Positions 1 to 64,000 of a DNA stretch of 64,000 bases are shown here, one piece after another. The position numbers and the translations under genes are program-made. The notes beneath the pieces are model-generated. The model searched no databases and was not told the origin of the DNA. It saw only the letters and a list, made by a program, of their open reading frames with translations. Numbering within the stretch: position 1 is the first letter of the stretch; every line of letters starts with the position of its first letter. Location of the stretch: NCBI RefSeq assembly GCF_000269985.1, contig NC_016109.1, positions 7,591,001 through 7,655,000 on the forward strand. The letters are read 5' to 3'. This DNA comes from Kitasatospora setae KM-6054. Its GTDB lineage: Bacteria; Actinomycetota; Actinomycetes; Streptomycetales; Streptomycetaceae.

Positions 1-2
1 TG

Positions 3-1340
3 AACCGCACGGACCAGCAGCGCTTCCACGTCATCGTGCTGTCGAACTTCGCGAAGGGCTTCGACAAGTACGCCCACACCTACGGCAAGGCCGGCATCCC
101 GGAGAGCACCTACCCGGACCGCTTCCACCTGCTGACCCGCGCCGAACTCGCCATCGGCACCGCCAAGGCCGGACGGCTGCTGGAACGCCTCGCGATACCC
201 GGTGACCGCCTGCTGGTGCTGGAGACCGCCGTCGACCCCGGCGCGCTCGCCCCCAACCCGGTCACCGGCCTCGGCCTGGAGCTGCGCCGGGACCGGATCC
301 GGCTGACCGCCGTCCACGAACTCGACCCGGCGGCGGGGGCGGACGCGCTGCGGCCGACCACCGTCGAGGACGCGATGGCCGCCTCGCTGAGCCTGCACCC
401 GCACCCGGTTCCCTACGCCGCGCTGCGCCCGCGCTCGGTCTCCGTCCTGCCGGTCGCCGCCGCCTGCCAGGCCAAGTGCGCGTTCTGCTTCTCCGCCGCC
501 TCCATCTCCAGCGACCAGCCGCCCGCCCGCGTCCCGTGGGACACCGTCACCGGCTGGCTGGAGCGCGGCCGCGCCGCGGGCGCCGAACGCGCCGTGATCA
601 CCGGCGGCGGCGAGCCCACCCTGCTCCCGTTCGACCAGCAACTGCGCCTGGTCGCCGCCTGCGCCGCCGCCTTCCCCAAGACCGTCCTGATCAGCAACGC
701 CCACACCCTGGCCGCCCTCGACCCGGCCGACCGCGCCGACCGGCTGGCCGCCCTCGCCGACGCCGGTCTCAGCGTCCTCGCCGTCTCCCGGCACCACCAG
801 GACGACGACACCAGCGCCCGCCTGATGGCGCTGCGCACCCCCGTCGGCGCGGTCGCCGACACCTGGCGCACCGGCCGCGACCGCTGGCCCGGCCTGCGGC
901 TGCGGCTGATCTGCGTGCTCCAGCGCGGCGGCGTCGAGGACGAGGCGGGCGTCGCCGACTACCTGACCTGGGCCGCCGCGCACGGCGTCGACGAGGTCTG
1001 CTTCAAGGAGCTGTACGTCTCCACCAGCACCGAATCGCTCTACCACGACCACGCCGCCAACCGCTGGAGCCGCGACCACCAGGTCCCGCTCGCCGTCGTC
1101 ACCCGGTTCGCCGACCGGCACGGCTTCACCGAGGCCGACCGCCTCCCCTGGGGCGCCCCCGTCTACCGGGGCGACTGGGCCGGCCACCCGATCCGGATCG
1201 CCGCCTACACCGAGCCCAGCCTGCTCTGGGAACGCACCCACGGACTCGTCCGCAGCTGGAACGTCCTCGCCGACGGCCGCTGCTACGCCTCCCTGGAGGA
1301 CCGGGCCAGCGAGATCGGCACGGAAGGCGCGGCGGCATGA
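3..1340 (+). CDS. Radical SAM protein (5' end outside window)
   Basis: A radical SAM enzyme whose reading frame is open through the left edge, so the true start lies outside; an internal GTG at 36 is not convincing as a start because the frame upstream is also coding-like. The cluster motif CxxxCxxC appears as CQAKCAFC (bases 465-488), followed by a GGGEPTL stretch typical of the SAM-binding region. About 145 residues precede the cluster, longer than in minimal radical SAM proteins. The stop overlaps the next start (ATGA at 1337-1340), so it is translationally coupled to an aminotransferase-like gene. Substrate unknown; by position it may belong to the metabolite cluster, but the neighbouring decarboxylase gene is convergent, so this two-gene unit could also be separate. 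Confidence 0.85.
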   Translation, partial: NRTDQQRFHVIVLSNFAKGFDKYAHTYGKAGIPESTYPDRFHLLTRAELAIGTAKAGRLLERLAIPGDRLLVLETAVDPGALAPNPVTGLGLELRRDRIRLTAVHELDPAAGADALRPTTVEDAMAASLSLHPHPVPYAALRPRSVSVLPVAAACQAKCAFCFSAASISSDQPPARVPWDTVTGWLERGRAAGAERAVITGGGEPTLLPFDQQLRLVAACAAAFPKTVLISNAHTLAALDPADRADRLAALADAGLSVLAVSRHHQDDDTSARLMALRTPVGAVADTWRTGRDRWPGLRLRLICVLQRGGVEDEAGVADYLTWAAAHGVDEVCFKELYVSTSTESLYHDHAANRWSRDHQVPLAVVTRFADRHGFTEADRLPWGAPVYRGDWAGHPIRIAAYTEPSLLWERTHGLVRSWNVLADGRCYASLEDRASEIGTEGAAA

Positions 1341-2428
1341 GGCACCAGGAGTTCCAGACGTACCGGGCGCGGCTGCTCGCCGCCGACCCCGGCCTGCTCG
1401 ACGCCGCCGAGACCAACGTCTACCGCGCGCTCGCCCCGCTGCGCCCACCGGCGCCGGACGCCGAGGTGCAGGCGGACGGCCGGACGGTCTACCGCTGCGA
1501 CCTGGCCCGCACCTGGCTGCGCCGCTACGGCCTGCCGGAGGAGTGGTCGCGCCGGGCGATGGTCGGCCGGGGCGTCCGGCACGGGCTCGACCTGCTGTTC
1601 CGGCACCTGCACGGCCTGGGCGGCCGGCTCTGGCTGCCCGCCGACGTCTACCCGGTCTACTTCGACCTGGCCCGCGCCGCCGGACTCGCCCCCGGCCGCT
1701 ACCCGACGCTGCCCGCCCCCGCGCTGCCGCGGGCCCGGCCGGACGGGGACCGACCCGAGTACCTGCTGCTCGCCAACCCGAGCAAGCCGCTCGGCCGCCA
1801 CCTCACCGACGCCGAGTGCGACGACCTGCTCGGCTGGCTGGCGGGCTCGCCGCACCGCCGCCTGTTGATCGACGCGGTCTACGACCTCGCCGTCCCGTTC
1901 GCCCCCGGCACCCGGCGGCTGCTGGCGAGCGGCCGGGCCGTCCTGCTGCACTCGGTCACCAAGGGCTGGCTGCACCCGCGCACCTTCGGCGTCGTGCTGC
2001 TCGGCCCGGACGACACCGCCGCCGCCGGGGCCTTCCGGGCCGACCCGCCCGGGCAGGAGCAACTCCGGCTCGCCGAAAGCCTGTTGGCCCAGCACGCCGA
2101 CACGCCGCGGCTGGTCGCCGCGGCGCTGGCCGACCGGGCCGAGCGGCTGTTCGCCCGGCTGCCCGCCGAGGTGCGGGCGGCGGTACCGGCCGCCGCCCGC
2201 ACCTCGGCGGGCAACTACTTCTTCCCGGTGCCGCTCCCGGCCGAGGCGCTGCTCGCCGAGCACGGCCTGCTGGCCGTCCCGGCGAGCGTGTTCCGGGAGG
2301 ATGAGACGGATGAGTCGGGCGGGTGGTCCGGCTCCGTCCTGACCAGCCTCGCGGACGCGTTCGGGCCGGAGCCGACAGCGGCAGCGGGGGCGGTGGCCGG
2401 TCAGGCGTCGGCCGACAGCACCGTGTAG
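1337..2428 (+). CDS. PLP-dependent aminotransferase-like protein (fold type I)
   Basis: A 363-residue protein with a fold-type I aminotransferase layout. Visible marks are a LLANPSKPLGRH segment matching the usual N-P-x-x-P turn, LLIDAVYDLA carrying the cofactor-contacting Asp and Tyr, and SVTKGWLHPR with the probable Schiff-base lysine. The start ATG overlaps the stop of the radical SAM gene. The 3' end overlaps by 28 bp the 3' end of the convergent decarboxylase gene. Family assignment comes from these motifs; the amino donor and acceptor are unknown. Coupling to a radical SAM enzyme suggests that both act on the same intermediate. Confidence 0.75.
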   Translation: MRHQEFQTYRARLLAADPGLLDAAETNVYRALAPLRPPAPDAEVQADGRTVYRCDLARTWLRRYGLPEEWSRRAMVGRGVRHGLDLLFRHLHGLGGRLWLPADVYPVYFDLARAAGLAPGRYPTLPAPALPRARPDGDRPEYLLLANPSKPLGRHLTDAECDDLLGWLAGSPHRRLLIDAVYDLAVPFAPGTRRLLASGRAVLLHSVTKGWLHPRTFGVVLLGPDDTAAAGAFRADPPGQEQLRLAESLLAQHADTPRLVAAALADRAERLFARLPAEVRAAVPAAARTSAGNYFFPVPLPAEALLAEHGLLAVPASVFREDETDESGGWSGSVLTSLADAFGPEPTAAAGAVAGQASADSTV

Positions 2429-3630
2429 GGCAGCGGGTCGAAGCCGTTGAAGCCCTGGGTGAGGTAACTGACCGCGTAGGCACCGCTGGAGAGGATCCAC
2501 ACCGGGTCGCCGGAGGCCACCGCCCGGGGCACCGGCACCCGGCCGGTGGCGCCGCCGTGCGGGAAGGTGTCGTCGCTGTCGCAGGTCGGGCCGGCGATCA
2601 CGGCGGGGACGCGGTCCTCGTCCGGGTGGGTCGGGAAGACCAGCCGGTACTGCACCTGGTCCATCTCGTACAGGCCGTTGAACTTCCCGCAGCCCAGGTA
2701 GAGCCAGTGCTCCCGCTCGCCGTCCGGCTGCTGGCGGTCGGTCAGCCGGTAGACGTGGGTGCGGATCGCGCCCTGGTCGGCGACCAGGTGGCGGCCGGGC
2801 TCCAGGACGAACCGCAGGTCGCCGCCGTGCAGCCGGCGCAGCCGGTCGAGGCCCTGCCGGACGGTGCGGAAGATGTCGTCGAGCGGCGGCGCCAGGGCGG
2901 TGCCGTACCGGTCGGCGTAGCCGAGGGCGGGCAGGCCGCCGCCGAGGTTGACGTGGTCGAGCCGGATGCCGTCGCGTTCGAGCTCGACCATGGCGTCGGC
3001 GAGCAGGTCGAAGGCGGCCGCCCAGGCTTCGGCGGTCAGCTGCTGCGAGCCGACGTGCACCGAGAGCCCGCCCGGGGCCAGGCCGGCGTCCCGGGCGGCG
3101 GCCATCACCCGGACGGCGTCCGCCGCCGAGCAGCCGTACTTGCGGCTCAGACCCCAGAGCGCGCCCTCGCCGCTGGTCGCGAGCCGGCAGAACACCCGGG
3201 CGCCCGGGGCGTGTTCGGCGATCGCGGCGACGTCGGCCAGGCTGTCGGTGGCGAAGTCCCGGATACCCAGGCGGTGGGCCTCGGCGATGCCCCGGTCCGA
3301 CTTGACGGTGTTGCCGTAGTGCACCCGCTCGGGCGGGGTGCCGGTGCGCAGCGCCTGGACGATCTCGTTCGGGCTGGCGGCGTCGAACCCGGCGCCGAGC
3401 GCGGCGAGTTCGGCCAGGACCTCGTCGACCGGGCAGGCTTTCATGGCGAACCGGACGGCGACGCCCGGGAGTTCGTCCCGCAGCGTGCGGTAGCGGCGGG
3501 CGATGCCGGCCAGGTCGTAGAAGATCCGGTCGTCGCCGGACGACTCCAGTGCGGAGCGCAACGCCGGGCTGAGCGAGGTGAGTTCGGCGGTCAGGTTCAA
3601 CGGCCCTGGTCCTCGCCGTGCGGTGCCCAC
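2401..3630 (-). CDS. Ornithine/diaminopimelate-type PLP decarboxylase (fold type III)
   Basis: A 409-residue alanine racemase-fold decarboxylase. FAMKACP near residue 65 carries the PLP lysine, followed by HVGSQ, NLGGGLP, EPGRHLVADQG and GPTCDSDDTF. The CDSDD form resembles lysine/ornithine decarboxylases more than DapA-type diaminopimelate decarboxylases, which usually show CESGD. It ends the long minus-strand operon. The GTG at 3630 overlaps E1-beta by 34 bp; a TTG at 3600 would give a tighter TTGA overlap and a shorter N-terminus, so the start is uncertain. Likely role: decarboxylation of an amino acid, free or carrier-bound, to supply an amine building block (inference). Confidence 0.85.
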   Translation of the reverse strand: MGTARRGPGPLNLTAELTSLSPALRSALESSGDDRIFYDLAGIARRYRTLRDELPGVAVRFAMKACPVDEVLAELAALGAGFDAASPNEIVQALRTGTPPERVHYGNTVKSDRGIAEAHRLGIRDFATDSLADVAAIAEHAPGARVFCRLATSGEGALWGLSRKYGCSAADAVRVMAAARDAGLAPGGLSVHVGSQQLTAEAWAAAFDLLADAMVELERDGIRLDHVNLGGGLPALGYADRYGTALAPPLDDIFRTVRQGLDRLRRLHGGDLRFVLEPGRHLVADQGAIRTHVYRLTDRQQPDGEREHWLYLGCGKFNGLYEMDQVQYRLVFPTHPDEDRVPAVIAGPTCDSDDTFPHGGATGRVPVPRAVASGDPVWILSSGAYAVSYLTQGFNGFDPLPYTVLSADA

Positions 3631-4598
3631 GCGTGCTGATGCTTCATCACCGATGCGATGGCTTGCCGTAGTTGGTCGCGTCCGGGTTGCAGGGCGCGGT
3701 CCAGGGCCGGGGCGAACGGCAGCACGGTGCCGTCCGGGCGGGTGATCCGCCGGGGCGGGGCGATCAGCCGCATCTCCTCGGCGGCGGTGGCGATGATCTC
3801 GCCGCCGATGCCGCAGCTGCGGTTGGAGTCGTCGATCACCACCAGCCGGCCGGTGCGCTCCAGCGAGGCGGCCAGCCCGGCCCAGTCGAACGGGTACAGC
3901 GTGCGCGGGTCGAACACCTCGACGGAGACCTGCGGGGCGAGTTCCTCCGCGACGGCCAGCGCGTCGTGCACCAGGTGGCCGACGGCGACCACGGTGACGT
4001 CGCCGCCCTCGCGGTGGATCCGGCCCGAGCCGAGCGGGATCGGCGCCAGCTCCCAGGTCACCGTCTCGCGCACCGGCAGCGCGCCGGCCGGGGCGAAGAC
4101 CACCACCGGGTCCGGGTCGGCGATCGCCGAGCGGAGCAGCCCGTAGGCGTCGGTGGGCGTGGCCGGGACGACGGTCTTCATCCCGGCGTGCGCGAACAGG
4201 CTGTACGGGTGGTCGGAGTGCTGCCCGGCCCAGCCGTCCCGGGAGCCGGAGCCCGGCACCAGGCAGGTCAGCGGGACGCTCGCCTGCCCGCCGGTCATCA
4301 GCGAGAACTTGTGCGCCTGGTTGACGAGTTGCTCGAAGACCAGGAACAGCAGCGAGGGGATCTGGAACTCGATCACCGGCCGCCGCCCGGTCAGCGCGGC
4401 GCCGATCGCCATCGAGGTGAACGCCTGCTCGGAGAGCGGGGTGTCGACGATCCGCCCGGGGCCGAAGCGGTCCAGCAGGTTGAGGGTCGGGCCGGCCATC
4501 CCGGCGCCGATGTCCTCGCCGAACACGCAGACCGCCGGGTCCGCGTCGAGGGCGTCGGTGAGCGCCCGGTTGAGCGCCTTGGTGTAGGAGAGCCTCAT
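3597..4598 (-). CDS. 2-oxoacid dehydrogenase E1 component, beta subunit
   Basis: A 333-residue transketolase-like E1-beta subunit, with VFGEDIG near the N-terminus, SEQAFTSMAIGAAL, EFQIPSLLF and a C-terminal transketolase domain with EVFDPRTLYPFDW. With the alpha subunit it should form a thiamine-diphosphate enzyme that decarboxylates a 2-oxoacid. The ATG at 4596-4598 overlaps the stop of E1-alpha. No E2 or E3 gene is nearby, so a lipoyl partner must come from elsewhere or the acyl group is passed to another acceptor. Similar isolated E1 pairs (PglB/PglC) convert phenylpyruvate to phenylacetyl-CoA in the pristinamycin phenylglycine pathway, a parallel that fits the neighbouring hydroxymandelate synthase-like gene. 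Confidence 0.9.
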   Translation of the reverse strand: MRLSYTKALNRALTDALDADPAVCVFGEDIGAGMAGPTLNLLDRFGPGRIVDTPLSEQAFTSMAIGAALTGRRPVIEFQIPSLLFLVFEQLVNQAHKFSLMTGGQASVPLTCLVPGSGSRDGWAGQHSDHPYSLFAHAGMKTVVPATPTDAYGLLRSAIADPDPVVVFAPAGALPVRETVTWELAPIPLGSGRIHREGGDVTVVAVGHLVHDALAVAEELAPQVSVEVFDPRTLYPFDWAGLAASLERTGRLVVIDDSNRSCGIGGEIIATAAEEMRLIAPPRRITRPDGTVLPFAPALDRALQPGRDQLRQAIASVMKHQHAWAPHGEDQGR

Positions 4599-5668
4599 CC
4601 GCGCGACCCCGCCCTCGGACGGAGCCCGTCCGCGTAGAGGTGCTCCGACGCGCCTTCGGGGGAGGGGAGTTCGGAGCCGAGTGCGAACTGCCGGGCGGCG
4701 TCCAGCTGTTCGGCGACCGAGGCGTCCAGCCGTGCGGCCCGGCCGGGCGGCAGCAGCGCGGCGGCGCGCGGCAGCGGGTCGAGGGCGCGCCAGTCGGCGA
4801 CCTCCTCCGGGGTGCGGTAGCGCAGTTTCATCAGCCGTTCCATGGTGTGGTGGCCCTCGAAGCGGTAGGTGTGGCACTCCAGGAAGCCGGGGCCGCCGCC
4901 GGCCGCGGCCCGCCCGACGGCTTCGGCGGCCGCCGCGCGGACCGCCTCGGTGTCCATCCCGTCCACCTCGGCGGCGGGGATCCCGAACGCGGCGGCCCGG
5001 CCGGTGCCGCTGCCGGCCACCGCGGTGGCGGCCGGCAGGGTGGTGGCGTAGCCGTTGTTCTCGCAGACGAACAGCACCGGCAGGTTCCACATCGCGGCCA
5101 GGTTGAAGGACTCCAGCAGCACGCCCTGGTTGAGCGCGCCGTCGCCGAAGAACGCGACCGCGACCCGGTCCTGCCCGGACTGCCGGGCCGACCAGGCGGC
5201 GCCGACCGCGATCGCGCCGCCCGCGCCGACCATGCCGTTGGCGCCCAGGATGCCGAGCGAGAAGTCGGCGGCGTGCATCGAGCCGCCCCGTCCCCGGTTC
5301 AACCCGCCGGTGCGGCCCAGCAGTTCGGCCAGCAGCCGGTCCGGGGCGGCACCCTTGGCGAGCACGTGGCCGTGGCCGCGGTGGGTGGAGGTGATCCGGT
5401 CCTGCGGGCGCAGCGCGGCGCAGACGCCGACCGCCACCGCCTCCTGCCCGATGTACGGGTGGATGCCGCCGGTGATCTCGCCGGCCTTCACCAGGCCGAG
5501 CGCCAGCTCCTCGAAGCCGCGGATCAGCCGCAGCATCCGGTAGCGCCCGGCGAGCGTGCCGAGGTCGGGCGCGTCGAGGTCGGGCGCGTCGGGCGCGTCG
5601 AGGTCGGGCGCGTCGGAGCGGAGGCCGGTGCCGTCGGGGCCGGTGTCGGGGCCGGGCAGGCCCGTCAC
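4595..5668 (-). CDS. 2-oxoacid dehydrogenase E1 component, alpha subunit
   Basis: A 357-residue E1-alpha subunit. The thiamine-diphosphate motif is visible as GDGALNQG ... CENNGYA, and RGGSMHAADF and HTYRFEGHHT also fit the family. The GTG start at 5668 overlaps the TGA of the upstream dioxygenase gene, and the stop overlaps the ATG of E1-beta. Its first 35 or so residues are a low-complexity, Asp/Ala/Pro/Leu-rich tail encoded by tandem 15-bp repeats (5561-5614), which is unusual. Candidate substrates are aromatic 2-oxoacids such as 4-hydroxyphenylpyruvate or 4-hydroxyphenylglyoxylate, given its place in the operon (inference). Confidence 0.9.
   Translation of the reverse strand: MTGLPGPDTGPDGTGLRSDAPDLDAPDAPDLDAPDLGTLAGRYRMLRLIRGFEELALGLVKAGEITGGIHPYIGQEAVAVGVCAALRPQDRITSTHRGHGHVLAKGAAPDRLLAELLGRTGGLNRGRGGSMHAADFSLGILGANGMVGAGGAIAVGAAWSARQSGQDRVAVAFFGDGALNQGVLLESFNLAAMWNLPVLFVCENNGYATTLPAATAVAGSGTGRAAAFGIPAAEVDGMDTEAVRAAAAEAVGRAAAGGGPGFLECHTYRFEGHHTMERLMKLRYRTPEEVADWRALDPLPRAAALLPPGRAARLDASVAEQLDAARQFALGSELPSPEGASEHLYADGLRPRAGSRG
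5561..5614 (+). repeat. Tandem 15-bp repeat inside E1-alpha
   Basis: On the plus strand the unit gaggtcgggcgcgtc occurs at 5561-5575, 5576-5590 and 5600-5614, with a partial copy at 5591-5599. All units are multiples of three, so repeat number can vary without a frameshift. They encode a D-A-P-D-L type repeat near the N-terminus of E1-alpha. Confidence 0.9.
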
Positions 5669-6579
5669 CGGGCTCCCCGCCAGATGACCGGGCAGATCTC
5701 CGGGTCGGCGTAGTCGGGGCGGCCGTCGGCGGTCCGGCGGACCAGCACGTCGTGGTTGTACGAGGCGGCGCTGCCGTCCGGGCGGGTGGCGTACCGGTAC
5801 TCGTTGGCGCCGTCCTGGAGGTGCAGCGAGATCGCCCGGCGCGGGAAGTCGGCCAGGTTGGCGCCGCTGCCGTGGTAGGTCCGGCAGTGGTGGAAGCTGA
5901 CGTGCCCGCGCGGGATCACCACCGGCACCTTGCGGACCTCTGCGCCGTTGTGGTGCGCGTTGGCGGCGAGGATCGACTCCAGCTCGGAGCGGTCGCGCTG
6001 GGCGAAGTGCCGGGTGGCGTCCTCCTGCGAGGGCAGTTCCTCCCAGCGGTTGCTGCCGTCGACCATGGTGATGGTGCCGTTCTCCACCCCGCAGTCGTGG
6101 AACGGGATGAACGCGGTCAGCATCTCCTCCGAGGTGGAGGTGTGCCAGTAGTGCTTGTCGAAGTGCCACGGCACCTGGTTGGAGGGCTCCTCCGGCACCG
6201 GCGGCTTGAAGATCAGGGTCGACTGGAAGATCCGGATCTCCTCGGCCCCGGCGAGCACCGCGGCGACCGCGCCGATCAGCGGCTTACGCAGGATCGCGCC
6301 GATCGGGTCGCTCTCGTAGTGCACGTAGTCGTTGTGCCGCTGGACCGGGCCGTGCGCGGGCTCCCAGGCGGCCAGCCGCGGCGGCCGGACGGCGAGGTCG
6401 CGGTCGCGCCGGCCCTCGTAGTAGTCGTCGGTGGCGGCCTGGAGGGTGTCGAGCTCCTGGTCGGTGAACAGCTTGCCGGAGAGGTACCAGCCGTGCTCGC
6501 GGTAGCCGGCCACCTCCTCGGGGGTGGGCAGCAGGGCGGTCTCGGCCGGGGTCAGCACGAACTCGGGGGCGACGGTCAT
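5665..6579 (-). CDS. Phytanoyl-CoA dioxygenase-family Fe(II)/2-oxoglutarate oxygenase
   Basis: A 304-residue PhyH-family protein. The iron ligands can be read as the HxD motif in VPWHFDKHYWH and a distal His in SFHHCRTYHGSG, with the following RRAISLHLQ supplying a probable 2-oxoglutarate-binding Arg. The ATG at 6579 is preceded by a strong GAGGAGG ribosome site. The stop overlaps the E1-alpha start. Expected reaction: hydroxylation or other oxidative tailoring of a carrier-bound or free small-molecule intermediate. It lies between hmaS and the E1 genes, so its substrate may be derived from 4-hydroxyphenylpyruvate, but nothing in the sequence proves this. Confidence 0.85.
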   Translation of the reverse strand: MTVAPEFVLTPAETALLPTPEEVAGYREHGWYLSGKLFTDQELDTLQAATDDYYEGRRDRDLAVRPPRLAAWEPAHGPVQRHNDYVHYESDPIGAILRKPLIGAVAAVLAGAEEIRIFQSTLIFKPPVPEEPSNQVPWHFDKHYWHTSTSEEMLTAFIPFHDCGVENGTITMVDGSNRWEELPSQEDATRHFAQRDRSELESILAANAHHNGAEVRKVPVVIPRGHVSFHHCRTYHGSGANLADFPRRAISLHLQDGANEYRYATRPDGSAASYNHDVLVRRTADGRPDYADPEICPVIWRGAR

Positions 6580-6638
6580 GGGGCGGTCCTCCTCGGAGGG
6601 CGGTCGGGTCGGGGCCTGGCGGGAGAGGCGGTGCCGGG

Positions 6639-7628
6639 TCAGAGCGCGGCGGCGGCGCGCTGGCGCTCGACCGCCTCGTACAGCGCCTTGATGTTGGCGG
6701 TGCCGAAGGTGCCCGCGCCCTGGCGCTCGATGACCTCCAGGAAGAAGGTCCGCCGGGGGTGGGTGGAGCGGGCGAAGATCTGGAACAGCTGGCCGCCGTG
6801 GTCCTGGTCGACCAGCACGTCCAGCTCGCGCAGCGTCTCGACCGGGATCGCGGTGCCGCCGAGCCGCTCGGCCAGGCCGTCGTAGTAGGTCCCGGGGGTG
6901 GAGAGGAACTCGACGCCGTTGGCGCGGGCGGTGCGGACGGCGGTGGCGATGTCGTCGGTGCGCAGCGCCAGGTGCTGGACGCCCGCGCCGTCGTGGTCGG
7001 CGAGGAAGGTGTCGATCTGGCCGGCCCGGCGGCTGGTGTCCGGCTCGATCAGGGTGAAGGTGACGTCCCCGGACGGGCTCTGCACCACGCTGGAGTCCAT
7101 CGCCTGCTCGCCGACCTCGATGTACTCGCCGAAGATCAGCCGCATGCCGAGCGCGGCCTCGCAGAACCGCACGGACTCGGCGAGCCGCCCGGCGGGCACG
7201 CAGATCGCGACGTGGTCGAGGGCGTCCAGCAGTTCGCCGCCGACCGGCTCCGGGGCCTCCGGCAGCGGGACGAAGCGCAGCGCGGTGTCGCCGAACCCGG
7301 CGATCAGCGCGCCCGCCCGGTCCAGCACCTCGGCGCCGTGCCGCTCGGCCCGCTCCAGCGCCGCCGCCGGGTCGGCGCAGCCGAGCGCCAGCACGGCGAC
7401 GCCCTCGCCGTGCCGCTCCACGTAGTCGGCGACCGGGTGGTCGGTGAGCTCGCTGGAGAGCAGCCGCAGCCGGATGCTGCCCTGGAGCAGGTGGACGGCC
7501 CGCACGCCGGGCTTCCACTCGGGCTGGTCGGCGTCGCGCCGGAAGCCGAAGCGGTCCTGCAGTTCGGCGGCGGTCAGCGCGGCGTCCGCGCAGTGGTACT
7601 CGACGTGGGTGATCGTCTGGATGGACAA
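6639..7628 (-). CDS. hmaS: 4-hydroxymandelate synthase-like non-haem iron dioxygenase
   Basis: A two-domain vicinal-oxygen-chelate enzyme of the HPPD/HmaS family, about 329 residues. Iron ligands can be read as His in DHVAICV, His in GVQHLAL and Glu in FLEVIER. The C-terminal half follows HmaS rather than HPPD: FTLIEPD stands where HPPD has PINEPA, and HGGQLFQIFARSTHPRRT and GAGTFGTANIKALYEA are close to glycopeptide HmaS as I recall it. Expected reaction: 4-hydroxyphenylpyruvate to 4-hydroxymandelate. I chose the TTG at 7628 because AGGGAG sits 8 bases upstream; a TTG at 7646 is the alternative. The other two Hpg enzymes lie in the divergent operon, which supports HmaS over HPPD. Confidence 0.85.
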   Translation of the reverse strand: MSIQTITHVEYHCADAALTAAELQDRFGFRRDADQPEWKPGVRAVHLLQGSIRLRLLSSELTDHPVADYVERHGEGVAVLALGCADPAAALERAERHGAEVLDRAGALIAGFGDTALRFVPLPEAPEPVGGELLDALDHVAICVPAGRLAESVRFCEAALGMRLIFGEYIEVGEQAMDSSVVQSPSGDVTFTLIEPDTSRRAGQIDTFLADHDGAGVQHLALRTDDIATAVRTARANGVEFLSTPGTYYDGLAERLGGTAIPVETLRELDVLVDQDHGGQLFQIFARSTHPRRTFFLEVIERQGAGTFGTANIKALYEAVERQRAAAAL

Positions 7629-7749
7629 GGCGGGGCTCCCTGGCAAGTGGAGTGGCGAGCGGGGGCGGCGGGCCGCGACGGCCTCGTCGACGGCGGCCCG
7701 GCCGCCTCAAGAGCGGGGCCGGACGGCCGTGGGCGCGGGGCCGGACGGC

Positions 7750-9012
7750 CTACTTGGCGGTGCTGGTGGGTGTCGGCCCGAAGACCAGGCTGGTGTTGTG
7801 GCCGCCGAACGCGAACGCGTTGCTCAGCGCGGCCCGCACCCGGACCGGCCGGGCGGCGCCGCGGACGTGGTCCAAGTCGCAGGCCGGGTCGGGTTCGTCC
7901 AGGTTGAGGGTCGGCGGGAGCAGGCCGCGGGCCACGGCCAGCGCGGTGACGGCGGCCTCCACCGCCCCGGCCGCGCCCAGCAGGTGGCCGGTGGCGCCCT
8001 TGGTGGAGCTGACGGCGGGCCGGTGGGCGCCGAACACGGCGTTCAGCGCGGCCGACTCGGCGGCGTCGCCGAGCTTGGTGCCGGTGCCGTGCGCGTTGAC
8101 GTAGCCGATGGCGGACGGCTCCAGCCCGGCGTTGGCCAGGGCGGTGCGCATCGCGTCGGCGGCGCCGGTGCCGTCGGGGCGGGGCATGGTCGGGTGGTGG
8201 GCGTCGGTGCTGGAGCCCCAGCCGATCAGCTCGGCGTACCCGGCGGCGCCGCGGGCGGCGGCGTGCTCGGGGCTCTCCAGGATCAGCACGGCGCTGCCGT
8301 CGCCCAGCACGAAGCCGTTGCGGCGGGTGTCGAACGGCCGGGACGCCTGCGCCGGGTCGTCCCAACCCTGGGCCAGCGCACGGGCGTTGGTGAAGGCGGA
8401 GACGATCGTCGGGTGCAGCGAGGCGTCCGTCCCGCCGCACACCACCACGTCCGCGTCACCGGCCCGGATCAGCCGCAGCCCCTCGGCCACGGCCTGCGCG
8501 CCGGCCGCGCAGGCGGTCACGATCGCGGTGCTGAAGCCGCGGATGCCGTGCTTGATGGCGATCCGGGCGGTCGCCATGTTGGAGAGCATCCCGGGCAGCA
8601 TGTACGGGCTGACGCCGGGACGGCCGCGCTCCTGGCGGCGGGTCGCCTGCTGCTCGTAGGTCTCCAGGCCGCCGCCGCCGGTGCCGATCACCACGGCGGT
8701 GCGGCGGGCGTCGACGTCCCGGCCGACGAGCAGTCCGGCGTCGGCCAGCGCGTCGTCCGCGGCGGCCATCGCCAGCAGCGCGAAGCGGTCCACGCAGCGG
8801 GTCTCGGTCGGCGGCAGCACCTCGCGGCCGTCGACGTGCGGGGCGATCCCGGCGGCGGGCAGCCAGCCGTGCGCGACGTGGTCGGCCGGGACGGCGGTGA
8901 TGCCGCTGAGCCCGGAGGCCAGCGCCTCGAACACCTCGCCGGGCTTGCGGCCGAGCGAGGTGACCAGGCCGATGCCGGTGACGACGGAGCCGGGCCGTCC
9001 GACCCGGGTCAT
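7750..9012 (-). CDS. Beta-ketoacyl-ACP synthase (KAS II type)
   Basis: A 420-residue ketosynthase with a complete Cys-His-His triad: VTACAAG (Cys168), VNAHGTGT and SSTKGATGHLLGA. It should carry out decarboxylative condensation of a carrier-bound starter with malonyl-ACP. The ATG at 9012 overlaps the stop of the upstream AMP-ligase gene. A second ketosynthase with an altered triad (11352-12464) lies in the same operon, so the two may form a heterodimer as in type II systems, with this one as the catalytic subunit (inference). No ketoreductase or dehydratase is visible in the window. Confidence 0.92.
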   Translation of the reverse strand: MTRVGRPGSVVTGIGLVTSLGRKPGEVFEALASGLSGITAVPADHVAHGWLPAAGIAPHVDGREVLPPTETRCVDRFALLAMAAADDALADAGLLVGRDVDARRTAVVIGTGGGGLETYEQQATRRQERGRPGVSPYMLPGMLSNMATARIAIKHGIRGFSTAIVTACAAGAQAVAEGLRLIRAGDADVVVCGGTDASLHPTIVSAFTNARALAQGWDDPAQASRPFDTRRNGFVLGDGSAVLILESPEHAAARGAAGYAELIGWGSSTDAHHPTMPRPDGTGAADAMRTALANAGLEPSAIGYVNAHGTGTKLGDAAESAALNAVFGAHRPAVSSTKGATGHLLGAAGAVEAAVTALAVARGLLPPTLNLDEPDPACDLDHVRGAARPVRVRAALSNAFAFGGHNTSLVFGPTPTSTAK

Positions 9013-10667
9013 CGGGCGGTCGCCGGGGCCGCGGCCGCCGCGCTGGCCATGGCGTCCAGGTGGCGTTCGCGCAGCAGGACCTTGCGGACCTTGCCGGTCG
9101 GGCCGAGCGGGATGTCCGCCTCGTCGACCACCAGGACCGAGCGGACGGTCGCCGCGGTGTCCGGGTCGAGCGCGGCCAGCACCTCGGCGCTCCGGACGGC
9201 GTCCCGGTCGGCGCCCCGCTCGGCGTCGGCCGCGAGCAGCAGCAGCACGTCGGTGACCACCCGGTCGCCGTCCTTCACCGCGACGACCGTGCAGTCCTGC
9301 ACGCCGGGGACGTCGGCCAGCACCCGCTCCTCGGACATCGCGGTGTACAGCCGCCGCCCGCCGCCGAGGTCGACCGCGTCGACCAGCCGGTCCACGTGGT
9401 AGTAGTAGCCCTCCTCGTCCCGGTACATCAGGTCGCCGGTGAGGAACCGGCCGCGCAGCCTGGTCCGGTAGGTGGTGACCGAGTCGTTCCAGTAGCCGAG
9501 CGCCAACGTCGGGGAGGCGGTGGCGAGTTCGCCGACCTCGCCGGGGCCGAGCGGCGCGCCGTCCGGGCCGACCACCTCGCAGTCGACGAAGGTGTGCGGG
9601 CGGCCCACGCAGCGGCCGTACTTCTCGGTGCCGGGCGCGTGGGTGATGTGGAAGTGCGAGTGGCCCATCTCGGAGGAGCCCAGGCCGTCGACGAACACCG
9701 AGCCGGCCAGCCGGCCGCGGCCCTCCCGGGTGACGGTCTCGCGCGAGCCCTGGGCGATCAGCCGGCGGATGTGCGCCTCGTGCGCGCAGTCGCCGGTGTT
9801 CCACCACAGGCCGACCGAGGACAGGTCGCGGGCGGCGAGGTCCTGCCGGGCCAGGTCGGCCCAGGTGGTGGCGAAGCCGAAGACGCTCTGCGGCCGCCAG
9901 CGCTCGATGGTGTCCGGCACGGCCGGGCCGGTCTGCTGCGAGATCAGGTGCAGCTGGGAGTCGAAGCTGAGCGCCAGGTTCAGCGCGATCAGCGTCGCCG
10001 CGTGCGCGGCCGGCAGCACGCTCAGCACCCGGTCGATGCCCTGCGGACGGGGCAGCGCGGCGCGGTGCCGGATCGACGCGTACAGGCTGGCGTGCGAGTG
10101 CACCACGGCCTTCGGCATCCCGGTGGTCCCGGACGAGTGGGTGATCGCCACCGGGTCGTCCGCGTGGTGCCGGTACGGCTCGGGCGCCGCGTCCGGGTCG
10201 GCCGCGCCCAGGTCGGCGGCGTCGGCCAGCACCGGCGCCGCCGGGTCGTGCCCGGCCAGCTCGGCCCGGTGCGCGGGGTCGGTGAGGATCCCGGCCGCGC
10301 CGAGCCGGGCGATGTAGCGGGCCGCCCGCTCGCCCTCCACCCCCGGGTTGAGCAGCGCCGGGATCGCGCCGAGCCGGGCCAGCGCCAGGAACGACAGCAC
10401 CTGGTCGGCGGCCGCCGTCGCGTACACCACCACCACGTCCCGCCCGCCGATCCCTAGCGCGTGCAGCGCGGCGGCCCGGGCCCGGACGGCCCGGTCGGCC
10501 TCGCGCAGGGTCAGCGCCTGGCCGGCGGGGTGCCCGTCCACCGGGGTGTCGAAGGTCAGCCGCGGGTCGTCGAGGCCGAGGCCCAGGGCGATCCTGCTGG
10601 TCAGCGCGTTCCCGGCGCCGACGGCCGGGTCGTTCGCCAGCAGGCTGCGGATGCTGCGGATGCTCAC
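9009..10667 (-). CDS. AMP-dependent acyl/aryl ligase
   Basis: A 552-residue adenylate-forming enzyme. The P-loop-like motif is THSSGTTGMPKAV; the A5-like region reads GLGSSEMGHSH, the A7-like aspartate lies in FLTGDLMYRDEEGYY, and GPTGKVRK holds the C-terminal lysine. It should activate a carboxylic acid as acyl-AMP and load CoA or one of the carrier proteins. The start is GTG at 10667, with GGGAGG upstream. It is coupled to the ketosynthase by an ATGA overlap. Its substrate cannot be read from the sequence; Hpg, a hydroxybenzoate or a fatty acid are options given the neighbours. Confidence 0.88.
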   Translation of the reverse strand: MSIRSIRSLLANDPAVGAGNALTSRIALGLGLDDPRLTFDTPVDGHPAGQALTLREADRAVRARAAALHALGIGGRDVVVVYATAAADQVLSFLALARLGAIPALLNPGVEGERAARYIARLGAAGILTDPAHRAELAGHDPAAPVLADAADLGAADPDAAPEPYRHHADDPVAITHSSGTTGMPKAVVHSHASLYASIRHRAALPRPQGIDRVLSVLPAAHAATLIALNLALSFDSQLHLISQQTGPAVPDTIERWRPQSVFGFATTWADLARQDLAARDLSSVGLWWNTGDCAHEAHIRRLIAQGSRETVTREGRGRLAGSVFVDGLGSSEMGHSHFHITHAPGTEKYGRCVGRPHTFVDCEVVGPDGAPLGPGEVGELATASPTLALGYWNDSVTTYRTRLRGRFLTGDLMYRDEEGYYYHVDRLVDAVDLGGGRRLYTAMSEERVLADVPGVQDCTVVAVKDGDRVVTDVLLLLAADAERGADRDAVRSAEVLAALDPDTAATVRSVLVVDEADIPLGPTGKVRKVLLRERHLDAMASAAAAAPATAR

Positions 10668-10782
10668 GGTGATGGATCCCTCCCATGGTGCTGACCATGC
10701 GGGTGCGGTGCGGCGTCCGGGGACGCGTACGGACGGGGGTGGACGGGGGCGGGGGTGGGCGGAAGGGCGGTGCGCGGCGGGC

Positions 10783-11355
10783 TCAGGCGGTGGTGACCAG
10801 GACGGCGGTGGCGTGGTCGGCGCCCGGGGCCTCCCCGGTGGCCTGCCCGTCCTGTCCGGCCTGTTCGGTGGCGGGTTCGGCCTGTTCGGCGGCGATCACC
10901 AGGATCTGGTCGGCGTCGCCGTCCGCGAGCAGCATGGCCGCCAACTCCAGCGCGTCCGGCGGGACTTCACCGGGCACGGCGGCCGCGAGGGGGCTGATCG
11001 CGACCACCGGGCCGGTCAGGCCCCAGCGGGCGGCGACGTGGCCGAGGACGGCGTTCGGGTTGGACTGGAAGAACAGCAGCGGCGGCATCCGGTGCCGCTC
11101 CGCACCGGCGTCGATGGCCAGCGCGGTGGCCCGGTCGCCGGAGGCGCTGGCCAGCAGCAGGCCGGTCCGGCGCGGTTCCCCGGGCGTCCCGGGTTCGCCG
11201 GGTGCGCCGGGGGCGCCGTGGTGCGCGGTCAGGCAGCGGTCGGCCACGGCCGCGACCAGCGGGTTGAAGGTCGAGGCGGTGAAGCCGGGCAGCGGCGGGG
11301 GCGGCGGGTCGCCGGGGTTCCAGCGCGCGGTGGCGAGGGTGCGCAGCGGGTTCAC
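10783..11355 (-). CDS. Ketosynthase-like small protein (Ketoacyl-synt_2 type)
   Basis: A 190-residue protein resembling the beta-ketoacyl synthase-like N-terminal family found in aryl polyene clusters. The segment around FFQSNPNAVLGHVAARW and the following LAAMLLADGDADQILVIAA follow the thiolase-fold pattern. There is no catalytic Cys at the expected place and no His motifs, so it is probably structural or a chain-length or priming partner. The GTG start overlaps the stop of the second ketosynthase. A low-complexity G-A-P-G-E-P stretch lies near residue 50. Assignment is by pattern only. Confidence 0.65.
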   Translation of the reverse strand: MNPLRTLATARWNPGDPPPPPLPGFTASTFNPLVAAVADRCLTAHHGAPGAPGEPGTPGEPRRTGLLLASASGDRATALAIDAGAERHRMPPLLFFQSNPNAVLGHVAARWGLTGPVVAISPLAAAVPGEVPPDALELAAMLLADGDADQILVIAAEQAEPATEQAGQDGQATGEAPGADHATAVLVTTA

Positions 11356-12464
11356 GCGGCACCCACCAGCAGTGCGGTGTTGGCGCCGCCGAACGCCGAG
11401 TTGAGGCTCAGCGCGTAGCGGGGACGGGCGCCCGGGCGCGGCCCGGGCAGCACGAGGTTCAGCTCGACCTCCGGGTCCGGGCCCAGCCAGCCGGCGTTGA
11501 CCGGCAGCCGTCCGCTGCCCAACGCGCCGATGGTGACGGCGAGTTCGAGCAGCGCGGAAGCCTCCAGGGCGTGCCCGTGGACGGACTTGCTGGAGCTGAC
11601 CGGCAGTTCGGCCAGCGCGTCGCCGAACACCTCGCGCAGCGCCCGCGCCTCCGCCAGGTCGGACATCGGCGAACCGGTGCCGTTGGCGTTGACGTACCCC
11701 ACCTCGGCCGGGGCGACCCCGGCCCGGGCCAGCGCCGACCGGACCGCCCGGGCCACGCCCGAACCGTCCGGCCGCGGCCGGCACACGTGGTACGCGTCGC
11801 CGGAGCGGCCCCAGCCGGCCAGCCGGGCCAGCGGACGGGCGCCGCGCCCGGCGGCGGCGTCCGCCGCCTCGACCACCACGGCCGCCGCGGCGTCCCCGAG
11901 CAGGGTGCCGCCGCGCCCGGCGCTGAACGGCCGCAGCACGCCGTCGCGGGCCAGCGCCCGGCCCGCGTCGAAGGCCGCGAAGACGCCCGGCTCCACCAGG
12001 TGCCCGGCCGCGACCACCACCCGGGGGTGGCGGCCGGAGCCGACCAGGGCGGCCGCGTCGGCCACCGCGGTGGCGGCGGCCACGCAGGCGCCGGTGTAGA
12101 CCCGGGCCACCCCGGCCAGGCCGAGCGCGGCGGCGCCGGCCGCCACCTTCGCGGCGGTCCCGCGGGTGTGCTGGTCGCTGTGCAGGGCGAGCAACAGCGG
12201 TGCGCCGTCGGTGAGTTCTGCCTGCGTGCAGGCGTCGGCGACGGCGCCGAGCACCGCGTCGGCGAGCGGCGGCGGCGGACCGGCCAGCAGGGCCGCCCGC
12301 CGGGTGCCGCGCCGGGCGGTGTCGAACCGGGTCACCTCGGCGAAGCCGGTGCCGGTCCCCGCCGCGGTCGCCTCGGCCAGCGGGGCGAGCCCGGCGCCGA
12401 AGGCGCTGAGCACCCCGAGGCCGGTGAACACCGGCCCCCCGGCCGGCGGTGCGCTGCTGTTCAT
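11352..12464 (-). CDS. Ketosynthase with altered active site (chain-length-factor-like)
   Basis: A 370-residue ketosynthase homologue. The nucleophile is kept (YTGACVAAA, Cys127) and so is the second His motif (KSVHGHALEA). The first His motif, normally NAHGTGT, reads NANGTGS, so Asn261 replaces the catalytic His. Classical chain-length factors usually lose the Cys instead, so this protein falls between KS and CLF. It sits between two carrier proteins and the small KS-like protein, all with overlapping stops and starts. It may partner the intact ketosynthase at 7750-9012, or act in a non-decarboxylating acyl transfer. Confidence 0.85.
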   Translation of the reverse strand: MNSSAPPAGGPVFTGLGVLSAFGAGLAPLAEATAAGTGTGFAEVTRFDTARRGTRRAALLAGPPPPLADAVLGAVADACTQAELTDGAPLLLALHSDQHTRGTAAKVAAGAAALGLAGVARVYTGACVAAATAVADAAALVGSGRHPRVVVAAGHLVEPGVFAAFDAGRALARDGVLRPFSAGRGGTLLGDAAAAVVVEAADAAAGRGARPLARLAGWGRSGDAYHVCRPRPDGSGVARAVRSALARAGVAPAEVGYVNANGTGSPMSDLAEARALREVFGDALAELPVSSSKSVHGHALEASALLELAVTIGALGSGRLPVNAGWLGPDPEVELNLVLPGPRPGARPRYALSLNSAFGGANTALLVGAA

Positions 12465-12745
12465 GACCGGGCGACCCCGCCGGGCTCGGGCGCGGTCCCG
12501 CGCTCGGGCAGGGCGGCCAGTACGGCCGCGCCCAGCACCGCGACGGCGTCGTCCACCGTCCGGACGGCGGCGAACTGCTCGTCCGAGAGGTCCAGCTCGA
12601 TGCCGTAGCGCTGCTCGAACTCGGCGGTCAGCCAGGTGAGTTCGAGCGAGCCGAGGCTGTCGGGCACGCTCTCCGGGGCGCGCTGCCCGAACGCCGCGAG
12701 CATCGCGACGACCTCGGCCCGGCCCGGCAGCACGGTGCTGCTCAC
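12461..12745 (-). CDS. Acyl carrier protein
   Basis: A 94-residue carrier protein. The phosphopantetheine site is probably Ser33 in SLGSLELTWL, followed by the FEQRYGIELDLSDEQ helix-loop pattern. The GTG start overlaps the stop of the preceding carrier-protein gene, and its stop overlaps the next ketosynthase start. Two adjacent, different carrier proteins suggest separate roles such as starter and extender, or amino acid and acyl chain. Confidence 0.88.
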   Translation of the reverse strand: MSSTVLPGRAEVVAMLAAFGQRAPESVPDSLGSLELTWLTAEFEQRYGIELDLSDEQFAAVRTVDDAVAVLGAAVLAALPERGTAPEPGGVARS

Positions 12746-13023
12746 GCGGCGGTCCCGGCGGTGGCGGCGGCGGAGTTGGCGGCGACCCGGCGGGCCACGT
12801 CGGCGGTGAACTGGTCGAGCGTCATCAGCGCGGTGCTCTCCATCTCCTCCACCTCGAACTTGATCCCGTACTCGTCCTCGACCTGGACCGAGAGCTCGGC
12901 GAGCGCCAGCGACTCCAGGTCGAGGCCGGCCGGGCCGAGGTCGGTGTCGCCGGTGACCTCGTCGGTGTCGTAGTTCATCTCGGCGAGCGCCGCGATGACG
13001 AACTCCTGGATGCGCTGCTGCAT
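12742..13023 (-). CDS. Acyl carrier protein
   Basis: A 93-residue carrier protein with LDLESLALAELSVQ, in which Ser38 is the expected phosphopantetheinylation site, and an acidic helix II and III (EDEYGIKFEVEEME). The ATG at 13023 is preceded by GAGGAG. It is followed by the second carrier protein with a 4-bp overlap. The Sfp-type transferase at 24049-24771 could activate it. Confidence 0.9.
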   Translation of the reverse strand: MQQRIQEFVIAALAEMNYDTDEVTGDTDLGPAGLDLESLALAELSVQVEDEYGIKFEVEEMESTALMTLDQFTADVARRVAANSAAATAGTAA

Positions 13024-13097
13024 GGTGTGCTCCTCGTGCTGGGTCGGGGTGGTCGGTGCGGGTGCGGGTGCGGTCGGGGTGCTTGCGGTGCGGTCGT

Positions 13098-14540
13098 TCA
13101 GGACGCGGCGGCCGGGCCGGCCGCCGCGCTGGCGGCGCGCAGCGCGGCGGTGTCGCGGACGAGCTTGCCGGTGGCGGTGCGCGGCAGCGCCGGGAGGAAG
13201 GAGAGCTGCCGGGGCCGCTTGAAGGCGGCCAGCTCGCGGACCAGCGCGGCCCGGACGGCGGCCTCGGCGTCCCCGCCGGGACCGCTCTCCTCGACGGTCA
13301 GGTAGCCCTCGATCGCGCCGTCCGCGAAGACCACCACGGCCTCGCGGACCTCCGGCAGGGCGGCCAGGGTGTGCTCGACCTCGTTCAGGTCGACCTTCAG
13401 GCCGCCGATCGAGACCTGCGAGTCGCGCCGGCCGAGCACGGTGATCCGGCCGGTCGCCGGGTCGACCCGGCCCGCGTCGCGGGTGTGCAGTCGGCCGTCC
13501 GACCAGCGGGTCGGGTCGGTGAGGCCGGGGTACGGGGAGGCGGCCATCGCGATGTGCAGTTCGCCGCCGTCCTCGCGCAGGTCCATGCCGTGGACGGGGG
13601 CGGCCTCGGGGTGCAGGTCGCCGTCGAGGTCGGTGGCGATGACGCCGAGCTCGGTCATCCCGTACATGGTGCCCAGCGGCACGCCGTACCGACCGGTGAA
13701 GGCGGCGGGCAGGCCCGGGCGGACCAGTTCGCCGGCCACGATCATCCGGCGCAGCTGCGGCAGCGGCGGCGGGTCGGCCGCGCCGGCCAGCAGCTCGGCG
13801 TGGAACGGGACGCCGATCACGGTGGTCGGCCGGTCGTCCGCGGCGACGGCGGCCAGGATTCCGGCCGTGGTCATCCGGGCCGGGACGGTCAGCGGCACCC
13901 GGGCGTACAGGCTGTTGAGCAGTCCGCCGACCAGGCCGAGGACGTGCACCACCGAGGAGAGCAGGACGACCCGCTCGCCGGCCTTCGGGAACGCCTCCAG
14001 CCGTGCGTAGCAGTCGAGTTCGCGCAGCAGGTCGGCGGCGGTGCGGGCGATCACCTTGGCCGGGCCGGTCGAGCCCGAGCTGAGCTGCACCAGGGCGTGC
14101 CCGGTCGCCGCCGGGCGGCCGCCGGGCAGCGCCACCGGCACCGGGTCGGTCTCGGCGAAGCCGCGCATCGCCGCCGCCGGGCCGTGCGCCGACTCGACCA
14201 GCACCTGGGGCGCCAGCCGTTCGACGGCCAGCGCGACCTCGTGGTCGGTGAGCCGGTGGTCCAGCAGGACGGCCTGCGCACCCAGCTGCCAGCAGGCCAG
14301 CAGCGCGGCGGTGTAGCCCAGCGAGGGCGCCAGTCGCAGCGCGGCCGTGCCGCCCCGGCGCAGGCCGGCGGCGGACAGCCGGGCGGCCTGCTCGGCGACC
14401 AGCGCGCGCAGCGCGGCCCGGTCCACCGGGGCGCCGAAGCGCAGGCACTCCTGGTCGGCGGGGCCGGCCAGCAGGTAGCGGTCCACCCAGTCGTGCGGAG
14501 CCTCGTACGGCTGGGGGATGGGAGAAGGAGATCCGGTCAA
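13098..14540 (-). CDS. AMP-dependent acyl/aryl-ACP ligase
   Basis: A second adenylate-forming enzyme, about 480 residues, first gene of the long minus-strand operon. Motifs: LSSGSTGPAKVIA, YGMTELGVIA, HTRDAGRVDP, GRRDSQVSIGG and a C-terminal RTATGKLVR with the catalytic Lys. It probably loads one of the two carrier proteins encoded immediately downstream. I chose TTG at 14540, which has GGAG about 6 bases upstream; TTG at 14567 would add nine residues. It differs clearly from the ligase at 9009-10667, so the cluster activates at least two acids or activates one acid for two acceptors. Confidence 0.87.
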   Translation of the reverse strand: MTGSPSPIPQPYEAPHDWVDRYLLAGPADQECLRFGAPVDRAALRALVAEQAARLSAAGLRRGGTAALRLAPSLGYTAALLACWQLGAQAVLLDHRLTDHEVALAVERLAPQVLVESAHGPAAAMRGFAETDPVPVALPGGRPAATGHALVQLSSGSTGPAKVIARTAADLLRELDCYARLEAFPKAGERVVLLSSVVHVLGLVGGLLNSLYARVPLTVPARMTTAGILAAVAADDRPTTVIGVPFHAELLAGAADPPPLPQLRRMIVAGELVRPGLPAAFTGRYGVPLGTMYGMTELGVIATDLDGDLHPEAAPVHGMDLREDGGELHIAMAASPYPGLTDPTRWSDGRLHTRDAGRVDPATGRITVLGRRDSQVSIGGLKVDLNEVEHTLAALPEVREAVVVFADGAIEGYLTVEESGPGGDAEAAVRAALVRELAAFKRPRQLSFLPALPRTATGKLVRDTAALRAASAAAGPAAAS

Positions 14541-14719
14541 CACCACTCCACGAAGGGGAGGTTGCAAGGACGCCGGGCACGGCTGACGTGGCCGCTTCGG
14601 CTTCCTGACGATTACACAGGCGTTCGAGCCGAAGCAAGGTCTAGACCATTAGGGGGGTGGCCTCCTACGCTGCCGGGCCGGAGCGGGCCCGACCGTGGCC
14701 TGCCCGGAAAGGCAGACCC
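14541..14719. promoter_or_regulatory. Divergent promoter region with 9-bp inverted repeat
   Basis: The spacer separates the two divergent biosynthetic operons. It holds the inverted repeat gcttcggct (14594-14602) and agccgaagc (14627-14635) with a 24-base gap, plus a GGTCTAGACC palindrome downstream. It is visibly richer in A/T than its surroundings near 14610-14620. Both operons, including the split Hpg pathway, could be co-controlled here. Confidence 0.55.
14638..14647. promoter_or_regulatory. DasR-like operator core (GGTCTAGACC)
   Basis: A perfect 10-bp palindrome that matches the centre of the DasR-responsive element of streptomycetes (core TGGTCTAGACCA). The outer bases fit poorly: CAA on the left and ATT on the right, giving 12 of 16 at best. 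It lies about 73 bp upstream of the hydroxymandelate oxidase start and inside the divergent promoter region. A related GntR-family regulator could use it instead. Confidence 0.45.
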
Positions 14720-15799
14720 TTGGAAGCACTGGAACTGGCGGACTTCGAACGCGCGGCCCGCGACCGGCTCCCCGCCGAGGTCTGGGACTTCGTCCAGGGC
14801 GGCAGCGGCGCCGAACGCACCCTCGCCGCCAACCGGGCCCGGTTCGAACAGTGCCGGCTGCGCCCCCGCGCCCTGGTCGACGTCTCCGCCACCGACCAGG
14901 GCCTCACTCTGCTCGGCAGCCGGCTGGAGACCCCGATCGGCATCGCCCCGATGGCCTACCACCAGCTGTTCCACCCCGAGGGCGAGGTCGCCACCGCCCG
15001 CGCCGCCGGCCGGGCCGGCGCCCTCCTGGTCGCCGGGATCTTCGCCAGCCGCACCCTGGAATCCATCGCCGACGCCGCCACCGGCCCGCTCTGGCTCCAG
15101 CTCTACTGGCTGCGCCGCCGCGACGCCCTCGCCGCCCTGGTCGAACGCGCCGAAGCGGCCGGCTACCGCGCCCTGGTCCTCACCGTCGACGCCCCCCGGA
15201 TCGGCCGCCGCCTGCGCGACGCCCGCAACGGCTTCGCGATCCCCCCGCACGTCCGCGCCGTCAACGTGGACCAGGCCGTGATGGCCGCCAGCCACCGCGC
15301 CGAGCACGGCAGTTCGGGCATCGCCGACCACGCCAAGGAGCAGTTCGACCCCACCCTGACCTGGGCCGACCTCGCCTGGCTGCGCGACCGCACCCGCCTC
15401 CCGATCGTCCTCAAGGGCATCCTCACCGCCGAGGACACCCGCCTCGCCGCCGAACACGGCGCCGACGCCGTCCTGGTCTCCAACCACGGCGGCCGCCAAC
15501 TCGACGGTGCCCTCCCGTCCCTCGCCGCCCTGCCCGAAGTGGCCGCCGCCGCGCCCCCGAACCTGCCCGTCCTCCTGGACGGCGGTGTCCGCACGGGCAC
15601 GGATGTTGCCCTCGCGGTCGCCCTCGGCGCCCGCGCCGTCCTCCTCGGCCGCCCGATCCTGTGGGCCCTCGCCGCCGACGGCGAGAACGGCGTCGCCCAG
15701 GCCCTCGACCTCCTCAAGGCCGAACTCGACGACACCCTCGCCCTCCTCGGCCGCCCCCGCCTCGCTGACCTCGACCCCACCGCCGTCACCCACCCCTGA
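14720..15799 (+). CDS. hmo: 4-hydroxymandelate oxidase-like FMN enzyme
   Basis: A 359-residue FMN-dependent alpha-hydroxyacid oxidase. The active-site signature SNHGGRQLDG is intact, as are PIGIAPMAYHQL, LYWLRRRD, LKGILTAEDT and LDGGVRTGTD. Expected reaction: oxidation of 4-hydroxymandelate to 4-hydroxyphenylglyoxylate, the second step of the Hpg pathway. I chose the TTG at 14720, which gives MEALELADFERAARD and matches the usual Hmo N-terminus, with GGAAAGG 7 bases upstream; a GTG at 14657 adds 21 unlikely residues. The specific substrate is inferred from the nearby hmaS-like and hpgT-like genes; the fold alone would also allow lactate or mandelate. Confidence 0.85.
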   Translation: MEALELADFERAARDRLPAEVWDFVQGGSGAERTLAANRARFEQCRLRPRALVDVSATDQGLTLLGSRLETPIGIAPMAYHQLFHPEGEVATARAAGRAGALLVAGIFASRTLESIADAATGPLWLQLYWLRRRDALAALVERAEAAGYRALVLTVDAPRIGRRLRDARNGFAIPPHVRAVNVDQAVMAASHRAEHGSSGIADHAKEQFDPTLTWADLAWLRDRTRLPIVLKGILTAEDTRLAAEHGADAVLVSNHGGRQLDGALPSLAALPEVAAAAPPNLPVLLDGGVRTGTDVALAVALGARAVLLGRPILWALAADGENGVAQALDLLKAELDDTLALLGRPRLADLDPTAVTHP

Positions 15800-16115
15800 C
15801 CCGTCGTCACCGGCCCTTCGCCGGCTCGTCACCGGCCCGGACCCCCGACCCCCGGGCGGGCCCGCACCCCGTAGCCTCGTGCCCACCGCGCCGCGCCCGC
15901 GCCGGTCCGCGCGTCGGATCCGGCTGCGAGCACATCCCGCCCGCAGCGCCGTGCCCCCCGCGCTCCGGCGCCGACCCGAGGCCGGAGGCCGGAGGCCGAG
16001 AGCCGGTGCCCGGCGGGCCGTGGGCGATCCGCCGCCGCCGCGCGCACCCGACCCTCCCGCGTCACCACCCCTCCGCCGCCGCCACCGAGGCGCGGCCCGA
16101 ACCCAGGAAGCTCCC
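15800..16115. other. Intergenic stretch, no gene seen
   Basis: 316 bp between the oxidase and the hydrolase genes on the same strand. It is extremely C-rich. A direct repeat cgtcaccggccc occurs twice near its left end. I see no convincing reading frame, terminator stem or RNA gene. Confidence 0.5.
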
Positions 16116-17066
16116 TTGCCACTGCACCCCCAGGCCGAGGCCCTGCGCCAGCAGCGCGCCGCGGCCGGTACGCCGCCGCTGTACACCCGTAGCCTCGCGG
16201 AGGCCCGGGCCGCGGACCTCGCCGACATCCGGGCCGCCGCCGGGAACCCGGAGCCGGTCGGCTCGGTCGAGGAGCTGGCCGTCGACGGCCCGGGCGGCCC
16301 GCTGCCGCTGCGGATCTACCGCCCGCTGCACCGCCCGGACACCAGCGCCGGAGCCGAACTCCCGGTCCTGCTCTACCTGTTCGGCGGCGGCTGGACCCTC
16401 GGCTCGCCGGACACCAGCGACGCGATCTGCCGCCGGCTGACCAACGAGGTCGGCTGCCTGACCGTCTCGGTCGGCTACCGGCTCGCCCCCGAGCACCCCT
16501 TCCCGGCCGCCGTGCACGACGTGGCCGCCGCCGCCGAGTGGATCGCCGCGCACGCGGCCCGACTCGGCGCCGACCCGGCCCGGACGGCGGTGGCGGGCGA
16601 CAGCGCCGGGGGCAACCTGGCCGCCGCGCTGACGCTGCTCGCCCGGGAGCGCGGCGGCCCGGCGCTCCGGCACCAGCTGCTGGTCTACCCCAACACCGAC
16701 CACGCCGCGGACACCCCGTCCGTCCGCGAGCACGACGACCCGCTGCTGTTCAACCGCCGCTCGGTGGCCTGGTATTGGGGCCACTACCTGACTGACCCGG
16801 CCGACGGCGCGAACCCGCTGGCCTCCCCGCTGCGCGCCGCCTCGCTGGCCGGCCTGCCGCCCGCGACCGTGATCACCGCCGAGTACGACCCGCTGCGCGA
16901 CGAGGGCGAGGCGTACGCGGAGGCGCTGCGCGCGGCCGGCGTCCCGGTCGAGCTGCGCCGCTACCAGGGCATGCCGCACGGCTTCTTCGCGATGGCGGGC
17001 GTCCTGGACGACGGCCGCGACGCCCAGCAGTACGCCGCCCACCGACTCCGCGAGGCCCTCCGATGA
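16116..17066 (+). CDS. Alpha/beta hydrolase, hormone-sensitive-lipase type
   Basis: A 316-residue esterase-like protein. The nucleophile elbow is GDSAGGN, the acid lies in AEYDPLRDEG and the His in GMPHGFF, all in family order. The oxyanion-hole motif, usually HGGGW, reads FGGGWTLGS, so its first His is replaced by Phe. The start is TTG at 16116, with AGGAAG 5 bases upstream; coding character upstream of this point is poor. The stop overlaps the aminotransferase start (ATGA), tying it to Hpg formation. A role in releasing a thioester or ester, or in deprotecting the product, is possible. Confidence 0.85.
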   Translation: MPLHPQAEALRQQRAAAGTPPLYTRSLAEARAADLADIRAAAGNPEPVGSVEELAVDGPGGPLPLRIYRPLHRPDTSAGAELPVLLYLFGGGWTLGSPDTSDAICRRLTNEVGCLTVSVGYRLAPEHPFPAAVHDVAAAAEWIAAHAARLGADPARTAVAGDSAGGNLAAALTLLARERGGPALRHQLLVYPNTDHAADTPSVREHDDPLLFNRRSVAWYWGHYLTDPADGANPLASPLRAASLAGLPPATVITAEYDPLRDEGEAYAEALRAAGVPVELRRYQGMPHGFFAMAGVLDDGRDAQQYAAHRLREALR

Positions 17067-18424
17067 CCACGACCACCGAGACCGGCGCGACCACCACCGC
17101 GGAGCAGGCCACCACCACCCTCCCGCTGGGCGACCTGCACGCCAGCCTGGCCGATCCGCTGCTGGACGCGATGACCTTCCTCAACGAGGTCACCGAGCGC
17201 TACCCGGCCGCGCTCTCCTTCGCCCCCGGCCGCCCGCACGAGGGCTTCTTCGAGCCCGACGACGTGCACGGCTACCTGGACACCTTCCTCGCCCACCTCG
17301 CCGAACGCGGCCTGGGCGGCGGCGCCGTGCGCACCGCGCTGTTCCAGTACGGCCCGACCAAGGGCATCATCGCCGACCTGGTCGCCCGCACCCTCGCCAA
17401 CGACGAGGGCCTGCGCGTCGCCCCGGAGTCGCTGGTGCTCACGGTCGGCGCCCAGGAGGGCATGCTGCTGGTGCTGCGCGCGCTCTGCGCGACGCCCGAG
17501 GACGTGCTGCTGGTCAGCTCGCCCTGCTACGTGGGCGTCACCGGCGCGGCCCGGCTGCTCGACCTGGCGACCGTGCCCGTCCCGGAGGGCCCGGCCGGCG
17601 GGCCCGACCCGCGGGCGGTGCGCGAGGCGGCCCGCGCCGTCCGGGCCTCGGGGCGCCGCCCGCGCGCGCTGTACGTCGTCCCGGACTTCGCGAACCCGTC
17701 CGGCACCAGCATGCCGGTCGAGGCGCGGTCCGGGCTGCTGGAGGCGGCGGCCGAGGAGGGGCTGCTGGTGATCGAGGACAACCCGTACGGTTTCTTCACC
17801 CGTGAGGACGCCGGGCCCGGCGGGCGCCCGACGCTGAAGGCCCTCGATCGCCGCGCCCAGGTCGTCTACCTGGGCTCCTTCGCCAAGACCTGCTTCCCGG
17901 GGGCCCGGCTCGGCTACGTCGTCGCCGACCAGCGGGTGCTCGCCCCGGACGGCCGGAGCACGCTGCTCGCCGACGAGCTGGCCAAACTGAAGAGCATGAC
18001 GACGGTCAACACCCCGGCGCTCAGCCAGGCCGTGATCGGCGGCATGCTGCTGCGGCACGACTGCCGGCTGCGGGCTGCCAACGCCCCGGCCCGCGCCCAC
18101 TACGCGGCCAACATGACCGTCCTGCTAGGGGAGTTGGAGCGGCACTTCCCGCCGGCCGAGCGGGCCGCGCTCGGCGTCTCCTGGAACGAGCCGGAGGGCG
18201 GCTTCTTCGCCGTGCTGCGGGTGCCGTTCACCGCCGACGAGGCGGCGATGGAGCGCTGCGCCCGCGAGCACGGGGTGCTCTGGACGCCGATGGCCCCGTT
18301 CTACCCGGCGGGCGGCGGCGAGCACCGGCTGCGGCTGTCGATCAGCGCGCTGGGCGCGCGGCAGATCGAGGCGGGCGTGGCCCGGCTGGCCGCCTTTATC
18401 CGGTCGGCGGCCGCCGCAGGCTGA
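17063..18424 (+). CDS. hpgT: HpgT-like PLP aminotransferase
   Basis: A 453-residue fold-type I aminotransferase resembling hydroxyphenylglycine aminotransferases and MocR/KAT-like enzymes. It shows QYGPTKG, VPDFANPSGT, IEDNPYGFF and the PLP-lysine motif LGSFAKTCFPGARLGY. Expected reaction: transamination of 4-hydroxyphenylglyoxylate to 4-hydroxyphenylglycine, usually with tyrosine as donor, which regenerates hydroxyphenylpyruvate for HmaS. It is coupled to the hydrolase gene and followed by a strong hairpin. With the hmaS-like and hmo-like genes it completes the pathway; the assignment rests largely on that context. Confidence 0.83.
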   Translation: MTTTTETGATTTAEQATTTLPLGDLHASLADPLLDAMTFLNEVTERYPAALSFAPGRPHEGFFEPDDVHGYLDTFLAHLAERGLGGGAVRTALFQYGPTKGIIADLVARTLANDEGLRVAPESLVLTVGAQEGMLLVLRALCATPEDVLLVSSPCYVGVTGAARLLDLATVPVPEGPAGGPDPRAVREAARAVRASGRRPRALYVVPDFANPSGTSMPVEARSGLLEAAAEEGLLVIEDNPYGFFTREDAGPGGRPTLKALDRRAQVVYLGSFAKTCFPGARLGYVVADQRVLAPDGRSTLLADELAKLKSMTTVNTPALSQAVIGGMLLRHDCRLRAANAPARAHYAANMTVLLGELERHFPPAERAALGVSWNEPEGGFFAVLRVPFTADEAAMERCAREHGVLWTPMAPFYPAGGGEHRLRLSISALGARQIEAGVARLAAFIRSAAAAG

Positions 18425-18438
18425 GCCCGGACACGGCG

Positions 18439-18470
18439 GAGGGGGGAGGGGCCGAGGCCCCTCCCCCCTC
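18439..18470. terminator. Bidirectional terminator hairpin
   Basis: A perfect 14-bp stem, gaggggggaggggc (18439-18452) with gcccctcccccctc (18457-18470), closed by a 4-base loop and followed by ttct. It lies between the convergent aminotransferase and ABC-permease genes and can serve both. Confidence 0.85.
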
Positions 18471-18486
18471 TTCTCGGTGCGCGCGG

Positions 18487-19251
18487 CTACCGGATCCGGG
18501 CCGAGAACAGCCGGGCCGAGTACCAGACCGCCGCGGTGGTCAGCGCCGTGACGATCAGCAGCCCCTGCCAGACCACGCTGTCGCCGGGGTGCCCGGAGAA
18601 CAGCGCCCGCATGCCCTCCACCGCCCAGTAGAAGGGGTTCCACTCGGCGACCCGCTGCAGCCACACCGGCGCCAGCGCCAGCGGCAGCAGCACGCCGGAG
18701 AGCAGGCCGATCGGCTGGGCGATGGTGTTGACCACCGGCGCCATCGCGGCGTCGTTGGGCAGCGCCAGCGCGATGCCGTACGAGATCGCGGAGGTCATCA
18801 GCGCCAGCAGGCCGAGCAGCACGTACGCCAGCAGCAGGCTCGGCACGTCGACCCGCAGGCCGAACGGCAGCGCGACCAGGGTGATGATGACCGCCTGGAC
18901 GAGCAGGCCGAGCGTCTCGCGCAGGGCCCGGCCGAGCAGCAGGGCGAGCCGGCTGACCGGGGTCACCCGGGAGCGCTCGATGATGCCGGCCTTCAGCTCG
19001 CCGAGCAGGCTGAAGCCGGTGTAGAGGCCGCCGAAGATGCAGAGCACCGCCAGCAGGCCGGGGACGTAGATCTGGTACGCCTCGGCGTAGGTGGTGGCGC
19101 CCATCGGGGCGAGCACCTTCTTCAGCAGCGGGGCGAAGAGCAGCAGGTAGAAGACCGGCTGGGTGATGCCGATGACGATCCAGATCGGTGTGCGCCACAT
19201 CAGCAGCACTTGCCGCTGGAAGACCAGCCAGGTGTCACGGGCGAGCTTCAC
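18487..19251 (-). CDS. ABC-2 type transporter permease (DrrB-like)
   Basis: A 254-residue membrane protein with about six hydrophobic segments, starting near WIVIGITQPVFYLLLFAPLL and ending near LLIVTALTTAAVW, and the conserved ELKAGIIERSRVTPVSR loop typical of DrrB-type drug-export permeases. It follows the ATPase gene by 24 bp and forms a complete exporter with it. The start is GTG at 19251. Probable role: export of, or self-resistance to, the cluster product. Confidence 0.88.
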   Translation of the reverse strand: MKLARDTWLVFQRQVLLMWRTPIWIVIGITQPVFYLLLFAPLLKKVLAPMGATTYAEAYQIYVPGLLAVLCIFGGLYTGFSLLGELKAGIIERSRVTPVSRLALLLGRALRETLGLLVQAVIITLVALPFGLRVDVPSLLLAYVLLGLLALMTSAISYGIALALPNDAAMAPVVNTIAQPIGLLSGVLLPLALAPVWLQRVAEWNPFYWAVEGMRALFSGHPGDSVVWQGLLIVTALTTAAVWYSARLFSARIR

Positions 19252-19275
19252 GGAAGGAACCCCAGGGTTTTCTCG

Positions 19276-20229
19276 TCAGGACTGTTCGATGGAGCGGCCG
19301 GTGCGGGCCAGGAAGACGTCGTCCAGGCTCGGCCGCTGGAGCTGCACCGTGCCGGGGACGATGCCCGCCCCGTTCAGGACGCTCAGCAGCTGCGGGATCG
19401 CCGCCGCGCCGTCGTCCAGGTAGAGCCGCAGGCCGTCCTCGTTCCGTTCCAGCCGGTGCAGGGCGGGCTGCCCGCGCAGAGCGTCGGCGGCGGGCTCGGC
19501 GTCGCCCGCGGCGAGGCCGAGCAGCACGACGTCGCCGGAGATCTCGCGCTTGAGCGCCTCCGGCGTGCCCTCGACGACGACCTCGCCGTGGTCGACGATC
19601 GCGACCCGGTCGCAGAGCGCGTCGGCCTCGTCCAGGTAGTGGGTGGTCACCACGACGGTCATGCCCTCGGTGCGCAGCCGCTTGATCTCGGCCCAGACCT
19701 GGCCGCGGCTGGCCGGGTCGAGGCCGACGGTCGGCTCGTCGAGGAACAGCACCTTGGGGGAGTGGATCACGCCGAGCGCGATGTCCACCCGGCGGCGCTG
19801 GCCGCCGGAGTAGGTGCCGCAGTGGCGGTCGGCGAACTCGGTCAGCTCGAAGGCCTTCAGGGCGTCCTCGGTCTGGCGCAGCGCGTCGGCTTTGCGCAGG
19901 CCGTACATCCGGGCCTGCATGACCAGTTCCTCCCGGCCGCTGACCGCGTCGGCGGTGCCGCCGCCCTGGGCGACGTAGCCGATCCGGCGGCGGACCTCGG
20001 CCGGGTCGGCCAGCAGGTCGGCGCCGGCCACCAGGGCCCGGCCGCCGTCCGGGCGGATCAGCGTGGCGAGCATGCGCAGCGTGGTGGTCTTCCCGGCGCC
20101 GTTCGGGCCGAGGAAGCCGAAGATCTCGCCCGCTTGGACGTCCAGATCGATGCCGCGGACGGCGTCGACGACGGTGCGGCCGTGCTTTCCGGACGGGTAG
20201 GACTTGCGAAGTCCCTTGGTCTCGATCAA
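19276..20229 (-). CDS. ABC transporter ATP-binding protein (DrrA-like)
   Basis: A 317-residue ATPase. Walker A is GPNGAGKTT, the signature is TYSGGQRRR, Walker B is VLFLDEPTVGLDP, and THYLDEAD carries the switch His. The C-terminal 70 or so residues form the extension ending LDDVFLARTGR typical of DrrA-type antibiotic exporters. The start is TTG at 20229. It is the partner of the adjoining permease. Confidence 0.92.
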   Translation of the reverse strand: MIETKGLRKSYPSGKHGRTVVDAVRGIDLDVQAGEIFGFLGPNGAGKTTTLRMLATLIRPDGGRALVAGADLLADPAEVRRRIGYVAQGGGTADAVSGREELVMQARMYGLRKADALRQTEDALKAFELTEFADRHCGTYSGGQRRRVDIALGVIHSPKVLFLDEPTVGLDPASRGQVWAEIKRLRTEGMTVVVTTHYLDEADALCDRVAIVDHGEVVVEGTPEALKREISGDVVLLGLAAGDAEPAADALRGQPALHRLERNEDGLRLYLDDGAAAIPQLLSVLNGAGIVPGTVQLQRPSLDDVFLARTGRSIEQS

Positions 20230-20332
20230 CCAGAGCTCCCGGGCTGGGATGGGGTGCGGGGGCCCGCGCCCGCCGATCCCCGCTGATGGACGGGGGTCGG
20301 CGGACGCGCGGCGGTATCAGGGGCAGAGGGGG

Positions 20333-21490
20333 TCAGCTGGTGACCAGTGCTTCCATCCGGTCGGCGGCGGCCAACGCCCCGCCACCGGACAGCAGTTGAC
20401 GACCGATCGACTCGGCGGCCGCCCGGTGGGAGGGCTCGTCGAGCACCCGCCGCAGCCGCTCGGCGATCACCGGCGGACTGACCCGGGCGAACGGGACGCG
20501 CAGGCCGGCCCCGGCCTCCGCGACCCGCCGCGCCACGAACGGCTGGTCGTTGCGGATCGGCGCCGCCAGCACGGGGACACCGTGCGCCAGCGACTCGACC
20601 ACGGTGTTCATCCCACCATGGCAGAGCACCGCGTCCAACCGGCCGCCGGACAGCAGCTCCAGGATCGGTGCCCGATCGACCACCGTGACGGAGTCCGGAA
20701 GGGCAGCCGGCAGTGCCCCCCGGGGCGCGGCCACCACCGCCCGCACGCCGTCGCCGAGCTGCCCCAGCGCCGCCACCGTCCGGTGCAGGAAGTCCGCGCC
20801 GACCGCGTCCGACATCGTCCCCATGGTGACCAGTACGGTGCGCCGCCCCGGCGTCAGCCGCTCCCACGGGAACGCCGGGTCCTTCGGACGGGGGGTCAGC
20901 ACCGGCCCGACCAGGGCGTGCTCCGGGCGCTGCGGCAGGTCGCCGAGGAGCGGCCGGCCGGTGGTGGCCAGCACCAGGTGCGGTGAGAAGCGCGGGTCGG
21001 TGAACTCGTCCGCCGGCAGCCCGGCCCGCTCCCACAGCCCGGCCAGCAGGCCCGCCGTCCACGCCTCGACCCCCGGCAGGTGCCGGTACGGGCGGCCCAG
21101 CTCCAGCGCGCCCGGCGCCAGCGTCGCCCACGGCAGCCCGTACCGGTGCGCGACCAGCGCGGCCGCCGGGGTGTGCTGGTCGACCAGCAGCGCGTCCGGC
21201 CGGAACTCCCGCACCACCGCGTCCAGCGGCTTCAGGGTGAACTTGGCGTACGGGACGACGAAGCCCTCCCAGAGCGAGCGCAGCGAGGCCAGGCCGTGGC
21301 CGCCCATCGCCCGGAACATCCGGTTGCCGGTGCCGAAGACCCGGGCGTCCGGGCCGAGCAGCGGCCGCAGCATCGTCTCGGTGCCGGTCCAGGCCACCTC
21401 GTGGCCGCGCGCGACCAGCTCGTCGGCGATCCCGGCCGCCGGGTTGACGTGCCCGGCCAGCGGCGGCACGGCCAGCAGGAAGCGGCTCAT
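20333..21490 (-). CDS. GT1-family glycosyltransferase (macrolide-type)
   Basis: A 385-residue GT-B glycosyltransferase. The N-terminal acceptor half begins FLLAVPPLAGHVNPA, and the C-terminal donor site reads CHGGMNTVVESLAHGVPVL followed by IRNDQPF. It should transfer a sugar from an NDP-sugar to a small-molecule acceptor; no deoxysugar genes are nearby, so the donor would be a common nucleotide sugar. The ATG overlaps the stop of the carrier-protein-like gene. Its presence predicts that the product is glycosylated, or that self-resistance is by glycosylation. Confidence 0.88.
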   Translation of the reverse strand: MSRFLLAVPPLAGHVNPAAGIADELVARGHEVAWTGTETMLRPLLGPDARVFGTGNRMFRAMGGHGLASLRSLWEGFVVPYAKFTLKPLDAVVREFRPDALLVDQHTPAAALVAHRYGLPWATLAPGALELGRPYRHLPGVEAWTAGLLAGLWERAGLPADEFTDPRFSPHLVLATTGRPLLGDLPQRPEHALVGPVLTPRPKDPAFPWERLTPGRRTVLVTMGTMSDAVGADFLHRTVAALGQLGDGVRAVVAAPRGALPAALPDSVTVVDRAPILELLSGGRLDAVLCHGGMNTVVESLAHGVPVLAAPIRNDQPFVARRVAEAGAGLRVPFARVSPPVIAERLRRVLDEPSHRAAAESIGRQLLSGGGALAAADRMEALVTS

Positions 21491-21816
21491 CGGCGCACCA
21501 GCTCCGCCAGGTCGCCGACGGTCAGCGCGGCCAGCCCGGCCACGTCCAGACCGGCCCGCAGCCCGGCCAGGTCGGCGCCGAAGCGCTCCCGCAGCAGCAC
21601 GTCCAGCACGGCGAACTCGCTTTCGTCCAGGGCGAGATCGCCGTCGAGTCGGTCCGCGGGGGCGAGCGACTCTGCCCATTCGGGCAGAGCGTCGGCGGCC
21701 TCCGCCAGCGCGGCCAGCAGACCGGCGTCCAAGGCGCCGGACGGCCCGGCGGGCGGCACGGAGGGCAGCCCGGAAGCGGATGCTGGGTGCACGAAGGAAG
21801 GCTGGGAATCAGTCAT
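21487..21816 (-). CDS. Carrier-protein-like protein with displaced serine
   Basis: A 109-residue protein whose C-terminal 60 residues look like an acyl carrier protein (DLALDESEFAVLDVLLRERF, then VGDLAELVRR). Where a carrier protein normally has D-S-L, this one reads D-E-S-E. Aligned on the downstream helix, the phosphopantetheine position is Glu and the Ser is one residue late. It may be a non-acylated partner or a variant carrier. The N-terminal third is Pro/Ser-rich. I chose the ATG at 21816; upstream sequence is non-coding. Coupled to the glycosyltransferase by a 4-bp overlap. Confidence 0.6.
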   Translation of the reverse strand: MTDSQPSFVHPASASGLPSVPPAGPSGALDAGLLAALAEAADALPEWAESLAPADRLDGDLALDESEFAVLDVLLRERFGADLAGLRAGLDVAGLAALTVGDLAELVRR

Positions 21817-21914
21817 CGGAAGGCTCCACCGGCTCGACGGCAACGGGGTGAGGGAGGGGGCTCCGGATCGGTGATCGCTTGTGCGACCCACGGAGCGTGG
21901 GAATACTAACCGGG

Positions 21915-22847
21915 GTGACCGCACTGGAGGCAGTGGCCGTCCACCTCCCCCCGCGACTCGAACCGATCGAGGACGTGGGCGCCAGGATCGGCCTTACCCC
22001 ACGTCAACTCCGACTCTTCCGCCGCTTCCACGGCCTGGACCAGGTGCGCCTGGACCCGGACGGGACGCTGCTCGACCTGCTGGACGCCGCCGTCCGGGCC
22101 CTGCCCGAACTGCGCGGCAACGAACACCGGATCCGGTACCTGCTGCACGCCCGCAACACACCGGTCGCCGTGCCCTACCCGCTCAACCCCCTGCACCAGC
22201 TCCGCGAACGCTTCGGCCTGACCAACGCCGAGGCGTTCACCGTCACCCAACAGGCCTGCGCCGCCTCGCTGCTGGCCGTCGACCTGGCCGGCCGGCTGCT
22301 CGCCGACGACGGCGACCCGACGGCGCTGGCGCTGGTCGTCGCGGGCGAGAAGACCTTCACCCGGGACGCCCAACTCCTCCCGGAGACCACGATCTTCGCC
22401 GAGGCCGCGACCGCCTGCCTGGTCAGCGCCGACGGCCCGCACGACCGGGTGCTCTCCTACACCGTCCGCCAGCGCCCCGAGTTCTACGGCCGCCCGGCCG
22501 AGGACCCGGAACTGATGCTCCGCTACCAGCGCGAGTACCAGCCCACCATGATCGAGACCATCCACGCCGCGCTCGACCAGGCCGGCCTGGAACTCTCCGA
22601 CCTCGCGCTGCTGCTCCCGCACAACGTCAACCAGGCGTCCTGGCGGCTGATCTGCCAACAGCTCGGCCACCCCGTCGAACGGGTCGTCCTGGGCAACGTC
22701 GCCTCGGTCGGGCACAGCTTCGCCGCCGACGCCTTCGTCAACCTGCACACCGCCACCACCGGCGGCACGCTCCGGCCCGGCGACCACTACCTGATCGCCG
22801 CCGCCGGCGTCGGCGCCACCTTCGCGGCCATGGTCCTCCAGCACTGA
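21915..22847 (+). CDS. 3-oxoacyl-ACP synthase III (FabH-like)
   Basis: A 310-residue KAS III-family protein with a readable Cys-His-Asn set: TQQACAAS, LLPHNVNQ and GNVASVGHSF. It should carry out a starter-type condensation or an acyl transfer to a small acceptor; many KAS III homologues in metabolite clusters act as ester- or amide-forming transferases. I chose GTG at 21915, where family-like sequence starts; other in-frame starts are GTG 21897 and TTG 21879, and no clear ribosome site decides. A TACTAAC element 5 bases upstream hints at a leaderless transcript. Confidence 0.83.
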   Translation: MTALEAVAVHLPPRLEPIEDVGARIGLTPRQLRLFRRFHGLDQVRLDPDGTLLDLLDAAVRALPELRGNEHRIRYLLHARNTPVAVPYPLNPLHQLRERFGLTNAEAFTVTQQACAASLLAVDLAGRLLADDGDPTALALVVAGEKTFTRDAQLLPETTIFAEAATACLVSADGPHDRVLSYTVRQRPEFYGRPAEDPELMLRYQREYQPTMIETIHAALDQAGLELSDLALLLPHNVNQASWRLICQQLGHPVERVVLGNVASVGHSFAADAFVNLHTATTGGTLRPGDHYLIAAAGVGATFAAMVLQH

Positions 22848-22905
22848 CCCGCCGCCGCGCTCCCGCTCCTCCCCTCCTCCACCACCATCACCGGACGGTC
22901 CCGCC

Positions 22906-23217
22906 ATGCCAGAAACCGCCCTGCCCGCCGCTGAGCCCGCCGCCGCGCCGGCCGACCCCGAGGTGCGCGACCGCATCCGGCGCGGCATCGAGGACGTCCT
23001 GCCGCGCGTCCTGGGCGTCGAACTCGCCGAGGTCCCGGCGAACGCCTGCTTCTTCGAGGACTACGGCCTGACCTCCTCCGGCATCGTCGAACTCGTCCTC
23101 GACATCGAGGAGACGCTCGCCATCCAGGTCGACGTCGAGCACCTCGCCATCGACGACCTCCGCACCGTCGACAGCCTCACCGACTACGTCGTCGGGCACC
23201 ACGTCGACGAGGACTGA
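22906..23217 (+). CDS. Acyl carrier protein
   Basis: A 103-residue carrier protein. The attachment Ser is probably Ser57 in YGLTSSGIVELVLDIEETL. The first 18 residues are Ala/Pro-rich. It sits between a complete KAS III and a partial KAS III-like protein, 58 bp after the former and 4 bp before the latter, so it is their probable carrier. Confidence 0.88.
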   Translation: MPETALPAAEPAAAPADPEVRDRIRRGIEDVLPRVLGVELAEVPANACFFEDYGLTSSGIVELVLDIEETLAIQVDVEHLAIDDLRTVDSLTDYVVGHHVDED

Positions 23218-23221
23218 CCCG

Positions 23222-24052
23222 ATGCCCGCCGAGACCCGCGGCCTGCGCGTGACCAGGGCGGTCGCCACCGGAGCCGACGGCCACGCCGCCGCCGCGCTCC
23301 ACCCCGACCTGCGGACCTACACCGCCGACCTGGTCCGCCCGTACGGCCTGCCGCTGCGCGAGGACCTGTTCGCCGAAGGCGCCGGACACGACTACGCCGA
23401 GCTCGCCGCCGGCCTGTTCGCCCGGGCACTGCCCGACGGCGAACCCGCCGACCTGCTGATCCTCGCCTTCTCCTCCCCGGACGTCCGGCCCGCCGCGCCC
23501 GCCTCGCTCCAGCTCAGCCGCCACTGCCCCGGCCAGCCCACCGCCTTCGCCGTCTGCGACCAGGGCAGCGCCACCGCCTTCACCGCCCTGCGGATCGCCG
23601 CCGCCCACCACCGCACCGGCGGCTGCCGGCGCGCCGTGATCGTGCTCGCCGAACAGAGCGCCCTGCACTACCGGCCCGCCGCACCCGTCGAACTGCCCGC
23701 CGAGCACCGCGCCGTCCTGCTGGTCTGCGAGGAGGCGCCCGGCCCGGGCCTGCGCCCGCACGGCGAGGACCAGCCGGACGGCGCCGCGGCGCTGCGCACC
23801 GTCCTCGACCGGCACCGCCGACTCGGCCCGGACGCCCGGCTGCTGCTCTCCGCCGGCCTCGCCGCGCACGGCGACGCCGAGGCCACAGGCGTCGAGGCCG
23901 CGGGCGTCGAGGCGGCCCGCCCCGGACAGCCCTTCACCGGCCTCTGGAGCCTGCTCGCCGACCGCCTCGCGGCCCCCGGGCCCGCCGGCCCGCTGCTGCT
24001 CGCCGACCACGACCCGCTGCTCGGCCGGCTCAGCACCCTCACCCTGCCGTGA
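23222..24052 (+). CDS. Short KAS III/thiolase-fold protein
   Basis: A 276-residue protein with a thiolase-like first half: PADLLILAFSSPDV, then FAVCDQGSATAFTALRIAA, where Cys would be the nucleophile, and RRAVIVLAEQSA. The second half is short and lacks the His and Asn motifs seen in the neighbouring KAS III, so it is probably non-condensing or forms a heterodimer with it. A small duplicated stretch (GVEAA twice) lies near residue 220. Its stop overlaps the GTG of the phosphopantetheinyl transferase gene. Confidence 0.6.
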   Translation: MPAETRGLRVTRAVATGADGHAAAALHPDLRTYTADLVRPYGLPLREDLFAEGAGHDYAELAAGLFARALPDGEPADLLILAFSSPDVRPAAPASLQLSRHCPGQPTAFAVCDQGSATAFTALRIAAAHHRTGGCRRAVIVLAEQSALHYRPAAPVELPAEHRAVLLVCEEAPGPGLRPHGEDQPDGAAALRTVLDRHRRLGPDARLLLSAGLAAHGDAEATGVEAAGVEAARPGQPFTGLWSLLADRLAAPGPAGPLLLADHDPLLGRLSTLTLP

Positions 24053-24771
24053 ACCCTGCCGTACACCCCGCCACCACCGATGCTCCCGACGTCACCGACG
24101 TCATCGACGTCTGGAGCATCCCCACCGACCAGCCCCCGGCCGTCGTCCGCCGGCTGTACGGCCTGCTCGACGCCGAGGAGCGCGAGCGGGCCGACCGGGC
24201 CCGCGACCCCCGGCAGGGCGAGCGCTTCGCCGTGGTCCGCGGCGCCGTCCGGCTGCTGGTCGCCGAGCGGCTCGCCGTCCCGCCCGAGGCGCTCGTCTGG
24301 CGGCGCGGCCCGCACGGCAGACCCGCCCCCGTCACCGCCGACGGGGGCTTCGACGTCAACTGGTCGGCCTCCGGCGCCCTCGGCCTGCTCGCCGTCGCCA
24401 CCGGCCGCCGGGTCGGCGCCGACGTCGAACAGCTCCGCCCGCCCGGGGTCGGCGCCCGGATCGCCCGCCGCCACTTCCCGCCCGCCGACGCGGCCCTCGT
24501 CCTGGACGCCGCCGACCCGGCCGACGGCGCCGAGCAGTTCACCCGGCTCTGGTGCCGCCGCGAGGCCTGCGTCAAGGTGTACGGCGGCCGGCTCGCCCAG
24601 GGCCTCGGCCTCCCGCTGGCCGGCCCCTCCCCGCTGCGGCTGGCCGACCCGGGACCGCTCGGCCCCGGCCCGCTCCGGCTCGCCGACGTCCCCGTGCCCG
24701 GCCCGTTCCGCGCGGCGGTCGCGGCCGACGGGGACCGCCCGTTCACCGTCCGCCGGCACCACTGGTCCTGA
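24049..24771 (+). CDS. 4'-phosphopantetheinyl transferase (Sfp-type)
   Basis: A 240-residue transferase. The magnesium-binding motif is VGADVEQLRP and the second motif reads WCRREACVKVYG, where the usual KEA is REA. It converts apo carrier proteins to holo form using CoA, so it probably serves the carrier proteins of this cluster. Last gene of the plus-strand unit that starts at 21915; a strong hairpin follows. Confidence 0.9.
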   Translation: MNPAVHPATTDAPDVTDVIDVWSIPTDQPPAVVRRLYGLLDAEERERADRARDPRQGERFAVVRGAVRLLVAERLAVPPEALVWRRGPHGRPAPVTADGGFDVNWSASGALGLLAVATGRRVGADVEQLRPPGVGARIARRHFPPADAALVLDAADPADGAEQFTRLWCRREACVKVYGGRLAQGLGLPLAGPSPLRLADPGPLGPGPLRLADVPVPGPFRAAVAADGDRPFTVRRHHWS

Positions 24772-24792
24772 CCCCCGCCCGACCGCACGACG

Positions 24793-24824
24793 AGGAGCCC
24801 GACCGGCGAACCGGTCGGGCTCCT
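24793..24824. terminator. Bidirectional terminator hairpin
   Basis: A 14-bp perfect stem, aggagcccgaccgg (24793-24806) paired with ccggtcgggctcct (24811-24824), loop cgaa. It separates the convergent phosphopantetheinyl transferase and acetyltransferase genes. Confidence 0.9.
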
Positions 24825-24842
24825 GCGCGCCGCAGCGGCCGC

Positions 24843-25355
24843 TCAGTCCGCCAGCGGCTTCGACATGTAGACCGCCCGCCGCCCGTAGGACGCCGGCACG
24901 GCGACCTCCCGGTGCGCGCGGTAGCCGTAGAAGCGCAGCAGGATGTCGGAGCCGCGCACCGCGACCATCGACACCTGCGCGAAGCCCGCCTCCACGGCCC
25001 GCGCCTGCACGTGCTCCATCAGGTTCGCGGCCAGCTCCCGGCCGCGCAGCTCCTCGGCCAGCACCAGGTCGTGGACGTGCAGGTTGTCCGAGGCGAACGC
25101 CCCGGCCTCCGCGACGGCCAGGTCCGGGCAGCGCAGCGGCGGGTACGGCAGACTCAGCAGGTAGCCGCGGACGGCGCCGGTGTCGCGCTGCTCCAGCACG
25201 AAGCAGGTCTCCGGCGAGCAGGCGACCCGGGACCGCAGTGCCTGCTCGCCCTCGGAGAGGCCGTCGGCCGCGTAGGCGTCGTGCTCCAGCGCGACCACGG
25301 CGTCCCAGTCCCCGTCGGCCAGTCGCCGGATCAGGAACTCCCCGTCCCCGCTCAC
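24843..25355 (-). CDS. GNAT-family N-acetyltransferase
   Basis: A 170-residue GNAT-fold protein: FLIRRLADGDWDAVVALE at the N-terminus, a central strand with HDLVLAEELRGRELAANL matching the acetyl-CoA-binding loop, and a C-terminal FYGYRAHREV. It should acetylate a small amine or another nucleophile. The GTG start overlaps the stop of the DUF6271-like gene, so the two are co-translated. Possible roles are modification of the metabolite or of a biosynthetic amine. Confidence 0.8.
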   Translation of the reverse strand: MSGDGEFLIRRLADGDWDAVVALEHDAYAADGLSEGEQALRSRVACSPETCFVLEQRDTGAVRGYLLSLPYPPLRCPDLAVAEAGAFASDNLHVHDLVLAEELRGRELAANLMEHVQARAVEAGFAQVSMVAVRGSDILLRFYGYRAHREVAVPASYGRRAVYMSKPLAD

Positions 25356-26656
25356 CCGGCGAGCCCCCGCTCGCGGGCGGCGGCCACCATCGGCGCCCAG
25401 CCCTCGATCAGCGCGGCCCAGCGGATCGCGTCCTCGCGCGCCTCGTCCAGCAGCTGCTGCCGCTGCCCGGCCACCACGTCCGCCAGCTCGGCGTACTTGC
25501 CGCCCAGCTTGCGGTAGAGGCGGTCCACCTCGTCCAGGCACTGCTCGTTGGTGTCCCGCTCCAGGTCGATGGTGCTGCGCACCAGGCCGAGGATCGGCTC
25601 GACCCGCAGCTCGTGCCGCTCGTCCAGCAGGTCGCGGCCGAGGTCGATCATCTGGCCGTAGACCGGGTACAGGTACAGCATCGAGAGCAGCATCTTCACG
25701 AAGCGCAGCTGGTACGAGACGAACCCGGCGCCGACCCGGCGCTCCGGCGTGTAGTAGTTGACGATGTGCCGCTTGTGGATGACGGCGGGCAGCTTGGCGT
25801 GCACCAGCGCGTGCAGCAGCGCGTAGTCGGCGCCGATCGTGCGCAGCGAGGGCACCAGCGGCAGCACCTCGTAACCCCGGTGGTCGATGGCGACGTTGCA
25901 CATGTAGACGTCCCAGATGTCCGGCACGCCGAGCACCGAGTCCGCCGGGTCGAACGAGTCGTGCTCGGCGCCCTTGAAGGAGATCTCGACCATCGCGTCC
26001 TGCTGCTCCCGGGTCCACACCCGCGGGGTCCACAGCCGCACCAGGTCCCGGTAGACCTCCGGGTCGAGCTCGTTGATCTCGCCGATGTCCACGTTGAGCT
26101 CGCCCATGAAGGACGCGCTGACCAGCATCACCGGCTTCTCCGCGTCCGCCGGGTCCAGCTCGGAGCGGGCCACCCCGGCCAGCGCCTCGCCGGCCGGCTT
26201 GCCGAGCGACAGCAGCTCGTGGTGGATCGGGAACATCTTCGCGCCGTCGACGACCTGGTAGTCGAAGTCGTCGTTGCGCAGGTGCGCCGAGGTGCAGCCG
26301 AGGGCGGCCGCGCCCAGGAAGATCCGGTTGACGCAGGAGCCGTACGCGACGTCCGACGGCAGCATCAGGTCGAGCATCAGCTCGGGGTCGGCGCTGCCCG
26401 AGCGCCGCGCCACGTCGAGGAAGAACGCGCGCTGCGCCTCGTTGCCGAGGTGGTGGACGAACACGCCGGGGGCGGGGACCAGCGCGGCCACCGCGTCCGC
26501 GTTCTTCGCGAACTCGGCGTCCACGGTGGTGTCCAGGACGAGGAGGTGGACCTCGGCCCCGAACGTCTCGACGGCGTAGGCCGCCTCCTCGGCGAGGTCC
26601 ACGATGGTGCCGGGACAGGCCCGCATGGTGGGCAGGGCGAGGCAGACTCGTTGCAT
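25352..26656 (-). CDS. DUF6271-like protein of unknown function
   Basis: A 434-residue protein that matches, as I recall it, the actinobacterial family called DUF6271. It begins VCLALPTMRACPGTI and contains LRNDDFDYQVVDG, FPIHHELLSLGK and IHKRHIVNYYTPERR. The N-terminal alternation of strands with conserved Asp residues would suit a GT-A-like nucleotide-sugar fold, but this is only a guess. It is first in an operon with the GNAT gene, under a promoter region that carries a DasR-like site. Confidence 0.7.
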   Translation of the reverse strand: MQRVCLALPTMRACPGTIVDLAEEAAYAVETFGAEVHLLVLDTTVDAEFAKNADAVAALVPAPGVFVHHLGNEAQRAFFLDVARRSGSADPELMLDLMLPSDVAYGSCVNRIFLGAAALGCTSAHLRNDDFDYQVVDGAKMFPIHHELLSLGKPAGEALAGVARSELDPADAEKPVMLVSASFMGELNVDIGEINELDPEVYRDLVRLWTPRVWTREQQDAMVEISFKGAEHDSFDPADSVLGVPDIWDVYMCNVAIDHRGYEVLPLVPSLRTIGADYALLHALVHAKLPAVIHKRHIVNYYTPERRVGAGFVSYQLRFVKMLLSMLYLYPVYGQMIDLGRDLLDERHELRVEPILGLVRSTIDLERDTNEQCLDEVDRLYRKLGGKYAELADVVAGQRQQLLDEAREDAIRWAALIEGWAPMVAAARERGLAG

Positions 26657-27200
26657 GGTGTGGGAATCTCCGTCTGATCGTCAGATGCGGGGCGGCGCCC
26701 GGCGGTCGAGCGGGGAGGGGCGGCCGCGGCGGCAGCGTGGAGGGCCTGGTCACCTCACAGTGGACTAGACCACAAGGGGAGTGTCAACGAACCGCCCGCG
26801 GCCCGTCCCCGCCGCCCGCCGACACTGCCCGATGGGGCAGCCGGCCCCGCTCCGGCGGTCCCGGGGAGCGCCGGGGAGCCCCGGGGGCGCCCGGCCCGCC
26901 CGGAATCCGGCCGGTATTCGTCCGCGCCCGGTCCGGGCCGCCTTCCGCGACCGAAGTCCGGTGAACCCGAACCCGTTCCGGTCGATTGATCCACTGAACG
27001 GCTATTCGAGACTTGGCCGCCCCCGTCGAAATAGATCCGTGATGATCGTTGCACAGCCTGCGGCGGATATCTCGGGAAGATAACGGATTTGCGGCGGAGT
27101 TGTTCGCGACGGGCACCCGCCCGCGAATTCGACCGGCCCCCGGCCCGCCCGCCGACCCGGCCAGCCGACCCGCCCCCGACCCGTCCTCGGCCCGCCCCCG
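26657..27200. promoter_or_regulatory. Intergenic promoter region upstream of the DUF6271-like gene
   Basis: 544 bp between two minus-strand genes, with no convincing gene. On the minus strand a perfect -35 hexamer TTGACA lies at 26787-26782; -10 candidates with 14- to 18-bp spacing (TAGTCC, TCCACT) are weak. A DasR-like palindrome overlaps this spacer. The part near 27000-27080 is unusually A/T-rich for this genome and may hold a second promoter or the 3' end of the SARP transcript. Confidence 0.5.
26759..26774. promoter_or_regulatory. DasR-like operator (dre-like site)
   Basis: AGTGGACTAGACCACA matches the published dre consensus A(C/G)TGGTCTAGACCA(C/G)T at 14 of 16 positions by my count. 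It overlaps the -10 side of the promoter for the DUF6271-like gene, so binding would repress it. DasR is the GlcNAc-responsive GntR regulator of streptomycetes. Confidence 0.5.
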
Positions 27201-30140
27201 CTACGCCAGGCAGGCCCGCCCGCGGTCGTGCTCCCCGAGGTCGAACAGCGCCCGCCCGATCGCGGCCAGCGCGTTCGCCCGGCGGTGCTCCAGGCCGACC
27301 TTCCGGGCGATCGCCAGCGCCTGCTCGGCCGCCTCCAGCGCCTGCTCCGGCCGCCCCGCCGCCCGGCACGACTCGGCCAGGCCCACCAGCACGCCCGGCA
27401 CCCGGTCCCAGGCGCCGAGCGTCCGCAGCGCCGCCAGGCACTCCCGGTAGTCCTCGCACGCCGCCTCGAACCGGCCCAGTTCGTGCAGCGCCGTCGCCCG
27501 CGCGTACAGCATGTGCACCTGCCCGACGAAGTCGCCCAGCCCCTTGAACGCGGCCAGGCTCCGCTCGGCCCGGCGCCGCGCCGACTCCGCCCGGCCCACC
27601 GCGAGGTCCGCCAGCGCCGCCATCCCCTCCACGAAGGCGTGCGCGGACGGGTTGCCCAGCTCCGCGCTCAACGCCACCGCCTCCTCGCAGCGGGCCGCCA
27701 CCTCCTCGTCCGCGCCGTGCGGGATCCCGGTCAGCGCCAGCACGATCAGCGCGCCCGGCAGCAGCGCCGCCTGCCCCGTCCGCCGGGCCAGCGCCACCAC
27801 CCGGACCGCCTCGGCCCGCGCCTGGCTGGTGCGCTGGAACTCCCGCTGCGCCCACATCAGCGTGTACCGGGCCCGCACCTCGGCCTCCGCCAGGCCCGCC
27901 GCCTGCGCGGCCCCGGCCACCCGCCCGGCCAGCTCGCACAGCTCCGGCACCGCCATGCCCAGGTCGATCAGCTGGATCAGCACCAGCGTCAGGTCCGCGA
28001 CCACCGCCAGCGGCCCCTCCGGGTCCCGGACGGCCTGCCCGGCGACCGCCAGCACGGCGGCGACCTCCTGCCGGATCCAGCGCAGCCCCTCGGCGGGCCC
28101 GGCGAACTCCGGCTCGGGCACCTCCGCCGCCACCAGGTCCGGGAACGGGTAGCCCGGCCGCACCACCCGGTACAGGCCCGCCACCGCCGCCAGGTAGTGC
28201 CGCAGCAGCCGCTCGACGGCCGCCCGCCCGGCCGCCTCCCCGTCCACCTCCCGGACCAGCTCGCGGGCGAACAGCCGCAGCAGGTCGTGGTACTGGTAGC
28301 GGCCCGGGAACGGGCAGGACAGCAGCCCCAGGTCGGTCAGCGACTCCGCCAGCCGCTCCGCCGCCGGCTCCGGCAGCTCCAGCAGCACCGCGGCCGCCGC
28401 CGAGGACACCCCGGGGCCGTCCGCCAGCGACAGCAGCCGGAACGCCCGCGCCGCCTCCGGGTCCAACTGGTCGTAGCTGAGCCGGAACGACGCCGCCACC
28501 GCCAGCTCCCCGGTCGCCAGCTCGGCCAGCCGCCGCCGCTCCGACGCCAGCCGGTCCGCCATGTGCGACAGCTGCCAGGCCGGCCGGGCCGCCAGCCGGG
28601 ACGCCGCCGTCCGCACCGCCAGCGGCAGGAACCCGCAGGCCGCCGCCACCCGCCGGGCCGCCGCCGGCTCGGCCGCCACCCGGGCCTCCCCGGCGATCGC
28701 CGTCAGCAGCCGCACCGACTCCTCCGCCGACAGCGGCTCCAGCCCGACCTGCCGGGTCATCGGCATCCCCGCCAGCCAGGCCCGGCTGGTCACCAGCACC
28801 GCGCACGACCGGCTCCCCGGCAGCAGCGGACCGACCTGCCGGCTGTCCCGCGCGTCGTCCAGCACGATCAGCACCCGCAGGCCCGCCAGCCGCGACCGGA
28901 ACAGCGCGGCCCGCTCCGCGGTCCCCTGCGGGACCGCCGCGTCGGCCACCCCCAGCGCGCCCAGGAAACCCGCCAGCACCTCGCCCGGATCGGCCGGGAA
29001 CGCCCCCGCGCCGCGCAGGTTCACGTACAGCTGGCCATCCGGGTACTGCCCGCCCACCGCGTGCGCCACGTGCACCGCCAGCGTCGACTTGCCCACCCCG
29101 CCCAGGCCCGACACCCCCACCACCGGCATCGTCGGACCGTCCGGCGCCAGGTCCGCGCAGAGCGCCGCGCACAGCTCGTCCCGGCCCGTGTAGTCCGAGA
29201 TGTCGGCGGGCAGCTGGGCCGGCGGCACCAGCACCACCCCGGCCGCACCGCCCCCCGGCCCGCCCGCACCGCCCGCACCGCCCCCCGGCTCGAACACCGG
29301 CGCGGGCTCCGCGACCGGCGCCGCCAGCCGCGGGTCACCCGACAGCACCCCCAGGTGCAGCTCGCGCAGCCGCGGCCCCGGGTCCACCCCCAACTGCTCC
29401 ACCAGCGTCCGCCGGGCGTCCGCGTACACGCCCAGCGCCTCGGCCTGCCGCCCGCTGCGGTACAGCGCCAGCATCAGCAGCTCGCGCATCGGTTCCAGCA
29501 GCGGGTACTGGCTGACCCAGACGGTCAGCTCGCCGATCACGTCCGCGTGCCGCCCCGCCTCCAACTCGGCCTCCAGCCACGCCTGGACGGCGTTCAGCCG
29601 GCGCTCCACCAGCCGCGCCCGGTGCGCCTGGGCGAACGGCCCCGGCAGCCCGGCCAGCGGCTCGCCGTGCCACAGCCCGCACGCCTCCCGCAGCAGCCCG
29701 AGCGCCCCCGCCGGATCCCCCGCCGCCCGGGCCCGGCCCGCCGCCGCCACCCGGTTCTCGAACACCTCGGCGTCCACCCGGTCCGCCGGCAGCCGCAGCA
29801 CGTAGCCGCTGCCCGAGGAGACCAGCACCGTCGGCTGCGCCCGGTCCGCCGCCCGGGCCGGCTCCAGCACCCGGCGCAGCCGCGACACGTACGTCCGCAC
29901 CACCGTCGCCGCCCGGGCCGGCGGCTCCTCCCACAGCGCGTCGAGCAGCTCGTCGACCGACACGATCCGGCGGGCCCGCAGCGCCAGCGCGGTCAGCAGC
30001 GCCCGCTGCTGCGGCGGTCCGAGCTCCAACTCGCGCTCCCCGCGCCAGGCCTGCACCGGCCCCAGCAGGCCCAGCCGCAGCGGCTCCCCGCCGTCCGGTT
30101 CCGGGACCGACGTACCGCGGGGCTCTCCGATTTCCGTCAT
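27201..30140 (-). CDS. Large SARP/AfsR-type transcriptional regulator
   Basis: A 979-residue regulator. An OmpR-like winged-helix domain (roughly residues 20-110, beginning LRLGLLGPVQAWRGERELEL) is followed by a bacterial transcriptional activation domain (about 115-260), an NB-ARC ATPase (VSGLGGVGKSTLAVHVA, IVLDDARD, LVTSR) and C-terminal TPR-type helices. This is the AfsR layout. It should bind direct heptameric repeats and activate biosynthetic promoters. I chose the ATG at 30140; the frame upstream lacks coding character. Between the BTAD and NB-ARC is a Gly/Ala-rich linker. It is the probable pathway-specific activator of the cluster. Confidence 0.9.
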   Translation of the reverse strand: MTEIGEPRGTSVPEPDGGEPLRLGLLGPVQAWRGERELELGPPQQRALLTALALRARRIVSVDELLDALWEEPPARAATVVRTYVSRLRRVLEPARAADRAQPTVLVSSGSGYVLRLPADRVDAEVFENRVAAAGRARAAGDPAGALGLLREACGLWHGEPLAGLPGPFAQAHRARLVERRLNAVQAWLEAELEAGRHADVIGELTVWVSQYPLLEPMRELLMLALYRSGRQAEALGVYADARRTLVEQLGVDPGPRLRELHLGVLSGDPRLAAPVAEPAPVFEPGGGAGGAGGPGGGAAGVVLVPPAQLPADISDYTGRDELCAALCADLAPDGPTMPVVGVSGLGGVGKSTLAVHVAHAVGGQYPDGQLYVNLRGAGAFPADPGEVLAGFLGALGVADAAVPQGTAERAALFRSRLAGLRVLIVLDDARDSRQVGPLLPGSRSCAVLVTSRAWLAGMPMTRQVGLEPLSAEESVRLLTAIAGEARVAAEPAAARRVAAACGFLPLAVRTAASRLAARPAWQLSHMADRLASERRRLAELATGELAVAASFRLSYDQLDPEAARAFRLLSLADGPGVSSAAAAVLLELPEPAAERLAESLTDLGLLSCPFPGRYQYHDLLRLFARELVREVDGEAAGRAAVERLLRHYLAAVAGLYRVVRPGYPFPDLVAAEVPEPEFAGPAEGLRWIRQEVAAVLAVAGQAVRDPEGPLAVVADLTLVLIQLIDLGMAVPELCELAGRVAGAAQAAGLAEAEVRARYTLMWAQREFQRTSQARAEAVRVVALARRTGQAALLPGALIVLALTGIPHGADEEVAARCEEAVALSAELGNPSAHAFVEGMAALADLAVGRAESARRRAERSLAAFKGLGDFVGQVHMLYARATALHELGRFEAACEDYRECLAALRTLGAWDRVPGVLVGLAESCRAAGRPEQALEAAEQALAIARKVGLEHRRANALAAIGRALFDLGEHDRGRACLA

Positions 30141-30551
30141 CGTCAGACGGTAGCGGTCCCCGGTAACGGACCGGTGCGCCGGGGCGGGTGCAATTCCACC
30201 GCCGGGGCCCGATCCCGCCCTCCGCCGCTCCGCCCGCATTCGATTCCGCCGCGCCGCGGATCGCCCCCGCCGGGCCGGAATAAGAAAAATCCGCCCGCCC
30301 GCACGGGAACCGATGAGGTGCGTATGCGTCCGTCAATCTTTTATTGACCGGAGGCGGATAGCGTGGCCCCCGGTGCACAGGTCCGCCGGCCCTCCGGCGG
30401 ACACGGGAGCTCCCGCGGTGCCAGCCGGGCCGCAGGAGGAGGAGAGACGGCGTCGTGTGCGGACGACGCCAGCCGACCGGTTCAAGACGGTGCGCCGCCG
30501 CCTGTGGGGGGCGGCGGAGCCCCGTCGAGCGCAACGAAAGGAATCCACGCC
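30141..30551. promoter_or_regulatory. Divergent regulator promoter region
   Basis: 411 bp between the SARP gene and the LuxR-type gene. It carries an A/T-rich inverted repeat, gtcaat (30332-30337) and attgac (30343-30348), with a 5-base spacer of c and t. A GTG at 30363 has a good GGAGG, but the frame from there to 30551 lacks third-position G/C bias, so I treat it as leader. Confidence 0.5.
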
Positions 30552-31286
30552 GTGCTTCAGTACGCCGACGACGTCCGCGCGACGACGACCCGAACGATCC
30601 CGAACCAGACTGCCCGAAAGGTCCCCGCGCAGACCGCCCGAACGGTCCAGGCGCAGACCGCCCGGCCGATCCCGGTCGCCGTCCACGCCCTCGACCCGCT
30701 CTCCCGGGCCGGAGTCGTCAGCCACCTCCGGCAGTGTCCGGAGATCACCCTCCTCGACGACGACGACCAGCCGGCCGGCACCCGGGTGGCCCTGCTGGTC
30801 GCCGACACCTTCGACGAGGCGGCGCTGGCCGGCCTCTCCCGCCTGGTCAAGGCCGACCGGACCCGGGTGGTCCTGGTCCTCGACCGGATCCAGGAACCCG
30901 AACTCCTCAACGTGGTCTCACTCGGCGTCACCACCATCCTGTGGCGCCGCGAAGTCACCGGCGAACGCCTCCGCCAGGCCGTCCGCACCGCCGCCCGCGG
31001 CCACGGCGACCTGCCCCCCGACCTGCTCGGCAAACTGATCGGCTGCATGGGCCGCCAACGCACCGGCGACACCCCGGAGACCGGCCCCGCCGACTACGGC
31101 ATGCTCCCCCGCGAGGTCGACGTGCTCCGCCTCGTCGCCGACGGCATGGACACCGGCGAGATCGCCGTCAAACTCCTCTACTCGGAGCGCACCATCAAGA
31201 ACATCATCCACACCGTCACCACCCGCTTCCAACTCCGCAACCGCGCCCACGCGGTGGCCTACGCCCTCCGCGAGGGCTACATCTAG
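30552..31286 (+). CDS. LuxR-type (NarL-like) transcriptional regulator
   Basis: A 244-residue regulator with a C-terminal LuxR helix-turn-helix: LPREVDVLRLVADGMDTGEI followed by SERTIKNIIHTVTTRF. The N-terminal half resembles a response-regulator receiver (VAVHALDPLSRAGVVSHL, then VALLVADT), but I do not see a clear phospho-acceptor Asp and Lys pair, so it is likely an atypical receiver. The GTG at 30552 has AAAGGA upstream; the longer GTG at 30363 is the alternative. It is divergent from the SARP gene and may control it or be controlled with it. Confidence 0.85.
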   Translation: MLQYADDVRATTTRTIPNQTARKVPAQTARTVQAQTARPIPVAVHALDPLSRAGVVSHLRQCPEITLLDDDDQPAGTRVALLVADTFDEAALAGLSRLVKADRTRVVLVLDRIQEPELLNVVSLGVTTILWRREVTGERLRQAVRTAARGHGDLPPDLLGKLIGCMGRQRTGDTPETGPADYGMLPREVDVLRLVADGMDTGEIAVKLLYSERTIKNIIHTVTTRFQLRNRAHAVAYALREGYI

Positions 31287-31290
31287 ACCC

Positions 31291-31347
31291 GCGGAACCGC
31301 CGGCCCGGACGTCGGCCGGGTCCTCCGCGCTCCGGTGCCGGTTCCGC
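31291..31347. terminator. Possible branched terminator hairpin
   Basis: Outer arms gcggaaccg (31291-31299) and cggttccgc (31339-31347) pair perfectly and enclose an inner stem ccggcc/ggccgg (31300-31305 with 31314-31319). It begins five bases after the LuxR-type gene stop. Confidence 0.45.
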
Positions 31348-32020
31348 CTCCTGCCCCTTCCACACGATGCCCTTCACCCCGGCCGGATCGGAGGGCAGGC
31401 CGGCCCGTGCCCGGCGGGCAGGTGTCCGAGGGAAGTGCGGCCCGGAAGGCAGGCCGTCGCCGCGGGACACCGGTGCGTGCTGGACACCGGTACCGACTCG
31501 GCCGCGAGCGGGGCCGATGACGGTGCACAAGCGCGCGAACAGGTCGGGGCGGACGACGGCGTCCGCCCCGCCGACCGCGGGGAGCAGCGGTTCGTGGTCC
31601 CCGTCGTGGACGGGGTCGGCCCGCACGAGCTGCGGCAGCGGATCCGGCAGTCCGTCGATGGTGATGTCCTGGTGGCCGCCGTAGGCACCCGTGTAGTGGG
31701 CGGCGCGTTCCCGGCAGCGTCCGGCCGCGAGCGGATCACCGCGGCCGTCCGATGAACGGACTCGGGTGTCGGGCCAGCCCTTCGAGTGACATCCGGCCGG
31801 TCGTGGAGGCGGCTACCAGGGGAGCCCTCCCCGCGTCGACGTCCCGCGGCAAGCCGAGGGCGGCGGCGGTGAAACGCGGCCAGGCGCGGTAGGAGCCGGG
31901 GCCCTCCGGGCTGGGGAGGAGCGAGGACGGGTGCCGCCGGCCGACGTGGTGCCCGGGGGTGTCGCGGGCGGAGTCGGCATCGCGCGGGAGGGGGACGGCC
32001 GCGCCCGCGTCCGCGCCCGC
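31348..32020. other. Gap between cluster and accessory island, no confident gene
   Basis: 673 bp with no gene I can support. A minus-strand frame around 31490-31720 has G/C-biased third positions and a protein-like composition (GGHQDITIDGLPDPLPQL), but it runs into low-complexity sequence with no plausible start or domain, so at most it is a decayed fragment. Confidence 0.35.
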
Positions 32021-32302
32021 TCAGAACGCGAACGCCTCCTGGACGCATTCGGCCGGCCGGTGGAGTTCCATGGAGTAGACCGGGTGTTCGTCCACCCCGA
32101 GCGCACGCATCAGTTCGATGGTCGGGATCCGGTAGCGCCCGCCCACCCGCAGCACGGGGCAGGGGAAGACCTGGCGCCGGAGCATCCGGTAGACGGTGGC
32201 GGGGCAGACACCGAGCGCACGGGCCGCCGTTCGCACGTCCACCACGGTCGGCAGCTCGAACATCTCGACGAAGCTGAGGGGACTCCGCGGGCCGGTGCTC
32301 AC
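32021..32302 (-). CDS. Excisionase-like helix-turn-helix protein
   Basis: A 93-residue DNA-binding protein of the MerR-like/excisionase HTH type: VRTAARALGVCPATVYRML followed by VLRVGGRYRIPTIELMRAL. The GTG start overlaps the stop of the upstream unknown gene (GTGA). Proteins of this kind act as excisionases or small regulators in integrative elements; no integrase is present in the window, so its mobile origin is only suggested. It marks the left end of the accessory island. Confidence 0.75.
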   Translation of the reverse strand: MSTGPRSPLSFVEMFELPTVVDVRTAARALGVCPATVYRMLRRQVFPCPVLRVGGRYRIPTIELMRALGVDEHPVYSMELHRPAECVQEAFAF

Positions 32303-33060
32303 CAGTGCCTCCCGGTACGGCGCGCGGACGCGGTGATGACGGACGCGGGGCGGGGTGCCTGGCGCGGGTGCCGGTTCTCGGGTGCGGCGGACCCGCCGGC
32401 GAGGCGGCGGAGAGCCTCTCGACCGAGGTGGTCGGCGGGGAAGGTGAAGCGCAGCGGGGTGCGCAGGCCGGCGGGTCCGTCCGGGCGGCTGATCTCCACC
32501 TCCGTGCCGTTGTGTCGCGCCGGGGGCTCGGGTTCCTCGTACGGGGTCAGCCGGGAGTCGTCCCCGAGGTTCTCCAGGAACGCGGAAGCGGTTTCCTTGA
32601 GACCGGTGCGGGCGAGCCGCCACGCGTTGCCGCGCGCGGCCTTGAGGAGCTGTTCGGCGGGGGGCGGCGCGGCGGGGTCGGCGGTGCGCAGTTCGGCGAG
32701 CAGGGTGAGCGCCATCTCCGCCTCGATGTCGGCCCGGTCCGCGCGCAGCCGGCGGCAGATGCGGTAGGCGGTGGGGGAGAGTCGGGGCAGCATCAGCCAG
32801 ACCAGCAGGAGCCGGTGACCGCCCGTCGCCCCGGTGTCGGTGGCCGCGGCCAGTACCGCCGCCCGCCAGATCGCGGCGGTCGGCTCGGGTTCCGGGGCCG
32901 GGCCGTAGAGAGCGGCCAGGGCGTCGTCGGGGGTGAGGGAGAGCGGGGGTCCGCCGGCATCGGGTGACGGCACCGTCAGCCGCACGTCCTCCTGGGCGCG
33001 GGGGTTGGCGAAGTACCTGGCCACGGCAGCGAACACGCTGCTGGGAGCGACAGCCGTCAT
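32299..33060 (-). CDS. Hypothetical protein coupled to the HTH gene
   Basis: A 253-residue protein I do not recognise. The middle (LSPTAYRICRRLRADRADIE, then AEMALTLLAEL) is helical and slightly sigma-like in texture, and the C-terminal 40 residues are basic and Ala/Arg-rich. Its ATG at 33060 is preceded by AGAAAGGAC. It is translationally coupled to the HTH protein, so they probably work together, for example as regulator and partner. Confidence 0.6.
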   Translation of the reverse strand: MTAVAPSSVFAAVARYFANPRAQEDVRLTVPSPDAGGPPLSLTPDDALAALYGPAPEPEPTAAIWRAAVLAAATDTGATGGHRLLLVWLMLPRLSPTAYRICRRLRADRADIEAEMALTLLAELRTADPAAPPPAEQLLKAARGNAWRLARTGLKETASAFLENLGDDSRLTPYEEPEPPARHNGTEVEISRPDGPAGLRTPLRFTFPADHLGREALRRLAGGSAAPENRHPRQAPRPASVITASARRTGRHW

Positions 33061-33303
33061 TGCTGTCCTTTCTCGCTTCACTGAGGGTGAGGGGATCGGG
33101 AAGGGGCGGGGGCATCTGGATTCGGGCATACCGGCAATAAGGGGCATTGCGGGAAGCTGCCCCATGCGCCCCACTTTTGTACGGAGTTGCTGTGCTTTCG
33201 GCATGGCGCGGTACGGCACGACCGCGTCCGCCCGGTACTCGGGCGGACCGCGGCCGCCGCGGCCGGGTGCCCGCCCGGAAGAGGGCACCCGGCGGTCAGG
33301 GGC

Positions 33304-33459
33304 TCAGCCGCCGGCGGGCGACGGCGCCTCCGGCTCGACCTCGGGCGGTTCCGCGATGGTCTCCGGCTCGGCCGTTCCGGTCGAACGGTGCTTGAGGGGC
33401 GGGTAGTCGGAAGGCCGCTTGCGGCGGAACTGGTGACGGTTGCGCTGACGGTTGCCCAT
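33304..33459 (-). CDS. Small basic/acidic protein, 51 residues
   Basis: A short gene with a clear AAAGG ribosome site 8 bases before its ATG at 33459. The first half is strongly basic (MGNRQRNRHQFRRKRP) and the second half acidic and Pro/Glu-rich (EPPEVEPEAPSPAGG). It is divergent from the SARP-STAND regulator. No family recognised. It could be a small nucleic-acid-binding or regulatory protein. Confidence 0.45.
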   Translation of the reverse strand: MGNRQRNRHQFRRKRPSDYPPLKHRSTGTAEPETIAEPPEVEPEAPSPAGG

Positions 33460-33552
33460 GGACGCGCCTTTCTGCGTGAAGGGTTCTCTGCCTCTCCCGG
33501 GGAGCGGCTGGTGCAATCGTGCCCGGCTGTCGAGCACGGTGGAGGAGCCGAA

Positions 33553-33581
33553 GCTGAGGAGGAGCTGAGGCGGTACTGAGG
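33553..33581 (+). promoter_or_regulatory. SARP-type heptamer repeats at 11-bp spacing
   Basis: GCTGAGG (33553-33559), GCTGAGG (33564-33570) and ACTGAGG (33575-33581) start exactly 11 bp apart. SARP regulators bind direct heptamers spaced by 11 bp next to the -10 region. They lie about 107 bp upstream of the STAND regulator start, which itself has a SARP-like N-terminus, so self-activation is plausible. Confidence 0.6.
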
Positions 33582-33687
33582 GGGCGTGAAGGAGTGAATT
33601 CGTGCGGGCCGGGCGCCGGGTGTGCGCAGAATCCGACGGGCACCGCGAAAGTGGCCGCCGTCGATGGGTGATGAGGGAGGGGCGGGC

Positions 33688-36459
33688 GTGGACGGGCGCG
33701 TACTCGGCGTGGTCAACCTTGAAGTTCCGGGCCGCAAGAGGATCTTCGGTCCGACCAAGCCGGCGGCGCTGTTCGGGCTGCTGGTGACTTCGACGGACCT
33801 CCGGTGCAGCCGCAAGGAGGTATTCGGTTTCCTGTGGCCCGAACGGCCCGATTACAGCCGCCAACTGGTGGAGCGGGCGATGTCCGACCTGCGGAAGGTG
33901 CTGGGAGAAGAGCACCTTCCGCAGACCGGCTCCGGTTTCTGCGTTCTCCGGGTCCCGCGCGAGAGCGTGGACTACCTCCGGTTCCTCGACGCGCTGGAGC
34001 GGGCCGAACGGCTCCCCTGGCCGGAACAGGTCGAGGTGCTGAGCCGTGCCCTGGCGGAGTTCTCGGACGAGGAGCCGCTCAGGGGAATCCCGGGGAAGGC
34101 ATTCGCCGCCCTCCGGCTGAAGCTGGGTGCGGCCCGACTGGCCGCCGTCCGGCGGCAGCTCGAAGCCGCGTGGCAGGCGCAGGACTGGAAGCTGCTGGGC
34201 GGCGAGGCCGAGCGGTGGTACCGGAGCCTGCCCGACGAGGACTGGCCGTTCCACTACTACTTACTGGCCCGCGGCCGGGAGCTGCCGCCGATGGAACTGG
34301 AGAAGATCGTCAAACAGTGGACGGGGCGGTTCGGGACGCCGGGAACGGCTCTGCAGCGGGTCATCGACTGGGTGCGGGGGGAAGTCCCCAGCCCGTCGAT
34401 CGCCGGGTCGGCCCAAGGGCCGAACCAGTTGCCGGCCCCGGGACGGCGGGTCCTCGGCCGGAGCGATCTGATCCGCTCGACCGTGGAACTCGTGCTGGCA
34501 CGCCAGGCGGCGGGGCGCGGGACGGTGATCGTGATCAGCGGCATGGCCGGCATCGGCAAGACCACCCTGGCCCTGGAACTCGCGGGGCGGCTCCGGGACC
34601 GGTTCTCCGACGGTGCGCTGTACGCCGAGCTCCGCGGTTTCGCCGGAGAGGCGACACCGCCCGCCGACCCGGAGCACGTGCTCGACCGCTTCCTGCCGGA
34701 ACTGCCGCCGTACACCCGGGCGGCCACCGCGGAGGACAAGGCCGCCGCACTGCGGTCGGCCCTCGCCCACCGGTCGGTGCTCATGGTGCTGGACGACGCC
34801 CGTGACGCCCGGCAGGTGGTGCCGCTGCTTCCCGGCGTGGGAATCAGCACGGTGATCGTCACCAGCCGGAGCAAGCTCCGCGACCTGCGGGCCAAGCACG
34901 AGGTGCAGTTCTGTCAGATCGAGGGCCTGGACGAGGAGAGCGCCATGGCGTTGCTCCAGGAACCGATCGACCCTCGGAACCGTGCGGCCCACACGCAGCC
35001 GCTCGCCGACCTGGTGAAGTCCTGCGCCGGCCACCCCCTGGCGCTCACCGTGATCGCCGGGCGCCTGGAGGAGCGTTCGCTCGGGGCGGTCGTCGAACTG
35101 GCCAGGCAGCTCAAGGAGGAGCGGCGGACGATGGAGGTGCTGTGCGATCCGCAGGGCGATCTCTCCTTCGAGCCGGCGCTCAACCTCTCGGTCAGGGCAC
35201 TGTCCGAAGAAGCCCGGAGGCTGCTCTGGCAGCTCGCGATCCACCCCGGCCCCAGCATCGGCTGGGGCGCGGTGATGGACCTCGGTCTGGCCGGCGAGTC
35301 GATCCGTGCCGACCGGGCCCTGGAGGAACTGGCCGCGGCGAACCTCGTGGAACTGCGTGACGACCGCTACCGGCTGCACGACCTGGTCAGGAACTTCGCC
35401 CGTTACCGCATCCAGCCCCTTCCCCCCGGCCCGTGCCGGGAGCTGGAGGAGGCGACGGTGCGCCAGGTCCTGGAACACCAGCTGCAGAACGTCCGGGCCT
35501 GCGACCGGCTGCTCGACGCGGGACGGACGCTGCCGGTGGGGGAACCGGACGAGGTCACGGTGGCCGAACCCGGCGGCCAGGACCGGGCCATGGAACTGCT
35601 CGACACCGAGTACGACACGGTCCGCGGTTGCATCGGGCTGGCGATCGCGCGAGGCGCGGAGCGCTACGTGTGGCTGCTGCCGATGGTGCTGGTGGCCTAC
35701 CAGTGGCGCCGCCACCACCTCACGGCCGCCCTGGAAGGGCTCGGCGCCGCGCGGGAGGCCGTCGAGCGCTTCGAGGGGGCGACGCCGGTGGACCGGGCGA
35801 TGGTGTACCGGATGCTGGCGGGCACCCACTGGCGGCGAGCCGAGTACGAGATCGCCGTGGGGCCGCTCAACAGGGCCGTTCGCCTCAGCTCGGGGGACGA
35901 CAGCGCGGTCGGCCGGCTGAGCCGCGCCCGTTCCCTGCACGCCCTCGCGCTCACCCTGCGCAAGCTCGCTGTCGCCACGGACGATCAGGAGTGCTGGGCG
36001 AGAGCCGAGGCGCACCACCTGACGGCCCTGGGTCTGTACCGGGAGCTCGCGGACCCGGTCGGGGAGGCCGCCGCGCTCGGTGGCATCGGCACGATCCACC
36101 TCGATCGCGGTGAACTGGACGAAGCCCTCGCCGTCTGCCGTGAAGCCCGGCTCGTCGTCGAGCCCACCTCGGACCAGGGCGGTCTGGCGGACGTGCTCTA
36201 CACCCTTGCCAAGGTCCACCTCGTGCGGGGGGAGCGTCCCGTGGCGCTTCCCCTGTTCGAGGAAGCGGGAGGGATCTACCGGAGGCAGGAGCACTGGCCG
36301 AACGAGGCGAAGGTGCTGTGGACCTATGCGGACGCCCTGGTGGCGGCCGGTCGGCGGGAGGAGGCGGTGGCGGTCCTGGAGCGGGTGGTGGTCCTGCGGG
36401 AGCACATGGGGGGCGAGGGCGTCCCCGAGGCGCGTCGGCGGATCGAGCCGCTGCGATGA
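33688..36459 (+). CDS. SARP-STAND regulator (winged helix, NB-ARC, TPR)
   Basis: A 923-residue multidomain protein. The N-terminus (about 1-100) is winged-helix-like with RKEVFGFLWPERPDYSRQLV and MSDLRKVLGEEHLP. A BTAD-like helical part follows (to about 215), then NB-ARC with ISGMAGIGKTTLALELAG near residue 282, LMVLDDARD and VIVTSRS, and a C-terminal TPR array. The N-terminus is divergent from true SARPs. The GTG at 33688 has GAGGGAGG upstream; ATG 33664 is an alternative. One TTA codon (34261-34263, codon 192) predicts bldA dependence. It is convergent with the kinase gene and close to the pPIWI-RE operon, for which it may be sensor or activator. Confidence 0.85.
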   Translation: MDGRVLGVVNLEVPGRKRIFGPTKPAALFGLLVTSTDLRCSRKEVFGFLWPERPDYSRQLVERAMSDLRKVLGEEHLPQTGSGFCVLRVPRESVDYLRFLDALERAERLPWPEQVEVLSRALAEFSDEEPLRGIPGKAFAALRLKLGAARLAAVRRQLEAAWQAQDWKLLGGEAERWYRSLPDEDWPFHYYLLARGRELPPMELEKIVKQWTGRFGTPGTALQRVIDWVRGEVPSPSIAGSAQGPNQLPAPGRRVLGRSDLIRSTVELVLARQAAGRGTVIVISGMAGIGKTTLALELAGRLRDRFSDGALYAELRGFAGEATPPADPEHVLDRFLPELPPYTRAATAEDKAAALRSALAHRSVLMVLDDARDARQVVPLLPGVGISTVIVTSRSKLRDLRAKHEVQFCQIEGLDEESAMALLQEPIDPRNRAAHTQPLADLVKSCAGHPLALTVIAGRLEERSLGAVVELARQLKEERRTMEVLCDPQGDLSFEPALNLSVRALSEEARRLLWQLAIHPGPSIGWGAVMDLGLAGESIRADRALEELAAANLVELRDDRYRLHDLVRNFARYRIQPLPPGPCRELEEATVRQVLEHQLQNVRACDRLLDAGRTLPVGEPDEVTVAEPGGQDRAMELLDTEYDTVRGCIGLAIARGAERYVWLLPMVLVAYQWRRHHLTAALEGLGAAREAVERFEGATPVDRAMVYRMLAGTHWRRAEYEIAVGPLNRAVRLSSGDDSAVGRLSRARSLHALALTLRKLAVATDDQECWARAEAHHLTALGLYRELADPVGEAAALGGIGTIHLDRGELDEALAVCREARLVVEPTSDQGGLADVLYTLAKVHLVRGERPVALPLFEEAGGIYRRQEHWPNEAKVLWTYADALVAAGRREEAVAVLERVVVLREHMGGEGVPEARRRIEPLR

Positions 36460-36474
36460 CGCGGCCGGGGCGGG

Positions 36475-37386
36475 TCACCACCGGTGCGGAACGGTCCGGT
36501 AGTACTCCGTGGGATCCGGTCGCAAGGGCTTCCTGGGGGCGGGGGAGTCGACCGGGGGGACGCGGGAACGCAGCGCCTCGTACACCTCGCGCACCGAGGC
36601 CGGACGGTTCTCCGGCCGCAGTTCGACCATGGCGAGGGCGACTTCGGCGAACTCCTTCGGGATCGCGTCGATCCGGTCACGGGGCAGCACCACCGGGTTC
36701 TCCGCCGTGAGGCCACCGCGTGTGCCGTCGTACGGGAGCCGCATGACGGTCATCTCCAGGAGGACGCAGCCCAGCGAGAAGACGTCGGCCCGCGGGGTCA
36801 CACCGTCGTCGCTCGAACGCAGTTGCTCGGGAGGCGCGTACCCGATGCTCCCGCACCCGTACTCGGTCCGCCGGCGGGCGGGTGTCGCCAGCCCCAGGTC
36901 GAGGAGCCTGAGACGGCCGGAGTGCTCCAGCATCGCGTTGTCGGGTTTGACGTCCCGGTGTACGTAGCCGCGCCGGTGCACGTCGTCCAGGACCTCGCAG
37001 AACTGGCCGATGACGGACGCCACGGTGCTGGTGTCCCGGACCGGTCGGAACAGGGACACCACGTCGTACAGGGGGACACCGTCGACGTATTCCATGACGA
37101 GGCACTGTCCTCCGCGGAATACGCCCTGGCCGATCAGCCTCGGGATGCCCGGGACCTCCGACAGGGTGGAGGTGCACTCGCCCTCGTCGGTGAGGTCGCG
37201 GCCCAGGGCGATGAAATGCCTCGTCGATTCGAACTGGCGCTCTTTCTGGACCTTGAGGGCCACTTTCTCGCCGGTCTTCCGGTGCCGACCGGTGTAGAGG
37301 TCGCCCTGGCCGGTGTCGAAACTGATCTGGTCCAGGACTTCGTAGTGCGACTCGATGTCGAAGGGGTCTTCGAAGCGCCCCGTCAT
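36475..37386 (-). CDS. Serine/threonine protein kinase
   Basis: A 303-residue Hanks-type kinase without a membrane segment. Visible elements: the ATP-site Lys in KVALKVQKE, catalytic loop YVHRDVKPDNAML, metal-binding motif LLDLGLA (DLG instead of DFG), and activation-segment end GYAPPEQL. The glycine-rich loop (ISFDTGQGDLYTG) is loose. It is cytosolic and ends 15 bp from the convergent STAND gene. Its start faces the nuclease gene across a 93-bp divergent spacer. Together this suggests a signalling role linked to the pPIWI-RE module, possibly phosphorylating the STAND regulator or a nuclease. Confidence 0.88.
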   Translation of the reverse strand: MTGRFEDPFDIESHYEVLDQISFDTGQGDLYTGRHRKTGEKVALKVQKERQFESTRHFIALGRDLTDEGECTSTLSEVPGIPRLIGQGVFRGGQCLVMEYVDGVPLYDVVSLFRPVRDTSTVASVIGQFCEVLDDVHRRGYVHRDVKPDNAMLEHSGRLRLLDLGLATPARRRTEYGCGSIGYAPPEQLRSSDDGVTPRADVFSLGCVLLEMTVMRLPYDGTRGGLTAENPVVLPRDRIDAIPKEFAEVALAMVELRPENRPASVREVYEALRSRVPPVDSPAPRKPLRPDPTEYYRTVPHRW

Positions 37387-37479
37387 GGCAACTCCCCGGT
37401 CGGGCGGTGGCGCCCTTCCCTGCGTGATTGATTCGTCCGAGTCGGCGACAGCGGCCGGCTCTTCCAAGAGGAGGAACGA

Positions 37480-39054
37480 GTGATCGATTCGTGGCAACCG
37501 CCCGACGGAGTCCGTCGGGTGTCCGATGTCATCACAGTATCCGTCGGCATGTTCAAAGGAGGAGGTTTTCGCTGCCCGGCCGCAGACGCCCTCAAGGCGC
37601 GCGGATACCGGCCGATCCGGAAAGTCGAACGCCAGCGTGAATCGTTGGAGCATTTCGCCTTCGGGCCTTTCATGGCCGCCCTCGACGCGCGCGGCCGCGG
37701 CGCCGGGGGACCTCCCGAGGCGGCCCTCGGCACCGAACGGCGCCTGCACGACGGCCTGCGGCAGTGGTCCGCGCACGGACTGGCGAGCTACCGGGAAGCC
37801 TTCCCCGCGGACCCCGACGGTGCTTCCTTGCACGAGGACGTGGAACCGTGGATCTACCGCCACCGGCCGCGCGACGGCGATCCGTGGCAGGCGCGGGAGT
37901 ACCGGCTGACGGTGTGGGGGCGACGCCTCCGGTCCACCGACGGCAAGCTGCGCGAACTCCGGCTGCCGGCCACCAGGCTCCGGGCGGGGGAACCGCCCGC
38001 CGGCTTCGTGGCCGCGGCGGCGCTGGTCCTCGCGGAGGGCGGGCCGGGGCCCGCTCCGGAGCGGGTGCGGATCGTCGAGTTCGCCCTGCTGGGAGGTGCC
38101 TCGCGCACCCTGTTCGACGGGACCCCGGAGGAGGCCCGCGCCCTGTACCGGGCCGGGGGCCGCGCGGCCCTGGCCTCCGTGCTGGACGGCCAGGAGTACC
38201 GCCCGGGTTCCTCCTGCGTCGAGTGCCCGTTCCTCGCCGTCTGCCCCGCCCTGCGCCGTGCGCCCGGATTGCTCGGGGTCGGATCGGACGGGCGGCCCCG
38301 GCGCAGCTGGTCGGTCACCAACGGGCGTACCTACCGGGCCTGCCCGGCCCGGGACCACATGCGCCGGCTCCACCTGCCGGCGCTGGACGCGGTCGAGCAC
38401 GACCCGACCGCGGAACGCGGCCGGGCGCTGCACGCCTACCTGGCCCGGTGCCACGGAAGCGGGTCGGCGCGTCCGTGCACGGTGGAGGTGCCGGAATCGT
38501 GGGTGCCACCCGGATACGACCTGTCGGCGGGCGAACGCGAGCTCGGCGCCCGGCTGCTGCGCCACCACGCGGCGGTCTGCCCGTTGCGACTCACCCGGGA
38601 CGGCAGCGACGTGCGCCCCGAAGCCCGGGTGGTCCGCCACGACAGTGCCGCGGACGTGATCGTCATCGCCGCACCCGACCTGCTCTACCGGGACGCCGGC
38701 TCCTGGGTGTGGCGGGAGACCAAGACCTCGTCCCGGCGGCGCGCTTCGAACCTCCCGTTGCTGGAGCAGTACCCGCAACTGGCCCTCGCGACGCTGATGT
38801 CGGTCCGAGGCGACCTCGGTGGCGCGCCGGACCGGGCGAGAATCGAACTGGAGGTGCTGCGGCCGGACGGCGCGGACTTGGAGGTGATCGATCCTTTCGC
38901 GGCGGAGACCCGCGCCGCGGCGGAGCGGATCGTGCGGGAACTGGTGCAGGGGTGGCTCCAGGACGATCAGTACCCGGCGAACCCCGGCCGCGGCTGCGCG
39001 CGCTGCGAGATGTCGCGCTGGTGCTCGAAGTCGGCCCCCCGGCAGGGGGTGTGA
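37480..39054 (+). CDS. PD-(D/E)XK nuclease with Fe-S-type cysteines (RecB/Cas4-like)
   Basis: A 524-residue protein, first gene of the pPIWI-RE operon. The nuclease core is IIAAPDLLYRD-type sequence followed by WVWRETKTSSRRR, that is Asp...Glu-x-Lys, then LEQYPQLALATL. Cysteines near the C-terminus (CARCEMSRWC) form a Cas4/AddB-like iron-sulphur pattern with an upstream Cys. A second set, CVECPFLAVCPAL near residues 245-260, may bind zinc or be a duplicated cluster. GTG at 37480 has an excellent AGAGGAGG. The stop overlaps the next start (TGATG). Probable role: DNA end-processing or cleavage in the module. Confidence 0.8.
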   Translation: MIDSWQPPDGVRRVSDVITVSVGMFKGGGFRCPAADALKARGYRPIRKVERQRESLEHFAFGPFMAALDARGRGAGGPPEAALGTERRLHDGLRQWSAHGLASYREAFPADPDGASLHEDVEPWIYRHRPRDGDPWQAREYRLTVWGRRLRSTDGKLRELRLPATRLRAGEPPAGFVAAAALVLAEGGPGPAPERVRIVEFALLGGASRTLFDGTPEEARALYRAGGRAALASVLDGQEYRPGSSCVECPFLAVCPALRRAPGLLGVGSDGRPRRSWSVTNGRTYRACPARDHMRRLHLPALDAVEHDPTAERGRALHAYLARCHGSGSARPCTVEVPESWVPPGYDLSAGERELGARLLRHHAAVCPLRLTRDGSDVRPEARVVRHDSAADVIVIAAPDLLYRDAGSWVWRETKTSSRRRASNLPLLEQYPQLALATLMSVRGDLGGAPDRARIELEVLRPDGADLEVIDPFAAETRAAAERIVRELVQGWLQDDQYPANPGRGCARCEMSRWCSKSAPRQGV

Positions 39055-40151
39055 TGGAGGAGCGGGATCCCGGCGCGTACCGCGGGCTCGCTGCCGTCGT
39101 CGCCTCGGCGGGCGAACGGGGAAGCCTCCGGTCGTTCGCGCTGCCCTACCCACCCCCGGCGCAGCGAGCGCTCGACCGGATGGTGCTGCGCTGCCTCGAC
39201 CTGGGAGAGGAGCCGCCGCTCAGCGTGCCGGGACTGTTGGAGTGGTGCCGTCGGCGCCCGGCGGGGGACCGGGTCTTCGGAGTGCCCCCCGGCCTGCTGG
39301 ACGCCGGGGCGAGGCTGGTCCATCCGGTGGGAGTCACGCCCACCCGCACCTGCCTGGAACTCGCCTCCCACGAACGGCGGGGAGGGATCGAGCAGGAGGC
39401 CCGGGCGCTGCTGGCCGACTTGGCGAGGCGGTGCAGGAACACCGAGCAGTACCGGCGGAGCCGACGGTTCCTCGTCCGGCACGTCGCGGTCCACCAGAAG
39501 GACCGGTTCGAACGGGGATGGGACAAGGAGGTCTGGGTGCGGGTGCGCGAGCTGTACCAGCCAGTGCCCGAATTCCTGGTGGTCGCCGGGAAGTTCCTGC
39601 GGTGCGGCACCTGCCGACTGCCGGCCCTGCTCGGCGGACGGCGAGCCCCGGAGCACGGCGCGCCGGTCGCGGGCCCGCAGACGTGGTGCGAGGGCGAGCG
39701 CTGCCCCGCGGGGGAGCGGATGGAACTGGTCCGCGACCCGGAGCGGGTGCTGCTGCTGCGGCGTGCGCTGCGGATGTTCCTCGCGCTCCCGTCGGCCGTC
39801 GAGCACGCGGGGCTGGAAACCCTGGCCGCACACGGACTCGTTCACGAGGCGGTCCCGGAGGAACTCGGCTCGTACCGACTGCCCGGCCTGGGCGCGTACA
39901 CGGTCCACTTCTACGACCGGGTCCAACCGGTCCTGCTGGCCGATAGGTTCACCGACCTGGTGGACCGGCTGCCGGGGACGCCCGTCCTGGTCCTCCCCCG
40001 GCGATCAGCCGGGTCCACCGAATTCCGCAGGGCTCTCGCAGCGGCGCTTCCCGACGAGTTGAGGGCAAGGACGCTGATCAGCGCCCCGCAGGAGCTGGCG
40101 CGACGGATCCACCAGCATCACACCGGCCGCAGGAAGGGAGCCCATGCGTAG
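39054..40151 (+). CDS. pPIWI-RE module REase-type protein, catalytic site apparently altered
   Basis: A 365-residue protein with a helical N-terminus, a zinc-ribbon-like middle (FLRCGTCRLPALL and WCEGERCPAG), and a C-terminal domain that follows the REase of pPIWI-RE islands: LPGLGAYTVHFYDRVQPV, a VLVLPRRS strand, then LISAPQELARRI. In the REase as I recall it, a V-D-V-K-D strand carries the catalytic residues; here the matching stretch reads PVLLADRF, with no Asp-x-Lys, so it may be inactive. It overlaps the helicase gene by 8 bp. The alignment is from memory and should be tested by profile search. Confidence 0.6.
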   Translation: MEERDPGAYRGLAAVVASAGERGSLRSFALPYPPPAQRALDRMVLRCLDLGEEPPLSVPGLLEWCRRRPAGDRVFGVPPGLLDAGARLVHPVGVTPTRTCLELASHERRGGIEQEARALLADLARRCRNTEQYRRSRRFLVRHVAVHQKDRFERGWDKEVWVRVRELYQPVPEFLVVAGKFLRCGTCRLPALLGGRRAPEHGAPVAGPQTWCEGERCPAGERMELVRDPERVLLLRRALRMFLALPSAVEHAGLETLAAHGLVHEAVPEELGSYRLPGLGAYTVHFYDRVQPVLLADRFTDLVDRLPGTPVLVLPRRSAGSTEFRRALAAALPDELRARTLISAPQELARRIHQHHTGRRKGAHA

Positions 40152-43100
40152 CCTCACCCCGCCCTTGCACCGACTGACCAGCGAGATGAGACAGTTCGCC
40201 GGCCCCCGGCTGCGGGGGCCGGCAGCCGAGTACCTCTGCCAGATCGAACTCGGCCTGTACCTCCAGCAGCGTCTGACGCCGGACGCCCCGGCCGCGCACG
40301 CCTGGGTGTTCTTCAGCGGCTACGGCTTCGCGAAGGCGTACCTGGCCGACCCGCCGGAGGACGTCGAGCGGGTTCTGCGGATCGCCCGCCACTCACTCTG
40401 GACCCTGGGCCGGAACCGGGCCTGGCGGGACGCCCTGGAGCACTACCGGCGAGTCGATCCCGCACTCCGCGGCTACGAGGTCCCGGACCCCGGACGCCCG
40501 CCCGTACGGTGCGAGACCGGGATCGGGCGGGAGCGCTGGCAGGTCTACGACGGCCTGCTGCGAACGGCCCCGCCACTGGCGGGCTCCCGGCAGCGAGTCG
40601 CCGGTGCGGGCCGTCACGGGTTCCCGGTCAGTCGGGCGATGGCTGTCGTCGAGCTGCCGGAGGTCCCCGAGGGCCCACCGGCCAGCCATGACCTGGACCT
40701 CGGGCCGGCCGGGGGAGGCGAGGGCCTGACCTTCCGGATGGACGACCTCAGGAGCACCGCGGCCGAGATGGACGCCATCCACGCACGGACCGGCTCCGGG
40801 AAAGCACCGGAATGGGAGCGGAGGCTCCGGAACTTCGAACTGTCCAACGCACAGATCGGCACCTTCCAACCGGCCGACGAGTTCACGGTCGACGGCATCC
40901 AGCACCTGCTCGGCATCGTCGGAGCGGGCAAGAGCACGCTGCGGGACGTGATCGCGGTCCACCTGGCCCGCCTCGGGAAGCGGACGACCGTCGTCGTGCC
41001 CGATGTCGCCGAAGTGCTGAAGCTGGTCGAGTCGTACAACCTGTACACCGAGGGCGCGGCGGCCCCCGTCCTCGGCGCCGGCGGGCGCGAACGCCACGCC
41101 CAGAGCCTGCACCGCAGATTGGCCGGGCGGGGCGAGCAGCGGCTACTGGCCCACGATGACCCGGCCTTCGCCTACCTGGGGACGTCGTGCCTGCTGAACA
41201 CCATGCTCGGCGGACCCTCCGGCGAGCCCCTGGCCTTCGGCGAGGCCCCGTGCTCCCGGCTGCGCCCTCCGGCCCCGTCCGCGCGCGGGGCCGGACGATC
41301 GCTGCGGTCGGAGTGGCAGAAGCAGTCGCTCGCCTGTCCCTACTGGTCGGTCTGCCCCCGGCACCACGGGGCCAGGGCGCTGGTCGGCGCTCTCATCTGG
41401 GTGGCGACGATGCCGAGCCTGCTCGACTCGTCCCCGCCGCGTCCGCAGAACGGGGAACGCATCCGCTACCTCGAACTCGCCTGTCGTCGGAGCGATCTGG
41501 TGATCGTCGACGAGGCCGACCGGGTGCAGATGAATCTGGACCGGGCATTCGCTCCGGCCGTCCTGCTCGCCGCCGACGAGCAGCGCGGATTCATCGACCG
41601 GCTCAACAAGCACAAGATCCGTGAGCTCACGGCCGGCGGCAGGACCCAACTCTCCGACCGGGACGTCGCGGTCTTCTGCGGCGCGCTCAACACCGTCGTC
41701 GCGGCCACGGACAGGCTGCACGCCATGCTCGTCAGCCAGTACCGCCTGCGCCGGTGGACGAGGTTCGGGTTCTTCAGCGCCTGGACCCTGCAACTCGCCC
41801 TCCTCGACGAGCGGTACCCACCCGGCGGGGACGACGGAGCGGCCCGATCGGACCGAACCCCGCGGGAGGCGCTCGGGGACCTCTTCGACGCGTTCCGGGA
41901 CAACCCGTTCGGTGACCGCACCCGACACACCGAAGAGGACTTCGCCGACCTCACGGCGCTGCTCAACGAACTCCTGCACACCGGCAACCCGGAGAAGACC
42001 AGGGAATCGCTCCTGGAAGTGATGGAGGACCGCTTCCGACTCGACGAACGCTTCCGGACCCGGCAGCGGCAGCAGTACGAGGAGCGCGTGGCGCAGTGGC
42101 AGGAGGAGAGCGCGGAGCGCGGGCACGGGAACGGCAGGCGCGGGAAGGCGGTCGACGGGCCGCCGCGGACCCCGGAGCAGTGGTTCGAGGACCTGGCCGA
42201 CCGCCTTGAGTTCACACTGATCCTGAGCGCCCTCGAACGGCGGCTCGCACTCGTCAACACCATGTGGCCCCCGGTCGAGGCGGCACTCGGCCTGGGTTTC
42301 AACGACATGTACCGCAGGCCGTTCGACTACGGCCCGATGGTGCCGGAAGCGCCGATGGGAAACGTGCTCGGCTTCCAGTTCCGGGTCACCGGGGAGGACG
42401 GTGAGGGCGTGCGCGGCGGCGACCTGGTCTTCTTCCGCTGCAGCGGTGTCGGACGGGAACTGCTGAGGGCGATGCCCGCGCTGTCCTCGGTCGACTGCCG
42501 ACCGGGTGCCCACGTGCTCCTGATGTCCGGCAGCAGCTGGGCGGGCCGGTCCAGCCGGTACCACGTCGCGGTACCCGTCGGCGTGATCATCGAACCGGTG
42601 CCGGCGGTGACCGAACGGATCGCCGTCGAGAGCGAGATGCGCTTCGAGTTCGTCGACGACGGCGACGAGAGGATGAGGATCTCCGGAACCGATCCGGAGG
42701 ACCGGCCGGCCAAGCTCCGGCGCCTGATCGGCCGGCTCGGCGCCGGGGCGGACGAGGCGGAGAACGGCGGCCCGCTGGAGGAGGAGCTGTTGTCCCTGCC
42801 GCCCGGCCGTGACCAGATCCTGCTGCTGGTCGGCAGCTACGAGGAGGCCGCAGCGGTCGCCGACACCCTGCACAACCTCAACCCCCGCTGGCGGGACCGC
42901 GTGCTGCGCCTGGTCTCGGACGACCAGGAGATCGACGAGGACGCCGAGGCCCCGTCCTCGCACCGGGCCCGGGTGCTGCGGCGCGGGGACGTCGAGCACC
43001 TCAAGGACCTCAACGCGGACGTGCTGGTCGCACCACTCCTGGCCGTCGAACGCGGCCACAACATCCTCAACGACGACGCCGTGGCGGCGATCGGGACCGT

Positions 43101-43626
43101 CTACTTCCTGGCCCGGCCGAACCCGCACCCCGACGACCTGTTCCTCGCGGTCCACGCCGTCAACGACTGGATCGTCCGGGCCCAGCAGGACGGTGACTTC
43201 GCGCGGTGGGTCGCCTCGGCCGAGACGATCGAGGCCGGCGCCGAGGAGGTGCGCCGCCGCGCGAGGTCGCGCTGGTACCGGTTGCTGCGGCGCTCGACGG
43301 CCTGGAGCCGCCTGGGCGACGACCGCGAGCAGATCACCTGGGACGTCCTGGTGCTGATGTGGCAGGTGATCGGCCGCCTGGTCCGCGGCGGGGTGCCGGC
43401 CCGGGTGGTCTTCGTCGATGCCGCCTTCGCCCCCGGCCGGGCGGCCGAACCCCCGGTCGCGGACAGCCCGGAGAGCAGCCTGCTGCACAGCATCCTCGCC
43501 GTCCTGGACCCCTACTTCGAGGACGGGGCACGACCCGCGGACGAACAGTTCATCGCCCGGGCCCTCTACGCGCCGCTGCGAAGCATGCTCGGCCGCTGCC
43601 TGGCCCGACCCCTGCCGGCGGCGTGA
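40144..43626 (+). CDS. DinG/XPD-like helicase of the pPIWI-RE module
   Basis: A 1160-residue superfamily 2-type ATPase. Walker A is GIVGAGKST (near residue 260) and the DEAD-box-type Walker B is VIVDEADRV. Between them are cysteines in CSRLRPP and ACPYWSVCPRH plus an earlier TSCLL, in the place of the XPD/DinG iron-sulphur domain. The C-terminal helicase half contains LLLVGSYEEAAAVADTL and APLLAVERGHNIL. ATG at 40144 has GGAAGGGAG. Expected role: 5'-3' DNA or R-loop unwinding for the PIWI protein. Unusually long N-terminal 250 residues probably carry a module-specific domain. Confidence 0.82.
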   Translation: MRSLTPPLHRLTSEMRQFAGPRLRGPAAEYLCQIELGLYLQQRLTPDAPAAHAWVFFSGYGFAKAYLADPPEDVERVLRIARHSLWTLGRNRAWRDALEHYRRVDPALRGYEVPDPGRPPVRCETGIGRERWQVYDGLLRTAPPLAGSRQRVAGAGRHGFPVSRAMAVVELPEVPEGPPASHDLDLGPAGGGEGLTFRMDDLRSTAAEMDAIHARTGSGKAPEWERRLRNFELSNAQIGTFQPADEFTVDGIQHLLGIVGAGKSTLRDVIAVHLARLGKRTTVVVPDVAEVLKLVESYNLYTEGAAAPVLGAGGRERHAQSLHRRLAGRGEQRLLAHDDPAFAYLGTSCLLNTMLGGPSGEPLAFGEAPCSRLRPPAPSARGAGRSLRSEWQKQSLACPYWSVCPRHHGARALVGALIWVATMPSLLDSSPPRPQNGERIRYLELACRRSDLVIVDEADRVQMNLDRAFAPAVLLAADEQRGFIDRLNKHKIRELTAGGRTQLSDRDVAVFCGALNTVVAATDRLHAMLVSQYRLRRWTRFGFFSAWTLQLALLDERYPPGGDDGAARSDRTPREALGDLFDAFRDNPFGDRTRHTEEDFADLTALLNELLHTGNPEKTRESLLEVMEDRFRLDERFRTRQRQQYEERVAQWQEESAERGHGNGRRGKAVDGPPRTPEQWFEDLADRLEFTLILSALERRLALVNTMWPPVEAALGLGFNDMYRRPFDYGPMVPEAPMGNVLGFQFRVTGEDGEGVRGGDLVFFRCSGVGRELLRAMPALSSVDCRPGAHVLLMSGSSWAGRSSRYHVAVPVGVIIEPVPAVTERIAVESEMRFEFVDDGDERMRISGTDPEDRPAKLRRLIGRLGAGADEAENGGPLEEELLSLPPGRDQILLLVGSYEEAAAVADTLHNLNPRWRDRVLRLVSDDQEIDEDAEAPSSHRARVLRRGDVEHLKDLNADVLVAPLLAVERGHNILNDDAVAAIGTVYFLARPNPHPDDLFLAVHAVNDWIVRAQQDGDFARWVASAETIEAGAEEVRRRARSRWYRLLRRSTAWSRLGDDREQITWDVLVLMWQVIGRLVRGGVPARVVFVDAAFAPGRAAEPPVADSPESSLLHSILAVLDPYFEDGARPADEQFIARALYAPLRSMLGRCLARPLPAA

Positions 43627-43666
43627 CCGCCGGGCCATCCCCCGATCAGTCGGAGAAAGGACTCCC

Positions 43667-46372
43667 ATGTACCGAACGATCCGCACCGTGGCGTACGAAC
43701 CGGATCCCGCGCACGGAGCATGGCAGGAGCCACTGCGGGTGCTCCGCCTCGGAGACGGCCTCCACGCCGAGCTCCTCCGCCGCCGGCCGCCCGCCCACGG
43801 GGAGGACCGGCCGGCCCGGCTTCCCGTGCGGCACCTCAACTCCCTGCTGCGGGCGACCGCTCCCGGCGTGCTGGCGACCGGGCGCGAGGCCGGCGTCGAC
43901 GGTCGACTGCCCTGGCTGTACGCCCGGCAGGTGGTGCCACCGGAGGTACTGGCCCCGGTACTCGGCACCTGGGCCGCCGGGCTGACCGGCCCCGACGGTG
44001 AGGACGACGGGACGCTGGAGGAGGAACTGCTGGCGGACCCGGCGGCCGCTGCGGTGTCGCTGCCGCCCTGGGAACGCGAACACGTGGACCTCACCGAGAC
44101 CGTGATCTCGGCCGGGGGGACCGCCGAGCCCCGGCAACGGCTCTACAACCTCCTCCCGGAGGCCGTCGCCTTCCGCCTCGCCGAGAGCCCGTACCGGACC
44201 GGCGGCACCTCGTTGCGCTTCCGCGTCGTGAGCTCCGGAAAGGGCGTCGAACTGGTCTCCTGGCCACCGCAACAATACGAGCGGCGCGGACGGACCTGGT
44301 ACTACTCGGCCCGGCTGACCGTCACGGTGCAGACCGTGCCCTTCGCCCCGCGGTTCCGCGTGTACGTCGCCACCGGCGTGCGTCGATGGGCCACCCACCT
44401 GGAAGCGGCGCCCCGCGCGCTCAACGGCGCCACGGTGCTGCTGGACGCCCCGCTGCCGTGGCCCGAGAACCAGGACCGCGGCCACCGCATCGCCGAGAAC
44501 GCCCTCGGGTTCGACCGGCGGGCCGAACGACTCGTCTGGCGCCGCCGCAGTCCCGCGCTGCTGCTGCCCGAACTGGACATCATCCGGAGGTACCCGGAAC
44601 CGGGCGAGCTGTTCGAGTCGCCGGAGAAATGGCTGACCGGACACCGCGGACTGGCCGCCGGGATCGTCTACCACCCGGTGCTCGGCCCGCACGAGGTCGG
44701 CCCCGGGCTGATGCCGCGGGAACGGTCGGAGCTGGACGCCTGGGTGGAAGCGGGACTGCGGCCGATGCTGCGCAGGGCGGGCGACCTCACCAGGGTCACC
44801 AGGCACAACACCCCTTCCCTGCTGCCGCGTTCGGTCAAGCGGACGGAACCCGACACCCGTGAGGCGCAGAAGGCCATGCTGCGCCGGACGGCGCTCGCCC
44901 GAGCCCTCCACGGCCGCCCGCTGGACATCGAGATCGTCTGGCAGACGCCACGGACCCGGGACGCCCTGCTTTCGGCCCTGCCCGGCGTCATCGGACTGCC
45001 CCCCGGCGGTGGGACCGCCACGGACGACGGTCACCGATGGGAGGCCGACGGCGTCCTGATCAGGGTGCGCACCCGGCCCGCCGGAGAACTGGTCGACGCC
45101 CTGCCGGTCTCCGCGAACCGGAACCGGCGCCGGGCCCTCCGGTTGGCCGAGGCGGTCGCCGGCCGCTGCGCCCTGGTGACCGGTCAGGTCGGTGCACGGC
45201 CGACCGGTGTCGGTGTCGTGATCGCGGAGATCGCCGGGAAGGACCGGTACGCCGCCGCACCGGACACCGATCCCAAGCACGCGTTGCGGATCGCCTGGGC
45301 CCGCCAAGGACGCCTGGTCCAGTTCATCAACCTCCCGGAGGACGGCCAGGCCGGCCAGGCCGGCCTGGAACACCGGGCGAAGTGGACCTGGCTCGACGCG
45401 TTCCGCCAACTCGGCGCGATCAGCCCGCCCGCGCACCGGGTCGGGGCCGGCATCCCCGGAGACCTCCAGTACGTCGGACTCTGGACGGTGCGCCACACCC
45501 GGAAGGGGCCGACGAAGTGCCCGGCGCGCCGGATCGTTGCCGTGCGGATGAGGCCGGGCCGCGAGAGCGGGGCCGCCGAGGGCTGGGACACCGAGCGGGC
45601 CGAGTGGGTGCCGTACCCGCAGCTGCTGCTGGCACTCGCCGACCCCTCCCGCGAGGCGGACCCGCGGCACAAGGAGGAGCGCGAGTCCGGTGAGCGTGGT
45701 GCGGAGCAGCGCTGGCAGGCCGAAGCGGAACGCCAGATCCGTGCCGTCCTCTTCCAACTCCGCGAACGGCCCACCCTGCTGCTGGTGAGTTCGGGCAACC
45801 TCCGCCAGTGCTGGCCGAGGCTGCGCAACGGCGCCCTGAGCCGCGACACGCTGGGCTTCGGAACGGGACCGGACCAGCGGGCCGCGGTCTACGGGGCCGA
45901 TCTGCGGGTCGTCCTGGTACGGGACGCCAACGGACGGGGCGAGGTGGCGGACTGGTACGCGCACGACTCGCTCACCAAGGTCGGCTTCGCCGAGGGCGTC
46001 TGGGCGTCGGAGGCCCCGGACAACCGGGTTTTCGCCAGCACCGCGCGCCGACCGCACACCGCGGCGGGCTCGCCGAAGGACCTGATCAAGCTGGTGCCGA
46101 CCGCCAAGTCCCGGACCGCCCCCGGGAAAACCGCCTGGAACCCGGCGCTCCTGGAGATGACCGTGCTCGGCTGTCTCTCGGAGCAGGCCCTGGCACGCTC
46201 CGGGCGCGCCGATGCCGTGCCCGACCGCCCGGCGGAATGGGCCACCCTGACCCATCAACTCCGCTACCACGACGACTACCCGCCGCTGGCCCTCCCCCTC
46301 CCGCTCCATCTCGCGCGCCTGGCCGGCGAGTACGTCCTGCCACTCGCCACGGACGAGGGGACGGCGTCGTAG
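43667..46372 (+). CDS. pPIWI-RE family protein (divergent prokaryotic PIWI)
   Basis: A 901-residue protein that I assign to the pPIWI-RE family: N-terminal module domain (about 1-400), a MID-like segment (around VVIAEIAGKDRY), and a C-terminal RNase H-like PIWI domain ending ALLEMTVLG, then LRYHDDYPPLALPLPLHLA. The family is named for conserved Arg and Glu residues; LEMTVLG supplies a plausible Glu and LRVVLVRD a plausible Arg. The usual PIWI catalytic DEDX is not evident. ATG at 43667 has AAAGGA. The known family operon also contains a DinG helicase and an REase, both found immediately upstream. Probable nucleic-acid-guided or R-loop-directed defence. Confidence 0.8.
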   Translation: MYRTIRTVAYEPDPAHGAWQEPLRVLRLGDGLHAELLRRRPPAHGEDRPARLPVRHLNSLLRATAPGVLATGREAGVDGRLPWLYARQVVPPEVLAPVLGTWAAGLTGPDGEDDGTLEEELLADPAAAAVSLPPWEREHVDLTETVISAGGTAEPRQRLYNLLPEAVAFRLAESPYRTGGTSLRFRVVSSGKGVELVSWPPQQYERRGRTWYYSARLTVTVQTVPFAPRFRVYVATGVRRWATHLEAAPRALNGATVLLDAPLPWPENQDRGHRIAENALGFDRRAERLVWRRRSPALLLPELDIIRRYPEPGELFESPEKWLTGHRGLAAGIVYHPVLGPHEVGPGLMPRERSELDAWVEAGLRPMLRRAGDLTRVTRHNTPSLLPRSVKRTEPDTREAQKAMLRRTALARALHGRPLDIEIVWQTPRTRDALLSALPGVIGLPPGGGTATDDGHRWEADGVLIRVRTRPAGELVDALPVSANRNRRRALRLAEAVAGRCALVTGQVGARPTGVGVVIAEIAGKDRYAAAPDTDPKHALRIAWARQGRLVQFINLPEDGQAGQAGLEHRAKWTWLDAFRQLGAISPPAHRVGAGIPGDLQYVGLWTVRHTRKGPTKCPARRIVAVRMRPGRESGAAEGWDTERAEWVPYPQLLLALADPSREADPRHKEERESGERGAEQRWQAEAERQIRAVLFQLRERPTLLLVSSGNLRQCWPRLRNGALSRDTLGFGTGPDQRAAVYGADLRVVLVRDANGRGEVADWYAHDSLTKVGFAEGVWASEAPDNRVFASTARRPHTAAGSPKDLIKLVPTAKSRTAPGKTAWNPALLEMTVLGCLSEQALARSGRADAVPDRPAEWATLTHQLRYHDDYPPLALPLPLHLARLAGEYVLPLATDEGTAS

Positions 46373-46722
46373 ACCGTCACCCAGCCGGCGAGGGCAAGGT
46401 CCCCTACTGCCGGTCGCGTACGGGCCCGTCCCGGAAGGGCCGAAGCCCTCGAGCAAGGGTGCCCATCAGATCGAATCACGCTCCCCGTCCCTGACACCAC
46501 TTCGTCTCTCCTGCACTGTCGATCTCCTGACGTGTCGCCAGGTACCGGAAAGGTACCGTCGCAGGCGGTGCGGCCGGTTGCTGCCCGTTGCCGTGCTGCT
46601 CGGGGCGGCTTGTCGGTCCGGCGCCTCATGATGGTGAGTCGGGTACGCAAACGCCCGTGTCCCCCGTGGCCGTGCCACAGATGTCCCACAACCCTGCCCG
46701 CCCTGGGCGGACGGCGAAGCGT
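46373..46722. other. Gap between pPIWI-RE gene and IS982-family element
   Basis: 350 bp without a convincing gene. It contains two ggtacc palindromes 11 bp apart around 46540-46560. It may hold the pPIWI-RE terminator or remains of the region displaced by the insertion. Confidence 0.4.
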
Positions 46723-46743
46723 CTAGATGATTGATGCGAAGGG
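46723..46743 (+). repeat. IS982-family left inverted repeat
   Basis: ctagatgattgatgcgaagg plus one further g; an exact reverse complement of the right end at 47705-47725. Confidence 0.95.
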
Positions 46744-46789
46744 CTTGCTGGCGCGCATGAGATGAAGCGAGGGAGTCCAAAGGTCGGTT

Positions 46790-47704
46790 GTGACGCCTGA
46801 CCTGGACTCCCTCGCGACCGCACTCTACGTGAAGACCGACGACCTGCTGAAGCAATCGCCGCATCTGGCACCCTGGCGGCCCGCGGTCGGCCTCAAGCCC
46901 CGGCTCACGGACGCCGAACTGGTCACCCTCGCGGTGATGCAGGCCCTGCTCGGCTTCACCTCCGAACGCCGCTGGCTCCGCCATGCCTCGTCCCACCTGC
47001 GGCACCTGTTCCCCTACCTGCCCGGGCAGTCCGGCTACAACCGGCGGCTGCGCAAGGCCGCCGACCTCATCGCCCACGTCAACCGCCTGCTCGCGAGGGA
47101 CACCTCGCTGTGGAGCGACAGCGTGTGGGTCGTGGACTCCACACCGGTGGAGTGCGGCCGCTCCCGGGAGACCGCCAAGCGCTCCGACCTGGCCGGATGG
47201 GCCGAGCACGGCTACTGTGCCAGCCACTCCCGATACTTCTGGGGCCTTCGCCCGCACCTGGTGTGCACCCTGCACGGCCTGCCCGTCGCCTTCGCCCTCA
47301 CCGGAGCCAAGGCCGACGAACGCCAGACCCTGCTCGGCATGCTCCACGCCGAATCCGACCTCGTCCGCACCCTCCCGGGCCAGACCCTCATCGCCGACCG
47401 GCACTACTACGGCGCCGCATTCGAGCGCGAACTGGCCGAATGGGGACTCCACCTGCTGCGGCCGGCCCGCAAGGGCGAGCCCCCACGGGCCGGATCCAGC
47501 CTGTTCAAGCCCCTGCGACAGGTCATCGAGTCCGTCAACCAGACCTTCAAGGCCCAACTCGACCTCGAACGCCACCAGGGCCGCACCCCGACCGGGGTGA
47601 CAGTCCGCGTCCTGCAACGCATCCTCGCCCTGACCACCGCGATCTGGCACAACGACCGCACCGGCCAACCCGTCATGCGCTCGCTGACCGCCTACGACCA
47701 CTAA
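46790..47704 (+). CDS. IS982-family transposase
   Basis: A 304-residue DDE transposase, full length for IS982. It begins PDLDSLATALYVKTDDLL; the first Asp lies in VWVVDSTPVE, the second in TLIADRHYYG, and the Glu in RQVIESVNQTFKAQLDLE. The start is GTG at 46790, inside the left end. The stop touches the right inverted repeat. No frameshift or internal stop, so it is probably active. Confidence 0.93.
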   Translation: MTPDLDSLATALYVKTDDLLKQSPHLAPWRPAVGLKPRLTDAELVTLAVMQALLGFTSERRWLRHASSHLRHLFPYLPGQSGYNRRLRKAADLIAHVNRLLARDTSLWSDSVWVVDSTPVECGRSRETAKRSDLAGWAEHGYCASHSRYFWGLRPHLVCTLHGLPVAFALTGAKADERQTLLGMLHAESDLVRTLPGQTLIADRHYYGAAFERELAEWGLHLLRPARKGEPPRAGSSLFKPLRQVIESVNQTFKAQLDLERHQGRTPTGVTVRVLQRILALTTAIWHNDRTGQPVMRSLTAYDH

Positions 47705-47725
47705 CCCTTCGCATCAATCATCTAG
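47705..47725 (-). repeat. IS982-family right inverted repeat
   Basis: Exact reverse complement of 46723-46743. It ends only 17 bp before the hsdS start codon. Confidence 0.95.
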
Positions 47726-47742
47726 CGGAAACGAGATCGGGC

Positions 47743-49140
47743 ATGCCCGCTCCCTTGGACCTCCCACCGGGCTGGTCTCACCTGCGGATCGACCAAATCG
47801 CCCAGGTGCAGGCCGGCAGCGGCAGCGTCCGTCCCCCCGGTCCCGGTATCGCACTCCATGCCCAGCTGACGTCGGCGAACGTCAGCTGGGCCGGTCTGGA
47901 TCTGCGGATGCTCGCGGAGACGTGGTTGACGCGCCATCAGGCGACCCGGCACCGGTTGGCGCCAGGTGACATCGTGATGACCGGGAAGTCAGGGAGTCCC
48001 CATCTGGTGGGGCGTTCCGCGCTGTGGAGCGGCGAGGTGGAGGGCTGCTGCCTGAACGGCAGTCTCATCCGCGTGCGTCCAGGCCGGGGTGTGCATCCCG
48101 GTTACCTTCACCGAGTCCTGTACTACGACGCGCTCTGCGGTGCGTTCGCCGGGCAGCTGAAGGGGAACTCGCGTCTCAAGCATCTCGACACCGGAACAGT
48201 GCGAGCGTGGCGCGTGCCCGTTCCGCCGCTGCCGGTGCAGCAACGCATCAGCGCAGCCGTCGAAGGCATGCTGGCGGACATCAACGCAGGTGAGGCGTTG
48301 CAAGCAGCCACCCGGAGTGACCTGCGCATGTTGTGGGACAGCGTCCTCGACGCCGTGGCTGACGGGACTCTCGACAACCGGCCGCCGGAAAGCGCTTCGC
48401 ACCACCGCATCCACGAGGTCGCTTCCGTCGTCGGCGGAGTCCAGGCGCCCCGAACAGTGGAGGACGGTGTCCGTCACACCTACCTGCGTGTCGCCAACAT
48501 CGCGCCCGAAACCGTCGACCTCGACCAGGTCAAGCACCTCACCATCCCCAGGGAAAGAGTGTGCTTCCTCCAGCACCACCTTCTGCAGAAGGACGACCTC
48601 GTGGTCGTACGCCAGAACGGCAGCCCTGACCGTCTGGGCCAGGCCGCACTCTGGCACGGGCAGCTGCCCGACATCCTCATCCAGAACCACCTGGCTCGCA
48701 TCAGGCCCTACGGCATCGACTCGAGATACCTCGAGCTGGTCTGGAACGCCCCCAGCACCTTGCGCCCGCTCCGTCCGCTTGCCACGTCGACCACGGGTAG
48801 CCGAACACTGAGGTTGGACGACATCCGGGCCGTGCGGGTACGCGTCCCAAGCGCTGCGGCCCAGGCGGAACTGGTCCGGGCCGCTGACCGCTGGAAAGGG
48901 CATGTGGACGCGGTCGGTGCGCTGCTCGATAACGCGAGCCGGGCAGCTGCCGCGCTTCGTCTGTCCGTTCTCGCCCGGGCGTTCTCTGGCCGCCTCGCCC
49001 CGGGCGGGACGGCGGCAGACGGTGACGGGCAGCTCTGCACCGTGAGCACACCGGGTGTTACCCGGCCCAGGCCAGTGGCCGGCCACGCGTCCGGAGTGTC
49101 AGCCGATGCCCTGTACGAGCAGCAGGAGTTCGACTTCTGA
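47743..49140 (+). CDS. hsdS: Type I restriction-modification specificity subunit
   Basis: A 465-residue specificity protein with two target-recognition halves. Each ends in a helical spacer: VPPLPVQQRISAAVEGMLAD around residue 165 and VPSAAAQAELVRAADRWKG around 380. The N-terminus LPPGWSHLRIDQIAQV is the family's normal opening, so it is complete despite the IS ending 17 bp upstream. The ribosome site is weak (GAGAT), and the native promoter may have been displaced by the element. Gene order is S then M with a TGATG overlap. It determines the bipartite DNA sequence methylated by the HsdM partner. Confidence 0.9.
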   Translation: MPAPLDLPPGWSHLRIDQIAQVQAGSGSVRPPGPGIALHAQLTSANVSWAGLDLRMLAETWLTRHQATRHRLAPGDIVMTGKSGSPHLVGRSALWSGEVEGCCLNGSLIRVRPGRGVHPGYLHRVLYYDALCGAFAGQLKGNSRLKHLDTGTVRAWRVPVPPLPVQQRISAAVEGMLADINAGEALQAATRSDLRMLWDSVLDAVADGTLDNRPPESASHHRIHEVASVVGGVQAPRTVEDGVRHTYLRVANIAPETVDLDQVKHLTIPRERVCFLQHHLLQKDDLVVVRQNGSPDRLGQAALWHGQLPDILIQNHLARIRPYGIDSRYLELVWNAPSTLRPLRPLATSTTGSRTLRLDDIRAVRVRVPSAAAQAELVRAADRWKGHVDAVGALLDNASRAAAALRLSVLARAFSGRLAPGGTAADGDGQLCTVSTPGVTRPRPVAGHASGVSADALYEQQEFDF

Positions 49141-50606
49141 TGGGAAACCGTCCTGTGCCCGAGAACTTGCCTCTTGACGCGGCGCCCTCGCTGGCGGACC
49201 GCTTGTGGGGTCGCCTGGAGCAGGTCAACGACGGGGGCCTCCGTCTCGGCCGTGCTCACCTGCAGACCGCAGCGCACCTGTTGTTGTTCCGGCAAGCCCA
49301 CCGCCGACTCGCCAGGAGAGCGGCCGAGGCGACTGCTGCGGGCCCGGCTGCGTTGGCTGCGCTAGCTGAGGCATGGGCTGATCTCACTACCAGCGCCGAC
49401 ACCTACGGAACCTATCGGCGGTTGCTGCACGATCTGAGCGCCGCCCCCGAGACGGCGCTGGGCGCCGTGTTCGTCGACGCACACCAGAGCATCGACGACC
49501 CGGTCGTGCTGCGGGAGCTCATCGCTGTCCTGGACGAGGGCCTCGCCCGGGATGCCGGCAGCGTGTCAGCCGACGACGAGGGCGAAGTCCTGTCCGACCT
49601 CCTGGAACGAGCCCTGCAGCATTTGCGGGGCAGCGACCCCGACTACTACACGCCGCGTGCCCTCGTCGACCTCGTGGTCGCCACGGTGCGACCGGGCCCG
49701 GACGACACTATCACCGACCCGGCGTGCAAGGCTGGCAGCTTCCTCATCGCGGCGCACCGGTACATCCGTGAGCACGATCCCGGCACCGAACCCCGGTCCG
49801 CAGGCGGGCGCATCAGAGGGAACGAGTCCGCCCTCATCGGCCTCGCCGGTGCCAACCTGTTGCTGCACGGCATCACCGAGCACGCCGACTGCCCGGGCGT
49901 GACGAACGAGAGCCCCTTCGCCCTCCCACCGATGCCAGGGGCGACGGTCGTGATCGCCAACCCGCCCTTCGGCACGATGAAGGGCGGGGAGAAGTCCGTG
50001 GTCGAGTCGCGCGCCGACCTTCCGGTCCGGACGAGCAGCAAAGCGCTCGACTACCTCCAGCACATCATGTCGGTCCTCCTGCCAGGAGGACGGGCCGGAG
50101 TGATCGTGCCGGACAGCGTGCTGTTCGCTACGGGAGCCGCACGGGACGTACGACGTCTGCTTCTGCAGACCTTTGACGTCCACACCCTGATCCGGCTCCC
50201 TGCCGGTGCCTTCCCCACCGCCCGCGGCGTCCGCACCAGCATCCTCCTCTTCGACAGGCAGCCCACCGAGCGGAGGGGGCCGGGAGGCCCGCTGTGGGTC
50301 TACGACCTGCGCACGGGGTCCTCACCGACTGGTGGTGGCCACCTGGACACCGAAGGCTCCGCCGAGATCCTTCAGGTACTTCGCATGGGCGACCGCAGCT
50401 CACGGCAGGAAAGCGCCGACCACCGGTTCAGGCCGTTCATCTACGACGAACTCATGAAGCGCGAGGACACCAATCTCGACCTCGTGTGCCCGCCGCTGGA
50501 ACCGCCCGTCCCCGACAGTCGGCCACCAGGAGTCATTGCTGCCGAGATCACGGAGAAGCTGAAGGCTGCTCTGAGTCACTTCGAAGCTGTCACCGAGGCA
50601 CTGTGA
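49140..50606 (+). CDS. hsdM: Type I N6-adenine DNA methyltransferase subunit
   Basis: A 488-residue methyltransferase. The SAM-binding motif is TDPACKAGSFLIAA and the catalytic motif IV is IANPPFGTM; YYTPRALVDLVV precedes them, and LLPGGRAGVIVPDSVLF and PTARGVRTSILLF follow. It is typical of HsdM. It methylates adenine at sites chosen by HsdS. No hsdR gene is present in the window, and the gene that should follow is cut off by an IS630-family element, so this may now be a methylase-only system or require an HsdR elsewhere. Confidence 0.92.
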   Translation: MGNRPVPENLPLDAAPSLADRLWGRLEQVNDGGLRLGRAHLQTAAHLLLFRQAHRRLARRAAEATAAGPAALAALAEAWADLTTSADTYGTYRRLLHDLSAAPETALGAVFVDAHQSIDDPVVLRELIAVLDEGLARDAGSVSADDEGEVLSDLLERALQHLRGSDPDYYTPRALVDLVVATVRPGPDDTITDPACKAGSFLIAAHRYIREHDPGTEPRSAGGRIRGNESALIGLAGANLLLHGITEHADCPGVTNESPFALPPMPGATVVIANPPFGTMKGGEKSVVESRADLPVRTSSKALDYLQHIMSVLLPGGRAGVIVPDSVLFATGAARDVRRLLLQTFDVHTLIRLPAGAFPTARGVRTSILLFDRQPTERRGPGGPLWVYDLRTGSSPTGGGHLDTEGSAEILQVLRMGDRSSRQESADHRFRPFIYDELMKREDTNLDLVCPPLEPPVPDSRPPGVIAAEITEKLKAALSHFEAVTEAL

Positions 50607-50723
50607 AACCGGCCGGCCCCAGCGTTCCATGGGCGAGCCCAGGTCTCGTCCGGCGCCACCTCTGGTACGGTTCCGGATCGGTCGTCCCACTTCCAGCGCA
50701 TTCCGGTGCTGATGTGGGCGCTT
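50603..50723 (+). pseudogene. 5' fragment of a third gene, cut off by the IS630-family element
   Basis: A GTG at 50603 overlaps the hsdM stop (GTGA) and opens a frame of about 40 codons (MKPAGPSVPWASPGLVRRHL, then WYGSGSVVPLPAHSG) that runs straight into the left inverted repeat at 50724. The tight coupling matches the hsdS-hsdM junction, so this was probably the next gene of the operon. No matching 3' part is found beyond the element. Its identity is unknown. Confidence 0.55.
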
Positions 50724-51881
50724 CTGAACTTGAACTCGTGATGTCGGTCAGCCATCCATGATCAAGCCGGTCCCGACGAGGCAGCCGTCGACGAGGTGGG
50801 GACGGTACTGGATCATCTTGAGCTTGCGCTTGACGGCCCGGGTCAGCTGGCCGAGGTCGGCGGCCGCGAGGTTTCCGATGTCGCGTTTGACCAGCGACCA
50901 GATACCCTCCTGCGGGTTGAGGTCGGGCGCGTAGGTGGGCAGCTGAAAGACGGTCAGCCAGTGCGCGTTGGCCTCGAAGAACGCCCTGAGCGGTGGCACG
51001 AGGTGGATGCGGGCGTTGTCCCACACGAGGACGAGCGGGCCGCCGAGCTGGACGCGGGCGCGGACGACCAGGTCGCGGAAGTCGCGCCAGCCGAAGCCCT
51101 TCGGCTCGCCCTTGCGTCCCCGGTACTCGCGGATCGCGTAGATCAGCCGGGACCGTTCGCCCGGCTTGTAGCAGGCCATGCCCGCCATCGAGACCCGGCC
51201 GGATCCCCGTCCGCGCACGCGGACCACCGGCGTGCGCCCGATGCGGCCCCAGGTTCTGGCGCGCGGCGGAGTCATCGACTGCCCGGCCTCGTCCTCGAAG
51301 ACGACCCAGGCGCCGAGGGCCGCCGCGGTGCTCTTACCAACGGCCAGGTCTCCTTCTTCCACAACTCCACCGCCGCGTCGTCGCGCTCGATCGCCCGGCG
51401 GGCCGGCTGCTGCCACGACCAGCCGTGCCGCTTCAACAGCCGCCAGGTGCCCTCCACCGTGTACGACACGTGGAACAGCCGGCCGATCAGCGTCTTCACC
51501 CGCGCCAGCGTCCACCGCTGATCGGCCCAGCCGTGGACCAGCGGGCCGCGCTCCAACTCCCGCTCCAGCCTGGCGATCTGCTTGTCACTGAGCCTCGGGC
51601 GCCCGGGCGATCCCTTGGACAGGACCCCGGCCTCCCCACGCTCGCGCCAGGCCCGGCGCCACCGCTCCACCGACCGCTCACTCACCCGCAGCCCGGCAGC
51701 GATCTCCCCGTTCTTCTGCCCGCCCTCGAAGCGTTCCACAGCCTGCAGCCGCAACCGCTCCCGCGCGGCCCTCCCGGCGTCGGTCAACCCACCGCCCTGC
51801 GCATACCTCATGTCCCAGGGCTACCGGAACCAGTTCGGCCCTGTCGGGTGAACAGCTCCGACATCACCCAATCAAGTTCAG
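50724..51881 (-). mobile_element. IS630-family insertion sequence, probably inactive
   Basis: About 1158 bp bounded by imperfect 24-bp inverted repeats of the form ctgaacttgaNNNNgtgatgtcgg at 50724-50747 and, as reverse complement, 51858-51881, with mismatches only in the four central bases. The transposase is split between two frames. A TA dinucleotide flanks the right end, as expected for this family, but not the left. Confidence 0.85.
50748..51811 (-). pseudogene. IS630-family transposase with frameshift
   Basis: Frame A (ATG 51811 to stop 51272) holds the N-terminal HTH: RLQAVERFEGGQKNGEIAAG, then VSERSVERWRRAW. Frame B, ending at 50748, holds the catalytic DDE domain: VFEDEAGQ, LVWDNARIH, APDLNPQEGIWSLV. 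The sequence continues naturally from ETWPLV in frame A to KSTAAALGAWVV in frame B if one base is restored near 51333-51337, where GTAAG stands for an expected GTAAAG. No A-rich slippery site is present, so a deletion is likelier than programmed frameshifting. Confidence 0.85.
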
Positions 51882-51912
51882 TAGCCTCACCGGAGTCCGC
51901 CCTGGCTCGCCA

Positions 51913-53064
51913 TCAGCTTCCGTCCGGCAGCCTCGACCCGGGAGGCCGCTGCATGACGCGCCGCAGGTTGCTTGGGTGCGCCGGGGCCGGCATCTCTCCC
52001 CGGAACCGGTCGGCGTACCGCCACGCGGCTTCGTAGGCGACTGTGTAGTCGTCGTCGGCCACATCCTGAGTGCTGCCGGCCGACAGCGCGGTCAGGGCAT
52101 CGGCGCCGAACAGCAGCCGCACATCGACGGCGAAGGCCGTCAGAGCGGAGTCCTGCGGGTACCGAAGCTCGCGGGCATAGGCCACCACCAGCAGCCGAAC
52201 TGTCGCGGCCCAAGTGTGTGTGCCGTCTGCGAGGCCGTAGCGCGCCCCGTTGGTCCAGCGGAGCACCTGGACCTCGGGGCTGGAGAGCAACTCGAAGTAG
52301 TCCTCCCAGTTCAGGAAGACGCCCTCGTGGTCATCGAAGTTGACGGCCGCGGCGCTGAACTGCCCTGATGCGACCTGCGAGACAACGTACTGGTGCAGCC
52401 ACGCCGCCGTCGCAGGCGCAGTCACCTTGGCATCGAGATCGGTGTCGCCAGCGTCCACCGAGTCGGTGGACGAGAACTTCTCCAGGACCTTGTTCAGGTC
52501 GTTGAAGTAGGCGATCTCGGCGTCGGCCTCGTCCGCCTCCTTGCGCAGGTCGGGGAAGAGGTTGCCATCGGGCCCGAAGTCGTTGCTGTTGAGGCTCACG
52601 AAATGCACCGGCTCGCCGCCTCGGCGCGCTTGCTCCACCACCGTCATCCAGATCGCTGCGTCTCGGCTGCCGATCGCGGTCTTGCCGCTCGAGCGCGCCG
52701 GGCGCAGCCGGTAGGCCTCACGCCGCAGGCCCTCACGCGCGGCGTCGAGCGTGAGGGGCAGAACCGTCAGAGAACCTCGGTAGCGCTGCTCCCACTCGTC
52801 CACGTGCTGCTCCACGTTGGGCACGGCCGGCCAGTAGGCGACGCCGTCTTCGTCCGTGAACTGCAGGGCCCACAGTGTGTCGTACGCCGACCTCGCCGCG
52901 TCCAGAGCCGAGCGGTAGTCCCGTTCGCGCTGTGCGAGCAGCTCGTACAGCACCACCTCGGGGATCGCCAGCTGCACCCCGCCACTGCGGAGCGCGGCGA
53001 ACACCTCCCAGAGCGGACTGTTGGGGCCCTGCTTCGTCAGTGCTGACGTGTCGAGAATGATCAT
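51913..53064 (-). CDS. PIN-domain protein (probable ribonuclease)
   Basis: A 383-residue protein whose N-terminal 170 residues form a PIN-like domain: MIILDTSALTKQGP with the first acidic residue, IPEVVLYELLAQRE with the second, and GSRDAAIWMTVVEQA with the third, then VHFVSLNSNDF. The C-terminal 200 residues are unassigned. Such PIN proteins cleave RNA, often tRNA or mRNA, in toxin or defence settings. I chose the ATG at 53064, where the domain begins; ATG 53115 would add 17 residues. It follows the unknown gene at 53125 and probably shares its transcript. Confidence 0.75.
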   Translation of the reverse strand: MIILDTSALTKQGPNSPLWEVFAALRSGGVQLAIPEVVLYELLAQRERDYRSALDAARSAYDTLWALQFTDEDGVAYWPAVPNVEQHVDEWEQRYRGSLTVLPLTLDAAREGLRREAYRLRPARSSGKTAIGSRDAAIWMTVVEQARRGGEPVHFVSLNSNDFGPDGNLFPDLRKEADEADAEIAYFNDLNKVLEKFSSTDSVDAGDTDLDAKVTAPATAAWLHQYVVSQVASGQFSAAAVNFDDHEGVFLNWEDYFELLSSPEVQVLRWTNGARYGLADGTHTWAATVRLLVVAYARELRYPQDSALTAFAVDVRLLFGADALTALSAGSTQDVADDDYTVAYEAAWRYADRFRGEMPAPAHPSNLRRVMQRPPGSRLPDGS

Positions 53065-53124
53065 TGGGTTTGCTTCGGTTCCCTTACTCGGTGAAGTCCA
53101 GCTCAACGTCGGCATGTGAACCGC

Positions 53125-53898
53125 TCAAGGCCTCGCCTTTGGCGCGGTCTCGTGCAGCAGCTGGACCGGGCCGACGAGCGGCCGGTACCAGAGCTGATCC
53201 ACGACCCCGGGATGCAGGTCCAGGATCGGCTTCACTGCTGCGAGGACTGTGTTGCCGTGGCTCGTCTGCCAGACGGTGCCGTTGCGACTGCCTGGACGCG
53301 GATGCTGATCGAGCAGCAGCATTACCGGGAAGCCAGCGTCCTTGGCCTTCTTGAGCTGCTTGGTCAGCTTCTTCTTCAGCGCCTCGCCGATGCCCTGGGT
53401 GATCTGCGAGTCGAGACGGGCGTTCCCGGTGATGCTTGCCAGGGTGATCAGGTCGACCCCGGCCGCGCCCGGCACGACCTGCGCGGAGGTGAAGCCGTCA
53501 TCGTTGAACTTCGAGTCGCCGGCGGCGGCCGCTTGGCGGCTCAGCTCTACGACCGATTCGTAGTAGGCATCGATCGCTGCTCGGCCCAGCTCACGGTCCT
53601 GCGGTTGGAAGGAGACCACAAGTGCACACTTGAACTCCTGGGCAACCGCCTCCAGGTCATCTGTCAGCTTCGTGACGGCCTCGTCCAGGGCAGGGATCAG
53701 CCTGCTGTCCTGTGAGAGGAGGCAGTGGTCGACGGCCCATTCGATGCTGTCGACCAAGAAGATTCCATCCACCGTCAGAGGATGGCCCGGATCACGGTCA
53801 GGGTGCGCGGCCAGGGTTACCGCGTGGCCGCGTGCGACCAGTCCGTCGACGAGGGCCTGCAGCGCCTCGTCCTCGTGGTCGAACTTCTCCTGCGTCAC
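53125..53898 (-). CDS. Hypothetical protein upstream of the PIN gene
   Basis: A 257-residue protein I do not recognise. It has alternating strands and helices: LTVDGIFLVDSIEWAVDHCL near residue 45, KCALVVSFQPQDREL, a Lys-rich helix LKKKLTKQLKKAKD and VMLLLDQHPRPG. The D-G-x-F ... E-W-x-x-D-H pattern is faintly like the metal site of some REase-fold proteins, but this is speculative. The GTG start at 53898 is divergent from the giant HEAT-nuclease gene across 525 bp. Confidence 0.65.
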   Translation of the reverse strand: MTQEKFDHEDEALQALVDGLVARGHAVTLAAHPDRDPGHPLTVDGIFLVDSIEWAVDHCLLSQDSRLIPALDEAVTKLTDDLEAVAQEFKCALVVSFQPQDRELGRAAIDAYYESVVELSRQAAAAGDSKFNDDGFTSAQVVPGAAGVDLITLASITGNARLDSQITQGIGEALKKKLTKQLKKAKDAGFPVMLLLDQHPRPGSRNGTVWQTSHGNTVLAAVKPILDLHPGVVDQLWYRPLVGPVQLLHETAPKARP

Positions 53899-54423
53899 GG
53901 CTGGACGCCTTCCTCGCTAAGTGGCCCCGGCTGTCGCCCGCCGATCGCGCTGGCGGGGCGTGCGCTCGGCCGCAGACACTACTCCGTTCGAAGCGGCCGG
54001 GCTGCCCCGACCTTCAGGGCTCGGCTGCTCAGGAGTAGAGCCCCTGTACGGGGGTTGGGCCATCACATTCCGAGCCCGGCCGTGTTGGGGTCTATCCACG
54101 GCTCGGCGTCGCGCACGTGGGCCCAGAAAGCGGCCAACTCATCGAGGCGCGAACAGACCTCGCCCGGCTTCCGCCCAGGGCGATCGACGCTGCGAGTCAT
54201 CGTCCGCCGAGATCACGAAGCCCGGTCCAAGCCGGGCTAAGGGTGTTGTAACCGCTGCTCCCGGGTGTCGAAGGACTGCGGCACGAGGCGGTGAGTCTAG
54301 CTACTTCGGCGCGCAGGAACAGCATCAGAGCGCCCTCGCCCCGCAGGGGCGTCATCGACGACGGCGCGCCCGCCACGATCTGGGTCAGCTGGGGGTGTCA
54401 GGGGCGGCTGAGACGATGTCATC
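53899..54423. promoter_or_regulatory. Divergent intergenic region with one possible micro-gene
   Basis: 525 bp between divergent genes, less GC-rich than its surroundings. It must contain promoters for both sides. Apart from a possible 45-codon frame on the minus strand, no RNA gene or strong hairpin is recognised. Confidence 0.4.
54063..54200 (-). CDS. Possible 45-residue protein
   Basis: A short minus-strand frame, ATG at 54200 to TGA at 54063, with protein-like composition (CSRLDELAAFWAHVRDAEPW). The ribosome site is weak (GGCGGAC). It may be a genuine small gene, or a fragment of a lost one in this remodelled region. Confidence 0.3.
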   Translation of the reverse strand: MTRSVDRPGRKPGEVCSRLDELAAFWAHVRDAEPWIDPNTAGLGM

Positions 54424-57400
54424 GTGCCAGACACGGACAAGCTGTTCGACAGCGCAGTGCGCACGGGGCGGAGCAACGCCCACATGATCGAGATGGCCCG
54501 GCGTCATTGCCTGCGGATGGAGTTCATCCCGTTCGGCGGGCAGGGTCTCGCGGAGGAGGCCACTGGCCTACCGATCAACATGAGGCGGGTCAGCTGCCCG
54601 GTGGCCCTCGGCAACGCGAGCATGAACCTGGCCCCGGTTGTGGGGGACTTCTACGAGAAGCACTGTGTGGGCTGCGAACTGCGCCAGCCCACCGGGGACG
54701 TGCCGAACCTGGCCACCCTCATGGAGGAGAACAAGGCCGCGGCCGCCGCGGCCCGGGAAACCTCTGCCGAGCGCATGCAGCAACGGCACGCCGAGTGGGC
54801 GCAGCGGGCCGAGCGCCGGCGTGCCCTGCGCGTGACGGCCGACCCCGCCATGGCGGGCGCGTTGGACGACATCGGGGTCCTCGACGCCGACCCCGCCGCG
54901 CAGCCGGACGGGGGCGCGGCCGGGGCCCGTCGGCGTCTTGCCGCCCTCGCGCAGCGCAGCGCCGCCCTGTTCACCGCCCCGGTGATCGACCTGGCCGTGG
55001 ACCTGGCTGGCCAGCACAACGTCATCGGCCTCCTGACGCCGCTTCGGCACCTGGCCCGCAACCGCCCCGAGCACGCCCCGGCGGTCCTGGAGGCCGCGAT
55101 GGCGGTCCTGCGTCGGGCCCCCGTGCCCGATGCCGGTCGGTGCCTGGCCGACCTCCTGCCCACTGCGGACCAGGTAGGGCTGGACGACAACGTGGTCGAA
55201 GCGCTGGTCTACCTGGCCGAGCCGCCGCAGGACAGCTTCGCCGTCCCCCGGCCCGGGGGAGCCGGGGACGCGAGCGGGCTGCGCGCGGCGGCCGACATCG
55301 CGCCCGAGCGGGTGGCGGCTGTACTGGACGGCATGCTGCCCAGGCCCGCCGCCCCCGCCGGGCTGCTGCTCCCGGCAGGCAGCAGCGCCGTACCGCAGGA
55401 GGCGGACGGTGACGGCCGGCGCTGCGCCGCGGCCAGCGCGATCGCCGCGCTGGCGCAGACCCACCTGGACACTGTGACGCCTCTGGCGGCACCGCTGCTG
55501 CTCAGTCTCGGGGTGGACAGCGCCGACTCCTATGACCTGGAGCCGATCGGGACCACACAGCACGCGCTGGCCGCCATCCTTGTCCTCGGCGACAACCTGG
55601 TGGCCGTGCAGGTGGAGGCTGCCGGGCAGGGCGCAGGACAGCAAGTCCGTGAGCGCCTGATCGGTGTCCTGGACCGAGCAGCGAGTGTCCTACAGAGCGA
55701 CGACCGCCGTCGCACCGCCCGCGAGGTGGCCCTCGACGCCAGCCGACGGCAGGGCCTGTTCGACTACCTGCTGACCACCGCGCTGACCCGCGCCGGCGGG
55801 GACTGGGGCACCGAGTGCCGGGCGTTGGCGGCACGCCTGATCGAAACCCTGGCGCAGGAGCACCCCGCCTGGGCCCTGCCCAAGGTTCCCGCGATCCTGG
55901 GCGGCGCCCTGCTCGCCGTCGCCGACCTGGAGCAAGTGTCGCAGGCTTCGGCCGCCGCGGCCCTGACCACCACGGGCACCATGCCCGTCGTGCTGCAGGC
56001 GCTGGAGCGGATGAACCATCAAACACTCCTCGGCTCCACCGTGCAGACGCTGGTCCGCGCCGTCGAGCACACCGCGCAAGCCGACGCAGCCTCGGTCTGC
56101 CAGGCTGTCGTCGAGGCGGTGGCGAACGATCGGGCCAGCCAGCAGGGCGACACCGTCACCTGGTACCTGCTCCGCAGTCTGGGGCAGATCGGCGCGCAGC
56201 ACGGCCAGCAGCCGCAGGTCCTGCACACGATCGTGCCGACCCTGCACACCTACCTCGTCGACGCCGACGCGTCCCTGCGCGCGGTGGCCCTCACCGCCTG
56301 GGCCACGATCGGCACCCGCCACCGGCTGCCCTCCAGCGTCTCTGACCTCCTGCCCGTGCTGACCGATGATGCCCACATCGTGGTGATCGACGCTGTCCTC
56401 GGCGCCGCGATAAGCCTGGAGTGGGGCGAGAACGAACGGATCCGGCTCCTCCTCCACGCCCTCACGGTCTGCCGCGAGGCCGACGCCCGCAAGCACACAG
56501 GAACCCTCAAGAAGGCCATGGCCGCGCTCGCGGTGCTGACCCGCTCGGACGGTGACGCCCAGCAGGCCGCCATCGAGCAGACCATCGTGCAACGTGCCAC
56601 AGAACTCGACGGATACGACCTGCGCGATGCGCTGCGCCGCACCTGGCAGCCGGCGACCACGACCTCGCCCACGATGGCTGCCCTCCGCCTGCGCCAGGCC
56701 CGCGACCAGCAAATCAACGACCGCTTCAACCAGGGCGACGACGAGGAATTGTGCGCACTGCTGGACTGCGGAGCTGGCCTGGCGGCGCTGCCCACGGCTG
56801 ACCTCGAGACCGCCGCCCTGGAACTGGGACCGGACCGGCCGCTGGCCGCTGCCGAGTTTGCCGAAGTCGCCTGGCGCGCCGCACGTTCCGCCGACGCGGC
56901 CACGATCTTGACGGCCGTCCTGGCCGCCACGCCGGACACCCCTGCCTATCGGATCCACCGCGCCCTGGTGAGCCTGCTGGCCGCGGCCGCCGCCCAAGAC
57001 GACGCCTGGGCCCGCCCCGGTACCGCGCCCGAGGCCACGGCACTGGCCGCCGCGGCCGCCGCGCTGGACGCCGCAGATGGCGGGGGTTCGAGCCTGGCCC
57101 AGCAGGCCCGGCTCCGGATCCGACTGCGGGACCTGCTGGCCGGGAGCCGACCCGCCGACCAGGGAAGCGACCCCGCGGCCGCGTTGCGCCAGCGTGCAGC
57201 CCTCCTCCAGGAGGCCGCCGCAGGACTGAAGTCAGCGTCCATGCAGGCCACCACGACCGCCGCCTACCTGCGCGGCTACGCGGACCTGTGCGACCTGGCC
57301 TACCGGCTGCTCCTGCTGGACGCCGCCGAGCTCGACGCCGACCACACCACCGTCGCCTCGCTCACCGCTGCGGTCGGCCGCCGCGCCGCGCTCCTCGCGG

Positions 57401-58620
57401 ACGAACTGCGCGATCGCTTCGACGAGCTCGACCCCCTCGCCGGCGCTCTGGTGGCGGCCGTCCAGCAGGCCGGGGAGGTCACCGACGGCAGCGCGGTCGC
57501 CGACACCCTGACCGCGTGGGCCCGCCTGCCGCTGCCCGTCCCCGTCGTCGCCGGACCGCGACGCCTACCCCACCGGCTCCGCCCGGCGCAGGCCGACGAA
57601 CCTGTCCCGGACCCTGACGTGGCTGTCGTCCTGGCCAGCATCGACGACCAGCTTGTCACCGGCCCCCAGGTCCTGCGCCCGTCCACGGTCTACGAGCTCC
57701 GGCTGGACGTGCAGCCCGGCCCCTGGCCGGACTGGGCTCAGACACTCGAGGCGGACCTGTTGAGCCACTTCACCCCTACCGAGGCGCAAACCCCCGCCTA
57801 TGTATGGCCGCGACCGGCTCAGCCCGGTCAGGAGACCTTCAGCGAGGACGGAACACTCATCCTGAGGTTCGGCCTGCCGGCAGGCCGCCCCTCTCCGCCG
57901 TTCCTGGTCCGCCTGCGCTGGCGCGGCATCAAGGACGGCCGGGAGGTCGTCGAGGACCTCGACGTCGCTGGACACCGCGAGATCCGCTGCCGGCCCTTCG
58001 ACGCCTCCCGGGACTTCCTGACCGACTTCCCAGTCTTCGACGAGCGCCTGCTGGCCCTGTACGAGCGGCTCCACGAGAGCGGCTACGACGAGGACCACCT
58101 GCAGGCGTTCTGCCGCCTCTTCACCGCGATCTGCCGCATCGGCCTGAGGATGACCTGGAACAAGCAGTACAAACGCGGCACCAGCGTTACCGAGCGGAAG
58201 TTCCACGACGACCTGTACGCGGACCTGCAGGCCGAACCCGAGCTCGGCGGCCGGCTCCAGCGCGGAACGCCCCTTGCGCTCGGCTACCTCGACGTACGCC
58301 ACGACAAGATCACCGCGGAGCTGAAAGTCGAACGCAAGACCCCCGTCACCAAGGCCACGGCACCCAAATACATGGGCCAGCCAACCCAGTACGCGGCGGC
58401 CGACGGCGCACGCCTGTCGATCCTGTGCATCTTGGACATGAGCCGCAAAACCTCACCCGTTGGCGTCCCAGAGAACTACCTGTTCACCCTGGAACCAGCT
58501 CTCCACGGGCTCGCCAACCCAGAAGCCCCATCCTTGGTCGCAGCTATCGTCGTCAACGCGAACCTGCCAACCCCCAGCTCCTGGTCGCGACGCCGCACCG
58601 CCACCCAGCCGACCCCGTAG
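54424..58620 (+). CDS. Giant helical-repeat protein with C-terminal PD-(D/E)XK-like nuclease domain
   Basis: A 1398-residue protein. The N-terminus has cysteines that could form a metal site (HCLRMEF, VSCPVALG, KHCVGCELR), then about 900 residues of Ala/Leu-rich helical repeats of HEAT/ARM texture (for example LRSLGQIGAQHGQQ and LRAVALTAWATIGTRH). The last 200 residues look like a restriction-endonuclease fold: ERKFHDDLYADL, LGYLDVRHDKITAELKVERK giving Asp...Glu-x-Lys, and PTQYAAADGARLSIL. GTG at 54424 has a poor ribosome site. I know no named system with this architecture. In an island of nucleases and methylases it is a candidate defence effector. Confidence 0.7.
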   Translation: MPDTDKLFDSAVRTGRSNAHMIEMARRHCLRMEFIPFGGQGLAEEATGLPINMRRVSCPVALGNASMNLAPVVGDFYEKHCVGCELRQPTGDVPNLATLMEENKAAAAAARETSAERMQQRHAEWAQRAERRRALRVTADPAMAGALDDIGVLDADPAAQPDGGAAGARRRLAALAQRSAALFTAPVIDLAVDLAGQHNVIGLLTPLRHLARNRPEHAPAVLEAAMAVLRRAPVPDAGRCLADLLPTADQVGLDDNVVEALVYLAEPPQDSFAVPRPGGAGDASGLRAAADIAPERVAAVLDGMLPRPAAPAGLLLPAGSSAVPQEADGDGRRCAAASAIAALAQTHLDTVTPLAAPLLLSLGVDSADSYDLEPIGTTQHALAAILVLGDNLVAVQVEAAGQGAGQQVRERLIGVLDRAASVLQSDDRRRTAREVALDASRRQGLFDYLLTTALTRAGGDWGTECRALAARLIETLAQEHPAWALPKVPAILGGALLAVADLEQVSQASAAAALTTTGTMPVVLQALERMNHQTLLGSTVQTLVRAVEHTAQADAASVCQAVVEAVANDRASQQGDTVTWYLLRSLGQIGAQHGQQPQVLHTIVPTLHTYLVDADASLRAVALTAWATIGTRHRLPSSVSDLLPVLTDDAHIVVIDAVLGAAISLEWGENERIRLLLHALTVCREADARKHTGTLKKAMAALAVLTRSDGDAQQAAIEQTIVQRATELDGYDLRDALRRTWQPATTTSPTMAALRLRQARDQQINDRFNQGDDEELCALLDCGAGLAALPTADLETAALELGPDRPLAAAEFAEVAWRAARSADAATILTAVLAATPDTPAYRIHRALVSLLAAAAAQDDAWARPGTAPEATALAAAAAALDAADGGGSSLAQQARLRIRLRDLLAGSRPADQGSDPAAALRQRAALLQEAAAGLKSASMQATTTAAYLRGYADLCDLAYRLLLLDAAELDADHTTVASLTAAVGRRAALLADELRDRFDELDPLAGALVAAVQQAGEVTDGSAVADTLTAWARLPLPVPVVAGPRRLPHRLRPAQADEPVPDPDVAVVLASIDDQLVTGPQVLRPSTVYELRLDVQPGPWPDWAQTLEADLLSHFTPTEAQTPAYVWPRPAQPGQETFSEDGTLILRFGLPAGRPSPPFLVRLRWRGIKDGREVVEDLDVAGHREIRCRPFDASRDFLTDFPVFDERLLALYERLHESGYDEDHLQAFCRLFTAICRIGLRMTWNKQYKRGTSVTERKFHDDLYADLQAEPELGGRLQRGTPLALGYLDVRHDKITAELKVERKTPVTKATAPKYMGQPTQYAAADGARLSILCILDMSRKTSPVGVPENYLFTLEPALHGLANPEAPSLVAAIVVNANLPTPSSWSRRRTATQPTP

Positions 58621-58676
58621 AGGAGTGATGGTTCTCTCCCCTCACGTGCAGCTCTGCCGCCCTTGGCCGTGCAATC

Positions 58677-59678
58677 TCACGCGGTCTTCCGGGCTTGGGC
58701 GAGGGTGTCGAGGAGGCGGGTGAGGGAGGTGCCGAGGCCCCAGCGGGTGGTGAGGGCTTCGAGGGTCATGGGGTCGAGGGGTTCGGTGGGGAGGGTGGGG
58801 TCGAAGGCGGGGAGGGGGACGTCGGTGGCGACGCGGACGACGGTGGGGGCGACGTCGAGGTAGGCGGCGCCTTCGAGGAGGTTCTTGCGGCGGGCCGGGG
58901 TGAGCTTGGAGAGGGGGTCGGCGGCGGCGGTGCGGATGCCGGCGAGGTCGCCGTACTCGCGGATGAGTTGGGTGGCGGTCTTCTCGCCGATGCCCTTGAC
59001 ACCGGGGAGGCCATCGCTCGGGTCACCGCGCAGGGCGGCCATGTCGGCGTACTCGGCGCCGGTGACGCCGTACTTGTCGAGGAGGACGGCCTCGGTGATG
59101 ACCTCGGCGTTGCCGACGCCCTTGATCGGGTAGATGACCTGCACGCCGCGCGCGTCGTCGACGAGCTGGAAGAGGTCTCTGTCGCCTGTCACGATCAGGA
59201 CGCGCGCGGGTTGGTAATCTGCAGTCTCCCGGTCGCCGGTGACGATCCGGACCGGGCCGGTGGCGCGGGTGGCCAGGGTGCCGATCACGTCGTCGGCCTC
59301 GTAGTCGGGGACGCCGACCCGGGCGATGCCCAGGGCGTCCAGGACCTGCTCGATCACCGGGACCTGCGGGGCCAGCGTGTCCGGTACCTCCTCCTCGCCG
59401 GCCTGTGCCGCCTCGGCGACCCGGTGGGTCTTGTAGGTCGGGATCAGGTCGACCCGCCACTGCGGGCGCCAGTCGGCGTCCATGCAGGCGACCAGCTGGT
59501 CCGGGCCGTGGTCGTGGACCAGCCGGGAGATGAAGTCCAGCAGGCCGCGCACCGCGTTCACCGGCTCGCCCTGCGGGGAGCGGAGCGAATCGGGGACGCC
59601 GAAGTAGGCGCGGAAGTAGAGGCTGGCGGTGTCCAGCAGCATCAGGCGGGGCGCGGCGGAGGCGGTCGGTGCGGTCAC
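58677..59678 (-). CDS. 5'-3' exonuclease (FEN/Pol I N-terminal type) with internal insertion
   Basis: A 333-residue flap nuclease: LMLLDTASLYFRAYFG, VACMDADWRPQWR, VPDYEADDVIG, GDPSDGLPGVKGIGEKTA. It should remove RNA primers or flaps. The metal-binding TGDRD strand appears twice, as IVTGDRE and, 16 residues later, IVTGDRDLF; the second copy and its linker use codons rare here (ACT, GCA, CAA, ACA, AGA). Other streptomycete copies, as I recall, have the motif once. I chose GTG 59678; ATG 59696 is an alternative. Confidence 0.88.
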   Translation of the reverse strand: MTAPTASAAPRLMLLDTASLYFRAYFGVPDSLRSPQGEPVNAVRGLLDFISRLVHDHGPDQLVACMDADWRPQWRVDLIPTYKTHRVAEAAQAGEEEVPDTLAPQVPVIEQVLDALGIARVGVPDYEADDVIGTLATRATGPVRIVTGDRETADYQPARVLIVTGDRDLFQLVDDARGVQVIYPIKGVGNAEVITEAVLLDKYGVTGAEYADMAALRGDPSDGLPGVKGIGEKTATQLIREYGDLAGIRTAAADPLSKLTPARRKNLLEGAAYLDVAPTVVRVATDVPLPAFDPTLPTEPLDPMTLEALTTRWGLGTSLTRLLDTLAQARKTA

Positions 59679-59725
59679 CCCCCGATCATGCCGCATCCCG
59701 CCGACAAGCCCGGGCTGACGGGCGC

Positions 59726-60775
59726 TCAGTGCGGGTGCGGGCCCGAGCGGTGCACCGGGCCGTGCACGTCCCCGCAGTGGTCGCGGCCCGCGTCCCCGGC
59801 CGTCTTCGCCTGCTCCGCCGCCGCTGCCGCCGCCGCGCTGCTCGGGGCGATCTGCAGCAGCCCGTCCTCGCCGTCCTCGCCGACGTGGTCGACCTGGAGG
59901 GTGGCGTGGGTGATCCGGTACTCCTCGCGCAGCCGGCGCTGGAGTTCGCGCTGCACCGCGTGGCAGTCGCCGCCCGGGGTGACCAGGACGTGCGCGGACA
60001 GGGCCGGCTCGTTCGAGGTGATCTCCCAGATGTGCAGGTCGTGGACCTCCTCGACCTGCGGCGCGGAGACCATCCGGTCCGCCACCTCGTCCGGGTCGAC
60101 GCCGGCCGGCGCGGCCTCCAGGAAGATCCGCGCCGAGTCCCGGACCAGCCCGATCCCGGCCCGCAGCATCAGTGCCACCACCACCAGCGAGGCGATCGCG
60201 TCCGCCCGGACGAACCCGGTGAGCAGCACCACCGCGCCCGCCACCGCCGTCGCGACGAACGCGTACAGGTCGGTCAGCACGTGCTGGAACGCGCCCTCGA
60301 CGTTCAGCGACGACCGGTTCGCCTTCGACATGCACCAGGTCGCCGCGACGTTCACCACCACGCCCACCAGCGCCGTCACCAGCACCAGCCCGCCCGCCAC
60401 CTCCGGCGGCGAGACCAGCCGGGTCACCGCCTCGTAGCCCAGCCACGCCGACAGCACCAGCAGCGTCACCCCGTTCGCCTGCGCGGAGAGGATCTCGGCC
60501 CGCTTCAACCCGTACGTGTAGCCGCCGCGCGCCGGCCGCGCCGCCAGCCGCATCGCGACCAGCGCCAGCGCGATCGACGCCGTGTCGGTCAGCATGTGCG
60601 CGGCGTCCGAGATCAGCGCCAGCGACCGCGCGGCGAAGCCGACCACCACCTCGCCGACCATGAACGCCGACAGCAGGACCAGCGCGCTCCACAGCCACTT
60701 CCGGTCCGCGTCCGCCGCCACCGCGTGGCTGTGCCCCTTGTGGTCGTCGTCGTGGTCGTGGTCGTGCCCGGCCAT
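59726..60775 (-). CDS. CDF-family cation efflux protein (zinc/cobalt type)
   Basis: A 349-residue membrane protein with a His/Asp-rich N-terminus (HDHDHDDDHKGHSH), six probable membrane segments, the transport-site motif SDAAHMLTDTASIALAL and a later HVLTDLYAFVATA, then a cytoplasmic C-terminal domain (LHIWEITSNEPALSAHVLV) and a His-rich tail. It should export Zn(II) or a similar cation in exchange for protons. ATG at 60775 follows GGGATCCCG-type sequence with only a modest ribosome site. Confidence 0.92.
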   Translation of the reverse strand: MAGHDHDHDDDHKGHSHAVAADADRKWLWSALVLLSAFMVGEVVVGFAARSLALISDAAHMLTDTASIALALVAMRLAARPARGGYTYGLKRAEILSAQANGVTLLVLSAWLGYEAVTRLVSPPEVAGGLVLVTALVGVVVNVAATWCMSKANRSSLNVEGAFQHVLTDLYAFVATAVAGAVVLLTGFVRADAIASLVVVALMLRAGIGLVRDSARIFLEAAPAGVDPDEVADRMVSAPQVEEVHDLHIWEITSNEPALSAHVLVTPGGDCHAVQRELQRRLREEYRITHATLQVDHVGEDGEDGLLQIAPSSAAAAAAAEQAKTAGDAGRDHCGDVHGPVHRSGPHPH

Positions 60776-60946
60776 CGGGATCCCTCCGCTCTGGTGTCCG
60801 CACCAGAAGTGAACCCCGGAACGGACGAAGATCCAAAGGCGGCGGTGGTGACCGTTGTCGTTCCCCGTTGCGCCATCCGGGTCGGGTAGGGTGCGCCCCG
60901 CATCCGCGCGGCTCGCGCGGCAGTTCGGCAGGGGAGCGGAACCGGA

Positions 60947-62275
60947 GTGACGGAGCGGACCGGAGAGCGGGCGGACGGACGGGCGGCGGAGCGGGTGCCG
61001 CTCACGGTGATCGCCCGGGAGTGGGGCCGGATCGGCGTCCTCGGCTTCGGCGGGCCGCCCGCGCACATCCTGCTGCTGCGCCGGCTCTGCGTGGAGCGGC
61101 GCGGCTGGCTCGCCGCGAGCGAGTTCGAGGACGGCATCGCCGCGACCAACCTGCTCCCCGGACCGGCCTCCACCCAGCTGGCGATCTTCACCGCCTGGCG
61201 GCTGCGCGGCACCGCCGGGGCGCTGGTCGGCGGCGCGGCGTTCATCCTCCCCGGGCTGGCGCTGATCCTGCTGCTGTCCGCGCTGTTCCTGACCGGGAAC
61301 CCGCCGCGCTGGGTGCTCGGCGCCGCCGCGGGCGCGGGCGGCGCGGTCGCCGCCGTCGCCGTCCAGGCCGCCACCTCCCTCGTCCCGCCCAGCCTGCGGC
61401 GCTCCGGCCCCGGCCCGGCCCGCACCCGCTGGACGGCCTACCTGCTGCTCGGCGCCGCCGCCGCGGTCCTCACCGGCCCCTGGCTGGTCCTCGTCCTGCT
61501 CGCCACCGGCGCCGCCGAGATCGCCTTCCGCCGCCGCGAGGCCCGCCCCGCCGCCAGCCCCGCCGCCCCCGCTGTCCGTGCCGACGACGAAACCAGCCGT
61601 ACGGGGGACAGCGCGCTCGGCCGACCGGACGAGGCCGGCGCGGGGCAGGCCGGCGCGGACGAGGACGGCGCGGGGGAGGACCGCCCCGGCGGGCGTCCGC
61701 GCCGGGCGCTGCCGCTGCTGGTTCCCGGCCTGGCCGCGACCGGCGGGCTGGGTGCGCTCGCCTGGGTCGCGTTCAAGGTCGGGGCGCTGTCCTACGGCGG
61801 CGGCTTCGTGATCATCCCGCTGATGCAGCAGGACGCCGTCGAGCGCTACCACTGGATGACCGACGGCCAGTTCCTGAACGCCGTCGCGCTCGGCCAGATC
61901 ACCCCGGGCCCGGTGGTGCAGACCGTCGCGGTGGTCGGCTACGCCGCCGCGGGCGTGTTCGGCGGGCTGCTCGCCGCGGCGGTGGCCTTCGCCCCGTCCT
62001 TCCTGTTCGTGCTGTTCGGGGCCGCGCACTTCGACCGACTGCGCGCCCACCGCGCCGTCCAGGACTTCCTGACCGGCGCCGGCCCTGCCGTCATCGGCGC
62101 GATCGCCGGCTCCGCCCTCCCGCTCGCGCTGGCCCTCGGCCGCCCCTGGCAGTACGCCGTGCTGGGCCTCGCCGCGCTCTGGCTGCTGGTGCTGCGCCGG
62201 GGCGTCGTCCCCTGCCTGCTCGGCGCGGCCGGCCTCGGCGTGCTCGCCGCCGCGGCCGGCCTCGCGCTGCCCTGA
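60947..62275 (+). CDS. chrA: Chromate transporter, ChrA family (two-domain)
   Basis: A 442-residue membrane protein with the duplicated CHR domain. The first copy shows GFGGPPAHILLL and NLLPGPASTQLAIF; the second shows SYGGGFVIIPLMQQD and GQITPGPVVQTVAVVGY. A Ala/Gly/Glu-rich linker lies near residues 200-255. The family transports chromate or sulphate-like anions. It is divergent from the CDF gene, forming a small metal-homeostasis pair. GTG start at 60947. Confidence 0.92.
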   Translation: MTERTGERADGRAAERVPLTVIAREWGRIGVLGFGGPPAHILLLRRLCVERRGWLAASEFEDGIAATNLLPGPASTQLAIFTAWRLRGTAGALVGGAAFILPGLALILLLSALFLTGNPPRWVLGAAAGAGGAVAAVAVQAATSLVPPSLRRSGPGPARTRWTAYLLLGAAAAVLTGPWLVLVLLATGAAEIAFRRREARPAASPAAPAVRADDETSRTGDSALGRPDEAGAGQAGADEDGAGEDRPGGRPRRALPLLVPGLAATGGLGALAWVAFKVGALSYGGGFVIIPLMQQDAVERYHWMTDGQFLNAVALGQITPGPVVQTVAVVGYAAAGVFGGLLAAAVAFAPSFLFVLFGAAHFDRLRAHRAVQDFLTGAGPAVIGAIAGSALPLALALGRPWQYAVLGLAALWLLVLRRGVVPCLLGAAGLGVLAAAAGLALP

Positions 62276-62300
62276 GCCGTCTGCCCAGAACGCCGTTCTC

Positions 62301-63119
62301 CTAGAACGCTGGGAGGGCGGCCTCCTCGGGGCTGTTCGGGGTGGTGAGCGGGGCGAGCCGGGTGGCGTGCACGAGGGCGCGGGCCACCCGCAGGTCCTCG
62401 CCCTGTTCGGGGTGCCACTGGACGCCGACGGTGAAGCCCGCGCCCTCGACCGCCTCGATCGTGCCGTCCTCGGCGTACGCGCTGGCGGTCAGGCCCTCGC
62501 CGAGCCGGGCGACCGCCTGGTGGTGGAAGGTCGGGACGACCACCGACTCCTCCGGCAGCAGGTCCGCCAGCAGCGTGCCGGGGACGGGGCGCACCGCGTG
62601 CCGCCCGTACTCGCCGGGCCCGCCGATGTGGCTCAGCTCCTCGCCGACCACGTCCGGCAGGTGCTGGATCAGCGAGCCGCCGCACACCACGTTCAGCAGT
62701 TGCATGCCCCGGCAGATCCCCAGCAGCGGGGTGCCGGCGGCGAGCGCGGCGCGGATCAGCGCGGCCTCCCACAGGTCGCGCTCGGGGGCGTTGGCGATCG
62801 TCTTCTCGTGCGGGCGCTCGCCGTACAGCACCGGGTCGACGTCCTCGCCGCCCGAGATCACCAGGCCGTCCAGCCGGGACACCACGGCCGCCGCGTGCTC
62901 CGGGGCGTCCGGCGGCAGCATCACGGCGATGCCGCCGGCCGCGCGCACCAGCTCGGGGTAGCGCACGGGCAGCAGGACGGAGCGCAGGCGGTCCCAGCGC
63001 CCCCAGGCGGCGTCGCCGAGGTAGGTGCTGATGCCGATCACGGGCCGGGCCGCGGGACGACCGGAGGCGGGGCCCGGCGCGGGACGGGTCACGGGAGGAC
63101 GAGAGGTCATGGCGCGCAT
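62301..63119 (-). CDS. Class I glutamine amidotransferase-like hydrolase (PuuD-type)
   Basis: A 272-residue peptidase C26-type protein: VIGISTYLGDAAWGRWD, LDGLVISGGEDVDP, nucleophile elbow LLGICRGMQLLNV and the catalytic VQWHPEQ. Typical activity is hydrolysis of gamma-glutamyl amides such as gamma-glutamyl-GABA in amine breakdown. ATG 63119 or the in-frame ATG 63110 may be used. The short gap to chrA (25 bp, convergent) holds no hairpin I can see. Confidence 0.9.
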   Translation of the reverse strand: MRAMTSRPPVTRPAPGPASGRPAARPVIGISTYLGDAAWGRWDRLRSVLLPVRYPELVRAAGGIAVMLPPDAPEHAAAVVSRLDGLVISGGEDVDPVLYGERPHEKTIANAPERDLWEAALIRAALAAGTPLLGICRGMQLLNVVCGGSLIQHLPDVVGEELSHIGGPGEYGRHAVRPVPGTLLADLLPEESVVVPTFHHQAVARLGEGLTASAYAEDGTIEAVEGAGFTVGVQWHPEQGEDLRVARALVHATRLAPLTTPNSPEEAALPAF

Positions 63120-63330
63120 TCTGCCGTGCGCCCCCGCGCGCCGCCGGGTGACCCACCCATCTCGTGCGCCCCATCAGGCGCGTGGAGCACGGCGCGCGCC
63201 CCGGTGGTGCCCCGGAAGCACCCGGGAGGGGGGACTGACGTCCGATTCTCACCGGAATCTCATCGCCGGACCCCCGTTTCCGGCCCCGCCCTGATTTCCC
63301 GCTTATCCGCAGCCCCCTAGGGTCTCTACC

Positions 63331-64000
63331 GTGAGCGAGCAGCAGATTCCGGCCGGGTGGTACCCGGACCCCGTCGACACCGACAGCGACCCCCGCCCCC
63401 AGCGCTGGTGGGACGGCACCGGCTGGACGGCCGAAACCCGCCCGGCCCCCGCGCCGCAGCCGGAGGCCGCCCCCACCGACGCCCCGCCTCCGGCGGCGCC
63501 CGCCGGGACGTCCCCTGGAACGTCCCCCGGGACGCCTTCCACGGAGGACACCGCCGTCCTCGAGGGCACCGTGCTGGACGCCTCCGGGCAGACCGTCAGC
63601 TACCCCCCGCTGCCCCCGTACACCGGGCAGTACGGGGCCAAGCCGACCCGCGACCGGGCCCCGAAGCCCGTCCTGGTCGCCGCCTCGGTCGCCGCCGTGC
63701 TCGGCCTCGCGATCGGCTCCGGCGTCACCTACCTCGCGATGGACGGCCGCCACGACGACACCAAGACCGCCTCCCGCAGCTCGGACGGGCAGCGCTTCGG
63801 CGGCGGCCTCTTCGGCGACGGCGAGGGCGGCGAGGGCGGCAACGGCGGCAAGGGCGGGAACGGGAGCGGCGGGGGCAACAGCGACCCGTTCGGCTTCGGC
63901 GACGGCGGCAAGAACGACCAGGGCAACGGCCAGGGCAACGGCGGCGGCACCGGCAAGAACGGCAAGGGGAACGGCAACGGCAACGGCGGCGGCACCGGCA
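63331..64000 (+). CDS. DUF2510-type membrane protein (3' end outside window)
   Basis: Starts at GTG 63331 and is open through the right edge (at least 223 codons). The N-terminus carries a DUF2510-like motif, GWYPDPVDTDSDP then RWWDGTGWT, a Pro-rich linker, one membrane segment near residue 115 (VLVAASVAAVLGLAIGSGV) and a long Gly/Asn/Lys-rich extracytoplasmic part of repeated GNGG and GKNG units. Probably a membrane-anchored protein with a further domain beyond the window. Confidence 0.75.
   Translation, partial: MSEQQIPAGWYPDPVDTDSDPRPQRWWDGTGWTAETRPAPAPQPEAAPTDAPPPAAPAGTSPGTSPGTPSTEDTAVLEGTVLDASGQTVSYPPLPPYTGQYGAKPTRDRAPKPVLVAASVAAVLGLAIGSGVTYLAMDGRHDDTKTASRSSDGQRFGGGLFGDGEGGEGGNGGKGGNGSGGGNSDPFGFGDGGKNDQGNGQGNGGGTGKNGKGNGNGNGGGTG

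Follow-up and report, generated by a model that had tools for sequence, protein, structure and literature searches.

Which protein cuts DNA in a pPIWI-RE island whose PIWI protein appears unable to slice and whose restriction endonuclease (REase) domain has lost its catalytic motif? The question is raised by a four-gene operon of Kitasatospora setae KM-6054, found in the 64,000-nucleotide stretch of contig NC_016109.1 that was analysed here (the window, whose numbering is used below). In 2013, Burroughs, Iyer and Aravind described pPIWI-RE islands of three genes in strict order, as well as PIWI genes standing alone, and predicted that the islands are guided restriction systems (PMC3702460; this paper and the others cited here by PMC number are represented by parts of their text). 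The operon in the window has one gene more, and the initial annotation took it for a variant of a little-studied defence system and a strong candidate for new biology.

Organization of the operon

The genome of this strain is a single contig of 8.78 Mb with 73.8% G+C. The genes for PD, RE, DinG and PIWI follow one another in that order, with touching ends, over 37480-46372 of the plus strand (Table 1); the start of RE overlaps the stop codon of PD, and the gap between DinG and PIWI is 40 nt. All open reading frames of the tight four-gene operon are present as annotated, and all four are named by both Pfam and PADLOC. Against Pfam, PD matches PF12705 (3e-23), RE matches pPIWI_RE_Y (1e-37) and pPIWI_RE_REase (1e-13), DinG matches pPIWI_RE_Z (1e-52), and the 901-residue protein, rightly assigned to pPIWI-RE, matches the pPIWI_RE_X (4e-119), MID (9e-32) and RNaseH (2e-79) profiles. 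The PADLOC matches are to PprPDDEXK (1e-166), PprRE (4e-80), PprDinG (9e-269) and PprPIWI (E=0). In NCBIfam none of the four proteins has a significant match, Rfam has none within 33000-50600, and sequence searches of solved structures returned nothing useful for PD, PIWI or DinG. The Zn-ribbon cysteines of RE are at 185, 188, 213 and 218. DinG has GIVGAGKS at 257, DEAD at 456 and QVIGRLVR at 1074, which we take to be helicase motifs, and cysteines at 349, 370, 398 and 404 that presumably form its cysteine-rich region.

Table 1. Features of the four-gene operon, in window coordinates
Feature	Coordinates	Strand	Remarks
PD, tandem Fe-S PD-(D/E)XK nuclease (PprPDDEXK; predicted), 524 aa	37480..39054	+	GTG start, GGAGG at 37470-37474 before it
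PD N-half (aa 19-262)	37534..38265	+	second fold copy; own cysteine set C32...C246-x2-C249-x5-C255; no catalytic residues retained (judged by eye)
PD C-half (aa 268-518)	38281..39033	+	predicted live nuclease: H318 (motif I), D400, E413, K415, Q433; C288, C506, C509, C515
RE (PprRE): Y domain, Zn-ribbon cysteines, REase domain	39051..40151	+	start GTG 39051 or ATG 39054
REase domain of RE (aa 249-361)	39795..40133	+	D...(D/E)xK site absent; R276, H286, Y288 at the three positions
DinG-type helicase with N-terminal Z domain (PprDinG)	40144..43626	+	8-nt overlap with RE
pPIWI-RE protein (PprPIWI), 901 aa: X, MID and RNaseH domains	43667..46372	+	AAAGGA before ATG
W606 of PIWI	45482..45484	+	presumed first slicer aspartate position
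S708 of PIWI	45788..45790	+	presumed second slicer aspartate position

The operon shares with the island of 2013 the REase-DinG-PIWI order, the overlapping ends and the Y, Z, X, MID and RNaseH domains, so that a PIWI protein with X, MID and RNaseH, a Z-domain DinG with a cysteine-rich region and a partner with Y, Zn-ribbon and REase domains are all found in the expected gene order. It differs from that island in its extra first gene, PD, and in the loss of the REase catalytic motif; an active D...(D/E)xK site is not stated as defining in the parts of PMC3702460 available to us. PD is thus additional to the published three genes, as had been noted, but the variant cannot be called unlisted. PADLOC-DB 2.0 already has PprPDDEXK, and all four protein families were in that defence database in 2023. 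We found no difference between the operon and its Ppr set, all four models of which match strongly; the library comes without a description of mechanism or of REase loss. The literature searched at overview level, where the name 'PPR' is ambiguous, did not yield the four-gene form.

The PIWI protein

In its structure model (mean pLDDT 84.0), PIWI resembles Thermus Argonaute from end to end (Z 18.0, 4.9 A, 517 residues), and the N-terminal X region would therefore be part of the Argonaute-like fold. The DEDX tetrad of slicing Argonautes is absent: W606, S708 and H881 stand at the presumed positions, which were placed by alignment, by predicted strands and by the spacing of D525, D610, R639 and E718 in PsPIWI-RE as given in the available text of PMC10991935, not by superposition. 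E521, tried as the first slicer position, was rejected because it sits in the MID domain, whereas W606 follows the start of RNase H. Across 124 PIWI proteins the first position is W in 108, H in 9, Y in 6 and F in 1, and never D; the second is D in 23, and the last is H in 121. R747 and E830, invariant in 31 PIWI rows, fit R639 and E718 of PsPIWI-RE by spacing only (PMC10991935). Like the window protein, PsPIWI-RE of Pseudomonas stutzeri is clustered with a DinG and a restriction enzyme, but it cuts DNA via D525 and D610 (PMC10991935); the positions that we match to these by their spacing are occupied by W606 and S708 in the window. On model and alignment, PIWI is predicted to be a whole long-Argonaute fold without either slicer aspartate. 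The first aspartate is missing from islands without PD as well, and the non-slicing state of PIWI is therefore probably older than PD or independent of it.

The REase domain of RE

The description of RE as REase-like holds for the fold family, but the catalytic motif is missing from the window protein. The three catalytic positions are D, D and K in 86 of 132 aligned RE proteins; in the window they are R, H and Y, and its REase domain contains no D-x(6-22)-[DE]xK at all. The initial annotation could not see this loss, and it shifts the role that the extra gene probably plays.

Among distinct islands, meaning those left after identical PIWI sequences were removed, the REase is degenerate in 42 of the 107 that bear PD (the window and the damaged locus L071 included) and intact in the other 65. 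It is intact in all 15 distinct islands that lack PD and degenerate in none of them (Fisher p 0.0012 with kinship ignored). An independent-pairs test of PD and REase loss comes down to one pair, and the losses are three events on the PIWI tree and two on the PD tree. On the PIWI tree they affect a clade of 33 rows to which the window operon belongs, another clade of 8 rows and a single locus, L150. Throughout the 33-row clade all three catalytic residues are gone, and 32 of its 33 members are without D-x(6-22)-[DE]xK in the domain, the single match sitting elsewhere. Loss is partial in the 8-row clade (GDK, GEK or GDR, or DDH in L126) and doubtful in L150, where ExK is still present. L126 lies in the same genome as the window and is a second complete four-gene island (6820000-6838000 on the contig; 5738-15083 of the locus) with REase residues D, D and H, so that neither of the two four-gene islands of this genome has the full REase motif. 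Fourteen further cyanobacterial and Chloroflexota loci, two of them already in the sample, all have an intact REase and no PD that we could see; they were found with the REase model, which biases them to intact REases, and were excluded from the Fisher test. The REase is also intact in L183 and L185, two divergent islands.

In 15 close pairs the dN/dS of the REase domain is 0.14-0.49, similar to that of the remainder of the RE gene, so purifying selection still acts on the dead domain, which is not decaying freely. Its dN/dS exceeds that of PD in 11 of the 15 pairs.

PD, the added nuclease

PD does have the two clusters of cysteines and the Glu-x-Lys core that had been noticed in it (Table 1), and they are nearly invariant. 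Of 121 PD sequences, among them 10 from islands whose PIWI sequence is a repeat and 4 genes that stand alone, 120 keep D400, E413 and K415, and only the broken L071 does not; 120 of the 121 keep all eight cysteines. From their pattern we infer that the cysteine sets bind Fe-S. In the structure model of PD (mean pLDDT 91.2), the best fold match of the C-half is AdnA (Z 12.8, 4.4 A, 234 residues), with further matches to the putative exonuclease 3l0a (Z 12.2), to ACE1 (Z 12.0 and 11.1), and to RecE, Dna2 and Cas4; Foldseek gives E values of 4e-7 for AdnA, 2e-5 for ACE1 and 9e-5 for the Cas4-type SSO0001. Fold, D...ExK and C...C-x2-C-x5-C of RecB/AdnA/Cas4-type Fe-S nucleases are all found, and PD is a predicted nuclease of this type. 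In the model, strands, helices and cysteines follow each other in the N-half as they do in the C-half, but the N-half has a glycine at the presumed aspartate position (placed by eye); a profile comparison of the two halves gives a probability of 70%, against at most 0.61% in 20 shuffles. As modelled, PD is a duplicated RecB/AdnA/Cas4-type fold with a dead first copy. The model is also matched by residues 2-171 of PDB 9kqh_A, a DinG from Finegoldia magna (Z 6.7, Foldseek E 9e-4), which hints at a DinG with an attached nuclease of PD-like fold.

The motif-I residue of PD is H in 41 of the 42 REase-degenerate islands and in 11 of the 65 REase-intact ones, and D otherwise, a difference that amounts to one change on the PD tree. 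That the lineage with the best-kept REase also altered motif I of PD suggests a division of labour, by way of a single event.

Distribution and history of the four-gene island

A survey of 297 Streptomycetaceae genomes gave 48 strong PprPDDEXK rows and 44 full-length PprPIWI places, the latter in 42 genomes. For 44 of the 48 PD rows there is a PprPIWI place on the same strand, 4.6-5.2 kb downstream, and each of these 44 places holds PD, RE, DinG and PIWI, with DinG in two frames in L162. Before pairing we left out 8 PprPDDEXK rows out of 56, with scores of 20-32 bits and E no better than 2e-7, and 10 PprPIWI rows out of 65, which were second pieces or weak rows (three of these, G005, G254 and G115, were examined later). 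The nuclease is therefore not found mostly alone, and is instead a conserved part of these islands. Four PD rows have no such partner. Two of them represent a single gene, split in two, in a divergent PD-RE-DinG island of genome G118 with an intact REase (L127, G118:C1:3372000-3390000); the other two, L128 and L129, belong to another kind of module. L127 is interrupted by two transposase-like ORFs, one of them between the PD halves.

The idea that unpaired Streptomycetaceae PIWI matches are all stand-alone genes or fragments was rejected after 14 such places had been examined. Seven are three-gene islands without PD and with a more distant PIWI (L130, L131, L179-L182, L184), two are the more divergent L183 and L185, four are PIWI fragments and one is a broken DinG-PIWI remnant. 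A contig scan with one peptide pattern covered the best 80 of 102 relatives and gave 72 four-gene loci (with PIWI in two frames in L074), five three-gene islands (four cyanobacterial, one from Ktedonobacterales) and three damaged loci. Among these best 80 of 102, the four-gene hosts include Streptomyces, Nocardiopsis, Amycolatopsis, Nonomuraea, Umezawaea and Nocardia. As for the damaged loci, L103 has no PD and a stump of RE, L071 has a broken PD and DinG, and L097 (Nocardia) joins PD model positions 1-252 to PIWI 319-891; with RE and DinG gone, L097 is read as an internal deletion, and a PD-PIWI fusion was rejected.

Farther afield, 296 Actinomycetota genomes gave PprPIWI matches in 5 and PD matches in 3, all of the window's family, and 151 Chloroflexota genomes gave just four PD matches of 19-23 bits. 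Seven genomes or records with three-gene islands had no PD match, in a search that had no match anywhere and so does not by itself prove absence, and 50,697 phage records had no match to PD or PIWI. On the PIWI tree (123 rows, L103 left out) the presence of PD is one change, and PD and PIWI distances correlate with r 0.95 over 106 islands. We infer that PD was acquired once and thereafter inherited with the island; far from being an occasional add-on, it is the mark of a single clade.

Plasmids carry three of the three-gene islands examined, two of them in Nostoc and one in Streptomyces. The island on Streptomyces plasmid NZ_CP134205.1 (L042, 6766-11359) is followed by two more touching genes, for a hypothetical protein and an annotated 'restriction endonuclease', perhaps another nuclease added to an island. 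A tandem Fe-S nuclease also occurs in a second type of module, at four loci of which two are on plasmids (L044, L045, L128, L129). This module consists of the nuclease, a protein of ~267 aa and, on the opposite strand, an ImmA/IrrE-type metallopeptidase; the ~267-aa protein of L044 has a weak PIN_4 match, below the cut-off.

Discussion

The four-gene variant is real, conserved and already catalogued, and it belongs to a system that is known but little tested; what is new here is REase-site loss in the presence of PD, the retention of the resulting pseudo-nuclease, and PD's tandem fold. The island most likely serves defence against plasmids or phages. We propose, while giving it slightly less than an even chance, that the actinobacterial four-gene pPIWI-RE island is an anti-plasmid or anti-phage system in which PD has taken over DNA cutting from the REase. 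The pPIWI-RE protein, guided or else sensing an RNA-DNA hybrid, would recognise the nucleic acid of an invader without cutting it, DinG would open the hybrid or track along it, RE would stay as a structural or nucleic-acid-binding adaptor, and PD, as a RecB/AdnA/Cas4-type Fe-S nuclease, would cut the exposed strand. PD would have joined first, after which the REase site may have become dispensable and been lost two or three times, in the window among others. We place the cutting with PD because it alone among the proteins of the window operon has a complete predicted nuclease site, and if the operon cuts DNA, PD should be the cutter.

Several findings support this proposal: the presence of PD at 44 of 44 PIWI places, the retention of its D, E and K in 120 of 121 sequences, REase loss in 42 of 107 islands with PD against 0 of 15 without, the dN/dS of the REase domain, the correlated PD and PIWI distances, the Argonaute fold of PIWI, the AdnA-, ACE1- and Cas4-like fold of PD, and the defence-type neighbours of the operon. 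It also has a precedent, since Ryazansky et al. report that inactive pAgos often come with nuclease partners, Cas4 among them, that are thought to replace slicing (PMC6299218, available text). Counting against it are the small number of loss events, the somewhat faster evolution of the REase domain relative to PD, and PsPIWI-RE, which clusters with a DinG and a restriction enzyme and yet slices (PMC10991935). PD does not force REase loss, as 65 of 107 PD-bearing islands keep the site. Nor is a dead PIWI special to the four-gene form, because the first slicer aspartate is absent from 124 of 124 proteins, those of PD-less islands included; this makes the proposal, and the bolder one that follows, slightly less probable.

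More tentatively still, and leaning somewhat towards doubt, we speculate that the island has been rebuilt, with a slicing-dead Argonaute-like protein and a helicase directing a captured AdnA/Cas4-type tandem nuclease, and with the REase turned into a selected, non-catalytic adaptor at least twice. If true, guide-directed defence would have been caught in the middle of a nuclease swap, and relatives with a live and with a dead REase are at hand for comparison. Islands with three genes and a live REase, with four genes and both sites, and with four genes and a dead REase form a natural series in which each nuclease can be tested by comparison. The literature searched contained no in vivo defence test of pPIWI-RE islands.

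The main rival, which we consider unlikely, is that PD makes guides, trimming invader DNA to short strands that load pPIWI-RE, while the target is blocked or cut otherwise. Its attraction lies in the structural nearness of PD to ACE1, an Argonaute-associated Cas4 family protein (PDB 9iab, 9iac; known here from the PDB titles) that resembles PD, by fold match, as an Fe-S-type RecB/Cas4 nuclease beside an Argonaute-like protein; PD differs in having two fold copies, the first of them dead, and its partner is a pPIWI-RE protein with DinG and RE. In Synechococcus, an incoming plasmid does better when either SeAgo or a Cas4-like nuclease has been lost (PMC10653904, available text), and PsPIWI-RE accepts external guides (PMC10991935). 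A PD devoted to guides would, however, leave the window operon without a predicted target-cutting enzyme, and PD-less islands presumably get their guides without it. If the fold link to ACE1 is functional, the pairing of an Argonaute-like protein with a Cas4-type nuclease may have arisen more than once.

It is less probable again, and in our judgement quite doubtful, that the loss of the REase site is unrelated to PD, the activity having become unneeded for some other reason and PD serving a separate task such as debris clearing or regulation. Loss in just two or three events and the survival of both sites in 65 islands would suit such a history, as would the sampling, with fewer PD-less islands and 14 of them found via REase-model or weak PIWI matches. 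But loss is seen in none of the 15 PD-less islands, long as their branches are, nor in the 14 further ones, and 41 of the 42 degenerate REases occur beside an H-type PD, though by one change on the PD tree. We regard as very improbable a role of the island in DNA replication or repair with PD as an end-processing nuclease as in AdnAB, because, although AdnA is the best fold match of PD and deletion of piwi-re in P. stutzeri alters ciprofloxacin sensitivity and cell division (PMC10991935), the island is patchy (42 of 297 Streptomycetaceae genomes), occurs in broken copies (L071, L097, L103, L127), has three-gene relatives on three plasmids and sits among defence-type neighbours. As that deletion concerns the sole tested relative, we keep some small weight on a non-defence role. 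PD also differs from AdnA and AdnB, whose nuclease domains its C-half resembles most, in lacking a UvrD-type helicase; its operon has DinG instead.

The neighbours in question, all within about 12 kb of the operon, are a Ser/Thr kinase, type I specificity (HsdS) and methylase (HsdM) genes, a PIN-domain protein and an ORF similar to OloA and OloB, a set that fits a defence island. The kinase gene (36478-37359, minus strand) is divergent from the operon, and its best PADLOC match is PD-T4-6 (1e-40). HsdS and HsdM are encoded at 47713-50603 on the plus strand, and HsdR had no match among the scanned neighbouring ORFs. A DDE transposase follows the operon at 46790. The ORF of 1398 aa at 54424-58617 (plus strand) holds an OloA-like region (624-1100, 1e-19) and an OloB-like region (1171-1346, 2e-7) in one frame, and is possibly a fused Olokun-like system.
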